Source: Cliona cf. orientalis
Taxonomy: Eukaryota > Porifera > Demospongiae > Clionaida > Clionaidae
Length of the DNA: 64,000 nucleotides
Direction of reading: 5' to 3'
Assembly: GCA_963930775.1 (NCBI GenBank)
Contig: OZ005697.1
Location: 8,020,292-8,084,291, forward strand
Of this stretch, positions 1 to 64,000 are shown piece after piece (the first letter of the stretch is position 1; every line of letters begins with the position of its first letter). Made by a program: the position numbers and the translations under genes. The notes below the pieces were generated by a model. The model had not been told where the DNA came from. It was given only the letters and a program-made list of their open reading frames with translations, and made no database searches.

Positions 1-11
1 TTGGGTTTGGG

Positions 12-44
12 TATACCAAGATTATGTCAACAAAAACGTATTGA
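12..44 (+). pseudogene. C-terminal remnant of a further short-tail receptor
   Basis: The window opens inside the last codons of another member of the receptor family. Reading from 12 gives Y-T-K-I-M-S-T-K-T-Y and a TGA at 42-44, which matches the C-terminus Y-x-K-I-M-P-T-K of genes A, E and F. The sequence after it is the same spacer that follows the other short-tail genes. The bases before 12 no longer match the family, so this copy is degraded or rearranged, or belongs to a gene cut by the window edge. Confidence 0.55.
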
Positions 45-361
45 GAAATTATTGACCACAAATTTGTGCTAATAATGATCTATGCTGTAATACTTATCAA
101 ACAATAGTATTGAACAGATTCAGATTCAAATGCATTCCACAGAGGGTATAGTGATAAAACTATTCACAGTTTGTGAGTTGAATGATAAATTTTGCTACTA
201 AAATTAGCTATAATATTAATATTGTGCTAGCATGGCATGGCACAGTCACACTACCTACCTTATAAGGAAGAATTGTGTATGAGGGTGAAATCATATTGTA
301 TAGAAGATGAGTCTACAAGCATCTGGTAGCCACCATTAATTTAATTTATATAGAATCGAAA
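45..361 (+). promoter_or_regulatory. Conserved intergenic spacer and core promoter of gene A
   Basis: This spacer is a near copy of those at 1696-1968, 10712-11006 and 12156-12409. It ends in a shared block, CACAGTCACACTACCTACC followed by TTATAAGGAAG, with a TATA-like TATAAG at 261, 101 bp before the gene A start codon. Its conservation in front of four genes supports a real core promoter and shows the unit was duplicated together with its promoter. Confidence 0.6.
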
Positions 362-1695
362 ATGGATCGAGTGAAGAAGTTGTCACTGATGTTCACAGTG
401 CTCACCTGCATGATGGCAGAATTTTTAACAAGAGCTCAGTGCAATGGTATTATAATATTGCTTAGAAAAATTGTGGCATTGTAGTTACTTGTATTTAGAA
501 CTGGATGAGTGCTGTTACAGCTATGCCTCTGTTCCCCGCAATGAAACTTTTTGTGTTCCAAATGGAGAACAAGCCCTGCTCAACTGTGTGATTATCAACC
601 CCCATGATAATTTCAAAAATCTGACGGTGACGTGGTTTAGAAGTACCACAGAGGACATGTCAGTATGTGATGAAGTATCTGCCACTTCTGAAGAGTATGA
701 TTTTTGGTACTTCGTTTCAGGCTGTGTAGATAATTCATTATCAGTGATTAATTGCAGTCATGAGCTATATCGAGATACCTTTTTTCTAACAATCCTTAAC
801 TTCACCCAATATAAAAATGATTACTATTGGTGCCAGCTTTCCATCAATAATACACTAGTACAGCCTTCTCATCGAGCTCATTTTTCTGCTGGCAATTGTA
901 GCATTACGAATCAACCTTATTATAGATTAGCAAATTTAAGACTTAGTGAGAACAGATGTACAAAATATTTAGCTACTGAATCAGATACTGGTTTGGTAAC
1001 AACTTGTGAATTGTCTGGGACATCATCAACAAGATTGTCCACAGGAACACAGTAGGAGAGAGAAAGAATTACTTTTGCAGCCACTGAATCAGATGCTGGT
1101 GTGACAACAGCTTACAAATCACCTAGTATTACAAGATTCTCCCTAGCAACACAGCAGGAGACAGAAAGTAACAAGCATATTACTTATTACGTAGCCACTG
1201 AATCAGATGCTGAATCATCAACAAGATCGTCTTCAGTAACTCAACAGGAGAAAGAAAGTGACAGGCTAATTATTTACATAGCTGGAACCTTTAGTGCACT
1301 TCTGCTTATAGCTCTATTGGGAGTATTGGTGCTAGCACTTTCGTTTGCATCTTATGTACACCATCAAAGGAAAAAGACCAGTAAGCTGCATGGAAGTATT
1401 TATAATTATTATACTCAACAAATTAAACCTATATAATATTATTTTAACACAGAGCATCAGACTGAGTGTGGAGTCACTGCTGAGTAAGTTTGTTATCTAT
1501 AGTTATTTTGGCACACTTATCAATCCTACATAATATTATAACTATAGACTTGAAAACCAGGAATATGATGACATCAGTACAGGCAGAACTCAGTCTACAG
1601 CTACGGAGGGGGAAAACCATGTATATCAGACATTAAAGCTGAATGAAATGAATTATGAAAGTATGTATGCCAAGATTATGCCAACAAAGAAGTAG
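362..1695 (+). pseudogene. Receptor A: V-set Ig, short ITAM-like tail, in-frame stop
   Basis: The four-exon model is phase-consistent: 362-446 (signal peptide, MDRVKKLSLMFTVLTCMMAE...), 499-1380 (Ig domain, Ser/Thr stalk, membrane segment), 1453-1483 (31-nt linker) and 1548-1695 (tail). All introns are GT-AG. The Ig part has the B-strand Cys (LLNCVI), the core Trp (TVTWFR) and the F-strand YYWCQL. Codon 214 is TAG (1053-1055) where the paralogs have CAG, between the Ig domain and the membrane segment; the frame is otherwise open for 381 codons. The tail holds YDDI, VYQTL, YESM and YAKI. The gene is either a pseudogene, a source of a secreted Ig domain, or a polymorphic null allele. Long-tail gene B starts 273 bp downstream. 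Confidence 0.8.
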
Positions 1696-1968
1696 AAATT
1701 ATTGATCACAAATTTGTGCTGATAATGATTTATGCTGTAATACTTATCAAACAATAGTATTGAATAGATACAGATTCAAATGCATTCCACAGAGAGTAGT
1801 GATAAAATTATTCACAGTTTGTGAGTTGAATAAATTTTGCTACTAAAATTAGCTACACTGTGCTAGCATGGCACAGTCACACTACCTACCTTATAAGGAA
1901 GAATTGTGTAATAATATTGTATAAAAGATAAGTCTACAAGCACCTGATAGTCATCACTAGAATCTAAA
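1696..1968 (+). promoter_or_regulatory. Spacer and core promoter of gene B
   Basis: This 273-bp copy of the conserved family spacer has the TACCTACCTTATAAGGAAG block with TATAAG at 1892, 77 bp before the gene B ATG. It contains no other open frame. Confidence 0.55.
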
Positions 1969-4158
1969 ATGGATCTAGTGAAGAAGTTGTCACAGATGTT
2001 CACAGTACTCACCTGCATGATAGCAGAATTTTTAACAAGAGCTCAGTGGAATGGTATGATAATACTGCTTAGATAAATTGTGATAATAATTATGGTATTA
2101 ATTGTATTTAGAACTGGATGAGTGCTGTTACAGATATGCCTCTGTTCCCCGCAATGAAACTTTCTGTGTTCCAAATGGAGAACAAGCACTGCTCAACTGC
2201 GTCATTATCAATCCCCATGATAATTTCACAAATCTAACAGTGACTTGGTTTAGAAGTACCACAGAGGACATGTCAGAATTTGATGAAATATCTGCCACTT
2301 CTGAAGAGTACAGATTTAGTAACTTCGCTTCAGGCAGTGTAGATGAATTATCACTGATTAATTGCAGTCATGAGCTATATCGAGATACCTTTTTTCTAAC
2401 AATCCCTAACTTCACCCAATATAAAAATGGTTACTATTGGTGTCAGCTTTCCATCAATAATACATTAGTACAGCCTTCTCATCAAGCTCAATTTTCTGCT
2501 GGCAATTGTAGTACTATGAATCAACCTTAGCAAATTTAAGATTTAGTGAGAACAGATGTGCAAAATATGTAGCTACTGAATCAGATGCTGGTTTGACAAC
2601 AACTCATGAATTGTCTGGGACATCTTTTGTTGCTTCATCAACAGAATCATCAACAAGATTGTCCACAGTAACACAGCAGGAGAGAGAAAGTGACAAGCTA
2701 ATTATTTATGTAGCTAGTAGCCTCAGTGCCCTTGTACTAGTGTTTGGAGCACTGATAATAGTACTGTCTATACTTTATCTATGCAAATTTCATAACAGAG
2801 TAACAAGTAAGTCTCAATTAACCACAACATGGTGCTTCTGTTAGCCATCACATTATTATTTATTTACCTATAGCCACATCTAAACCTTATCAAGGGAATG
2901 ATTCACACAAGTAAGTTATTTATGATCAGACTCCCATAATTATTATTGATGACTTATACACAATATATTATTGTAGCACCAGAAACCATGGCCAGAGTGA
3001 TGCAAGGGCGACAACTGCTTCTTCAATTGAGGCTCAAGCTTCAGTACAAGTTACTAGATCATCTGAAGATGATGATGTTTACAGTGTTGTGAGTGATGAT
3101 TCCTTCCAGATAATCAATCATCACGTCATGCTCTACCGTATGAAGTTGCTATATTTCAAGGACAGAGTCTATCTGATGGTACCCAAACGCTACAACCCAT
3201 GACGGATTCCAAGGCATCTGCTGCTCTTCAACCCTATGATGAAGTGGATTACAGCAATCACAATCAACAGTATAGAGACAGTCAACCTTGCACCCAAATA
3301 AATGACGAACACCACACGTATGATGAGGTAAACTATGAAGCAAAAGGACAAAGCAAATCAATAGTGAGTGAGATAAAAGATAAAAAAGCAACTACTGCCT
3401 CTGAACTCTTTGATGATACAGTGTACAATGTAACACTTCATGCTAAGTCCACTAAAAACGTCAATGAAGATCACGATACGGAACTGAATGCACCAAAGAA
3501 ACAAGAGGATCAACCTACATATAAATTCGATGATGAGCATGTGTATGAGAGCGCTGATCAATTCAGCAAAGGCCAAACAGCTACACCACCAACAACCTAT
3601 GGGGATAAAGATAATAAAAGTGAAGAAGCGGATGGAACAAATTTTTATCATTCCCTAGAGCCATCAGAAAACGGGAAATTCTCCAACCCTGATAGTCACA
3701 GTATGCCCATAGATCATGAAAAAACCATTGCACAGGATAGTCAGTCAGGTTCAACCCAATATAAGTGCCAGTTTGATGACCCTATGTATGATAGCACTCC
3801 TCACCCTGGAGTGGATCCGACAGTCATTGCTAGTCCAAAGGCTGAGCTGGAAAACGATGAATTAGTTGTGCAGGGCAACCCAGGTCATCAAAGAACCATC
3901 ATGCAGGATGATACTAATAGTTTGTCAGGGGATTGTGATCCAAATCTGTATAATTGTCAGTTTGATGACCCTATGTATGATAGCAATCCCCACCCTGGAG
4001 TAGACCTGACAGTCATTGCTGATCCAAAAGTTGAATTGAAAAACGATGAATTAGCTGCACAGAGCAATCTACCAAATTACAGGGGAGATGCCGAAACTTT
4101 ACCAAGCATGTTCGATGACCCTACCTATGATGAATGTCATGTTGGACCCAATAAATAG
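1969..4158 (+). pseudogene. Receptor B: V-set Ig with long multi-tyrosine tail, two frameshifts
   Basis: Exons by homology with gene G are 1969-2053, 2112-2806, 2874-2910 (37 nt) and 2977-4158. Two 10-bp deletions relative to the paralogs break the frame. One, near 2527, turns the region after the Ig domain into an immediate TAG; the other, near 3103, removes the frame at the start of the tail exon. The Ig domain itself is intact (LLNCVI, TVTWFR, YYWCQL). The remaining tail reads open from about 3199 and keeps YDEV twice, FDDPMYD twice, FDDPTYD and FYHSLE. As written it could only give a secreted Ig fragment. The signal-peptide end has AQWN instead of AQCN. Its closest relative is gene G. Confidence 0.8.
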
Positions 4159-5287
4159 TAAAATTAAACCTCTACACTTCCTCAAAACAAGATTCATATT
4201 CTGATATTGTTTTAACAATGAATTCAGTGTTTTTAGCTGTTTTCAACACTATACCATACAGACTGTCAGTTTTATGCATAACGTTAGAGATGTGTGCATT
4301 GTAGCTAATTTTGTAAACATCTAGATCATTGCTACTGATAATCAACATTATCAAGATAAAGCATGTTACTAAACAGACTCGTATCTTACTCTACCTCCTT
4401 CAATCCGTGATACAGGTGTTGGTGGGGTTCAACAGCCAAATTGAATGCTTGATAGCTACCATAATATTATTATACACTGTATACTGTGGTAATGCATGCT
4501 ATACTATGAAATATATGTATCATGGGACCGCGTGTTGCTTTTATCCACAAATGATGTGTGTATTGCAGTTGCTAACTGTACCATGAGTAAACATACACCC
4601 AGTTGTTTGTCCATTAAAGTAGAATTTTGTAGAAGAACAGCTTGTGTTTTGTATTTTCAGTTCACAGTACGATGTGAAATTCTTATTATTAGTAACATTT
4701 TGGGCTCCTTTGCGCCTTAAATGGAAACATGGTTTGGTAATGATTGCCACACTATTGGGCATAATACTATGAACTCATGATGACATCATGATCACTGTGT
4801 TGTACTGAGCATGTGCAGTAAAGTATACCATAATGCTATACGTATCACTCTAAGGCCTATTCAATTAAATTAAATTAGCTACATTCTTATAGTAAATGTT
4901 GATCAAGTTTTCTCATAACACTGAAAGAGTTTCAATCCAGCAACGATTACCATAATATCTGTATGTAGCAATGAACATAATATTTCTTATAGATGCACAC
5001 CACTATAACTATATAGATTGAATGTGCTTTTATGCTTGAATGTTAGAATCTGATGCTTAAGATAGACTTAATTAGTTTAGTCACATGCACTATTCCCAGC
5101 AGCAAACTGCTGTACTTATAAGGGGGCAGAGGATCACTTGTAGCTTATATTATATTTATAGTGTTAGCTAATCCCAAAACGATCAATTGGCAGTAGCTAT
5201 CAAATTCAACACACATGCACAATAATTATAATATAATTATTACTATTATGCATGATTTAAGTGATACTCACTAATGCACAATATAAT
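4159..5287. repeat. Non-coding 3' flank of B, duplicated after G
   Basis: I see no credible gene in this stretch. It is collinear with 14723-15827, downstream of gene G, with small indels only, for example the shared stretches CTAAGGCCTATTCAATTAAAT and CCCAGCxGCAAACTGCTGTAC. It marks the 3' end of a segmental duplication that carries the Ig receptor pair. Confidence 0.7.
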
Positions 5288-5431
5288 AGTTAGAGACTGA
5301 GTCCAAGGTCTCTACGCCTTTTAAGAGACCCGAAGGCCCTATGCTGTAGCATCCCGAGCGAAAGCGAGGGTGCTACTAAGGGTCTGAGGGTCTCTTAAAA
5401 GCGTAGAGACCATTGGACGAGGTCTCTAACT
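5288..5431. mobile_element. Foldback element with nested hairpins
   Basis: Imperfect 45-bp inverted arms (5288-5332 and 5388-5431) share AGTTAGAGAC, GGTCTCTACGC and TTTTAAGAGACCC. They enclose a second hairpin, TAGCATCCCGAGC / GCGAGGGTGCTA, around a GAAA loop. The element sits in the first copy of the duplicated flank and is absent from the equivalent place near 15820. It is probably a small non-autonomous DNA element; a structured non-coding RNA is the alternative. Confidence 0.65.
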
Positions 5432-5596
5432 GATTTAGAATATAGCAACTGTAACGGTGGTAGTTGACCAGAGGACTAGGCTACTGTTGCACTGTGCATC
5501 TTTCTTTGCCCTTGGCTATACTTGTAGGTCTCTATGAGAGACCTCTGAGTGTCCAATCAGATCACAGTATTTGTTACAACTATAATATTATTCTAA

Positions 5597-6788
5597 GTAC
5601 AACTAGGGGAGGTCTACATGAATATCAGCTGGCTGTGTTATATTAATACACCACCTAATAACATGAATGTTTCTGTCCAATGGTACAAAGCTAGACCAGG
5701 GACTGCAGAATCTGATATTATGACAGAGAGAGAACTACTCTCGGAGTTAAGCAGCAAGTATAGCTTTACTATCGATCGACAGGTATTAGCTGTTAATAAC
5801 CACAGTGAATTAAATTTTGGGATCAGTTTGTGCTTACAATTCACAATTTCAACAGCAGCACTGACGATGGCTATTACTGGTGTCAAATCGTAGCCAATGG
5901 GACTTGTCCACTTGAGCCATCACCCACTGGGTACCTACCTGGCTCTCGACCAATTCCCAGTGGAGAAGTGTCCATACAATCTAGTATTCAATTTCATTCG
6001 GATCCTGTAGTGCCACCGATCTGTGCAGAAGGGATGTTATGCCATGCAGAAGAGCAGACTACTCCTACTCTAGCAAGCGATGAAAGAGTCAATAACCATA
6101 CTAGTTCTGAGTCAATATTAATCACATCAATAACAGTCACTGTGATACTGTACGGCATCATTAATTGAAGGGTTATTATATTCTGCCTACTGATCATTGT
6201 GGCTTGTACTGTGTGCAATGTTAGAAGTCATAAGATGAACAAAGCCATCAAAGGTAAATAATTACAGAAATCCACTTCTACTTAGACAAAATTAATACTA
6301 TAACTTTTCAGCAAATAAAGATAAGCACTACACTGGACCCTCACTCAATGTTTATAACGATCAGCCAACTAAATCTGACAATGACGCAATAGAAATGGAT
6401 GCACCTGGAGGAACAAAGTTTAAAGGTAGCCTAAGCTGAGCAATAGGTTAGAATGTATCATTCATTTTTAATTGATTTCCCAATAGATAGATCGGTTCAG
6501 AAACAACTACTTCTTCCTCCCAGCAATAATGCCACTCAAGCAATACAAGAGCCAGCAACGCCAACTGTGCACGTGTTGACTTCAAGCGATGATGAAGTCA
6601 AGTATGCTAAACCAGGGGCTGTGTGTCAGCCTCCTGTGAACCCACGGGAGGTTTCAACACATTCTGAGCCAATCTTATCAAGGCCTCAGAGCAAGTGGAG
6701 TGAATATAATATCAGCCTACCATATACGCCAAATAGGTATAGTGGAGGAGTCAAGGCAGATCCAATGTATGCCAATCTACCAATGTGA
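5597..6788 (+). pseudogene. Receptor C: divergent Ig receptor, broken
   Basis: An Ig V-like domain is read in two frames. The first has C-Y-I-N-T and VSVQWYK from about 5602; the second has LTIHNF and DDGYYWCQI from 5830. A single missing G in the GGG run near 5819 explains the shift. A membrane segment follows but is interrupted by an in-frame TGA near 6166, after ILYGIIN and before RVIIFCLLIIV. Downstream exons 6312-6425 and 6487-6788 join in phase and encode a tail with VYNDQ, KYAKP, YNISL, YTPN, YSGG and a C-terminal DPMYANLPM, which resembles the DPMY motif of the long tails. I found no convincing signal-peptide exon. It is probably a pseudogene, though each lesion is a single base and should be checked against reads. 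Confidence 0.6.
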
Positions 6789-7186
6789 AGATTGAGCCCC
6801 TTAGTACAGTAACTGCATGGACAAGTATTTTGACAAACATATTTGTACATAGCAAACACCAGATAAAACTATGAACAGTATTGAATACTCCAAGGAAACA
6901 CCATAATAATTATTATGTAGATCACTGCAGTAGGGTAGAATCAGTGCTATAAGATTCTCAGTATAGGCAGTATTGTTTGTATTGCTGCACTTTCAATGTA
7001 ACAATATTCTCATTATTACTAAAGAATACATGACATCGTATGTGATATCACACATTTACTCAAAGAATGCAAACTTATTCCTCAACACATGGACAATAAT
7101 AGTCAGAAATAATAGTGTTACAATAGTTATTTGGTTTGAATTCAGCTAACAGAGAGTGAAAATCAACGGAGATTAAATAAGACTCA
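6789..7186. other. Intergenic, nothing recognised
   Basis: This AT-rich spacer between C and D has no family promoter block and no coding frame that I can support. Confidence 0.5.
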
Positions 7187-8285
7187 ATGTCTCCGCTATT
7201 TGTGGTGCTCTTTTTGGTCCAACTACTATACACAGCTCACTGCAATGGTATAATAATATTACTGTGATCATGTTGAACCTTTATTATCATAGACTCCATT
7301 TTAGATGAATGCTGTTACATTTATGGCTCTGTTCCATATAACAACACTATCTGTGTTCCTGAAGAAAGTGCACTTATTTTAAATTGCATCATCTATAATC
7401 CGCGTGAGAACTTTACAAATTTTACAGTGACTTGGTACAGAAGTACTACAGGAGGTAGACTAAGACATGAACCATTATCGGATAGTTTAGAAGAGTACCA
7501 GTATAGAGCATATCACTCGTTAACACAGTCAGTTATGCTGACAAATTGTAGTCTGAACATCTATAGGGATGTTTATAGCATAGTAATACATAACTTTACC
7601 AAAGAGAAGAATGGTTACTATTGGTGCCAGCTTGCTATCAATAATACTAACACACAGCCTTCATACCGTGCTTGGCTCTATTCTGATCAGACCTGTGATA
7701 ATTCCATATACCCGTACTTCAGGCTAGGATCTTTGAATGAAATTCAGTGCGCTCAATATGTCTCAAAGACATTTCCAGAACCGTTAACGACTCCAACATC
7801 AGTAACAACATTATCGATAAGTTCACGGATAATAGGAACTACGCTTTCAAGCAATGAATCGCTCATTCGTGTTCTTGGAAGCTTTAGTACACTTCTGCTT
7901 GTAGCGCTATTGGGGGTATTGGCACTAGCAACATCGTTTGTATTTTATGTCCACCATCTAAGAAAAAGACCAGTAAGTTGCATACCATGAGCACTTATGA
8001 TAATATACCCAAAAAATTTAATACATAACATCAGCATGGAACCACCCCTGAGTAAGTTGATTTCGTTACCTTTGACATATCCAGTATTATGGGCGCATAT
8101 TATATTTAGTCCATTATCAACTCTTCATTAAATTTCATATTAGGATTGAAACCCAGGACTATGATGACATTTGTGCGAGGAGAGCTATAGCTATTGAGGA
8201 AGAAAATCATGTATATCAGACATTAAAGCTGAATGAAATGAATTACGAAAGTATGTATTCCAAAATTACGCCAACAAAGAAGTAG
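7187..8285 (+). CDS. Receptor D: intact V-set Ig receptor, short ITAM-like tail (295 aa)
   Basis: The exons are 7187-7247, 7305-7972, 8035-8051 (17 nt) and 8144-8285; all GT-AG, and together they make 296 codons with no internal stop. Residues 1-20 form a signal peptide (MSPLFVVLFLVQLLYTAHCN). The Ig domain has C48, W64 and C128 in KNGYYWCQL, plus extra cysteines (C23, C24, C37, C102) and several N-x-S/T sites. A short Ser/Thr stalk precedes the membrane segment (about 208-233), followed by HHLRKRP. The tail has Y255 (YDDI), Y273 (YQTL), Y283 (YESM) and Y287 (YSKI). YQTL-x10-YSKI fits a relaxed ITAM spacing, and SMYSKI fits the ITIM pattern. This is the most divergent of the Ig copies. Its exon 2 end is one base shorter than in A and F, and the 17-nt linker compensates, so selection kept the frame. 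Confidence 0.8.
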
Positions 8286-8634
8286 AACTTAATCAAACCG
8301 ACTGCACAAACTTGTGCTAATACTGACTTATTAATTGCATGATACTATTGAGTATAATATTATTCAGATTCATTATATTATGTAAGTCCACACAGAGTAA
8401 ATCAAGAGTTATATTATGACAAACAGCTATTATAAGATTCTATGAACAGAATAATAAATTCAGTCACAACAGCATCTACTAAATTATAAACACTGTGCAT
8501 GCTTGGGACTGCTATACATAATTTTAATGTACAGTTTTTATAAATACCCTACCTCATAAGGACCATTGTGTGGGTGAAGGCACAATAATGTGTTACGTAT
8601 TAGGATCTAGTATTGCTGTCATAAGGATTCAAAA
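8286..8634 (+). promoter_or_regulatory. Spacer and promoter of gene E
   Basis: This is a diverged form of the family spacer. It has TATAAATA at 8539, 96 bp before the gene E ATG, followed by CTACCTCATAAGGACC, a decayed copy of the conserved TACCTACCTTATAAGG block. Confidence 0.45.
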
Positions 8635-10711
8635 ATGAAAAAGCTGTCACTGATGTTTATAGCATTCATCTGGATAGCACAAGTTCTGACAAGAGCTCAG
8701 TGCAATGGTACAATATAAACTTCTAAGAAAAAAAATTAAAGCAATAATAATAACATTATAATAACTAGAGCTCTATAGAGCACATACCCCGCGCGCACAG
8801 TGCGCAATCTATAGGTCTGCTTTTGTTGTTGCTTGGTTGCATCAAGGACTTATAGACCCCATAAGCCCCTGGTTGTACAATATAGGGCTCTTGGTGATAT
8901 CAGCAAAAACATCATTGAATCTCTCTCTGCACCAGATCTAGACTAGGTAGATATAGGTATCTTACATTCTGATTCGATGGGGCTTTGCATTCCAGTCCGC
9001 CAAACGTGTGCCACTAGCATTATCGACGACCTTTACCATCCATAATTATTCAATGCTATGCGCATGAGCAGAAAGCACAAGGCCTGTATGCATAATGCAG
9101 TGAGTGGGCACTGTCGATAGGCGTGGTTACGCTCGTGGACCATATCCCTCGATTCGAGGCACACTGAAGCTCGTTTTTCGCCAAATGCGACTGATTCATT
9201 GTGCTTATTAGTCGCTCAGGTGCCTAGACCTCGAGATATGGCGATTTTTGTGCTAACAACGACAACAACGACAACTAGAGCTCTATAGAGCACATACCCC
9301 GCGCGCTGCAGTGTCGACGACCTTTACCTACATATTGTGCCAGGTTGTGCGCATGAGCAGAAAGCACATGGTGGGTAGTGTCCATAGGCGTGGCCAACAA
9401 AATGCCAAAATGCAGCATTTTGCGATGCTTGTGGACCTTGCCAAACGATTCGAAGCATAATGAAGCCAGTTTTTCGACGATATCGACGTATATACTATAC
9501 TTACGAGTCGCTCAGATGCCTAGATCTCCAGATCCGGCGATTTTTGTGCTAACAACAGACACAACCGATCACTTTACCCCTTGCGCATGCGCGCGGGGTA
9601 CGATTACATTACCCCCTTGCGCATGCGCGCGGGGTAATTACTATGGTGTTAACTGGATCATTGCTGTTACAGCTATGCCTCTGTTCCTCGCAATGATACC
9701 TTCTGTGTCCCAGAGGGAGAACAAGTGACTCTTAGCTGTGTCATCATCAATCCCCATGATATTTTTACAAATCTAACATTGACTTGGTTTAGAAGTACCA
9801 CGGAGGATATGTCAATATTTGATGAAATACCTGCCACTTCTGAAGAGTACAGATTTAGTAATTTCATTTCAGGCAGTGTACATAATTCATTATAAGTGAT
9901 TAATTGCAGTCATGAGCTTTATAGAGATACCTTTTTACTGACAATCCTTCGCTTCACCCGACATAAAAATGGTTACTAATGGTGCCAGCTTTCCATCAAT
10001 AATACACTAGTACAGCCTTCTCATCAAGTTCAATTTTCTGCTGGTAATTGTAGCGCTAGCATTACAAATTATTATAGGTTAGCAAATTTAAGACTTAGTG
10101 AAAACAGACGTGCAAAATATGTGGCCACTGAATCAGATGTTGATTTGACAACAGCTTACAAACCACCTGGTATTACAAGACTCTCCCTAGCAACACAGCA
10201 GGAGACAGAAAGTAACAAGCCAATTACTTATTATGTAGCTACTGAATCAAATGCTGAATCATCCACAAGATTGTCTTCAGTAACTCAACAGGAGAAAGAA
10301 AGAGACAGGCTAATTACTTACATAGCTGGAACCTTTAGTGCACTTCTGCTTATAGCTCTATTGGGAGTATTGGCGCTAGCACTTTCGTTTGCATCTATGT
10401 ACACTACCAAAGAAAAAGACCAGTAAGTTGAAGTATTCATAATTATTATACCCAATATATTAAACCCACTTTAACACAGAACATCATTGTGGAGTCACTG
10501 CCGAGTAAGTTTGTTACCTATAGTATTTTTGGCACACTTATCAACCCTACACATTATATATAGACTTGAAAACCAGGAATATGATGATATCAGTACAGGC
10601 AGAACTCAGTATACAGCTACGGAGGGGGAAGGCCATGTATATCAGACATTAAAGCTGAATGAAATGAATTATGAAAGTATGTATGCCAAGATTATGCCAA
10701 CAAAGAAGTAG
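8635..10711 (+). pseudogene. Receptor E: Ig receptor broken by repeat insertion and stops
   Basis: The signal-peptide exon 8635-8707 (MKKLSLMFIAFIWIAQVL...) is intact. Intron 1 has grown to about 950 bp by a repeat insertion, and the TTTAG acceptor found in the other genes is lost (GTGTTAACTGG). The Ig exon has at least two nonsense changes: TCA to TAA near 9893, and TAT to TAA inside the YYWC motif near 9978. The later stalk repeats, membrane segment (TYIAGTFSALLLIALLG) and tail exon ending at 10711 (YDDI, YQTL, YESM, YAKI) are well kept. The gene is clearly non-functional as a full receptor. Confidence 0.85.
8763..9640. mobile_element. Composite GC-rich inverted-repeat element in intron 1 of E
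   Basis: Two diverged direct copies begin at 8763 and 9273 with ACTAGAGCTCTATAGAGCAC and ACATACCCCGCGCGC. Each carries TCGACGACCTTTACC, GCGCATGAGCAGAAAGCAC and GGCGATTTTTGTGCTAACAAC. The right end has two copies of TTGCGCATGCGCGCGGGGTA (9581-9600 and 9617-9636), which are inverted relative to TACCCCGCGCGC at 8785. A short frame in it looks like chance. I read it as a non-autonomous DNA element with a duplicated body; a relative may lie near 33240 (GACGACCTTTTACC). Confidence 0.65.
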
Positions 10712-11006
10712 AAATTGATCACAAATTTGCTGCTAATAACCTAATAATGATTTATGCTGTAATACTTATCAAATAATTGAGTATTGAATAGAAGTTCAGA
10801 TTCAAATGTTTCCACAGAGTGTAGTGATAACAGTTTGTGAGCTGATAATATTATTTTTGGTACTAAAATTAGCTAAATTACAAACATTGTGCTAGCATGG
10901 CACAGTCACGCTACCTACCTTATAAGGAAGAATTCTGTATGAGGGTGTAATAATAATATTGTATAGAAGATGGGTCTACAAGCATCAGCCATCACTAGAA
11001 TCGAAA
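10712..11006 (+). promoter_or_regulatory. Spacer and core promoter of gene F
   Basis: This copy of the conserved spacer has TATAAG at 10921, 86 bp before the gene F ATG, preceded by CACAGTCACGCTACCTACC. Confidence 0.6.
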
Positions 11007-12155
11007 ATGGATCTAGTGAAGAAGTTGTCACTGATGTTCACAGTGCTCACCTGCATGATGGCAGAATTTTTAACAAGAGCTCAGTGCAATGGTATATAAT
11101 AGCTTAGATAAAATTGTGGTAAAAATTATGGTGTTACTTGTATTTAGAACTGGATGAGTGCTGTTACAGCTATGCCTCTGTTCCCCGCAATGAAACTTTC
11201 TGTGTTCCAAATGGAGAGCAAGCACAGCTCAGCTGCTTCATTATCAATCCCCATAATAATTTCACAAACCTAACGGTGACTTGGTTTAGAAGTACCACAG
11301 AGGACATGTCAGTATTTGATGAAATACCTGTCACTTCTGAAGAGTATGAATTTAGTCCGTTCATTTCAGGCAGAGTAGATAATTCATTATCAGTGATTAA
11401 TTGCAGTCATGAGCTATATCGAGATACCTTTTTTCTAACAATCCCTAACTTCACCCAACATAAAAATGGTTACTATTGGTGCCAGCTTTCCATCAATAAT
11501 ACATTAGTACAGCCTTTTCATCAAGCTCATTTTTCTGCTGGTAATTGTAGTATTATGAATCAACCTTATTATAGGTTAGCAAATTTAAGACTCAATGAGA
11601 ACAGATGTGCAAATTATTTAGATACTGAATCAGATACTGGTTTGACAACAACTCATAAATTGTCTGAGACATCTTTAGTTGCTTTGTCAACAGAATCATC
11701 AACAAGATCGTCTTCAGTAACTCAACAGGAGAAAGAAAGTGATAGGCTAATTATTTATATAGCTGGAACCTTTAGTGCACTTCTGCTTATAGCTCTATTG
11801 GGATTGTTGGTGCTAGCACTTTCGTTTGCATCTTATGTACACCATCAAAGGAAAAAGACCAGTAAGCTGCATGGAAGTATTCTACTCAATAAAGTAAATC
11901 TATTTTAACACAGAGCATCAGACTGAGTGTGGAGTTACTGCTGAGTAAGTTCGTTACCTATAGTTATTTTTGGCACACTTATCAACCCTACACATTATAA
12001 TTAGACTTGAAAACCAGGAATATGATGACATCAGTACAGGCAGAACTCAGTCTACAGCTACGGAGGGGGAAGGCCATGTATATCAGACATTAAAGCTGAA
12101 TGAAATGAACTATGAAAGTATGTACACTAAGATTATGCCAACAAAGACTCAGTAG
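11007..12155 (+). CDS. Receptor F: intact V-set Ig receptor, short ITAM-like tail (326 aa)
   Basis: The exons are 11007-11091, 11148-11861, 11914-11944 (31 nt) and 12005-12155. All are GT-AG, with phases 1, 1, 2, giving 327 codons including the stop. The order is signal peptide (MDLVKKLSLMFTVLTCMMAE), V-set Ig (LSCFII, TVTWFR, NGYYWCQL) with N-glycosylation sites, a Thr/Ser stalk, a membrane segment (about 229-255, IAGTFSALLLIALLGLL) and a basic stop-transfer. Tail tyrosines are Y283 (YDDI), Y303 (YQTL), Y313 (YESM) and Y317 (YTKI). YQTL-x10-YTKI matches an extended ITAM spacing, and SMYTKI matches S/I/V/L-x-Y-x-x-I/L/V. SH2-kinase or phosphatase recruitment is inferred from motif alone. This is the intact counterpart of A, and it lies 254 bp upstream of long-tail gene G. 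Confidence 0.85.
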
Positions 12156-12409
12156 AAATTGATCACAAATAATTGAGTATTGAATAGATTCTGATTTAAA
12201 TGCATTCCACAGAGAGAAGTGATAAAACTATTCACATTTTGTGAGTTGAATGATAAATTTTGCAACTAAAATTAGTGAAATTATAAACATTGTGCTAGCA
12301 TTGCACAGTCACGCTACCTACCTTATAAGGAAGTATTGTGCATGAGGGTATAATAATAATATTGTATAGAAGATGAGTCTACAAGCATCAGCCATCACTA
12401 GAATTGAAA
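12156..12409 (+). promoter_or_regulatory. Spacer and core promoter of gene G
   Basis: This conserved family spacer has CTACCTACCTTATAAGGAAG with TATAAG at 12324, 86 bp before the ATG, the same distance as for gene F. Confidence 0.6.
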
Positions 12410-14722
12410 ATGGATCTAGTGAAGACATTGCTACCGATGTTCACAGTGCTCTCCTGCATGATGGCAGAATTTTTAACAAGAGCTCAGTGCAATGGTATAT
12501 AATATTGCTTAGATAAAACTGTGGTAATAATTATGGTGTTACTTGCATTTAGAACTGGATGAGTGCTGTTATAGCTATGCCTCTGTTCCCCGCAATGAAA
12601 CTTTCTGTGTTCCAAATGGAGAGCAAGCACAGCTCAGCTGCTTCATTATCAATCCCCATGACAATTTCACAAATCTAACGGTGATGTGGTTTAGAAGTAC
12701 CGCAGAGGACATGTCAGTATTTGATGAAATACCTGCCACTTCTGAAGAGTACAGATTTAGTAACTTCGTTTCAGACAGTGCAGATAATTCATTATCACTG
12801 ATTAATTGCAGTCATGAGCTATATAGAGATACCCTTTTTCTAACAGTCCTTAACTTCACCCAGCATAAAAATGGTTACTATTGGTGCCAGCTTTCCATCA
12901 ATAATACACTAGTACAGCCTTCTCATCAAGCTCATTTTTCTGCTGGCAATTGTAGCATTATGAATCAAACTTATTATAGGTTGGCAAGTGTAAGACTTAG
13001 TGAGAATAGATGTGCAAAATATGTAGCTACTGAATCAGATACTGGTTTGATAACAACTCATGAATCGTCTGGGACATCTTTTGTTGCTTCGATTTCGTCA
13101 ACAGAATCATCAACAAGATTGTCCACAGTAACACAGCAGAAGAGAGAAAGTGACAAGCCAATTACTTATGCAGCCACTGAATCAGATGCTGGTTCAACAA
13201 CAAGATCGTCCTCAGTAACACAGCAGGAGAAAGGAAGTGACAAGTCAATTATTTATGTAGCTGGTAGCCTCAGTGCCCTTGTGATGGTATTTGGAGCATT
13301 GATAATAGTACTATCTATACTTTATCTATGCAAATTTCGTAGAGTAACAAGTAAGTCTCAATTAATCATCCACAGCACGGTGCTTCTATTAGCCATCATA
13401 ACTTTATTTACCTATAGCCACATCAAAACCTTATCAAAGGAATGATGCACCCAAGTAAGTTCATGTTATTGTTTATGATCAGACTACCATAATTATAATT
13501 AATGAATTGTATACAATACTATTGTAGCATCAGAAACCATGGCCAGAGTGATGCAAGGGTGACAACTGCTTCTTCAACTGAGGCTCAAGCTTCAGTACAA
13601 GTTACTAGATCATCTGAAGATGATGATGTTTACAGTGTTGTGAGTGACGATTCCTTTGACTCCCACCCAGATAATCAATCATCACAATGTCATGCTCTAC
13701 CGTATGAAATTGCTGTATTTCAAGGACAGAGTCTACCTGACAGTACCCAAACGCTACAACCCATGACGGATTCCAAGGCAGCTGCTCTTCAACCCTATGA
13801 TGAAGTGGATTACAGCAATCACAATCAGCAGTATAGAGACAGTCAAATCTGCACCCAAATAAGTGACGAACACCACATGTATGATGAGGTAAACTACGAA
13901 GTAAAAGGACAAAGCAAATCAATAGTGAATGAGATAAAAGATAAAAAAGCAACTACTGCCTCTGAACTCTTTGATGATATAGTGTACAATGTAACACTTC
14001 ATGCTAAGTCCACTAAAAATGTCGATGAAGATCATGACACTGAACTGAATGCACCAAAGAAACAAAAAGATCAACCTACATGTAAATTCGATGATGAGCA
14101 TGTGTATGAGAGTGCTGATCAATTCAGCAAAGGCCAAACAGCTACACCACTAACAACCAATGGAGATAAAGATAATAAAAGTGGAGAAGCGGATGGAACA
14201 AATTTTTATCATTCCCTAGAGCCATCAGAAAATGGGATATTCTCCAACCCTGACAGTCACAGTATGCTCATAGGTCATGAAAAAACGATCGTGCAGGATA
14301 GTCAGTCAGGTCCAACCCAATATAAGTGCCAGTTTGATGATCCTATGTATGATAGCACTCCTCACCCTGGAGCGGATCTGACAGTCATTGCTAATCCAAA
14401 GGCTGGGTTGGAAAACGATGAATCAGTTGTGCAGGGCAACCCAGGTCATCAAAAAACCATCATGCAGGATGATACTAATAGTTTGTCAGGGGATTGTGAT
14501 CCAAATCTGTACAATTGTCAGTTCGATGACCCTATGTATGATAGCAATCCCCACCCTGGAGTAGACCTGACAGTCACTGCTAATCCAAAAGTTGAATTGA
14601 AAAACGATGAACTAGTTATGCAGGAAAATCTATCAAGTTACAGGGGAGATGCTGAAACTTTACCAAGCATGTTTGATGATCCTACCTATAGTGAATGTCA
14701 TGTTGGACCCAATAAACAGTAA
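12410..14722 (+). CDS. Receptor G: intact V-set Ig receptor, long multi-tyrosine tail (704 aa)
   Basis: The exons are 12410-12494, 12553-13350, 13418-13454 (37 nt) and 13528-14722. All are GT-AG and phase-consistent, giving 705 codons with the stop. Residues 1-27 are the signal peptide. The Ig domain has C58, W74 and C140 in GYYWC. The Ser/Thr stalk (about 165-260) contains two copies of a TESD...VTQQ unit. The membrane segment is at about 262-289. The tail of about 415 residues is acidic, polar and probably disordered. It has DVYSVV, YEIA, YDEV twice, YEVK, FDDIVYNVTL, FDDEHVY, NFYHSLE, FDDPMYD twice and FDDPTY near the C-terminus. YDEV is a known Nck-type SH2 target in other proteins; DPxY resembles NPxY, but its partner is unknown. 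B is its broken duplicate. Confidence 0.85.
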
Positions 14723-15827
14723 AATTAAACCTTTACACTTCCTCAAAACACGATTCATATTCTGATTGTTTTAACAATGAATTCAGTGTCTTTAGCTGTT
14801 TTCAACACTATACCATACAGACTGTCAGTTTTATGCATAACGTTAGAGATGTGTGCATTGTAATTTTGTAAACATCTAGATCATTGCTACTGATAATCAA
14901 CCGTTATCAAGATAAAGCATGTTTCTAAACAGACTCGTATCTCGCTCTACCTCCTTCAATCCATGATACAGGTGTTGGTGGGGTTCAACAGCCAAATTGA
15001 ATGCTTGATAGCTACCATATTATATACTGTATACAGTGATAATGCATGCTATACTATGAAATATATCATGGGATCGCGTGTTGCTTCGATCCACAAGCGA
15101 TGTGTGTATTGCAGTTGCTAACTGTACCATGAGTATACCTACACCCAGTTGTTTGTCCATTAAAGTAGAATTTTGCAGAAGAACAGCTTATGTTTTGTAT
15201 TTTCGGTTACGATGTGAAATTCTTATTATGAACAATATTTTGGGCTCCGTTGTGCCTTAAATGGAAACATGGTTTGGTAATGATTGCCACACTATTGGGC
15301 ATATGAACTCATATATATATTGAGGCAGCTGTATTATCATGATGACATCATGATCCGCACTGTGTTGTACTGAGCATGTGCAGTAAAGTATACCATAATG
15401 CTATACGTATCACTCTAAGGCCTATTCAATTAAATAGTTAGCTACATTCTTACAGTAAATGTTGATCAAGCTTTCTCATAACACTGAAAGTGTTTCAATC
15501 CAGTAACGATTACCATAATATCTACATGTACTAATGAACATAATATTCTTATAGATGCACACCACTAGTATAGATTGAATGTGCTTTTGTGATGCTTAAG
15601 ACAGACTTAATTAGTTTAGTCACATGCACTATTCCCAGCGGCAAACTGCTGTACTTATAAGGGGGCAGAGGATCACTTGTAGCTATCATATAATGTAAAC
15701 AATTTTTAATCCCAAAAAGATCAATCATTGACGGTATCAAATTTAATACACATGCACAACATATAATATTATTATTGTTATTATGCATTCAGATTTAAGT
15801 GATAGTCACTGATGCACGATGTACAAC
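14723..15827. repeat. Non-coding 3' flank of G, duplicate of 4159-5287
   Basis: I see no gene here. It is collinear with the flank of gene B over about 1.1 kb. Small indels include a 25-bp insertion near 15310 and loss of the foldback element. Just after it, GTACAACTAGGGGAGGTCTG (15828) matches the start of the gene C Ig exon at 5597, so a remnant of gene C lies at this place before gene H. Confidence 0.7.
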
Positions 15828-16200
15828 TAGGGGAGGTCTGCAGTTGACTCTCCATCCCACGGGAAATTCTCCCCAGTGCACTTGTGCAATTCACAGTACG
15901 TACTACTAGCTACTCTCTCGATGTGTTGATGCACTCACTTGGTTATTCCCAACGAGGCACCACTCAGCAGATGCTGTGAGTTTTCCACAGCAGACTAACC
16001 GATTAGTAGACTGTACAGAGAATATTGATAAAACATCGCACAGTCTGAGTACATGATTTTATCAGTGGTATAATGCTACATTTATACAGTGTTTCTGCAA
16101 TAACACCATTTACACAGATAGAAGGTGTTGGGAGCTGATCTTATGTAACAAACTTGTAACAGTCAATTATTAATAGATCATAATATTTAACATGATTACT
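15828..16200. other. Intergenic; short remnant of gene C start
   Basis: Only the first 20 bases resemble gene C. The rest shows no open frame or repeat that I can support. Confidence 0.4.
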
Positions 16201-16363
16201 GTTTATAGTGAAAACTTCACAGCTATGGATTTCTGCACGACTGGTTACGATATCCACAATCTGTTCCACGTTGCATGAGGTCCCGGAGAAACTCGTAGCT
16301 ATAGGATCCTTCACTAGTAGAATTAGCTTTCGGACATCAAAGATAAGATTAATTTCAAGAGCT

Positions 16364-17815
16364 ATGGTGTCAATCCAGACCATGAATGACACAATCGCTA
16401 GTGATAATATGAAGCTGTGTAGTGGGTTCGATACCTGCATTTTGGGCATCATAGGAGGAGTTGGAGGCTTGATACTTATTATAATATTGGTGGTCGTTGT
16501 CACAGTAATGATAATAGTTGTGTACAAGAAGAAGAAAAAAGCAAGAAGTAAGTTTCATTTTAAAGACGTCTTTGGTGATGTACAATTTCATGCTATTTGT
16601 ACTTCATTTCTATAGATGAGCAGAAAAAAGCAGAACCTAAAACCCTCAAGTGAGTTACATAATATTATACCTTAGGTTTGTAAATAGTTTTATGATATAT
16701 ACCTACAATCTTTATACTGGTGTAGAATTTCAGGGCCTATTACCAACCCGAGTGCCTTGAACCAGCCTAGTGACTCATACATAAGAGACCATGGAATCGA
16801 ACAATCATCCCACAATTATGCATCACTACATCTAGCACCATCGGGCACTGGCTATGCAGCAGACCTAGAGAAAGGAGGGAGATACATAGTGAAGGTAGCT
16901 AACCAAGACCCAATTAACAACTATGCAGAGATTAACGATCCTGAGCAAGGGACACATCTCGTACCAACTCACGGATACGATGTACCAAAGCCTCAAAGCA
17001 AAGCGGCACTTAAGCCTCCCTCAAGTGACATGTGGGGCCCAGTACAGAGCTATGAAAAACCGGAGAATGTTGTTCCAGGCCCGGTATATTATAACAGTCC
17101 TCACTCCAAGATTCAAGATAGCAAGCATCTGAGTAGAATTGAGGATACCAGTGATGAATATGTTCACCCACATCTACTTAGGAGGGCTAACTGTGATGCC
17201 GTCAATGTACCAGTCATTTCAAGTCGAAACGTGGATGCTGTCAATGTACCAGTCATTTCAAGTCGAAAAGTGAGCAATGAATCGACGACATCGTCGTCCA
17301 CTCTTCCACTACCAAGAGAGAGACACTCATCGAAAGCAGCAGCTATGAGCACCCATGGAAGCCACGGCTGTTTGCAGAAATTACCACATCAGCAACAACA
17401 GAATTTTCCTAGCTATGAAAATGTCGACCAAGATGGCTTAGCAATTGGTCAAGCACCACCGATTCTTAATCCTGTTGATGGGGCTGTAGCTACAAAACCA
17501 AAGCCAGTGCCTCCTATCAAAATGGCGCTCAAGAAGCCTGCAATTCCATCAAAGCTCTTCAAACCAACAGTAGAATTGAAGCCAGTACAAGACGCTAACA
17601 GTAAAGAGAGAAAGCGCAGAATTGAGCCCCTTACACCCATGGGTACTGAAAAGAAGAGCACAGCGCTATATGATAAACCCAAATCAGCAAGATCACAGAC
17701 ATGGACGTTGGATAATAAAATTAATGTGAATCGAAAGCTAACCAGAGCAAGCAATTACACTCCTATAGATCCTACAAAGATGGATCCAGATAATGACTAT
17801 GAACATGCACTGTAA
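16364..17815 (+). CDS. Receptor H: short ectodomain, multi-YxxP signalling tail (about 435 aa)
   Basis: The exons are 16364-16547, 16616-16649 (34 nt) and 16726-17815, GT-AG and in phase (436 codons). The frame is open upstream to 16208, where TTTATAG could be an acceptor, so an upstream exon may be missing from the model. The ectodomain is short (KLCSGFDTC), then a membrane segment (GIIGGVGGLILIIILVVVVTV) and YKKKKKARS. The tail has NYASL, NYAEI, four YxxP sites (YDVP, YEKP, YVHP, YDKP), YENV, YTPI and a KPKPVPPIK proline stretch. YxxP is the known Crk-family SH2 ligand and YxN the Grb2 SH2 ligand, so this looks like a docking scaffold; partners are inference. DAVNVPVISSR is repeated twice (around 17196-17270). 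AATAAA overlaps the stop (17814). Confidence 0.65.
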
Positions 17816-17819
17816 TAAA

Positions 17820-18120
17820 AACATTAGAATTATTCAGTTTTGTGTTTTGTACTTGAACACACATAGTAACTCCCACTGAGCTACTTTATAAACCATACTG
17901 TATTGTGTACTAGCCACCACTTACAACTTTTGGGAATAAAATTTTCGTACGGAAGAGCAAACTGTTGATAAGAGTTAGTAGGCTCGGTATCTGACCATAC
18001 TTAGCTGATCAATACATTGTAATAACAATAACTATAGCAAGTGATCTAGAAGGTAGCTTCAATAGGTGGCTAAAGATTAGCTATATCTTTGTGGCTATTA
18101 GTAGCACAGTTACTCAGTCA
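17820..18120. other. Intergenic, nothing recognised
   Basis: This AT-rich stretch precedes gene I. The last 30 bases (from 18091) are nearly identical to those before gene J and could belong to the exon, with an upstream acceptor. Confidence 0.4.
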
Positions 18121-18722
18121 ATGGCAGAAACTCCTATATGCAAGTATTTCACCAGCAGATTCAACTCAACTCATGGTCCAGATGACTGTGCCATAGGAGT
18201 CTTTGCTGCTGGTGGAGCACTAATAGTCATAGCCTGTATTCTCATGTGTGTTGCAATATTATGTTGTGGCTGTTGCAAGCGACAAAGAAAGCAGAAGGGT
18301 GACAAAAGACGAACAAAGCCACTAATCACCACACAAGCAGCATCATGGTTCACAAACAGCCTAAACAGTAATGATTATAATAACAATGGTATTAATAATT
18401 GCTATTGAATGATGAATACTCCATAACATTAGAATCCTTGAATAAACAACTTGCAAATACGCAGGTCCCAAGCAAACAGAATGACTACCCTGACCTTCCC
18501 ACCAGGTAAGTTATTCTCTAACCACATGCTCAATGTTGTTGATGTTGTTGTTACTCGTAACACAGAGAATCTTCATCTGATAAGGAGCTAAACAAAAAGA
18601 CGAAATCAAAACCAAAGATAGAAGAAGGTGGTCGAGGACATGTGTACCAAACATTGCACCTTGACGAGATGGACTATGAAAGCATGTATACCCATACCGT
18701 TCCAAAGAAACAAATAAAATAA
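18121..18722 (+). CDS. Receptor I: short two-cysteine ectodomain, short ITAM-like tail
   Basis: The first exon starts MAETPICKYFTSRFNSTHG and continues through PDDC into a membrane segment (AIGVFAAGGALIVIACILM) followed by CCGCCKRQRK. A middle exon, 18464-18504 (VPSKQNDYPDLPT), and the last exon, 18566-18722, join in phase 0/2 and give a tail ending GHVYQTL...YESMYTH. That tail is homologous to those of A, D, E and F, though the last motif is YTHT rather than YxKI. I could not find a phase-0 donor for the first exon; the GTAAG donor of gene J is lost here. The gene may therefore be damaged or use an unmodelled junction. No Ig domain is visible upstream. Confidence 0.5.
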
Positions 18723-19043
18723 GGCACTGTTGAATAGGAGTTTTGACTATAATATTATATATATCTGTAGTAATTCTGTAGAGTGATCAATTATTATTGT
18801 TAGATCTACAGATAAGATTCATAATAATAATATCACTTTCAGTCTGATCATGCACTGGGAATTGATTATTATTTGGGAAAAAGGATCACATGAGCTGCTG
18901 TTAAGGCCTATACGGCCCGGTAGGTTACAATGTTTGTGCAAAATATACCAGGGGTTATATGCTGTTCATAATTCTTTCAGCACATCAACTGCATGGTGTA
19001 GCTAATCTTATGCGTGGCTATTAGTAGCACTATTACTCAGTCA
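18723..19043 (+). other. Spacer between I and J
   Basis: This spacer of about 320 bp is of similar length to those between A-B and F-G, but its sequence is not related and it lacks the TATAAGG block. No promoter element can be named with confidence. Confidence 0.35.
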
Positions 19044-20582
19044 ATGGCAGAAACTCCTATATGCAAGTATTTCACCAGCAGATTCAACTCAACTCATGGT
19101 CCAGATGATTGTGCCATAGGGGTCTTTGCTGCTGGTGGAGCACTGGTAGTCATAGCCTGTACTCTCATGTGCATAGCTATACTATGCTCCCGTTGTAAGA
19201 GAAGAAGAGGCCGGAGAAGAAAGAGTAAGCCATTTACTGCTAGAGTCAGACCAACAAAATGGATTTTAACACTTACACGCTTGATTTAACAGGGATAGCA
19301 CATGATAGAGAAACAAGTGAAAACATTAGGTAAGTATAAATAAAATGGTATATTAATTGGTAGCTAAGTGATTCTAGCTTGGCCCTATGCTACTAGAATG
19401 ACCAGCATAAGGAGCACTGATGGTGAAAATGAAGTCAGTACTCCTAATGAGAGGGAAAGGAAGACTCAGAACCACAAATCTGTGACTCAGACCAAAGGCA
19501 AAAAGCAAGCCCCTGTCAAAAAGGACAAGAAACAGGACTGTTCCTTGGACAGGACGGCAAGCGAGGGTGGTAGTGGGAGAGTAAATATTACCTACAAGCG
19601 AGCACAGAATCAAGAAAATAGGTCATCAAATAAACGTACTTCTGATATGTATCGTAGTGCATCCTACTCAGTCGTAGGTGGAGTTCAGAAAGAAAAGGAA
19701 ATCAAAAGATTACCTGCTGTTCCTGGTAGAGCAAGCAATGCTGGGGACAAACACGATTATGACAAAGTGAAAGGTGCAGACAGTGAGAAGCCTCACAAGT
19801 ACGCCAACATTGAACTGAGTGAAGATGCGTCGGCAACCAAGGGCATCATGGAGCCCAAGTACGACAAAGTGGACGAGAGTACGAAAAGGGGTCGCAAGAC
19901 GGACAAGGCCACCGGACAAAAGGGCAAGTCCAAAGGAGCCAAGGACGATCATGAACACTTTTATCACACTCTAGAGGTCGAGGAAGAGGAAGAGAATGGT
20001 AGAGACGGGGACGAAGAGTACAGCTCACCAAAAAGGAGAGCACTGGTTGTGAGTAAAGTGACGGTGCACAGTAAAACAGGAAGGGGACAGGTAGTGAGCA
20101 CAGAAGAGACTGCCACGGTTAAGGAAACTAAGATGGGGAGAGCAAAGTCGTACTCGGAGAAGAAGTCGTCAAAAAAGGGTGGAAAGAAAAACGATCACGA
20201 TTATGAGGAACCGAGTCACAACACCCTACCACACCAGTCGAAGAATAATAAGGAGAGTACAATGCAAAAGGGTAACCTAGCTGCTGTGTTTGACGATCCA
20301 ATGTACATCGCTTCCATGGGTACGTCTGGAGGGGCTGGTGCTAACAAGACAACCCCCCAACCACCCCCAAGAGAGTCGAGCCCTAAGCGAGGAAGTGTCG
20401 AAATGCCGCAGGCCACTCCTCCAGTCACCCTACGCAAGACTGAGCCAGCCAAACAGTCCAAAGAGGACCCCAATTACGATGAACCAAACGAGAAAAAGCC
20501 GGGTGCACTGTCCAAGAAAGAGATATACAGTTCAAAGCTTTTCGACGATCCCAAGTATGAAGGAGGGTTTCCTCTCGACTAG
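19044..20582 (+). CDS. Receptor J: short two-cysteine ectodomain, long multi-tyrosine tail
   Basis: Exon 1 is 19044-19224. Its ectodomain and membrane segment are almost identical to gene I (MAETPICKYFTSRFNSTHG...). It ends at the donor AAGA|GTAAGC, phase 1. The frame stays open if a 22-nt linker exon, 19309-19330, joins to 19397-20582; the longer acceptor at 19293 would give a stop, so this junction is tentative. The tail of about 395 residues is basic to acidic and polar, with YDKV twice, KYANIEL, HFYHTLE, YEEP, FDDPMY, NYDEP, FDDPKYE and proline motifs LPAVPGR and TPQPPPRE. FYHTLE and the FDDPxY elements occur in the same order as in G, so the long tail is shared with an Ig receptor. AATAAA lies at 20643. 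Confidence 0.65.
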
Positions 20583-21340
20583 GATTGCACGTGTGTGTGT
20601 GTGTATAATCATGATCATAAATTTAATATGCTTCATTCAAGCAATAAAGGTACTTCAATCCATGAGTGTTAGCATACTTCACGTTTCCACTATGTGTGTG
20701 TTTATGAGCATTATTAGATATTAATTTTGTTTGCACTGTGTTAAAAGTAACAGTAACTTTATCTGTTGGTATCAGGCTGCTTTTGTTAAAATTCTGCTTT
20801 CTGTTTTTGATTTGGGGCCCTGATAGTCCCCATGCACTAGTGTATTTTATTACACACACACACATAGTACTACCTACAACTGTCAAGTTTTGTCAAACGC
20901 ATACACAACACTTTATAGAACTATACCAGTATAGGAAACACATGAACAAAGTTGACAACAGTTACACTCGCATGGCGAAGAAAAAACAAAACACATTAAT
21001 TTCCAAAAGGTTAACAATATTATGACAGGAGTAAGGATTTGTCTTGCCTATAATGGTGCAATAACAAAGAAACAGAATACATGCATTATGGATATGCTAA
21101 CTTGACAAAATTAATAATAATTTAAGAAATGAGGAATATAATAGTAATCACTGAAGGTGAGAGATGAGGGAAGGATAGGTACAGAGAAGGTGGAGTATAT
21201 TATATTATACCCTAAGGTGATGCCGTAAATAATTATTTGTCGTACAATAATATAAAAGTTATGTTGAACTGAAATCGAAGGTTTTGTGTGAAGAGTAAAC
21301 TATTATTATAATAATAAATGAAAGAAGGGAAAAAGTAAAT
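20583..21340. other. Intergenic between convergent genes
   Basis: The stretch contains a short GT run (20590-20603), a probable polyadenylation signal for J at 20643, and AT-rich sequence. I see no gene. Confidence 0.5.
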
Positions 21341-24300
21341 TTAAATAGCGTATGGTTCATCATCCTTATCTCTCCATCTGATGGTACTCCAGGATAGAAA
21401 ACTGGCCACCAGTGCAATGACCGTTCCAATAATGATGAGATAAAATGCCCAGCCAAGTTCACAGTCTCCAATGTCATATCGATTCGCCTCCGTCTTATTA
21501 CAGAGTTCTACGACTTGTCGTGTGTCTGTTCCAGCTGGGAACAGGACGATTGCAATGATGAACAGTAGAGCTAAAGGGAGAGAGAGAGAGAATAATAATA
21601 TTATGTAACTCTGGTCTACTCATAATAATTATGTAACTGTTTGTGCATACGCTGTATACACTATTTCGTTTTGGGACAACTGCTCAATGACATTTCATTG
21701 ACAATGTTTGCACTGCTAGCCACCAACAACTTTTGGGACAAAAGGTGATATATTGACTACTAACTGTGGATAGTCAACATGATGCAATTGATGATACAAT
21801 AAAGTTGCACATTGTATTTCCTTTGTGTAATTACTGTGACCTACCACACAAGCAACACCATAATTTAATTAAGAATCAAGCTAAACTTGTGGGCTAATTC
21901 CGAAAAGGGGATTACACTATAGATTTTGGGACAAATTTACAGATAAGGCATAATAGTAATTATTATTATGCATATTAATGTATAGCTGATCTTTACCTAG
22001 TGCAATAATAATAATTACTTATGAGACTACAGTTTCCTGTCTAGCTCCAGTACACGTCAGTTGTCTGCTAGCTATAGCCAATCAATGCATGAAAAACAAT
22101 GAAATATTGCTTGTTACGGCGAGATACTCATGACACCTTGTCTGTTCTACCAGCTCACTCCTCCAGCACTGTTTGCACACACACCCATGCTTTCAAATGA
22201 ACTCAAGACTTAGTACAAATTTAATACACCCACTTGATAGAATCCGATACTGTAGCCTTCGGTTGTCTCAATGATGCGCCGACCATGAAATACCTTATTA
22301 TTATTATGCTTCATGTATGCTGAAAAATTGAACATCTGGGCATAATTAAGGTATGGGAATGAGGCCAGATTAGGCTTGATAGCTAAAATGCATATTATTA
22401 CTAGCAAAGCAGATGTGAAATGTTTATGGATTAATATGCTACGTGTCACTGTTCTATTCTGGAGGCATAAAGGGAATTCTACACTGGTCAGCATGTACTA
22501 ATTGAATTAAGGAAGGCATCCAGCACAGCTGTAGTCATTAATTTAGATCAAAGCCAACCAGGTCAGTATGAGATTTGAGACACCACGTATAATACGCACA
22601 TGTGTACAGCTACACACTACACACACACACACACATAAGTTCGAATGGTTCATTTTTTACTACCAATTCATTACAAACCATCCCAGTGTTTAGCTAGCTA
22701 CTACAATCATATGGGAAAACCTATGTGAATTATGTAAAGGACAGAGCCACTCAAGAACCTATAGCCTTGAGGGGTGGACATAATTATGCAAAGAACTCCA
22801 CACATAACACACATAGGTGGAGTTTCCTCTGTGCTAACTATCACTGCAAATAAGGGTAAGGTATGATTTATGTAATTAAATGTAAGGATTTGTCCCACGA
22901 TCTACATAGCCTGTTTTTTGTCATGATTATTATTTGTGACAGGATCTGAGAAAAGGGACCACTTTGCGCTATTCCCGAATTTTTGTTTTAAAATGCTTAT
23001 ATCTCTTGAACCATAGCAGCTATGAACTTCAAACCTGGAATGAATATTCTTCCATCATCCTACTACACTCGCAGTAAATCGCGGACCCCACCCACTTTCA
23101 GTGTGGGCGGGGCGAGAGCGCATGTCAATCGCGTTTGAAAATTGCTGTTTTATGCCTCATTTTTGGCGGCTCACTGTTCGGGACTGGAGGGTTGCTGTAG
23201 CTTCTAATGTTGGATCTGTGAAGTACAAGGCCCAAACTGAAGTCTGGGGCTCTTGAGGCCTTGGAGTGGTGAAAGTTTGAAAAACAGCAAAAAATCGCGT
23301 TTAGCGCAAAGTGGTCCCTTTTCTCAGATCCTATCACATTTTATCGTAGTGCTTGGTACTACACAGCTTAATCAAATAGCATGTGCAAGGTATCTGAATG
23401 CATGCATCCACACATAGCTATTGATTTCATACGAATATAGAAGTTTAAATGTCCTAGCAAAACAAACTCCACCAACATGCAGCCATACCTGAAGCCAGAT
23501 TATAGCGATATAAAACACTAGGAGTGCCGAGTTACCACAAACACAGGAGCAGGCCAGCCTAACCTAGCTAGGTGGGGTCCCCCCTAACTGGATAAACCCT
23601 CCAGACAACAGATGCTAGATCATTTTAGTTAGCCTAAGCCACGCCACCATATCAAATAATCCACTCTGATAGGGTGAGGTCTGGTGGCAAGTAAATGAAT
23701 CAGAAACTGATATACTTAGGCTGCGTGCAGGAAATGCAGCTGAGAGAGACGGGAGAAAGGGAAGGACAGAGAGAAAGAGAGAGATACCAAAGAGAGAGAG
23801 AGAGAGAGTAGACGTAAGAATTTCATGGAACTCGACCTAGACTCTCATTAGCAAAAGCTATGTCTAGCTGAAACCCGACTCACTGCTAACTGTGACACTA
23901 TAATAGCTCAGCTACTTGATATGACAACAACATGGTCACACGAATAGCCTATTGACCAGTGCTAATGAATTGCACCTCTATTCAATGAAAAAATAAACGG
24001 CAAGTGTCACTATAAAATTTACACAAAACATTATCAAAATCCAATAAGAAGATATATAGCAGTTGAGGGGACTGTAAAAGGTGACCTGAGTAATTTCTAT
24101 TTCCTACATAACTTGAACTACTAGACTGGCTTCTAATAGAAAGTCATAGACTGTGTTTCTATTGAAAAATCAAAAATTAGCATTCCAAAACGATGACTTA
24201 GACATATCCCCCCTTTTTGAAGAGCCCATAGAAACTGATTGTGCTTGGTCATAGCATGCACCGTGTTCAAAACAAGCAGCTGTATGGTACACATTTAAGG

Positions 24301-27300
24301 TGCATGATACACATGTGTACTTCACCGCGTAGTAAGCGTTTACGATTCATTCTAGTTATAGAAATTCGGCAGCTCCCTTCATTCACATCATTCAATGAAT
24401 TCACTATGAATAATTTCTAATCTTTGACAAAGGATTGTCACACAGAAATGTTGATTGTGTCCAAATATGTGATGCATAATAATTATGGTGCTTTATTATG
24501 CCAATTCTTGACAGTAAGTTCTGAGTTAAAAACAATTTTTTACAGTGACTCATACATTGTATAACCATAGCCCTCCACGAGGGCATCTTCATGGCACCAG
24601 TGACAACCAGTGACATAACAAACATGACCCACCAAACAAAGACTGCAAATGGTGTTGAGGTTTCTTCACCAGACCAGAGGAAATAGACCCAGTTAAAGTT
24701 CATCTCATTACTGCAGTCAACTTTAAACCAAACCCATTAAGGGAAGTTCCAAATGTGCAGAGAGTAACTCACCCTGACCACCCTGTCACAGTCTGAACCA
24801 CTTGATGCCACATTAGAGTTGGACAAATCTATTTACATTGCCAGGATTCCACTTGGACTTACCCCTATAGCTCTAATGCCATCCCACCCACACACACACA
24901 TACTCATTTAATTTAGCCTGATTACATGTCTGTAAACGTAGAGCATTTCCAAGAATGATACATGTATCTAGGTAAATCTCACAGTTGAGTAGTAGGGATT
25001 ATCCAGGTATCACTATCACTGTGCAAACAGCTACATGTAGTTCTCGTGCCATATACAGTGCTACATAACATTATCTTAGCTAAATTAAGTACTTTGAAAG
25101 CAACTGTCTATGTGTTCTTTCAGTGGACAATTGTCCTTATAGCTCATTTTGCAATAGCTATAGTGAGTGTATCATCCATCGATCCCTCCTCCCACCCCCC
25201 ACTCCCCCCCACACCCTCCCACAAAAATCCACACCACCCACATGCACAAGGGGTGTAAGGATCATGTGACACACCATAAAGATATGCGAAATAGAACTCT
25301 GGCTTCCTGAAATCAAACCATAACAGGTGGCTTATTGGAGTCAGATAGTTGCAGTGCATGCATGCACACACACTCACCTGGTTGGCAAGCAAAGCACATT
25401 CTGCTTTTTTATCTATGATACTGTGGTACTAAGTGTGAGGAACTGTATTGGACAGTTCTGGTTTATAGGCTAATGTGAAGGTTAAGGGAGGCTTTCATAC
25501 TCATTCAGTATGTCTGTGTTGATAGCAGCTGAATTGTACATCGTCATGAACATCTACATAATATGGACACTCCTTATTGTGATGCAACTACCATAGAAAT
25601 TAACGCATAGGAGACAGATGCCCTCTCTACCGTGACAGCGTGCATACAGATACACAATCATGTAAGCACCACTGTTAATACAATATTATCGTATTAATTA
25701 CATGTGTGCTGATAACATTTGCCTAGCGTTCAAAATTTCAATATACATTGCGGATTTGGGTCAACAAGTATGCATAAATAATCCATCCAGTATATGCTTG
25801 CTTCACATAATAATATTATTATGATTTATGCACATGACATAGTATGTGTCCGAATAGACTACCGCAAGATGGCACGGAATGTCATGATACTTTCATATTA
25901 TGGTGAATGGTTTTCTCAGCCCAGTTTGCTGAGTGTTGATCGATGTATTCCCTATAGTTCCTAATACATAATAATATTATACCTTTTTTCAGTTGCTTAC
26001 TATATCTTTCGTCAATATTGTATGGAAATTATGTAGAAACTGTCAACATCCACAAACAGTGAGCAGGCACTTGCAAAATAATAGTCTTTGTACGCTAGTA
26101 TAATATTAAAAAAGAATATTAATTTGATGGAACATAAATCAATTTTATCCACAACACAACTGTAACTTTGAACCACAAACACCCAACAAGTGATCGGTGT
26201 CAGCACACATCTAATTAGGTTGAGGAAAACAAAGACCACTGGAGTATTACCAGAACTGCATGGAATTAACACGCTCGTGCATTACTACAGTAGTAGCACC
26301 AAATGACTAACTTCAAGATGGCACAAACAGATTCTGAAGTGTATAAGTACGTTTTTCCTAGCTATGGCTAGAGGTAGCCAATATTTCCACAACTGCCTAG
26401 CTGCTATAATTTCGAAGCCAAGAGTTGATTCGGTTCAAGCACCACACACACACACACACACACATACGTACATACATACACACATACACACTCGCACACA
26501 TTAGGTCTGGCAGCCAACTCGCTAGGTCACTAGAAGTAAAGACGACACAAGTTAATAAGTTCTCTATATGGTTATGATTGGATTGACTAATGATACGTGC
26601 ACATACGTACACAGCAAACACTTGATGCTTATGTACAACGTAAGCAATGGCCAGTGTGGAAAGCTAGTACAGTAGAAGGCTTTTGGGACCGCTGTGGAAA
26701 GCAAAACACATACTCAAAATCTCAGATCCAGAAAACAACACCTTGTCTTCTTTCTCCCCTCCATTCACTTATCAAGATGTAACATACATACATACACAGC
26801 ACACAGTGTGTGTCTAGCCGTTCTCGTGGAATGATTGATCGATAAGCTATTCACTTAGCGACTTAAACACTTAGCTTGATTTGGGTAAGTTGGCTTAGCC
26901 TAAAAGACGTGAGGGACTATGGTGAGTAGTCAAAGCAAACGAGAATGGTCAACATTAGATGGATGAAAGTGCAATTTCGTGGAAACGAATAACATGCTTA
27001 GTCTCATATAAAGTATGCAGTGTATACATATAACTTTAGAGACTCAGGGGAGAAATTTTTACCAAATCCAGGTATCTTTGTTCTACAGAAACAATTTTGT
27101 CCACCAATGAGGTACATGTAATTGGTGTATTGTCTAGTAGGCATTATGATAGTGTACATGCAATAGTGGAGGTCCTGTAAGAGTACTGCTATTCCAAGTA
27201 CTGTAGGGCTTAGAGTGTGAAAGCAAACATTGGCTGACCAGAGAGACAAAACCACCTAGTGAATAGAACACCCCCAGCCAAGCCAACTCCCACCACTAAC

Positions 27301-27379
27301 ATATCATACTATGAATACCATTAACTCAGCTCTCACTCTCATCACTCTCACTCTCACTCTCTCCCTCTCTCTTCCTCTC

Positions 27380-27433
<54 letters not shown>

Positions 27434-30400
27434 TCCCCCTTCCTCCCTCCATACAGTGCATAGTAGCATAAAATGCCCGACACCAGATGAACACATGCAG
27501 TGTATTATAAGTATTATGTAATCAGTGAATATCATATTATACTACTACAATCAGATTAGAGTGGCGTCAACATGAAGGTGATCTAGGATCAGCTGAACAG
27601 GAAAATTATCACCGTAATTATTACAACAGTAAACACTGGGGAAACCAGAGACCGTCCGGAGAAGAATATGAACAAACAAGGTACGATTCTCGGCTTCGAT
27701 AATTATTGGAAAGACTGGTTAGGAAAACAGTTACTAATCCTACGCAAACAGCCTAATACAGCAAGTTCCCAAATTGAGGCTAGAATAAATAACATAAAGA
27801 TGTATTTCATAATACGGCTAGTATATCACTAAGTTACATGTGTACAGCACGTGTAGTGATATTGTACGTGTTCAATAGAGATTTACACAACTATCACAGG
27901 CACATAATTATACACATATTACGTATATTAATGATATTAGGATTAATTTCAGGGGCTCCCGAATATGGGACTGCTCTCACAGAACTCGTATGTATAAATT
28001 AATGATATTAGGGATAATTTCAGATTAGGGGCCCCCGAATATGGGGCTACCTTCCAAGGATTCGTATTCACTTCAAGCTCGATCTCCCACCCTTGAATTT
28101 TGGCACTAGATCTAGCTTTACCATGTTGAACAAAATCCTGAAAATAGTAAATGAAATAGACATTGCATGGAGTTCTCATACTTCAAGGGACAACCTAATA
28201 GCCTAGGCAGGAGACAACGCTGCTTCCACAACCCCCAGCTGTGTAATTCTCTACTCTACTAAAAATCTAAATTCTATCTGTGAGAAAGCAGGTGTAGGTT
28301 TAATCTGGTAGCTAGGGTACTCTCTCCCATGGTCTTATACCACAATAGTCTATCTATAGTAGGAGACACAAAGTATAGGTGGAGAGCTAGAGTAAGAGAG
28401 AATCTGATGCAAGATACATACAGCTAACAGCTTGCATGCTGAACATGAATCTATAATATATCACACCGACCTTCAATCCCCATCATCATCAGAAATCCTA
28501 TCCAGTGTTTGTCATTCTAGTTCTAGTTATTAGGTAATTGTACATTATTCTAGTGTTTGCTAATTTAAAATTTAACTCCTTCATCTCCCAAATCATTTTA
28601 TCATGTGTTTCAAGCCAGTGTACATCATAAATCACATGCTTATAATTCAACACTGTTTTCATTTCTCGCGAAACTGTTTATCTGTCTAAACCAACCTGTG
28701 TACTCAACCAACAACGTACCTGTTTAGACTTAGCTAAAATCTGAGCTATGAATAGCCATGCACACAACTACCCCACTCAACTGTGAATCTCCTACGTTTT
28801 TCTACATAGAGCCAAGAGGGGAAATCTTCTCCCCCCCCCCCCTCGAAGTTTTGAATGCTGCATATGGTACATAATCAAGCCATAATCTTCGAAAGTAACC
28901 CCACAATACTGAGAGCACTATGCACATACATGTATAGTATTATTTGTGAGGTCTTAGAGCTCTTTCGATCGATCTTCCTCTCCTTTTGAAAAAAAACCTG
29001 ACTAGAGTGTTAAATGACTCGAGCACAGTTAAGCAAACACAGACCTTTTAGTTGCCATTTAAGTTAAAATGTTTACGCAGAAGAAGATATATAATAGCTA
29101 CACATTATTAACCACAGCTAGAGCGTAGGACTGCTAACAGCCTGTGCTCAATCCCAAGGCGTTCCCTCCCTAGATTGCAACGGGCAATAATCGGAATGGG
29201 CCTATGTCTATGTACCGAGGATCACTGGGGCAGGCACCTATCACAGATTTGGTTACTCTAAAGTACACAATTGTGTGATTGCTACTTGCAAGTTCTCATA
29301 ATATTCAAATTTTACACACAAAATATAATAAGTACACATGTACATGTACACGCACACATCATTACCAACTCTACTTCTCTATTCGCGCCCACACAACTAT
29401 GACACATGGTCAACAAAGCTGTGGTAAATCGTTTGCAATCTTGTGCTCCCAACAACCAATTCAACCACCCAACCAACCAACCAATCAGTACACTCGTTTT
29501 CAACTAACGAGATAATCCGTCCGTCACTCCTGGACCAATGGGCATTGGAAATGGTTTAGAGTGCCAAATAATGAGGCAACCATTGCACATCCTCGAGCGC
29601 TGAATAGACCAACATTAGAAAACAGTTAGTGGGAGTGAGAGGTACTTACAGCAACAAGTAGTTGACGACAATTAACACCTACTACTGTTCTAACTAACTG
29701 TTGCCATTGGGTATGTAGCATCCACATCATCAAATTTTGTGGCTTTTTCTAGCCAGCTAATCTTGTCACAAAGCAATCTGAGGTCAGATTACAAGACTCA
29801 CTATCCCTACTTGTGGTTAACTGACAGGTCATTAAATCTTGTGGCTACCTGCTTTTCAAACGTCTGTGTTGGCTGCTAGTTCTAGTGGCATTGATGGTAC
29901 TTAAAACACTGGATGCATATGCACAGTATTGAACTATGTAAACTATTCATAGAGGAATACCTGAAGAGCAATGATCCCTATAACCTCACTGTGCTAGGAA
30001 TCCCTGGAGCCTAGGTACACAATTCCTGTGGTTTATTTTCTCCAGGACCTACGCAGGAGCATGTGCCTGACTAGCCTAGTACCCAGGCTCTAGGGGGGAG
30101 GGGAAAGGAGAGCCTGGTATCAATTGTGTGCGCATGCACGTAATTTCTCCAGATTCTGGGGTATTTTCTGTAAATTATCCATCTTTAACCCAGGCTAACA
30201 TTCAACTGAACTACAAGAAAGACTGAACAACGAAGGTTTTTCAAGCAACATACTAGGTATATTTGTGCTATAACGGCTTGCTGAGCGTTGTTGGCCTCAT
30301 TCGATGTTTTTCACTGCTCGAAGGAGTAAGGAGGTAAGGATTAATCTTGATAGACGGATGCCCAATGAGGCTTGCTTGAATTCATAAAACTGCTCTGGAC

Positions 30401-31642
30401 AACGCCATTGAACAAAAATAATAGCTTCGTTGTCGGGACAAAGCGCTATTCAATTGTTGATTATGCAACTTTTGTTGTAGTCACGTGGCTTTAATTAAGC
30501 GCATGTGCACGCAATTGATACCAGGCTCCCCTCCCCCCACTAGAGCCTGGGTACGAGGCTAGTGCCTGACAAATTGCCACGTAGAGGCAATGATGCAGGG
30601 AATTCTATAAACCCTTGCCTCCGTCAAGTCAGCACTAATACACCTCGGCACAAGTGTGAGGGGTATGGTAGTCATTTTGTGTGTATTGCACTTACTACCA
30701 CAAACCGTCAACATAGCCATGTGCTCCAAGTGCGTAGCTACCAGGCCGTAATTGAATATACTTTAAAGTAGAACTTGTATACATGTGTTCGGGTCAAATG
30801 CTCCACTGATCGTAAAGTTGTTCTAGTACATAATGAGCTAAGTGTATGAAGATGATCTATTAGCATGTTTCATGACTTTGGCTTGTAGCATGGCTTGTCA
30901 CGACAAATAGTTAATGCATGACTGTTACAACATGTAGACAGAGCGACTACTTAAAACTTAATATGAATTAAGTCGGCTTTTTTGTAGTATCCAATGGCAT
31001 GCTTAGAAACGAGGGATCTCGGAAAGGAGAGATATTAAACATACAGTCAACCCAGCTCTCTTCCTATACCTATGAACAAGATGTTGAGATGTTGGATCTA
31101 CAATGGCATAATCTAGATTAGATAAATCAAGGTAGACAGCTACAAATCTGTTAATTGCAATTTGTATTAATAATACAAATACAAGGCATAAACAGAAAGA
31201 TAGAGGACACTTTCTAGTCAATAAGATCCCTACATATAAACGTAGCAATTAGATACTTACTTCCTAATACTTGAAAGCAGAATGTTAAGCCCACCACCAC
31301 CTTGTTGAACAGTTTTCTGACGCAGAACCCAAAGATTGATGTGAGAGCAACGAGTAGGAGAAAGCAGGCCCCAGCTCCCATCAGCAGCGTGACCGCCTTC
31401 CACTCGTCCGAGTAGATGTCACCAAATGTCAAATACGACGTGCAGCCGATGGAGATTCTGCTGGATTCGTTGAGACAAAGTCTGAAGGAGGATAACGAGT
31501 TGAAAGTACCCATTGTCGTCCGGATTTCCAACCAGTTGGAGTAGTAGAGCCCGAACGGGCACATTATTGCGGCTAGTATCGAGAGAAAGGCCCAGATATA
31601 GGCAGGTGCCGTGTAGCTGGACGGACACACGCAGCGCGCCAT
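21341..31642 (-). CDS. LHFPL-family tetraspan membrane protein (203 aa, two exons)
   Basis: Exon 1 is 31642-31261 and exon 2 is 21570-21341, joined across a 9.7 kb GT-AG intron (21571-31260). The phases fit exactly (382 + 230 nt = 204 codons). Four membrane segments are visible: about 14-36, 83-107, 113-138 and 160-185. The family features are the extracellular LC...GC cysteine pair after segment 1, the GAGACFLLLVALTSIFGFC segment, and the loop FPAGTDTRQVVELC...DIGDCELGWAFYL. That loop matches the LHFPL pattern of FPxGW/T-x-VxxLC...GxCxxxWAYxL. In vertebrates this family holds auxiliary subunits of GABA-A receptors (LHFPL4) and of the hair-cell transduction channel (LHFPL5). The role here is unknown. 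The tail is short and ends DDEPYAI. Claudin/PMP22 relatives are a less likely alternative. Confidence 0.8.
22935..23338. mobile_element. 404-bp inverted-repeat element (MITE) in LHFPL intron
   Basis: Terminal inverted repeats of about 36 bp (22935-22971 and 23303-23338) share AGGATCTGAGAAAAGGGACC and ACTTTGCGCT. The interior includes a GC-rich block (CCCACCCACTTTCAGTGTGG) and has no transposase. No clear target duplication was found. Confidence 0.75.
23755..23810. repeat. GA-rich microsatellite
   Basis: Interrupted GA/GAGA runs with GGAGAAAGGGAAGGACAGAG lie inside the LHFPL intron. No function is visible. Confidence 0.7.
27335..27445. repeat. CT microsatellite in LHFPL intron
   Basis: A nearly pure CT dinucleotide tract, with CCCTCT interruptions at both sides. 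It creates an artificial Arg/Glu-rich reading frame on the minus strand. Confidence 0.9.
27926..28060. repeat. Two direct copies of about 75 bp
   Basis: ATTAATGATATTAGG(N)ATAATTTCAG followed by GGGGCTCCCGAATATGGG occurs at about 27930 and again at about 28001. The rest of the LHFPL intron (21571-31260) outside the listed repeats is AT-rich and shows no other supportable gene. Confidence 0.65.
30064..30569. mobile_element. 492-bp MITE with 7-bp target duplication
   Basis: The element spans 30071-30562. Its inverted arms of about 63 bp begin CTAGCCT(A/C)GTACCCAGGCTCTAG and include GAGCCTGGTATCAATTG. It is flanked on both sides by TGCCTGA (30064-30070 and 30563-30569), consistent with a target-site duplication. 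No coding region is present, so it is a non-autonomous cut-and-paste DNA transposon. Confidence 0.8.
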
Positions 31643-31984
31643 GTCAGTAGGTACGTTCCTCGATGGAGTGTCTTTCTATAGCTGTGCTGATCTCCTGGCT
31701 ATAGCTGTGTACTGAGCCTGCTTTTCGGCGATCTTTGGTGCATGCAGTTTCGTTCTCTTCTCTGCGCATCAACAAGATGGGCGTGTCATCAATTGATATT
31801 CATAACGGAAGCTGATCTGGTGTTGTGGGAGCGGTTTGAGCTGGAGTGGGTGGGGCTTGTACTCGTGAGTCGCGCGCATGCGTATTCGCAAGGGTATCAT
31901 CACGCATGCGCAATTTATAGCAACCGAGTTATGGATTTTGTGATTGCAATCAGAGTTCTTATCATGCCTTGATACTGCTGACAT

Positions 31985-32040
31985 TAGTCTCGTGCCCAGC
32001 CCCTCGAGTGTGTATATAGGAGGGGCTGGGCACGAGACTA
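31985..32040. repeat. Perfect 21-bp inverted repeat upstream of LHFPL gene
   Basis: TAGTCTCGTGCCCAGCCCCTC (31985-32005) is followed after 14 bases by its exact reverse complement (32020-32040). The hairpin lies about 340 bp upstream of the LHFPL start codon. It could be a tiny foldback element or a structured regulatory site. Confidence 0.75.
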
Positions 32041-32323
32041 TGCTGATATTCTTACAGCAGCCCTAGCCACACTTAGCATGATAATATTATTATTATTATT
32101 ATTATGGTATAATTATAATGGGTCATTATGTGTGTACATGTACTAACAATATGTGAGTGCAATAAGATTTACTGAATCAAAATGTCATAATTTTAATATC
32201 CTTAGATATAGCTACCTGGCAGAATTTACATACGAAAGTAGCTAATACATCTGGGGAATGATCTTTTATTCCAAAGTGCATTCCTACTTTTGCACATAAA
32301 ATCTTGTCATAATAATTATTATT

Positions 32324-32721
32324 ACGTCCAGAGTCCCAATTAGAAACAAAGAATTCGGCTCTCGCTATGATGAAATTATGATGAAATGATGATGAAACCT
32401 ATGATGAAAGTTATGATGTAATTGCTGTGAAACTGTTTCAAAATGTTTAGCGCGCATGAAAGGTTGTTGGGACCCAGAATTCGAACCTAGCGTAGAAGAC
32501 ATCGTGGACTATCGATGAGATATGGCGATTTTCTCGGTTCGCTTTCTTTGGCGAGCTCGCACTCGGGGGGATTTCCCTATTCAGTCGAGCACATGGCGGG
32601 TGAAGGTCAACCGGCTCAAGCCGCGCGCCCCAATATTGTACGCGTATACGGAGCATGCGCAGTTTGTCGATGTGTCCTAGTTCGAATTTATGGCGGCGTA
32701 TTCATGAGGGACTCTGGACGT
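32324..32721. mobile_element. 398-bp inverted-repeat element
   Basis: Ends ACGTCCAGAGTCCC (32324-32337) and GGGACTCTGGACGT (32708-32721) are perfect 14-bp inverted repeats. The interior has ATGATGAAA repeats on the left; similar TGATGAAACCTAT sequence continues to the right (32790-32840). No transposase is present. Confidence 0.6.
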
Positions 32722-35372
32722 AGTCTCTAAGTTTTTCATTATCTCATTATCTCACCAGTAGCAATTTACTTTTCTGTGGTTATGAGGTAATTATAGTGTA
32801 ATTATGATGAAACCTATAGTGTAATCTATGAGGTAATTATGAGAAAATTCAGGGCCTCGCTGGAGCCTTTCTGAGACTTGAAAATCAGTAAATATGTAGA
32901 GTATCTTACGCGTGTATCCAGCGAATAGATTACAAGCTGAGCGCTACTTTCTCTGAGAAGTACTGTTGGTTGAACTTCACGTGTTTTCTTGGCTTACGTA
33001 ATGCCATGGATAAATAAAGCTAGCCTTGCGCTATATATAGCACGCATCACTGCCACAAGGGGCTGGCCCGCGCGCGACTGCAGCAGCGTGACCAACCTGA
33101 ACTTCGGAAGGAATACTGTGTTGTCGAGTTCGTCTCTGTGATTGAAGCATCGAAACTTGTCGCTATCAAGGTTGAGAGTCGATCTTAGACGCCATCTCCA
33201 TGATTTCTGGGGCCAGCATCGATCGATGTGTACGCATTCTATTGACGACCTTTTACCATATGCACCATTACACTATGCAGCTACTGGGGAGATGGTCAAG
33301 GGTTCATATTATTTCAAAACTTCTTGAAATTCCTAATTGTATTCCTGCACTTAAAGTCACATTAAAAAGTATCAGACCATCGGATGACGACAATGAGATC
33401 TAAAAGGAACACATATTATTCAATAGTGTATGTACAAGCCTTGTCCCTAGCTATATATATAGGACCATTCCCGGCTAGTCATTGCCAGCTGCATGCTCAA
33501 AAACCACAAAACACAATTTTGAAAAGCAGTTATGAAGTGGGCCTGCGTGAGGACGTCCAGTCTCATGCAGTATTACGAATGAATAAAACTACATACCTAA
33601 TAGTGATATTATTATTGAGCAGCTGCAGTGCACTCTTGTAGTATGTAATGTACTCCTGATATTACTAGTGGTACACTTCGTGAATAAACATCCTCGCTCA
33701 GCTCAAATAATCTAAATAAGTGAAAATCTGAGTGATGTGATGTGGGAAATTAACCGGCTTTTCTTCAGAAGACCACTTCCAGTTGCTGGCTCTTCCTGGA
33801 CACACACATCTCCAACCAAAACCACTAGCTCATATGGCTTCCTATGGTGTCTTTCTGGCTAAACGGTATTTTTGTTTTAACCGTCACTATATATATCTTT
33901 GCTACCATTTCGAAGAAAACCCGTGCTTTTTCCGCTTATATTGTTATTACAAGTTTTATTTCTATGATTCAGTGAAATTAATTTGTGTGATGTACCTTAG
34001 ATGCTAGAAATTTCAATTACAATTTGGTAACCAATGTAATAATGATATTCACAATTCTCAACAGTAATTATTATGGTAAATTATGCACTACTATTTACGA
34101 CAAAACCACTGCGGCCCAGAATTAATGGCACCAGGTTACAAATTAGTTGCATGTAGATAATGCATATTTGCAATAGGCAGCATCTCATATAAAGCAGGAT
34201 ACTCTAGATGAAAATATGGATTTCATGTCTATAATACAGGAAATCTATACCGTGATTTCATCCACTAGCTATTTTACAAAAATTCTGCCCTAAATACGTT
34301 CTGTTTTATTTCATCCAGTTCTCTTTATAAATAATTTGATCCATTTCTTTAGCAGGTATGCTAAGAGATCCCGCAATTAAAAATCATTTTAACAAAAATT
34401 AGCACATGAAATTAAAAATTAATAGCTAGCAGATTAGCAAACAGGTAGCCCATAAGGTCTAATATCGCTAATGTAAGCAAATAACCCAGACTCTGAGATC
34501 TCCAGCCGAGAAAAGACTATCATTTTGAACGTCATGAAAGACTTTTGGGGGTGATTCAGTTCGATCAGCGGTGCTGTATAGCCACGTACATTCTGTGAGA
34601 GTTTCACAAGATAGAAATCCATGTTTGACATTTACTGCTACTGAAAAGAAATCAGTGTCAAATTGTACAAAGAAAGATGAGGTTTTAAAGTCGACGTACC
34701 ATTTATGGTCCATTGAACGAAATCAGCAAAACTGTGGAGCTGTAGTGACTACCATGATTCTTCGTGAATGTATACCTGATCATGCTTGAAATCCTTAGAG
34801 CTGGCGATGGAGCTTTTGATTCACCATGGCGAGCAAGAATGAAATTTTAGAGGGCACAATGAAAAGTAGCCATTGAAGCCATACGACCTCGGTTGAGTCC
34901 AAGTAGAGGACCTTACTTCGCTCGGAATTAAGCATGCATGCATGCATGCAATTATGTCACTGCATAGGAATGTCATGCTGCTAATTAAAGAGTTATCACT
35001 AAGTTATGGGTTTGCCTTCCTCATTGTGGTCAGTGTGCCCATCAAAGTACTAGCTCCAATATTTTTTTATTAAGCATGCACACTTGAGGGGGTTGCATGT
35101 GCTGTGGCTTCTTCCAGGAAAGTATCAACAGTGCTTCGATAAACTCCATGAGCAATCAAAATCATATTATGTAATGTAATTAATGCCTTACAAATCCTGA
35201 GGAGGGCATAAATCTTTTGACACAAATGTTATGTATATATAATATATATATACGTGCTGGGTGGATTTTTTTGTGTACACGTGCAGCCAATTCAGTTAAG
35301 GTTTCACAGTGAATTTAATTTTTATTCTTTAAATTTTGGATACTTAGCTAGCTATGCATAAATTAAAGAATC
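32722..35372. other. Intergenic, no gene supported
   Basis: Short frames here lack domains, splice context or family similarity. Near 33240, GACGACCTTTTACCAT resembles part of the repeat in receptor E. An alternating GCAT run lies at 34932-34951. Nothing else is recognised. Confidence 0.5.
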
Positions 35373-35812
35373 TGAGTGGCTTTGCACACTGTTTGCAATG
35401 CACACTCGTGCATATAGATGTCCGTGTTTATTCTCACATTTATCGGGCTTGACATAAAGAAAAAGGTCCCCATCCTCGAGTTTTCCTTATTGCATTGGAT
35501 AATACTTAATCTAATATATCTGAGTGGCTTTGCATACTGTACACAATGCAGACTCGTGCATATAGATGTTCGTATTAATCTACAAATTTATCGGGCTTGA
35601 CACAAAGAAAAAAAGCCCATCCTCGAGTTTTCCTCATTGCATTGGACAATTAATACTTAATCTAACATATCTGAGTACCGTATGCAATGCACACTCATGC
35701 ATATAGATATCCGTGTTGATCTAAGAGATTCATCGGGCTTGACACAAAAGAGAAAAGTTCCCCATCCTCAAGTTTTCCTTCTTGCATTGGACGACACCTA
35801 ATTTAATAATGT
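35373..35812. repeat. Tandem repeat of about 150 bp, three copies
   Basis: Copies start at 35373, 35521 and 35672. Each contains GCACACTCGTGCATATAGAT, ATCGGGCTTGACA(C/T)AAAG and CATCCTCGAGTTTTCC. The last copy is shortened and ends about 40 bp before the TATA box of the first DEG/ENaC gene, so the array forms the proximal upstream region of that gene only. Confidence 0.85.
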
Positions 35813-35844
35813 GATGCATTTGTAAGTGCATAAAATGCAGATTT

Positions 35845-35900
35845 GAGCAGCTATATAAGCAGAGCAGTTAAACAGCATTTCATCACAGAATTTCAAACAC
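35845..35900 (+). promoter_or_regulatory. Core promoter of DEG/ENaC gene 1
   Basis: ATTTGAGCAGCTATATAAGC and AGAGCAGTT, with TATATAA at 35852, lie 85 bp before the ATG. The same block (ATTTGAGCAGTTATAAAAGC, AGAGCAGTT) precedes the second copy at 38312, which supports it as a functional duplicated TATA promoter. Confidence 0.65.
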
Positions 35901-35936
35901 ATTTCAACCCGTGAAAAAAGAAATCATCAACAGAAT

Positions 35937-37298
35937 ATGAGTATGAGCGAGAAGACAGAGACATTCGACTACGAGAAAGGAGAAGAGAGTATCAAGCCAA
36001 GCTGGAGGAGAAGAGCTAAGAAATTCTTCGACGATTCCACATTCAATGGAGCTCTTTACATCTTTGCAAGCAAGTCGTGGACGAAACGCATAATCTGGTT
36101 GCTGGTTATAGTCATTGCCATTGGAGGATTTTGGGCTGTCACTATTGCAGATATCATCCGGTTGGTGCGTGAACCTATTTCAACTTCAATTACGCTGACC
36201 AGGCAGAATGAGCTGAGCTTTCCAGCTGTGACCATCTGCAGCCTAAGTCTACTAAATATAAGCACATTGGATTCTGGTGGACCAACTGTTGTCAGTAATC
36301 TCATAGATCTATTTGATTTAGCAGATACAGATCCGACCGGATGTAGACAGATTGGAAACCAACTTGCTAGCAATACTGGTGAAAATGTAGGCTGGGGAGC
36401 GCTGACAAATCTTGCAAAAAACGATCTTCGTGCATTACTCAGGGGGTGTACATACGAAGGAGAAAAGTGTGGAGTTGAAGATTTCGAACCAATAAGTACA
36501 GTTGCTGGTCTCTGCTACACATTCAATAGGCCAACCCCCAACAAGCCAATACGCATGGCACGGGGAACTGGAGTAAGACGTGGATTACAACTACAGCTGT
36601 CACCAGAATTTCAGCTCTTTTCCCTGGGAAGAGATTTTGGATTTCGTGTTGTTATCCACAACCCAGACGAACTCCCCCAGCCAGAATCAGAGGGCATAGC
36701 AGTGGGACTCAGTTCCACTGTCTACATAGGAATGAGGCAAGTGGATTCCTTGGATAATACCAAATTTTCCTCTGGGCATAATTGCACAACAGACATGACC
36801 GTCAACCAGGACTTAATTTTCCCTAATTATACGACTTACTCGCAGTCATCCTGTCTCAGTGAGTGCACCTACAAATTCATTGCAGATCAGTGTCAATGCA
36901 TTGAGCCAAGGTTCTACACTCCAGTCAGCACCAGTCGATACAATCAGTTCTCCGAATGTACTGCACCAGATCTCTGCTGTGAAGTGCAATATTTTGAGAC
37001 AGTAGGTGAGAATTGCAATTGCCCACCTCGCTGCACTACTGTTGAACGCACGCTCACGACCAGTAGCTCAACTAATGCAGATGGTCTGGTGGGAGTAAAC
37101 GTGTTTTATGAATCTCTAATTCTGGAGACGAGAGAAACTACTGATTCCTACACTGCATGGGGTCTGATCTCTGACATTGGAGGTAACACTGGGCTGTTCC
37201 TGGGATTCACTCTTCTCTCTGGAGTGGAGCTGCTTCTGCTAGTCCTGGGACTAGCCAAGGATTGTTGCTGCCACATCCGTAAAAGGCAAAAGTCTTAA
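35937..37298 (+). CDS. DEG/ENaC (amiloride-sensitive type) sodium channel, copy 1 (453 aa)
   Basis: The gene is a single intact exon. It has a cytoplasmic N-terminus, TM1 at about 48-68 (IIWLLVIVIAIGGFWAVTI) and the family signature SFPAVTICSLS just outside. The large cysteine-rich ectodomain includes YSQSSCLSECTYKF, CQCIEPRFY and CNCPPRC. TM2 is GGNTGLFLGFTLLSGVELLLL, followed by a short cysteine/basic tail (KDCCCHIRKRQKS). These channels are trimeric, voltage-insensitive and sodium-permeable. Two departures from the family are visible: the N-terminal gating motif His-Gly is Asn-Gly (FNGALYIF), and the selectivity triplet G-x-S reads G-F-T. Length is at the short end for the family, and there is no PY motif. 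Gating stimulus is unknown. Confidence 0.9.
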   Translation: MSMSEKTETFDYEKGEESIKPSWRRRAKKFFDDSTFNGALYIFASKSWTKRIIWLLVIVIAIGGFWAVTIADIIRLVREPISTSITLTRQNELSFPAVTICSLSLLNISTLDSGGPTVVSNLIDLFDLADTDPTGCRQIGNQLASNTGENVGWGALTNLAKNDLRALLRGCTYEGEKCGVEDFEPISTVAGLCYTFNRPTPNKPIRMARGTGVRRGLQLQLSPEFQLFSLGRDFGFRVVIHNPDELPQPESEGIAVGLSSTVYIGMRQVDSLDNTKFSSGHNCTTDMTVNQDLIFPNYTTYSQSSCLSECTYKFIADQCQCIEPRFYTPVSTSRYNQFSECTAPDLCCEVQYFETVGENCNCPPRCTTVERTLTTSSSTNADGLVGVNVFYESLILETRETTDSYTAWGLISDIGGNTGLFLGFTLLSGVELLLLVLGLAKDCCCHIRKRQKS

Positions 37299-38311
37299 AT
37301 GTGATAAATAACTTAATAGAGGATGTACCATGTTATAGAGTAGCTAATACTGGTACATGACATTTGCAGATTATGTATACTAACAGGAATATGCATAAAC
37401 TAATAATTGCATAATTATAATTATTATTGATAATTTTAAATTTGGCTTGAGCATAAAATCAATGATATGAAAGGCCAAGACTCAAATAAAAAGTTCAATC
37501 CATTATTCCCAACATATATTATTATGATAACTAGTGATTAAAACAAATTTGTAACATTTGAACGTGGTAGTTTGGGAAGGAAGAAAGTCGATATACTATA
37601 ATATTATTATATAGCTAGGTATATAAGCTTTTGAGTTTTTGATGCAGATAAATTAGTTATAGATTAACAAGTTGTTTACTTTCAATTAGTTTGCGTGTGG
37701 GTAGGGGGAGAAGGAGGAAGGGCGGGGAAGATCAAAGGAATGATCCCCCCACCCCACCCGGGCCCCCCACAGCCTTTCCACCAAATCTTGGCTGTCCATT
37801 AATTGTGTTGCTGTGTCTATCAGTCATATCATCAAATTTAAAGACTGAAATTGAATTTTCATGTCACAAGATAGACCAGAAATTTTTTAATGATTCTGCC
37901 TTATCTTTTAAGATTTCCCATTGCATGCTCTCCATCACAAAATTAATCATCACCATAGCAACAGCATGCATGCATACACGCTCCACTGCCATCAATTGAT
38001 AAAGGAAGAGACATGCAGGTCCCTTCCCAGAACCCAGCAGCAACAACTACGTAGTAGTAGGGAGAGAAATGTACTGGCATATATCTCCCTACATGTAGCA
38101 GCAGCGGCACATGCAGTGGCACAAGCAGCACATGCAGTGGCATGCACATGCAGCAGCACATGTAGCAGCCAGTGGGAGGGCATGACCCTCCCACAGCAGC
38201 AAAGCCCAGCCCTACCACCATTTATCAAATACAACCAATCGAGGTACAGATTGGTGTTGCATTAGATAGTTGCTAAAAGGATTTAAACAAGTGTATATGT
38301 TCAGGAAATGA
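37299..38311. other. Intergenic between the two channel genes
   Basis: AT-rich 3' flank with some similarity to 39827-40250 (GATTTGGGAAGG, TATAAGCTTTTGA, TTGTTTxCTTTCAATTAG), as expected from tandem gene duplication. A degenerate tandem array of GCAGCACATGCAGTGGCA units lies at 38098-38170. No gene is supported. Confidence 0.6.
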
Positions 38312-38345
38312 ATTTGAGCAGTTATAAAAGCAGAGCAGTTCACGA
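38312..38345 (+). promoter_or_regulatory. Core promoter of DEG/ENaC gene 2
   Basis: ATTTGAGCAGTTATAAAAGC with TATAAAA at 38323 is 145 bp before the start codon and homologous to the promoter of copy 1. The 150-bp tandem repeat upstream of copy 1 is missing here. Confidence 0.65.
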
Positions 38346-38467
38346 GTATTATATCAAGTTCATCGCAAAATTTCATCCACGTTTCAGAAGAAATCATCGA
38401 GTGTGCATTGTATATGGTGTGCAAAGCAACTCTTGCAGAATAAATATTCAATAAGGAAAACTTGAGT

Positions 38468-39826
38468 ATGAGCGAGAAGACATTCGAGATCGACTATGAG
38501 AAAGGAGAAGAGAGCATTAAGCCAAGCTGGAGGAGAAGAGCTGAAAAATTCTTCAACAATTCCACATTTAATGGAGCTCTCTACATCTTTGCAAGCAAGT
38601 CGTGGACAAAACGCATAATCTGGTTGCTGGTCATAATCACTGCCATTGGTGGATTTTGGGCAGTCACCATCGTAGATATCATCCAGCTGGCACGTAAACC
38701 TATTGTGACTTCAATCACACTGACCAGGGAGAATGAGCTGAGCTTTCCAGCTGTAACTATCTGCAGCCTTAGTGGACTAAACACAACCACATTGAATTTA
38801 GGTGGACCAACAGTTGTCAATGATCTCTCAGATCTAATTAAAACATCACGTAGAGATCCCACTGAATGCAAGAACATTGCTAACCGAATTGCTAGCAATA
38901 CTGGTGTAAACGTAGGCTGGGGAGGGCTGGTAGACACTGCAAAAAATGATCTTCGTGTATTGCTCGTTGAATGTGCGTACGAAGGAACAGAATGTGGAAT
39001 TGAAGATTTCATGCCAATAAACACACTTATTGGTCGTTGCTACACATTCAATAAGCCAACCCCCATCAAACCAGTACGCATGGCACGAGGAACTGGAATA
39101 AGACGTGGATTACAACTTCAACTGTTACCAAAATTTCTGAACTTTACCCCGGGAGCTGATCTTGGATTTCTTGTTGTTGTCCACAACCCAGACGAACTCC
39201 CCCAGCCAGAATCAGAGGGTATAGCGGTGGGACTCAGTTCCGTTGTCTTCATAGGAATGAGGCAAGTGGATTCCGTGGATAAAACCACATTTTCATCCGG
39301 GCATGAATGCAGAACAGACACGACCATAACTCAGGACTTAATTTTCCCTAATTATACGACTTACTCGCAGTCATCCTGTCTCAGTGAGTGCACCTACAAA
39401 TTCCTTGCTGATCAGTGTAGATGCATTGAGCCGAGGTTCTACACTCCAATCAGCACCAGTCGATACAGTCGGTTCCCTGAATGCACTGCACCAGATCTCT
39501 GCTGTGAAGTGCGGCATTTTTTTAACGTAGGTGAGAGCTGTAATTGTCCACCTCGCTGCACTACTATTGAACGCACACTCACCACCAGTAGCTCAACTAA
39601 TGCAGCAAAGGATCTGGTGGGAGTAAGTGTATTTTATGAATCTCTAATTCTGGAGACGAGAGAAACTACTGATTCCTACACTGCATGGAGTCTGATCTCT
39701 GACATTGGAGGTAACACTGGACTGTTCCTGGGATTCACTCTTCTCTCTGGAGTGGAGCTGCTTCTGCTAGTCTTGGGACTAGCTAAGGATTGTTGCTGCC
39801 ACATCCGCAAAAAGCAAAAATTTTAA
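38468..39826 (+). CDS. DEG/ENaC sodium channel, copy 2 (452 aa)
   Basis: Single-exon tandem duplicate of the gene at 35937, closely similar over its whole length. The start is placed at ATG 38468: the first of the two Met codons of copy 1 is TTG here, and the rest of the N-terminus (MSEKTFEIDYEKGEESIKPS) aligns. TM1, SFPAVTICSLS, the cysteine pattern, TM2 with GFT, and the CCC/basic tail are all kept, as is the unusual FNGALYIF motif. Differences concentrate in the ectodomain after TM1 (about residues 110-200), where subunit-specific gating parts lie in known family structures. The two could form homo- or heterotrimers; that is inference. Confidence 0.9.
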   Translation: MSEKTFEIDYEKGEESIKPSWRRRAEKFFNNSTFNGALYIFASKSWTKRIIWLLVIITAIGGFWAVTIVDIIQLARKPIVTSITLTRENELSFPAVTICSLSGLNTTTLNLGGPTVVNDLSDLIKTSRRDPTECKNIANRIASNTGVNVGWGGLVDTAKNDLRVLLVECAYEGTECGIEDFMPINTLIGRCYTFNKPTPIKPVRMARGTGIRRGLQLQLLPKFLNFTPGADLGFLVVVHNPDELPQPESEGIAVGLSSVVFIGMRQVDSVDKTTFSSGHECRTDTTITQDLIFPNYTTYSQSSCLSECTYKFLADQCRCIEPRFYTPISTSRYSRFPECTAPDLCCEVRHFFNVGESCNCPPRCTTIERTLTTSSSTNAAKDLVGVSVFYESLILETRETTDSYTAWSLISDIGGNTGLFLGFTLLSGVELLLLVLGLAKDCCCHIRKKQKF

Positions 39827-41319
39827 ATACGACAAGTAACATAAAGGAAGACATACCATATTAGAATAACACTCATATACTTGACATTATATTTTTGTTT
39901 CTAAGGCTTTTGAATACCATGCATTTTCTATTGTATATAATATTATTATACTAACAGGAAATAATATGCACAAAAATTACAGATACTAATATAATAGTAG
40001 TATTACAGATACTAATACTAGTACCAGATAATATATTATTATAAGGTCAGTATCCCAATGAGAAGTTCAATCCAAGTTTCCAACATACGATACCAGTGCA
40101 TCAAAACAAATTATAACCTTGAATGTGAAAGATTTGGGAAGGGGGAAAGTTGACACGATATGTAGCTAAGTATAAGCTTTTGACCTATCAATGCAGATAA
40201 AACTTAACCAGTTGTTTGCTTTCAATTAGCTAGTTTGTGTGCAGAGGAGATCATGCAAAGGAATGATGAACTTTAGCTATGAATAATTGGCCGAGGCTAT
40301 TGACACCGACTATCAGTGTCGATAACCGCCACAAAATGGCTATTGCCCCCGATTCGCTGTCAATAAAAGCCACAAACTAGCTATTGCTGCCGATGTGTCC
40401 CCTGCAAGCCAGCCTCGCCCACAAAGAGGTACATGTGCATGGCAATGTTGAGGCATCTTCAACTACGCACAATGATCGCTGATTGCAGATTTATGGCAGA
40501 TCTATATATCGTAATTATATGGATGGTACACTTTGTTAAAATTAACTTGTCTCCCTTGTCTTTTTTAGCGTGTGACATTGAAAGCTGTATGCATGGGAAT
40601 GAGGCTAAATATTAAATTTAAATTGATAGTCCTAGCATTCAGATCAAATATAATTATATCACTCATCAGAAGGTCACATGAACATTGTATAATTTGTTAG
40701 AGAGCTCCAGCCCACAGCACGATAATAATATTATTATTGAAAGGTATACTCAGTGTTCATTATCAGCGTCATGGCTAAACAAATTGTGGCAGGTCCTTCC
40801 TTGCATGTCATTGTGAAAGAATAAATTTAATAGGACACTGTTCATTATTCAATGCAACATGGGTGACTTCAATAAATTCCTGCAGGCCTAGCCTTATATA
40901 AAATCAAGACACCTTTCACAACACAAGCTTAGCTAGGGATATATTATAACAATATGGTAAACATGTAGCTCTGAGTCACCGGAACAATACAAGGTTGCAC
41001 TGAATCAATTACAAACACTTCAGGAACTGAAATGACTATTGTACAAATATCTTGTTTAAAGGCATACTTACAAGTTAAGGCAAAGCATATATGTACTACG
41101 CAAAGTACTCCACTAACGATTATTGTTTTTCAGTGGTACACCGTACAGCGTGTCAAACTATAATTTATAGGAACTTATACTTAGTAGTACAGTGATTCCT
41201 TACATAAGTTGAGCCTTGCTGGAATACTAATAAACTGGTGATATCACAGGAACATGCTGAAGCTCCCTATTGGCAGTTAAACATAAGACGATTGACTTCA
41301 TGTTACTACCAATGATATC
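39827..41319. other. Intergenic and LINE 5' flank
   Basis: No gene is supported. At 40296-40400, CTATTGACACCGACTATCAG and related GGCTATTGC units occur. A related sequence in inverted orientation lies at 44295-44346, beyond the LINE. The 5' limit of the LINE could not be fixed and may lie in this stretch; no ORF1 protein is seen. Confidence 0.45.
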
Positions 41320-44094
41320 ATGCAAAAATTAAATATTTTATATTATAATGCAAGAAGTATTTTACCTAAATTAGATCACTTATCCCTTTCTGTCAAACTT
41401 TATGAACCCCATATCATTTGCATCACGGAATCTTGGCTCTCTAAGGATATCTCAGGTGATGAGCTATCACTACCTGGGTACCAATTATTCCGCCTAGACA
41501 GAGATCGTCATGGTGGGGGGGTTTTAATGTATGTTTCACTCTTATTTACTGTTACACCTCACCCTCTACCATCACCTGCTCTTGAGCTTATTTCCCTTTC
41601 TGTATATCCGAACAAGGAGCAGTTTTGTATATGTGTTTTTTATCGCCCACCTAACTCAACCAGATATATTTTTGATACTTTGTGTTCTTATCTAGTTTCT
41701 ATTTGTGCAAATAATTTCCATAATTTTATTTTATTAGGTGATTTTAATGTTAACTTTGACAATGTATCACACCCTCTATATTCTGATTTGTGCAATCTCT
41801 TAACTATGTTTAATATGTCACAAGTCGTTGTGGGACCAACCCACGTTCACCACACTGGAGTATGTTCAACCATTGATCTAGTGCTTGTTTCCAGCCATAT
41901 CAAAGTGAGATCATGCGAGACTCTTCCATCATTGTGCAACTCGGATCACTACGGTGTACTGACACAAATTGAATTGGAGAAAAGCATCCATCCACAACCC
42001 TGTAAGGGCCGCTTGGTCTGGAGATACAATCATGCTGACTGGAGTTTGGCTTCCAGCCTTATTGAAAACACCAATTGGGATTTATTATTTTTCAGTGGAA
42101 ACATCGAACGTTCCTGGACGTCCTGGCACCAGCACTTCTTATCAATCATGAATAAAAGTATTCCCAACACAGTATTGAGGTCCAGACGTAACTTGCCCTG
42201 GTTGAATAAACAGTTAATTCAGGCAATGCGCAGAAGAAACAAACTATTTAAGCAGGCCAAAATATCTGGTGACTTTTCAAAATATAAAGTGGCCCGCAAC
42301 CAAACATTGCAGCAACTTCGCACTGCCAAACATTCCTACCTTGCACAGCTGAATCCAAGGGACCCTATTAAGGCATTCTGGAAGACGGTGAAGTTCCTGA
42401 GCAAAAATCAGAATTCAATTCCTACACTAACTCAAGGTGAAACTGTTGCTTCACAAAGCACTGAAAAAGCAAGTATGCTGAACAATTTCTTTTCCTCTTG
42501 TTTCAATACTGCCTTTCTGCCTCTGACCTTGATATGCAACCATGATCGAAACAACCATACTGAAATGTCTCTACTCTGCACTGAAGATGAAGTACATGAC
42601 TTGCTACTGACACTAGATGTCACAAAATCCAATGGGCCGGATGGAATTTCCTCATCAATGTTAAAGCACACTGCTGATGCCATTGCTCCATCCCTAACGA
42701 AATTGTTTAATCTCTCTATACAATTGGGTCAGTTACCATCTCAGTGGAAACGCTCCTTAATTGTACCGATTCCTAAAAGCTCCTCAACAGGTTCTCCGTC
42801 ATGTTATCGTCCAATCTCATTATTGCCTATTGTCAGCAAAGTCCTAGAAAGGCACATATGCAATATTCTCATGGATCACCTTCAATCCCTTAACTTCATC
42901 TCAAACAACCAGTGGGGTTTTCTGGAAGGCCGATCGACTGTAACTGCCCTCATTAAATGTACGGACGACTGGCTAAAAGAGCTTGAGCTAGGAAACGATG
43001 TATGTGCAATTTTCTTCGACTTTCGCAAAGCATTCGATTCGGTACCACATGAACCGCTACTCCGCAAGCTATCTACCCTGAACTTGGACAACTGCATTCT
43101 TACTTGGCTTCATAACTACCTTTGCAATAGACAGCAGGCAGTTATTGTTGATGGAGATGAATCAGAAAGCTGTTCTGTTTTATCTGGTGTTCCTCAGGGA
43201 TCTGTTCTCGGTCCAGTTTTATTTCTTGTCTACATCAATGACCTCACAGGGGTGATTGTTCATCCTAGTTCAATCGTTAACATGTTTGCAGATGATGTTC
43301 TCCTCTATCATAGTATCAGTTGCTCAGATGACTATCTTGATGCTCAGCAGTCTATTACGGCCATCGAGCAGTGGTCTTCAGATAATTACCTCCAATTGAA
43401 TAGCCTGAAGTGTAAAAGTATGATCATCTCTAGAAAGAAGACTCCTACTACTCCCCATCATGCACTTGTCTTAAATAATGGTACACTAGAACAAGTAGAA
43501 AGCTACAAATACCTTGGTCTTCTTCTTACTGCTGATCTATCTTGGTCATCTCACATTTCCTCTATCTGTCTCAAAGCACGGAAAGTCCTTGGCTTGTTAT
43601 ACAGGAGGTTCTACGGCAATGTAAGCCAGGATGTCCTAAAACAGTTATATCTCTCGCTTGTAAGACCTCACCTAGAATACGGCTGCCATGTGTGGAATCC
43701 TCATCTTGAAAAGGACAAGAAGGCACTGGAAGACGTGCAGAAATTTGCTTGCAGGATCGCTACAGCGCACTGGGATGAGAGCTATGATACTCTATTGGAA
43801 CTCCTCCACCTTCAGCCACTTCAGGAACGTAGGACATATGCCAGACTCGGGCTAATGTATAGAATTTTATACAAACTATCATACTTCCCAGCAGAAACAT
43901 TTAAGCTTCGAAACTTAACACAGCCAAACCGTTGTTCACACCAGCTTGAACTCCAAGTCCCATTTGCTCGCACAAATTCATATTTTTACTCCTTTGTACC
44001 TCATACTTCCTCCTTATGGAACTCCTTACCTAAGGATATCATTAATCTGTCTACCTCTTACCACTCATTTAAGTACCATTTACGCTCACAATAG
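41320..44094 (+). CDS. LINE ORF2: apurinic-type endonuclease plus reverse transcriptase (924 aa)
   Basis: The N-terminal endonuclease/exonuclease/phosphatase domain (about 1-225) has YYNARS, CITESWL, RHGGGVLMYV, LLGDFNVNFD, STIDLVLV and NSDHYGV, so the usual Asn, Glu, Asp and Asp-His catalytic residues are all present. The reverse transcriptase (about 435-710) has SNGPDGIS, YRPISLLP, FFDFRKAFDSVPH, GVPQGSVLGPVLFLVYINDL and the catalytic FADD at 656-659. A C-terminal YLGLLL...RPHLEYGCHVWNPH region follows. The layout and motifs fit the CR1/L2/Jockey type of LINE; the clade cannot be assigned by eye. The protein nicks DNA and primes reverse transcription at the target. Confidence 0.92.
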   Translation: MQKLNILYYNARSILPKLDHLSLSVKLYEPHIICITESWLSKDISGDELSLPGYQLFRLDRDRHGGGVLMYVSLLFTVTPHPLPSPALELISLSVYPNKEQFCICVFYRPPNSTRYIFDTLCSYLVSICANNFHNFILLGDFNVNFDNVSHPLYSDLCNLLTMFNMSQVVVGPTHVHHTGVCSTIDLVLVSSHIKVRSCETLPSLCNSDHYGVLTQIELEKSIHPQPCKGRLVWRYNHADWSLASSLIENTNWDLLFFSGNIERSWTSWHQHFLSIMNKSIPNTVLRSRRNLPWLNKQLIQAMRRRNKLFKQAKISGDFSKYKVARNQTLQQLRTAKHSYLAQLNPRDPIKAFWKTVKFLSKNQNSIPTLTQGETVASQSTEKASMLNNFFSSCFNTAFLPLTLICNHDRNNHTEMSLLCTEDEVHDLLLTLDVTKSNGPDGISSSMLKHTADAIAPSLTKLFNLSIQLGQLPSQWKRSLIVPIPKSSSTGSPSCYRPISLLPIVSKVLERHICNILMDHLQSLNFISNNQWGFLEGRSTVTALIKCTDDWLKELELGNDVCAIFFDFRKAFDSVPHEPLLRKLSTLNLDNCILTWLHNYLCNRQQAVIVDGDESESCSVLSGVPQGSVLGPVLFLVYINDLTGVIVHPSSIVNMFADDVLLYHSISCSDDYLDAQQSITAIEQWSSDNYLQLNSLKCKSMIISRKKTPTTPHHALVLNNGTLEQVESYKYLGLLLTADLSWSSHISSICLKARKVLGLLYRRFYGNVSQDVLKQLYLSLVRPHLEYGCHVWNPHLEKDKKALEDVQKFACRIATAHWDESYDTLLELLHLQPLQERRTYARLGLMYRILYKLSYFPAETFKLRNLTQPNRCSHQLELQVPFARTNSYFYSFVPHTSSLWNSLPKDIINLSTSYHSFKYHLRSQ

Positions 44095-44254
44095 TCTTAA
44101 TTATTATACCATACTACTATACCATACTACTATCTCATAGTTATCTTTATTTAGTTTTGGGTGCACTTTGCTATTAGCTTATTGCTACTTGTGTATCCTG
44201 TGCATATTGAAATGCATAAAGTATTATAGACAAAAAAAAAAAAAAAAAAAAAAA
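41320..44254 (+). mobile_element. Non-LTR retrotransposon (LINE), apparently full-length ORF2 with poly(A)
   Basis: The element consists of the intact ORF at 41320-44094, an AT-rich 3' UTR and an A23 tail at 44232-44254. No target duplication was identified because the 5' end is uncertain. The uninterrupted ORF and long pure poly(A) suggest recent insertion. Confidence 0.85.
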
Positions 44255-45300
44255 GACCAGTATGTATACGGTACAGGGTCGACAGACGAATCAGTGTCAA
44301 TAGTCGGTTTGTGGCAATTGCTGATACCGCCTATCGGTGTCAATAGACACTGCGATAATGCAATCTCTAATTTGCTGTGCATTCCCTGGCAATGTGTCTA
44401 GGGACATGGTTCAGGGCAATGGGTCAGATGAATATGCAATCCCATAAATGACAGAAGTACCTGCTGACCCTCACTTTTCTGGTCACTTTGTTGAAACAGG
44501 TACTGTACTGATATTCAAGAATGTTATCATCACTGAATCACGTAGCTATAAAATTCATTTCCAGCACCTATGCACTCTGTAGCCACTAATTAAAAGCGTA
44601 GTATAGGGGGACCAGTTAATATAACTCGTTACACACGCCATAGGTAGTGTCCTGGTTGTCCGATCCTTGGGTTGTGGACGAATTAATCGCTGGATGATGG
44701 ATTCTGAAAATTCCATAACCCTTAGCTCCGATTAGAGTCGGAGCTCACTAAAAACAGCTGCGGACCTAGCAATGATCTTCCCACAGGTAGCTAGCTAGGA
44801 CTCTCCGGTCTTTAATAGTAGCTAGGTAGATCTATAGCGTGTGTAACTGTCGTCTTGCTATACTGCAATGAACCAATTAAAGGTATTTACGATTAAAGGC
44901 ACTAATTACAGGCACATGAGAACCGTACATGCACACATGCACATTACACCGTTAGAAGCCTGTACCTCAAGACTGGTGTATACTATGCTCTAAACCCAAA
45001 ATAACATCCACTCTTAGACTAACAGCCTCTAGATCCTTTCCAATTCAATAACGTCAATGCATTAAAAACTGGGAGTGGCCTTGGGTAGCCTTGTACCCAG
45101 CTAGTTTTTCAATGTGTAGGGACGAGCCTTGAACAGATCTCCAACAATTAGCTATGCCATTCTTGAGGTACAGGCTTCTAAAGGCGCAACACGCATGCGT
45201 GCAATTAATGCCCACCATTAGTAAGCACCCAGTTCAATTGGCTCATTGCAGTAGCAAGACAACAGTTATATGCCAGCGGTGGAGGAAGACGGCTGTGACT

Positions 45301-45343
<43 letters not shown>

Positions 45344-46402
45344 AGGTGTGTCACATGTCTACCACAATAGGGATCTATTGAAGGACTGTCATACAAGAGG
45401 GGGGGGGGGCATGTGCCCCTGGTGCCCCCGATGCCCCCCGGGCCTATTCCGCCACCTATGTAGCTATGCATGATAGATATGTACTATTAAAGGCCAGACA
45501 GTCAGAGGTGCACGACGCGAGAGCCTCCAGAATCCAGAATCCAGGATCCACAGTTCAGAGTTCAGGATTGGAATCCACTCTCCCCTAGAGTCTGAGTAGA
45601 TCTATGGTTGGAAATGGTCGTCATTCGTAGCCTTATCAGTCCACAGTCCAGTTCGTGAGTCCAGAGTCCAGCCTTCATCAGTGCAGGTCATGCGCACGTG
45701 ACAATCATGCGCCAGCGCAAAGGTTCTAGTAAAAGCCTGGGAGCGGACTCGGACGTGAATTGCTATTAAAGAAGTTGATATCAAAGCGGAGACGTGAATT
45801 GCTAAGAAGTTGATATCATAGCTGTGATTGATTACCGGGTACGTTATGATAAAAACTGTGGGCGTATAATACTTAGCCCACTGTATTGTTTCACGAGTAG
45901 GATAGCCAGAAAGAGTGAGTCGGTAGGTAGGAATAAATTTGTAAACATCATGTATGAATATCATTATAAAGTTATGAATAATTATCATTATAAGAATTTG
46001 CTGTTTCCCACTTTATCCAATAGTGAGCCAAACGTATCCTCAGCTGTGGCTGACAAAACGGTAGGTGAAACCAGCACAACACTTCCCCGCTTTACTTCAG
46101 CACTGACCCATAGCTGAGTCTATGATCTCCCACACAACAATTTACATGAAAATTGTGCCCATGTAGCTATCACAAGGTGCAGCTAGGTACATGTATATGG
46201 CAGCAAATGTGCATGTGCACTTTTAAACCACACCCACAAATTTACATTTATGAATCAAATTGGCAAAATACTGAGTCGCCGTACTCGTGAAACAGTATAT
46301 CAAATTCGAGTGGCCTTAGCTACACATATTATGTTATCATATGGATGCCCATGATACTCCCACACCACCCCCCCCCCCCCCCCCCCGCCCCAAAGGCTTG
46401 TC
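44255..46402. other. Repeat-rich intergenic region
   Basis: Contains a pure G37 run (45301-45337), a second G10 run near 45402, and a C18 run near 46369. Short frames made of poly-Gly or poly-Pro are artefacts of these runs. No gene is supported. Confidence 0.6.
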
Positions 46403-46897
46403 TACCGTACTTACTGTAATTTAAGCACCAGGAAAAAATTCCGACCTCACTTGGCGCTTTAATACAATTAAGCATTAAAAACTCGCTTCGATGGCGAATA
46501 GTGCTTATATTAGAGTGGCGCTTTAATAGTAAGAACAGTGATTTCATGTGCACACCACGCAGTTTGTACCTAGGACAATATTGGGTGACTTTTTCGTTGA
46601 ATTTAGAAGTGTGTACGTGGCTATCATGTCTATAGGAGCGTTTGGACGCCTGTGCTGGGTGAGCTACTGTACAATGATTGAGTAAGAACTTGGCAACCCA
46701 GAAGATCGATACGCTGTGTCGGTGTTAAAGTCGTCAACTATCATCAGACATATCCCAAGAGTATTGTAATTACTAAGCGCCACCTAAAAATAATTCCGTC
46801 GACGTTTGGCGCTATATTTAGAAGGAAAAAAATACCATGGTAAATAACCAGACAGCGCTTATATTACAGTGGCGCCTAAATTACAGTAAGTACGGTA
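46403..46897. mobile_element. 495-bp MITE with TACCGTACTTACTG ends
   Basis: Left arm TACCGTACTTACTGTAATTTA (46403-46423) matches, inverted, TAAATTACAGTAAGTACGGTA (46877-46897). Internal sub-repeats CTTATATTA(G/C)AGTGGCGC occur near 46504 and 46858. If TA is the duplicated target, the ends are CCGTACTT and the element is of Tc1/mariner-like size and style. It has no transposase. Confidence 0.7.
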
Positions 46898-47600
46898 GGC
46901 TATAATGTAGATTAATATAGAGTATTAATCAAGGTTAATAAGGAGCACTAGAGGGCGCTCCCCGCATGCTGGTAGTCACCCACAAGCATGCGCAGATGTC
47001 CTAGCTACCTCGTGGTCTTGGGGCCCTGAAGTAAAGCAGCTGTATGAATTTCCCCATCCCTCCCACCTCCAGAATCAGGCAGGGTTGTTAATTCTCCGAA
47101 GGACGCCTCTCAGGCAGTCATTTGTTCAGGCGAGGATCCTTCGTGATTGACTTGCTCTGGGTGTGGCTGAAATGCCTTTCAGCTCCTCCCCCCAAACACT
47201 AACATAATTGCCTACGATATAGGGCTCCGGCTAAAGTGGGTTTAGCAGTTACAGCAATAGACGAGGGGGAGAGGAGGGCCGTAAGGCTATGCCTATGCGG
47301 GGGCATCGATAGCCACGGCTTTGGTCACACCCAGGGGGCCTGTCCGCCAAACCTCTGTAATGTAATAATAATACTATAATGTAAGAATAATAATAATAAT
47401 ATGTTATAGATAGTTGGTTCTCAGTGGCAATTATTAATCCGATAGTCGAACTTATTAAGTACCTTATTATTGTATTAGTCACCATAAGGTAATTTGTAGG
47501 GAAATATGGCTGAGTCATCCCACCAAATAGAATCATAATATTATTTAATACACCCACTATAGATGACTTAAGGTGTGACTGTTTAGCCCATTAACTGCAT
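46898..47600. other. Intergenic, nothing recognised
   Basis: No coding frame, repeat or RNA gene that I can support. Confidence 0.5.
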
Positions 47601-49469
<1,869 letters not shown>

Positions 49470-49674
49470 CACATATATAATCAGAAATTTCAGCAGGAGA
49501 AAATTTTTGCAAGAGACAAAAACCATTGTCACAGTGGTCCTCACCATATAAGGCAACAAAGTTGTTGAGCAAAGCATTAGCTTTATCAACAATCGCTTTA
49601 GTCAGCTTCTAATTCCACCAACTACTGTCATAGTAAAATTTCATTCCTATATATTTTTCCGGTGTTAATGATTA

Positions 49675-50045
49675 TACAAGTATAAAAACAGTTGAATAAA
49701 ATTGAAGAATGAAGTAGGGATGGCAGGATCAAAAAGTACACAAACAAGAGATAATCGTATCTACCGCTAGCCTTGCTTTTTTCGACTATTATGCACCTAT
49801 TAATGTCGACGTGTTTGTTGAGTGCGGTATGTGGGAGATATTCAGGTTGTTCCCTAGTTGTCATAATGGTTCGAGTTTATCAGTTTTGATTCAATCGCAT
49901 TTATTTATTACTGGTTATTTATGTACCCCTCAAAAAGCAAGTGTAGGGATGTATAGTAGATATGATAATCTCTTGATTGTGTACTTTTTGATCCTGCCAT
50001 CCCTACCTCAATTTTATTCAATTGTTTTTTATACTTGTTTCTGTT
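49675..50045. mobile_element. Foldback element with about 90-bp arms
   Basis: The left arm (49675-49772) includes GTAGGGATGGCAGGATCAAA and AAGTACACAA. It is the inverted copy of 49955-50045 with few mismatches. The arms are separated by about 180 bp without coding capacity. Confidence 0.75.
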
Positions 50046-50297
50046 CTTTTTTATTGTACTTAGTGTAATTTATCAATGCCATCTTATCACAACTTCTGTC
50101 CAGTGTAATTAAGTGGAAGCTTAATGGGAGGTGTCAAACTTCGTAGCCACGCTCCTCATTAACTTGCATTCATATGCCTATAACAGTATTATTTAGGCGG
50201 CCCATGAGACTCTGCTTAGGGAGAAAACAGAGTCTTAAGTTTTATTGTTGGCAGCAGCTAGCTCAGTACCCGGCATAATTTATGATCTGTACATTAC

Positions 50298-50480
50298 CGC
50301 TCCTCGAGCCTTGTCGGAGCCTTCATATGATCTATGATTGATCCAGCGAAGCACTAGCGCTGCACGCGCTAGCGAATAGCTCACCTATGCCTAGCGCCTT
50401 ACGGCTCCTCGAGCCTTGCACCTTCATATCCATAATCTATCCAGCACACTGCTGCACACGCTAGTAGCTAGCTCGCGATC
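50298..50480. repeat. Two tandem copies of about 104 bp
   Basis: (G)CTCCTCGAGCCTTG...CCTTCATAT...ATCTAT...CCAGC...CTGCACxCGCTAG occurs at about 50298 and 50402. Sequence around it (50042-51903) shows no supportable gene. A weak inverted pair AGAGTAGGGT (50840) / ACCCTACTCT (51656) may mark another old element. Confidence 0.55.
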
Positions 50481-51903
50481 GCCTAGGGCGCGCGGCCAGG
50501 CACTGTCACATGACTTCACCATGGCAACACATTCCAAGCATGTGTATCAGACACACCCAATCGTTAATGCGCGTACACACCCACTATTATGTAACTGTCG
50601 AGATAACGCCAAACTAGCGTGCCACTGCACTGCGCGGTACAAAATAGAGTGGATAAGGTGAGAGGTCCAGACAGTCTTGAGTTAGCCCTGGAAATGAGAA
50701 AGAAGAAAGAAAGAATGAGAAATGGCCATTTGTACAATTGATTTGATGAATGATCTTGGTCTTGTTAGATAGATAATTGGCTGGAGATTCACACTTAGAA
50801 TTTACTTATTTTGAGATATTTGGGTATTTGTAATGTATTAGAGTAGGGTTGGCATATTTCGGACAGCTAAGAAAAGACAGCGTTATATCACAGACAAACG
50901 AGCAGCACTAGATCGCGACTATGCAACCACAGATAGGCCCAAACACCACCTACTAAACGAGCCCTTAACCATGGCCCCACCTACTTCCGTTCGTGCAGGG
51001 CGTGTGCACAAAGTACCGCTGGTTCTGGAGGTAGAGAGCGGACAGTGTCGACCATTACCGGACAAAGGTGAAAGAAAATACATAAAAAATCGCGGCTGCG
51101 GTTATCAATATATGACACATAAATGGCATCAAATGCATCACGAACAACATCCTTCTTACATCCTGCCTTTAGATTTGAAGATTCATCCAAAAATTGTGAA
51201 ATAATTCATGAATACATAAAGTAATGCAATATATGCATTGTCCAGAAACTACCTCTGAAAGTTCTTTACAAAAAAAATCTGGTTTATGCTTACAATAAGG
51301 TCAAAAAATTCCGGAAAAAATTCTAAAAATTTTCCATACATTCTAGTAGCTATGCACATACCAAATGAAAAAATAATTCATCAAAAATTGATGCCGCTGT
51401 ACCATAGTAATAATATTCATAAATCTTAGCTACCATGAAAAACCAGCTTCTTGAAAAAAATACGAAAAAGTTGCAACTGTTTAGAGCAGCATTGTGCAGC
51501 TTCTGTGTGGATGCACACCACAAGAAATGAGATATAGGTAGTACTTACATGGCCCCTACCTCATGGCAAATGGTGAACGATTACGTAATACCGTTGGCCG
51601 CATAAACGCAATTATGTGCGAGGCGTCCAGTAACTGCCTCCGTCCGATAATACCCTACCCTACTCTACATATATGGCATATCCGGGCCATCGATCCCTAC
51701 TTATAGAGTCTACTGACTCTATGATAGAGGATACTTTACAGTATTGGTGAATGTGAAATCTGTGAAAAAACTAAAATTAACTGAGATTGGGATATTTTTT
51801 CTTCCTTCGGTTATACAGTATCCTAGAGCTCATTCCAGAATGCACTTAAATTCCCATTCGGTTAGGACACTTTCTACATAATATGTAAAAAAAATAATGT
51901 ATA

Positions 51904-52578
51904 TACAGTGCTACCAAGGAAAAGGGGAGAAAGTGTGTGCTCTCACTCTTTCGCATGTAAGATGCACTAACTTGCATGATAATCCTCCAAATTCGGAACT
52001 CTGCTTCTCTAGGACCTTCTATATATTGAATTCGATTGATGGCATATTTCATGCATTTTTACCACAGTTATTCGCATAAAACCACAAGGGAGTCCAAAAA
52101 CATTTTAGGTTGGGATTTTTCTCATTCTTTTTAGTTAAGGTCTCTTAATCATTGCTAAGGTTGATAGCTAGGTAAAGTTTCTTAGCACCGAATGAAAATG
52201 CTTAATTATATCTAATTAATGAGATACGTGCAAAAATAGCGAAAAATATTTTAGGTTGGGTTTTTCGGCATAGTTCATAGTTAAGACTCCAAATTTGAAA
52301 TTTAGTTAAAAGGTACATTGGAGTATCTTGGTCCCAAATTTGAAAGAATAGTTCCAAATACAACTCGAGATATTTGCATTTTTATGATATTTTGGCAGAA
52401 ATGCAGTTTTGCACTTGTATGGCATCTGTATTAGTTTCTATAGGGGAAAATTCCGAAAAAAATTTTTTTGATATGTTGTTAGTTTTGATGGTGCATTAAT
52501 ATTTATGCAATTAAACTTGCATTTACTTGCATAGAAAATCAGCTATAACTTTCTCCCCTCTTACTTGGTAGCACTGTA
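51904..52578. mobile_element. 675-bp inverted-repeat element with TA at both ends
   Basis: TACAGTGCTACCAAGGAAAA followed by GGGGAGAAAGT (from 51904) is inverted at 52548-52578 (ACTTTCTCCCC ... CTTGGTAGCACTGTA). TA flanking CAGTGCTACC at both ends suits a Tc1/mariner-type TA target. The interior repeats TTTTAGGTTGGG (near 52106 and 52250). No transposase frame remains. Confidence 0.7.
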
Positions 52579-53234
52579 CAGCAATAATTAATGGCTAAGC
52601 TATGCATGGAAATACATTTGAAAGCAGTTACAGCTTCAGTAGGTGTCACTCCTGAAGGTACATTTATATTCTTGACAAAATTATGACCAAATTTGGGAAA
52701 GCCCACCATGTGGATTAGTGTGCAATTCACACTACACACTTTAGTAGCTCGGGTTAAAAACTATCAAAGTTTAGATTTTGTCATACCCATGTAAAAAAAC
52801 TTTCTGTCATCTAGAGAGGCTAGGCGTAAGTTATCAAAGCCTTTATTTACAAGCTCTTTGTTCTACCATGCCCGTACAACAGTTGTGCACCAGGTCTAGC
52901 TGTTACTAAGGGCGTTAATTAGAATTCGTGTGCACAGGCTATCCTACAACTAGATTCTTCGAACTACTGAACACTGACTCACCTTTTGACTTTGTGCATG
53001 GGCATCAAAGAAGCAACTTTATTATATCAATGATGAAGTTCGAGACTAGCTTGACTTTTACACTCATTTTGGATGACTCCACCCAATTTAAAATTAATTG
53101 ATTTCCAGTAACATGCGTAGTATATTGAACACTATACTCTACGTACTGTATAGCAGCCAAAACAGTTTATGTAACATAACCATAGTATGTAAGTACTATA
53201 CGGGGTTGGATCAAAAAATGTGTCACAAGTTTAA
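52579..53234. other. Intergenic, nothing recognised
   Basis: AT-rich sequence without a supportable gene or repeat. Confidence 0.5.
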
Positions 53235-54077
53235 GGCTAGCGTAAGCCGCCATATATCGGCATGTACGTAATACCGGCACCGCCCGTGCCAATCATCGGC
53301 ACCTAGTTTACGACGTATTTTACGGGATTATACGGACATCGCTGAAGCGTTTACGGACCTGAAACTTTCAATGGCCGTTGCACATCAAGGAAAGTAAACA
53401 GGAAGAAAAGGATGATATTACTGGCAAGAAGGCGTGGTGAAGAAGCTCTATACCAAGTTCGATCAAAATCGGATGAAGTATCTGGCGTCTACAGGGAGAA
53501 ACAGCTCATGGCGGCTTTACCGTGGCCTAGCAAGAGCTAGAAAGATTATTATTCCGTCATAGTTGCTCTTAAGGTGGAGGCTGATGCCTAGAACACATCC
53601 AAGTCCTTCATGAATTTATTGTACCGTTGAAACGGCTCTAGTATCGATTTTACGTGTAGTATCAACACATTCACGGCTGCCGTTCGAAGACGATGCAAAC
53701 GATCGATATGAGAAGAGAGATATAGTGAGAGGACATCCTGAAGTATCTGGGGATATTTTTTCTATAATTTTCTGGCAAGTAAGGCAGCAGTAAAAGGCTC
53801 AAGAAGGCCCAGGTGCCGATAAATGGCGCATTCGCCATTATGGAAAAAGATAGGTGTGCCGATAATACGTACCGGTTGCCGATAAATGGTATTGTGATGT
53901 CTGCGCATTAGCGCTTATAGCTCATTGATTACTAGGGCCTACCTCTCTGGATTCTAGCTAATGAATGCCTACGTCAAGGGCTTTCTTTCAGTGCAAGAAC
54001 CAAGTTCATACGTCATTCCTGGCGGGAGTTACAAATCGGGAAAATTTGCATGCCGATAAATGGCAGCTTACGCTACC
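53235..54077. mobile_element. 843-bp inverted-repeat element
   Basis: The ends are GGCTAGCGTAAGCCGCCATA...TCGGCATG and the inverted GCATGCCGATAAATGGCAGC...TTACGCTACC, with about 27 of 30 positions matching. Extra GCCGATAAATGG units lie inside near 53814 and 53878. There is no transposase. It is likely a non-autonomous DNA transposon upstream of the 1277-aa gene. Confidence 0.65.
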
Positions 54078-54664
54078 ACTAATCAAGCGTTTGCTTCCCA
54101 GGCGCGTAAGTAGGTGGCCATGGGGTCGTCAGAAATACTGCTGCACAATGGCACTGCTGCAGCCAACATGTAGGGTATGCACTCTAGAGAGCTCTAATTA
54201 ATTAGCTTACATTAGCTTCCAAAACAGTGTAAACACCTTGTGTTAATGGACTTATGTAAGCTACTTAATGCATCAGTGTTCTCCCCAGCATACCTAAGGC
54301 ATGTCGGCCCGACAAGCCTTAAGTTCAGAATTCCCTTTGATGTGGGAATAGTGCTAATCCATATAAGCTTTGATGTGGCCACAGTCTCCACCCAAGCTAT
54401 GCCTTATTATCATGCCTTAAATTTTTCCTGGGGAGAACACTGTGCATTACCTGCCATGTGATAGCTATGCCATATAGTGCCATGGGAAACTATGGTGGGG
54501 GGTGGCAATTTGGCAAACTGGGTAAAGATTGCCCAATTTAAAACTCGCTAAGCTTAATGCTCACCAAGTTATCCACTGTAATATTGCAAGGCTTAAATAA
54601 GACAATAATGTAGTAAACTTGCACTGAACATGTAGCTGACATTAATTTTTACTTATAGATTTAA
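54078..54664 (+). other. Upstream region of the 1277-aa gene
   Basis: No gene is seen. TTTTACTTATAG directly before the start (AG at 54657-54658) looks like a splice acceptor, so a non-coding first exon may lie upstream. Confidence 0.4.
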
Positions 54665-57600
54665 ATGATGGCACAGCAAGATGAATTATCAGATTCTACA
54701 GTTAAATGCAAATTGCCTAACATTGCTACTTCTGACAAAGTACAAAAGTTAGCTGAGGTCACAGAACATGTTCGTGAACCTCAATCACCTCCAAAGACAA
54801 ATGTATGTGACAAACAGCAGTTTGTGGATGAGGAGTCTATTGTATATCAGCCTGATAAATCTAAAATGAAAGGACATTCAGAGAGAGGGTGCCAGCTTTC
54901 TCTTCGAGTTTCTGAAGTAGCAGCAAGTAGGACTGAACAATCAAGTTTAGAGACAAAGTGTGAAGAGGTTGAGGGAGTAATGCAGAAGCTAGATCTAAGC
55001 AACTGTAGTGATACTGATGAGGACTCCATAAAGAATGTAGCACAAGTAGTGCTTGATAAAGAGCATAAGCAAGAGAAAATGACAACACAGAAAGAAAGTA
55101 TCAGAGAAAGATTAATTTCCTCAATGCATGAAGCTGTTCCTTGTATTACATTGTACTGTAACACATTAAAACACATGGAAGCAGCTGTTGCAACTATAAC
55201 AGAGGAGGTGATGAAATTGGAATCAACACTCAGTGCAATACTGTTAGATATCCATTCACAGTTTGGGGTTGTTAAAGAGAATTCAATTCTGCAGGAAGTT
55301 GCTGAGTGCTTGGCTAAATCTTTAGAAATAGTTACAGCTCTCTGTGTTTTCGTAGAGTGTAATTTTGAAAGGTTAGGAAATCCAGGACTATCTCAGAAAA
55401 TGGCTGCTTGTCTTTTATCTGTTGAACATTGGTTTTGGGATTGCAGCCAGGAAAGTGATAATTTCTGTGATATCCTTTCTCAAAAAGGAATGATCTTACA
55501 CTTCTTCTATCAACTTGGTGAACTCAGGAAGAACTCCACACAAATTATGGTTGTATGTGAACTGATGCTTAAGAGCATTGGTGTTCTGAATAGTTTTGTT
55601 GTAAGATACAAATACCACAAGCAATTTTCTGACATTGATTATTACAATACCCTAACTCCATACATAAGTTCCCCACAAAAACGACTAAGATTTGCTTCTC
55701 TCTTCACACTAAGCTATCTTGTTGGCATCATACCTCAGGAACAAATTCACCTCCTTGTGATTGATAAAACTGAAGTTGCAGTGATGGTACAGGAACTAAG
55801 CTTATCAATCAGCACAAATGAAATCCACCTTTCAGGTTTGGTGTTTTCAACAGTGGAAATCCTCACAGTATTGACAAATCTAGCATTGTTACCTGAAAAT
55901 GGAATTTTATTAATATGCAATGGTATTCTAGGAACAATTAATGAGCTCCTAAAGAGCATGGATGGAGATATTAGACAAAAATCCTTGCATTTATCGTGGA
56001 ATCTTCCTCATCTTGAGAATAGAGCAGATTTTGAAAGTATCATATCAAAATTTCAACCTATCTCAACAGATGAAATTGAAATTAGAATGGCTATTGGATT
56101 TAAGATCAATCTCCACATGTATAGCACTGATATGAGCAAAGCATTGCTTGCGATGAAAGCCTGCTATAAATACCATGAGTATGAAAAGTGTACTGAAATA
56201 TATGAGGCTATCAAGTCAATGCTTAGCAGTAGTGATTCAAAAGAAAGTGAAATGGTTAAGCTACTCAGAGCAAAGGCACTTTTTCATCTTTATAAGAAAG
56301 AGCGAATGACATTGAGCAAGTTTTCTACAGATATTAAACGGTATAAGATGCAACATACTGGCTGCTACTTAAAGGTAAAAGAAATTATTCTGATGCTTGG
56401 TAATGCGCTTGATAAGAAGTATCTAGATGCTGAAGGAAGTAAGTTTTTGGACTTAAGTATGATTGACTATGTGGAAGAGACAAACAATCTTAAAGTGTGT
56501 AATCGTTGTATGCTTTGTCGTAATAAAACTAGATTAAAACGTAGTCACTTATGGCCTGAGTCTTTATTGAGATTTTACAAGTCTGGTGTAGATTCTCCTG
56601 CTAATCACAAGCTTTTCTACAAAATTAGTGAAGATGGCGTATTGAGCACATTTTCACCACACAAGTTCTCATTTTGGATGTTTTGTAATGAGTGTGAACA
56701 ACGCTTCTGTAACAATGGTGAGTCACAATGCATTCCACTAATAACAAACTATGTTTATGATATTTCGGATCCTGAGTCACCTTCAAGACATCTCCATCTT
56801 AGATACAAAGAATGGTTTTACCACTTCTGTGTTGGTCTTGTCTTTCGTGGACTAGTCTCCCCAGATCCGCATGTTTCTATCACTACATTCACCAATGAAG
56901 ATGAAATATATGATCTCCTTGTGCTCTGCCGAAAGGCCATTCTTGATCTTCCAAACATGAAGGATATTGGTGACAAATTTAAAATTGCAGTCTTATTTAC
57001 ACCAAGATTTGTACAAGATGATAAACATTCTGGATTTATAAATAGTTTGTTAACAAGCTCTGGTCTTTTTGCACTGTCAGATGCATGTTTATCTGATGGT
57101 TCAGTTTGCAAGCCTCGAGAAGCTCAATTCTTTCTTGCTCATTATGGAGTATTCAACATAGTTGTACCACTTGGTAGATCACATGAAGTATCTTTCTTCC
57201 ATGAGTGTCTCATAGCTCCAATGAAAGGAACTTATTCAATACCACCTGACAACCAGCGAATGAAGCTTCTTCCACCTGGGTTAATGACCTTCTTTCGCCT
57301 TTTAGCTGATTGTAGTGAAGTACAGTTTCTCGTGCAGCCTGAGAAATTAGAAGCACGTGGTGAGTGGGTTGAGCCACCATTAGAAAGAGAAGAAACTATA
57401 GGACATAATGTGGCAATTGATGAGGATATAGAACAGACTGGTGGAATAATTAGGTCTTCATGGTTTACTAGTAATCCTAAAGTTCTATCATACTTGCCAC
57501 ATGCTTTTCAGATATTAAAGCCATTTCATCAGCCCAGCTCTGTAATTCTACCACTTGGACACAAAATCCTTTTGCATCATTCCTTCACAGCTAATGATAA

Positions 57601-58498
57601 ATACATGTCGACAATTTTTCTTGCCAATGGGTCAGACAATGTGTATTCACAGAGTAATCCTTACATTATTCTACATCGTTATGACAAACATGGTGACCAA
57701 GTTAACTGTGGATTCTTTATGTCACCAGAAACACTTATGGCTACAGAGTTTCTTCCAGATAATCTTAAGAAAAGTCTGACATCTTATTTCAATAAAACTG
57801 AAGTTGATGAGCTTGGACCAAAAATTAGGGAAATGCTTCATATAAAAGGATTTGAAAGCATTTATTCAGTTCTACATTTTGAAAGAGATAGGAACACCAA
57901 AACATTTGATAAGAAGTGCCATCCACAAAGGTGTTGGTATTGTAGAGATCTCTGTGAAATCTGTATGCAGCAATGTGTAGTAGGATGTGAAGTAGTTGAT
58001 CACAACCATTTGATGTATACCTTTTGTTTTGCTTGTTGGGAAGCTATCCAGAAATTGAAGACAGAAAGTAATGAAGATTCATGGCCACAAATAACTTTGG
58101 TACAACTTGAAAATGCTGAAAATCTCGAGTCAAATGAAGGGCTTTTTCCTTTCCACAGGACATTGCTCTCTTTCAAATGTTCGTTTGATATTTTTGATCA
58201 CGTCAAGATATCAGTTTGCACGGGAGATACAAATGGCCCTTACAGGTGCCCATATATTTTGACTCAAGCACGTACTAGCCTTATTAACCAAGATCAGTCT
58301 GAATGCTTTATATCCAAAGACTATTCTCCAGTTCAGCCCCTGCCATATTGTAATGACAGTGAACCAATGCAGAGCAAAATCAAAAGATTGAGAGATGAAG
58401 AGTTGGTTCAGTCACTTCTTCGTACTGTTCTATTGTCAGAAGATTGTAAAGAGACTGCAAGTATTCTTGATACATACTTCTTAGCTGATAATGTGTGA
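54665..58498 (+). CDS. Uncharacterised ARM/TPR-like protein with HNH-like zinc module (1277 aa)
   Basis: One intact 3.8-kb exon. An in-frame TAA precedes ATG 54665, fixing the start (a second ATG follows immediately). Residues 1-150 are polar and likely disordered. About 150-480 are helical with ARM/HEAT-like stretches (TPYISSPQKRLRFASLFTLS, EILTVLTNLALL). About 490-560 resemble TPR helices (YHEYEKCTEIYEAIKSML). Then comes C612-x2-C615-x2-C618, R626-S-H628-L-W-P631 and C674-x2-C677-E. This spacing recalls the treble-clef HNH module CxxC...SHxxP...CxxCE known mainly from prokaryotic nucleases and their relatives. Residues 1085-1124 form a second Cys/His-rich cluster (C-x5-CWYC...CEICMQQC...HNH...CFAC). 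No membrane segment or signal peptide is visible. I do not recognise the protein. A nuclease or nucleic-acid-binding role is inference, and the catalytic metal site is not proven. Confidence 0.75.
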   Translation: MMAQQDELSDSTVKCKLPNIATSDKVQKLAEVTEHVREPQSPPKTNVCDKQQFVDEESIVYQPDKSKMKGHSERGCQLSLRVSEVAASRTEQSSLETKCEEVEGVMQKLDLSNCSDTDEDSIKNVAQVVLDKEHKQEKMTTQKESIRERLISSMHEAVPCITLYCNTLKHMEAAVATITEEVMKLESTLSAILLDIHSQFGVVKENSILQEVAECLAKSLEIVTALCVFVECNFERLGNPGLSQKMAACLLSVEHWFWDCSQESDNFCDILSQKGMILHFFYQLGELRKNSTQIMVVCELMLKSIGVLNSFVVRYKYHKQFSDIDYYNTLTPYISSPQKRLRFASLFTLSYLVGIIPQEQIHLLVIDKTEVAVMVQELSLSISTNEIHLSGLVFSTVEILTVLTNLALLPENGILLICNGILGTINELLKSMDGDIRQKSLHLSWNLPHLENRADFESIISKFQPISTDEIEIRMAIGFKINLHMYSTDMSKALLAMKACYKYHEYEKCTEIYEAIKSMLSSSDSKESEMVKLLRAKALFHLYKKERMTLSKFSTDIKRYKMQHTGCYLKVKEIILMLGNALDKKYLDAEGSKFLDLSMIDYVEETNNLKVCNRCMLCRNKTRLKRSHLWPESLLRFYKSGVDSPANHKLFYKISEDGVLSTFSPHKFSFWMFCNECEQRFCNNGESQCIPLITNYVYDISDPESPSRHLHLRYKEWFYHFCVGLVFRGLVSPDPHVSITTFTNEDEIYDLLVLCRKAILDLPNMKDIGDKFKIAVLFTPRFVQDDKHSGFINSLLTSSGLFALSDACLSDGSVCKPREAQFFLAHYGVFNIVVPLGRSHEVSFFHECLIAPMKGTYSIPPDNQRMKLLPPGLMTFFRLLADCSEVQFLVQPEKLEARGEWVEPPLEREETIGHNVAIDEDIEQTGGIIRSSWFTSNPKVLSYLPHAFQILKPFHQPSSVILPLGHKILLHHSFTANDKYMSTIFLANGSDNVYSQSNPYIILHRYDKHGDQVNCGFFMSPETLMATEFLPDNLKKSLTSYFNKTEVDELGPKIREMLHIKGFESIYSVLHFERDRNTKTFDKKCHPQRCWYCRDLCEICMQQCVVGCEVVDHNHLMYTFCFACWEAIQKLKTESNEDSWPQITLVQLENAENLESNEGLFPFHRTLLSFKCSFDIFDHVKISVCTGDTNGPYRCPYILTQARTSLINQDQSECFISKDYSPVQPLPYCNDSEPMQSKIKRLRDEELVQSLLRTVLLSEDCKETASILDTYFLADNV

Positions 58499-60375
58499 TG
58501 CAACGTCTACAAGAAGAATGCATGTACGTAGCTATGAATTTCGTTATATTCAATCACAAAACAACTTGAATTTCTGGCTTATATTGAAGTATTTTTTTAA
58601 TAATATTATACAGTAGTATCACGAAAGAGGGCCCACTATGGAATGTCTGCCCATCCCCCATTATTTAGCCTCCATTTCTTTCTGAAGTCTAAACTTATTT
58701 GAAAGAGCGCAAACCTAGTGCAAGCATTGCAAGACTTAGTAGGGAATTCCCACTGTCTAGCTGAGGTTATGGTGAGATTTACTTGTTTATACACACACTA
58801 CAAGCTGCAAATTACACTGCACAGTGGTTTTAATATACTAGTACAAGGTGCGATGTCACGCATTATTTGCACTACTTTGCATATTTGCTGTTACTACTGG
58901 TAACATCAATGAATTTGAGCGTGGATACATTTCTATTTGTCCTGAAAGGTGGGTGTGGTCATTTACTGTGATTAATTAGAGCCACCCTCTTTCTCCCCTT
59001 GAATGCTACCGTAGCTGGTGGATGGTCTGCTCAGTATCACTGACTCTAACACCCAATGCAAGATTTGTTGACCGTAGCCTGAAGCACATGCAGGTAGTTC
59101 CCGCATTAATGACAACAATGTTGCCCCCCCCCCCCCCCCCCCCCAGCTCTACAAGTTGCAAATGTTTAGACACGTCAACAACAGTACGGTAACCATTTTC
59201 ATTCCATCAAACGTTCATATTGTTTTCATCATCAATACCTTGATCACTATTGGGCACTGAGAGGCGTGGTCATTGTATAGGGTATTATGAGATAGTTGCC
59301 GGTATCATAGTATGGGACATCCATACAAACAAAGATGGAAGTTTCTGGTTTGGGGGACATTGTATATTATTATACATAGTGACAAATTGGTTTGTGGCAG
59401 CTGTGGTAAGTAGTTTGAATTATTTATGTGTAGCAGCTGCAACCGCTACCCTCCTGGCATGCACGTGGGGTGGAGGACCACCGGTATAATAGCATGAATA
59501 GTAAGTTTGTCTAAGTGTGGCGGTTTTAGCTATGCTTCCGTTATATTCATTTCCTGGTACCCGTCTTACCGAAAATAACGCATTCCATATAAGGAAGTTG
59601 CGTTACGCGGGCGTATAGACTGCAATAATAATAATATTTATAATATTATTACTAGAGACGATGTTTTAACATCAATGGGGCGAGCCTCCGCGAACCCCAC
59701 ACAAGTGGTGTACAAATGATTTTATTTTGGAAATTTATGATCGACTCGAGAGAGTGGAAACTACGGTTAGAACGTGTCTCTAGCTACTTGAATAGTGCAT
59801 GGTCTCATAGTTCAGTGAAGCCTCATATCGATGATCATTTTGCTAGCAACAGTCACTTGTTTTTAGGGCCTTGAATTTGGAGTCTCAAATGGACCATCCG
59901 GCTGTATCTACTCAGTGGAAATGTTTCGCTCTGCCTGCCTAGAACGACATAATTATTCTTTGTAGCCTTGCCCCTCTCAGTCTGAGTCTCGGCAGCTCTC
60001 CTTTTGAACCTTCTATTTCTGCGTTTTCTCAGTCTTTCTTCTTTTTTTAATAGTCCCTCGATGTCAGTGTTCGGTGCTCCCGTACCGTGTCCCTACGTCG
60101 TATGCGCATGCGCGTAACGGAAGAAATATTGTATATCGTTGAAATAGAAGACAGGTATATACGGAATGACGTACGGACGGCAGATATATAAACGGAAAAT
60201 CTCGATTGACATCACCTGTGTGGGACTCGCTTCGGCTCGCCCCAATTATGCGTCCGCACGAGCATGCGCATTACTCAATAATGAGACACGCCCATTCCAT
60301 AGCACAATATAAGCGTAAAGTCATAGCACTCACGCTAGTTCGCCTAATTTCCAAGTGGCTAGTGCGATTGAAGAA
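58499..60375. other. Intergenic, nothing recognised
   Basis: Contains a C20 run near 59125 and AT-rich flanks. The last 300 bp are GC-richer, with CGCATGCGCG near 60104, and may include the sulfatase promoter, but no element is clear. Short frames lack support. Confidence 0.5.
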
Positions 60376-61215
60376 ATGAATACCATATTCATTCAAGCAG
60401 CTTTGCTGATCACTTTCATTTCATCTACTAGTGCAGTCACTTCGAAACCGCACATTGTATTCTTAATGGTGGACGACTGGGGATGGGCAAATGTAGGCTA
60501 TCATCGTAGCAGCCACTTGCACAGTTACACTCCAAACATCGACAGCCTGGTCAATGAAGGACTGCAGTTAGACCAGCACTATGTCTACAAATGGTGTGCT
60601 CCATCTCGTTCATCATTTCTTACTGGAAGGTTACCGATCCACGTCAATGATGCCAAAAACGTAAAGATTTCTGCACACAACCCAAATGATCCAGTGTCAG
60701 GGTTCCAAGGTGTACCTCGTAACATGACAATGATCTCAGCCAAGATGAAGGAAGCAGGTTATGCTACGCATCAGGTGGGCAAGTGGCACGTAGGCTTTGC
60801 TACTCCTGACCACATCCCAAAAGGAAGAGGATTCGATACATCATTTGGCTACTTCAACGCAGCAAATGACTATTATACAAAGACAATTTTTAGCTGCAAC
60901 AAAACACCAATCAAGGATTTATGGGACACAGACAGACCAGCTTCTGACACAAATAGTACAGGTGAAGATCACTATGAGGAGGCACTGTTTAGAGACAGAC
61001 TTCTTAGTATTGTTTCAAACCATGATCCCTCAGAACCCCTGTTTTTGTACTATGCTCCACACATTGCTCACATGCCCTATCAAGTACCGCAAAAGTACCT
61101 CAAAAAGTTTGACTTCATTGATAATGAGCTAAGGCAAGTCTACCATGCCATGGTCAACTACCTTGATGATGTCGTTGGAGAACTAGTACAAGCTCTCAAG
61201 ATCAAAAAGCTGTGG
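60376..61215 (+). pseudogene. Arylsulfatase (ARSB-like), N-terminal 280 codons, cut by an LTR element
   Basis: The start is ATG 60376 (MNTIFIQAALLITFISSTSA, a good signal peptide); the frame is open upstream but without ATG. PHIVFLMVDDWGWANVGYH supplies the metal-binding Asp pair. CAPSRSSFLTGR is the C-x-P-S-R site whose Cys is converted to formylglycine. HQVGKWHVG and APHIAHMPYQVP hold further conserved active-site Lys and His residues. Secreted or lysosomal sulfatases of this type release sulfate from glycosaminoglycans or related glycans. After ...VQALKIKKLW (TGG 61213-61215), where family members go on with the S-D-N-G-containing half, the sequence changes abruptly to a retrotransposon LTR. 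A stop follows at 61255. The other half may lie beyond the window. Confidence 0.85.
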
Positions 61216-61510
61216 TGTAACGCTTCGCCACCTTCAACGCCGCTTCACAGGGTTTAGATATTAATAGTATTATTCAAATAGCAGCATTATACACATACGA
61301 TACATAGAGAGAGAGAGAGAGATGGATGATGGTAGAGAGATGACACCACAACTGAGGAACACTCAACACAACTCAACTGAACTGACTCAACACTCAACAC
61401 TACACTCAACTGACCGACTGACTAGAGTCCAGTGGTTTTATATGCATGCATACAGGATATGATGTCAGATGGCAACTAGTTGGAAAAGGGTCGTTACACA
61501 TGACCTTACA
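61216..61510 (-). repeat. 3' LTR of the Ty3/gypsy element (295 bp)
   Basis: In element orientation the LTR begins TGTAAGGTCA (at 61510) directly after a polypurine tract AGAGGGGGGATT (61522-61511) and ends CGTTACA (61216), giving the usual TG...CA ends. It contains a GA run. Its outer end abuts the sulfatase codon TGG. The second LTR and target duplication lie outside the window. Confidence 0.75.
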
Positions 61511-61664
61511 AATCCCCCCTCTGAGGACAGGCACTTGCCCTCAAGTGATTTGCACAAACAAAAGAAAGAAAACAGATGATTTTGCACAACCATGCAACAA
61601 AAGAAAAGAATACCATGACACAAAAATCAATAATCACAAAAATTACATAACTTCTGTTCATAGT

Positions 61665-64000
61665 TTAACTTTTCTGAGTCATGGAACGGGTAACTGGACC
61701 AGTTGTTCTCTGAGGCTCATCAGAAGGAGAAGTCACAGTCTGGCGCTTAGATCGGCGTTTCCGTGACTGCTTCCGACCAGTCCAGCAACGATCAGGTAAT
61801 TCAGGATAACACTTTCTCAGTCTATCAATAGCAACGAAAATAGATGGCTCACTAGCTCGCTCAATCAACTTGACTTCGGCATTGGTGGGGGTGACTGCTA
61901 TGATACGGTACGGTCCGTGGTAGGGTCTAGCTAACTTGCGATTCTTGCCTGTCACTTCACTCGGCATATATACCATCACCCGGTCACCAACACGATAGGT
62001 AGATTCAGGATCTTTCGATTTGCGATCATAGTACAACTTTTGCCTCTTCTGGGATTGCTGTATTTGTTGTCTTGCATATTCTCGAGCATTGGCCAAACTG
62101 GTAGTTAGCTCAGTCTTATAGTCGTCCAAGTCAACTGTATAAGCAGGACGGGGAAGGGCCAAGTCACTTGCTGTTGGCAGACGGGGATCTCTACCGTAGA
62201 GAAGAAAGAAGGGTGACTCCCTGGTAGAGTCCTGCACAGTAGAACGATAGGCAAAAAGCAGCATAGGTAGTTGTTTGTCCCACTCGACAGCAGTTCCTTC
62301 GATACTCTTTGAAATCATATTCGTGATAGTACAGTTAAACTTTTCGACAAGTCCATCCGTCTGTGGGTGATACCCTGACGTATTTACTTTCTTCATACCT
62401 AAAAGAGAACACATCTGCAAAATTAGATCTGACAAGAAATTAGCACCACGATCAGATAATAGTTCCTCGGGCACACCGTGCCTACAAACAATATTCTCCA
62501 CCAGAAGACGAGCTATAGTCTCTGTTCGCTGGTCAGGTACTGGATACGCTTCAACCCATTTTGTGAGGTAGTCAAGAAACACCACGAGATATTGGTTTCC
62601 ACTGGAAGTGAGGGGAAGCTTAAGAATATCGACCCCAACGCGATGAAACGGTCCACGAACGGGTATGGGTTGGAGAAGAGGACGGATTCCGTGTCCTGGT
62701 CCCTTACGACTCGCACAATTCAGACATCCACGACAGAATCTTCGAACATCAGCTCTCATACCAGACCACCAGTACAACCTACGTAAACGATCATAAACTT
62801 TTCTCTCTGAAAGATGGCCAGCATATATGGTAGAATGATTTTCGGTCAACAACTCCTGTCTCCAAGGCTCCGGAACTACGATACACCATCGGCCACAATT
62901 CGACACATCCTCACGATACAATACACCATCGATAACCTCCATTCGTCGGCTCTCCAGAACTATTCTTTTGGCAACACGATCGTCATCGGGTAAGGAATGG
63001 CACTCCAAGTAAGCGATATATAGAGCAAGGTCAGGATCCTTTAATTGCATTTCACGAACTTCTTTGAGGCTCTCTTTGTCAGCTACAGATTCACCAGCCG
63101 TCACGTCACTGTCGTCAGGTACTGCCAAACTGGCAAACACAGAACACACAGAACAATCAAAACAAACAGGGCACACACTATCACAACACTTACATGAAAC
63201 TTCAGAAGTAACAGTAAGAACATTTTCAGATTCTTCACATACAGACACACAACCATTTTCTTCACATACAGACACACAATTTGGTGGGGACACAGAACTA
63301 ACACTAGACGCGGGGTTGCGTGAAAGGGCATCAGCATTCACATTTTGTCGTCCAGAACGATGCTTCAGAGTAAGATTCATTTCCTGGATTGTTAAAGCCC
63401 AGCATGCCAGCTTTCCAGAAGGACGGGGAGTATTCAGCAAAGATAGACAAGCAGAGTGATCGGTGTACACGATGGTATGGTGACCCAAGAGGTAAGGACG
63501 AAAGTATCGAACAGCCCAAACAAGACCAAGAGTTTCAAGCTCTGAGATACCGTAGTTCTTTTCGTGCGCGTTAAGCGATCGCGAAGCGTACGCTATCGGA
63601 TGTACGTGTCCATCGTCTTGTTTCTGGGATAACACTGCACCAAGTCCAATTCCACTAGCATCAGTCTCAAGAATGAATTCTCGATCATGTCCAAAGCGCG
63701 GGTAAGACAACACGGGAGCAGTTACCAGTAGTTCTTTCAACTTGCAAAAGGCAGTTTCACACTCGGAAGTCCACTCGAAGGGAACATTTTTCTTTGTCAA
63801 AGCATGCAGGGGTGCTGCAATTTTAGCAAAACCGGGCACAAACCTACGATAATAGGAAGCTAAACCTACAAACTGTCGAATAGTAGTTACATCACGAGGC
63901 GTCGGGAACAACTTTACTTTTTGTGTTTTGGAAGGATCAGGGCGAATACCCTGGGTAGAGATGACATGTCCAAGGTAGGGAACTTCATTACGGAGAATAA
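61665..64000 (-). CDS. Ty3/gypsy pol polyprotein, C-terminal part (RT end, RNase H, integrase)
   Basis: The frame is open to the right edge, so it is partial at the N-terminus. In order: the end of the reverse transcriptase (VPYLGHVIS); RNase H with ETDASGIGLGAVLSQ, SELETLGLVWA, VYTDHSACLSLL and NADALSR; a cysteine-rich linker; the integrase zinc finger (H-x-H ... C-x2-C); and an integrase core with the D, D and E of the DDE triad (VGVDIL, LSDRGANF, DGLVEKF). A GPY-type C-terminal segment (YHGPYRII) follows, with no evident chromodomain. The frame has no stop or shift in 2.3 kb, suggesting a young insertion. It lies antisense to the sulfatase it interrupts. Confidence 0.92.
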   Translation of the reverse strand, partial: ILRNEVPYLGHVISTQGIRPDPSKTQKVKLFPTPRDVTTIRQFVGLASYYRRFVPGFAKIAAPLHALTKKNVPFEWTSECETAFCKLKELLVTAPVLSYPRFGHDREFILETDASGIGLGAVLSQKQDDGHVHPIAYASRSLNAHEKNYGISELETLGLVWAVRYFRPYLLGHHTIVYTDHSACLSLLNTPRPSGKLACWALTIQEMNLTLKHRSGRQNVNADALSRNPASSVSSVSPPNCVSVCEENGCVSVCEESENVLTVTSEVSCKCCDSVCPVCFDCSVCSVFASLAVPDDSDVTAGESVADKESLKEVREMQLKDPDLALYIAYLECHSLPDDDRVAKRIVLESRRMEVIDGVLYREDVSNCGRWCIVVPEPWRQELLTENHSTIYAGHLSERKVYDRLRRLYWWSGMRADVRRFCRGCLNCASRKGPGHGIRPLLQPIPVRGPFHRVGVDILKLPLTSSGNQYLVVFLDYLTKWVEAYPVPDQRTETIARLLVENIVCRHGVPEELLSDRGANFLSDLILQMCSLLGMKKVNTSGYHPQTDGLVEKFNCTITNMISKSIEGTAVEWDKQLPMLLFAYRSTVQDSTRESPFFLLYGRDPRLPTASDLALPRPAYTVDLDDYKTELTTSLANAREYARQQIQQSQKRQKLYYDRKSKDPESTYRVGDRVMVYMPSEVTGKNRKLARPYHGPYRIIAVTPTNAEVKLIERASEPSIFVAIDRLRKCYPELPDRCWTGRKQSRKRRSKRQTVTSPSDEPQRTTGPVTRSMTQKS

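Follow-up and report, generated by a model that had tools for sequence, protein, structure and literature searches.

The window analysed here is a 64,000-nucleotide stretch of DNA (C9:8020292-8084291) from a sponge genome of 216.8 Mb in 149 contigs, whose intron-rich genes fit an animal, and it carries genes A to J (Table 1; gene coordinates are window positions). Exons were joined at GT/AG, and F and G gave clean models. F, G, and A share one splice plan, in which a signal-peptide exon (phase 1) is followed by an exon for the ectodomain and transmembrane segment (TM; phase 1), a small exon (phase 2), and a tail exon. The tails of the receptors lie where an earlier note on this DNA had placed them, but it had gone unnoticed that A, B, C, and E are disrupted by stops, frameshifts, or a broken frame. 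Gene A, which otherwise follows the F/G plan, has an in-frame stop in its stalk (TAG, 1053-1055). Gene B has two frameshifts, with ≈10 nt missing near 2529 (judged by eye against A) and another near 3106. Gene E has two in-frame TAA codons in its Ig domain, and no signal-peptide exon was identified for it. A likely signal-peptide exon of D ends at 7247, as read by eye.

Table 1. Gene models in the window (where exons are listed, those of the short- and long-tail genes end with the tail exon).
Gene	Position	Strand	Description	Exons
A	362..1695	+	Ig receptor, short tail	362-446, 499-1380, 1453-1483, 1548-1695
B	1969..4158	+	Ig receptor, long tail	1969-2053, 2112-2806, 2874-2910, 2977-4158
C	5597..6788	+	Divergent Ig receptor, third (C-type) tail; broken frame	
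D	7305..8285	+	Ig receptor, short tail, open	7305-7972, 8035-8051, 8144-8285
E	9656..10711	+	Ig receptor relic, short tail	tail exon 10564-10711
F	11007..12155	+	Intact Ig receptor, short tail	11007-11091, 11148-11861, 11914-11944, 12005-12155
G	12410..14722	+	Intact Ig receptor, long tail	12410-12494, 12553-13350, 13418-13454, 13528-14722
H	16196..17815	+	TM protein; Tyr-containing tail unlike the short and long tails	exon joins provisional
I	18121..18722	+	Short non-Ig ectodomain and TM, short tail	18121-18367, 18433-18505, 18566-18722
J	19044..20582	+	I-type short ectodomain and TM, long tail	19044-19224, 19293-19329, 19397-20582

Extent and composition of the array

Overlapping loci could be merged without conflict into an array that runs from ≈C9:7.9556 to 8.0409 Mb. 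The receptor cluster is thus at least 85 kb long and extends ≈65 kb upstream of the window. A protein-query search of the genome for the Ig domain gave 33 matches at E ≤ 1, of which 26 lie within C9:7.953-8.034 Mb, all 26 on the plus strand. The array contains 24 Ig units together with H, I, and J; small fragments at 7953574, 7978265, and 8001189 were left out of this list. A class C GPCR gene also sits within the array. An Ig start and a TM occur in a single frame in 14 of the 24 Ig units (C being counted among them despite its disrupted TM) and not in the other ten, which implies that much of the array is decaying. Four array units bear the C-type tail, a third tail class. A second locus, at C19:4.2995-4.3096 Mb, holds three tandem Ig-type receptors, of which the first came from the Ig search (E = 0.0019), the second is the best V-set match, and the third was judged Ig-like by eye. 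One C19 tail contains EHFYHTLE followed by LFDDPRY, and another contains LFDDPEY.

Against the Pfam V-set model, D scored 27.6, above the curated cut-off of 26, and F scored 23.9, below it; in the genome search, three cluster units (c05, c20, and D) passed. V-set domains are widespread in this genome, with at least 50 matches over the cut-off when 150 of 272 candidates were scored, and the 50 matches listed include three in the C9 cluster and one at C19:4.30 Mb. In the alignment of Ig domains, the B-strand Cys is present in 31 of the 43 rows with a residue at that column, the Trp in 47/47, and the F-strand Cys in 47/49.

Two tyrosine-tail classes and the I/J pair

The short tail (HVYQTL..YESMY) had been assigned to the Ig receptors A, D, E, and F and to the non-Ig gene I, and this assignment was borne out by exons, identity, and genome search. 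Over ≈50 aa, the blocks of D, E, F, and I are 40-96% identical to that of A, with 18 invariant columns. A consensus of the A, E, and F tails, searched against the whole genome, gave 12 matches (12 of 12 candidates scored), all at C9:7.977-8.040 Mb, and matched the I tail with E = 1.8e-5. These sequence comparisons establish that the I tail and the short tail are truly related. In F and D, the Ig forms whose short tails were scanned, all four tyrosines lie in YxxPhi motifs (0.72-0.85 expected), and the last tyrosine fits the ITIM hexapeptide [SIVL]xYxx[ILV], reading SMY[AST]KI in A, D, E, and F. The short tail of I has three tyrosines, two of them in YxxPhi motifs. The motif scan covered the tails of F, D, I, G, and J. 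None of these five has a canonical ITAM, ITSM, or NPxY, and those of I, G, and J also lack the ITIM hexapeptide, so that the long tails of G and J carry none of the four canonical motifs.

The long tails of B and G are 89-91% identical, in two pieces. The earlier note had given J the same long tail on the basis of the motif order FYH[ST]LE, FDDPMY, FDDPxY. That order stands, and a chance origin of it is rejected by the finding that the ordered triple [FY]YH[ST]LE, FDDPxY, FDDPxY occurred in 0 of 200,000 composition shuffles of J. Homology over the whole tail does not stand, because a profile comparison, named in the note as a possible refutation, retained a significant match of J to the B/G-type profile only over 44 columns around HFYH[ST]LE (probability 77%, p = 2e-5), compared to 0.2% for the H tail as control. 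Against the short-tail profile, J reached a probability of 1.8%. The C19 tail matched J over 20 columns (72% probability) and the B/G-type profile over 123 columns that include both motifs (60% probability; H control, 0.1%).

Fourteen database relatives of the J tail were found among 3234 candidates, at 49-90% identity in the alignment. All 15 rows of it (J and its relatives) retain H[FY]YH[ST]LE, FDDP[MT]Y, and FDDP[KQ]Y. As a protein query against its own genome, the J tail matched only J (1 of 3 candidates). Three of the relatives (P0062, P0066, and P0067) come from contigs of the same sizes as contigs with Ig relatives (344,158, 563,537, and 318,572 bp), and the 318,572-bp size recurs for both a short-TM (P0051) and a long-TM (P0044) Ig protein. 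From these equal sizes, which are not proof of contig identity, we infer that Ig and J-type genes are linked elsewhere.

A search of the genome for the tail blocks, also proposed earlier, gave 38 matches for FDDPxY, versus 22 for the reversed pattern, and 74 versus 34 for [FY]YH. Of these, 14 of the FDDPxY and eight of the [FY]YH matches lie in the C9 cluster and two and one, respectively, at C19:4.30 Mb. FDDPxY by itself is not diagnostic, since it also occurs in short or unrelated frames: of the 22 matches outside C9 and C19, 17 were inspected, and 12 of these fall in frames of <100 codons. Matches L003/L004 (a near-identical pair) and L006 lie in long frames that by eye are of other kinds; the frames around L030 and L032 contain tyrosines and might represent additional tails. 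A PTB-adaptor reading of FDDPxY was demoted to a lead, because the motif has Asp where the PTB/LDLR-type signal consensus [FY]xNPx[YF], as given in PMC6912373, needs Asn, and because FDDE or FDDG replaces FDDP in several of the cluster's tails.

Genes I and J had been called non-Ig receptors with one tail of each class. The tail classes are as claimed, in J as motif order, but the extracellular part as modelled from MAETP, a provisional start, amounts to only ≈25 residues before the TM. A strongly basic stretch follows the TM. The basic flank of a TM faces the cytoplasm (the positive-inside rule), which places the tail inside. Over 62 residues of ectodomain and TM, J and I agree at 84% identity (dS 0.36 and dN 0.045 over 50 codons), and the tails of the two are of opposite class. 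In both genes, the joins that follow the TM exon are in phases 1 and 2, where the join of J to its tail exon was read by eye, and no separate signal-peptide exon was found for either. I and J might serve as shared chains, for signalling or in an adaptor-like role.

Exchange between ectodomains and tails

The claim that ectodomain and tail have been recombined as units was supported by DNA profiles, by conflict between trees, and, in a few pairs, by a contrast in silent divergence. In pairwise profiles (60-column windows), identity between short- and long-tail genes lies mostly at 0.8-0.98 along the 5' flank, signal peptide, intron 1, Ig domain, and stalk; it dips to 0.6-0.8 in some stretches of the 5' flank and is lower at stalk-length gaps. 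From the TM on, cross-class identity is 0.3-0.5, which equals background, whereas pairs of the same class remain mostly at 0.7-1.0 through TM and tail.

The ectodomain and TM of F gave 52 matches among 2199 candidates in the protein database. Forty of these proteins were classed as short (23) or long (17) by TM type, not by the tail itself, with P0018 less clean than the others. The set of 40 includes two proteins that the window itself encodes and at least two others encoded in the same genome. The ectodomain tree has 49 rows, consisting of 15 units of this genome and 34 of the 40 classed proteins. P0008 and P0030 (window-encoded), P0020 (which reads like c20 of this genome), and P0047, P0053, and P0055 (little Ig) were dropped, and P0034 was kept, though identical to c14 of this genome over the Ig region. 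No relatives of P0001 were found in the viral contigs scanned.

Tail class requires 14 changes on the ectodomain tree, compared to a mean of 16.5 after shuffling; 72 of 500 shuffles were as low, which implies that tail class is not clustered beyond chance on this tree. Well supported branches force at least five of the changes, and a single clade for the short class was rejected (AU p = 0.0006). The 14 units of this genome taken separately need four changes, a count that 136 of 500 shuffles matched or went below, and one clade was again rejected (p = 0.0002). The ectodomain tree leaves 25 of its 46 inner branches without resolution. By contrast, the TM tree (45 rows) has one class change, with support of 100/100; it serves as a control rather than as independent proof, since it has 39 columns and its database rows were cut with class-specific templates. 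Units c06, c07, c08, and c17 were classed by tail and are absent from it. The neighbours F (short) and G (long) are sisters on the ectodomain tree (95/84), as are P0018 (short) and P0023 (long; 96/92), whose contigs are of equal size (6,793 bp).

Among the ectodomains of A, B, F, and G, dS is 0.085-0.158 irrespective of class. The Ig domain of the long-tail unit c15, by contrast, differs from those of B and G by dS 0.34 and 0.43 (range 0.34-0.43), compared to 0.07 and 0.10 for the last 216-221 tail codons (Fisher p = 9.9e-5 and 1.7e-5). The A-E pair behaves similarly (0.33 for Ig versus 0.04 for tail; p = 0.012). These three of the 18 pairs compared reach significance, and the other 15 do not; after Bonferroni correction, A-E drops out and the two c15 pairs stay. 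Because c15, A, B, and E are disrupted, the exchanges behind the dS conflict may predate their decay. Taken together, the profiles, trees, and silent divergence indicate that modular exchange of ectodomain and tail is real, both in the array and in related database sequences.

A paired-receptor reading and its alternatives

We propose that the locus is a tandem array, shaped by gene birth and death, of transmembrane receptors with a single V-type Ig domain. An ectodomain block (5' flank, signal peptide, Ig, and stalk) and a TM-plus-tail block would be exchanged independently through recombination or gene conversion, and the junction between them would fall within exon 2, where the stalk meets the TM. 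The observed part of this proposal is its outcome, one binding-domain family on at least two tails; beyond that, one ligand range may be coupled to two tyrosine-based outputs. The short tail would recruit SH2 proteins, and the long tail would offer a scaffold with several tyrosine motifs (YH[ST]L, YDEV, FDDPxY). The genome has 103 SH2 and six PTB domain matches, which implies that SH2 effectors are available. SH2, SH2, and Y_phosphatase matches stand in a row at C8:9936138-9938107, and the genome appears to have an SH2-SH2-phosphatase gene, whose product is a candidate partner of the short tail. That the short tail restrains and the long tail activates or drives uptake is a guess as to sign, which we hold somewhat more apt to be wrong than right.

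An array with exchanged ectodomain and tail blocks is probably used with paired-receptor logic, and this functional reading, which rests on architecture, is the most likely explanation of the locus. Its architecture agrees with the paired signalling receptors suggested in the earlier note: near-identical ectodomains occur on different tails, and cross-class exchange maintains ectodomain similarity (14 class changes versus one, with a dS conflict in 3/18 pairs that involves disrupted units). The opposite outputs of such pairs did not emerge. No ITAM occurs in the five scanned tails and no charged TM residue in the 13 clean units, so the sequences do not show an inhibitory (ITIM) partner facing an activating one (ITAM or charged TM), and the ITIM-type hexapeptide is confined to the Ig short tails. 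Several observations count against the proposal: the lack of canonical ITAM, ITSM, and NPxY motifs and of charged TM residues, the missing ITIM in I, the decay of the array, the origin of the dS conflict in disrupted units and its lack of significance in 15/18 pairs, a pooled Ig pN/pS of 0.5, the classing of database rows by TM, and the 25/46 open branches.

The strongest alternative is neutral concerted evolution, in which unequal crossing-over and conversion homogenise the alignable 5' halves while the tails are merely different, without functional pairing. The many decayed copies (10/24 units), the pooled pN/pS, and the lack of a motif pair of opposite sign would all be consistent with it. 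However, both TM classes recur among the 40 classed database proteins, I and J again present one tail per class on an unrelated ectodomain, the J motifs are conserved, and dN/dS is 0.16-0.68 for short and 0.41-0.59 for long tails; we consider this alternative unlikely. Less probable still, by analogy of architecture, is an allorecognition or histocompatibility complex of the Hydractinia Alr kind, whose ectodomains would be polymorphic and bind homophilically. Such a complex would agree with the tandem order of the Ig TM genes, their tyrosine tails, the presence of pseudogenes, and the peak of mean Ig column entropy at residues 49-84, but pN/pS is <1 gene-wide in this one haplotype (36 of 36 pairs), with no sign of gene-wide diversifying selection on Ig. 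Old duplicates that split once into short and long genes, with only the tails diverging and no later exchange, are hardly credible: the first residues of both TM types are alike by eye (IIY.A...SAL) and may share one ancestral TM, but the one-clade classes needed on the ectodomain tree were rejected (AU p = 0.0006 and 0.0002), barring a tree artefact, and the low cross-class Ig dS among A, B, F, and G also argues against such a split.

To our knowledge, paired immune receptors are known mainly from vertebrates. Should a sponge, or a similarly early animal, maintain two conserved tyrosine tails under matched ectodomains, the paired design is either much older or convergent. We suggest, tentatively and with the balance somewhat against it, that paired-receptor logic was already used in one of the earliest animal lineages, where the I/J pair, carrying both tail classes, would point to a primitive tail-swapping immune system that also serves adaptor-like chains. 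F/G, I/J, and the Ig and J-type database relatives form a concrete gene set for testing the paired-receptor reading.

The comparisons below rely on the available text of the papers cited. Sponges have Ig-domain receptors, including adhesion molecules and Ig+TIR receptors (PMC11999971; Halichondria, PMC8242945), but that text mentions no tandem array of Ig genes whose tyrosine tails are interchangeable, and no description of such a locus was found in the sponge Ig, allorecognition, and tyrosine-tail literature consulted, made up mostly of papers available without subscription. The Hydractinia Alr complex, with ≈40 Alr and Alr-like genes, some of them potential pseudogenes (PMC11876637), is an allorecognition system with polymorphism and homophily; it resembles the sponge array in architecture, as a gene cluster with pseudogenes in an early animal.

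In CEACAM and Siglec-11/16, similar ectodomains are kept on different tails by conversion (PMC2832619; PMC5701461). Siglec-11 and Siglec-16 are likewise adjoining genes with differing tails and ectodomain exons homogenised by gene conversion, and in humans one partner is frequently a nonfunctional allele (PMC5701461). Unlike the Siglec pair, whose activating partner uses an adaptor, the 13 clean sponge units have an uncharged TM, and either tail has the length to signal by itself. CEACAM1/CEACAM3 (PMC2832619), compared here by description, differ in setting ITIM/ITSM against ITAM or ITAM-like tails, whereas the sponge array sets ITIM-type and YxxPhi motifs against a long tail without these motifs; they share with it Ig-V-like ectodomains, two kinds of tyrosine tail in cis, conversion or recombination, and gene birth and death.

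Receptor loci outside the C9 array

The receptor tails of a second Ig-type locus, on contig C19 of the source genome (G000), carry the motifs EHFYHTLE with LFDDPRY, HYYHVLE, and IYNTLD with LFDDPEY. A third receptor locus is possible at G000:C9:3535694-3538809 (-), where a pair of weak matches to the Ig domain, with E values of 5.8e-5 and 0.004, flanks a YYHSLE pattern match (C9:3537108) on the same strand.

Coordinates of the second receptor locus and of other genes and elements in the array and the window
Feature	Position	Strand	Basis or remark
Second Ig-type receptor locus	G000:C19:4299480-4309550 (loci L076, L084)		three receptors in tandem, third called by eye
Class C GPCR gene	G000:C9:7995510 (locus L082:611-2758)		within Ig receptor array; Pfam 7tm_3, ANF_receptor
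ASC/ENaC-type channel genes, two in tandem	window 35859-37295 and 38444-39823	+	Pfam PF00858
Sulfatase-family ORF	window 60319-61254	+	Pfam PF00884
LHFPL-type membrane protein frame	window 31220-31675	-	Pfam L_HMGIC_fpl match
Putative retroelement polyprotein ORFs, LINE-type and Ty3-type in look	window 41296-44091 (+), 61668-63998 (-)		by eye
Open frame, 1277 codons	window 54665-58495	+	zero Pfam matches at E<=0.001

Signalling-domain arrays

Across ≈250 kb of contig C7 (G000:C7:1892335-2143698) lie 13 SH2 matches, 10 of them within open frames of 377-428 codons; this region is a tandem array of SH2 genes. Tyrosine-phosphatase domain matches, among the matches listed, are densely arrayed at G000:C15:7.85-8.29 Mb.

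Ig cysteines and tail composition

The B-strand cysteine is substituted in 12 of the 43 rows of the Ig alignment, by Tyr in 10 of these 12, and both canonical Ig cysteines are gone from unit c08 of the C9 array (C9:7971350). By eye, the long tail of the database protein P0004 combines a first part of the type found in the long-tail receptors B and G with a second part that resembles the tail of array unit c10; the receptor tails look modular in their own right.
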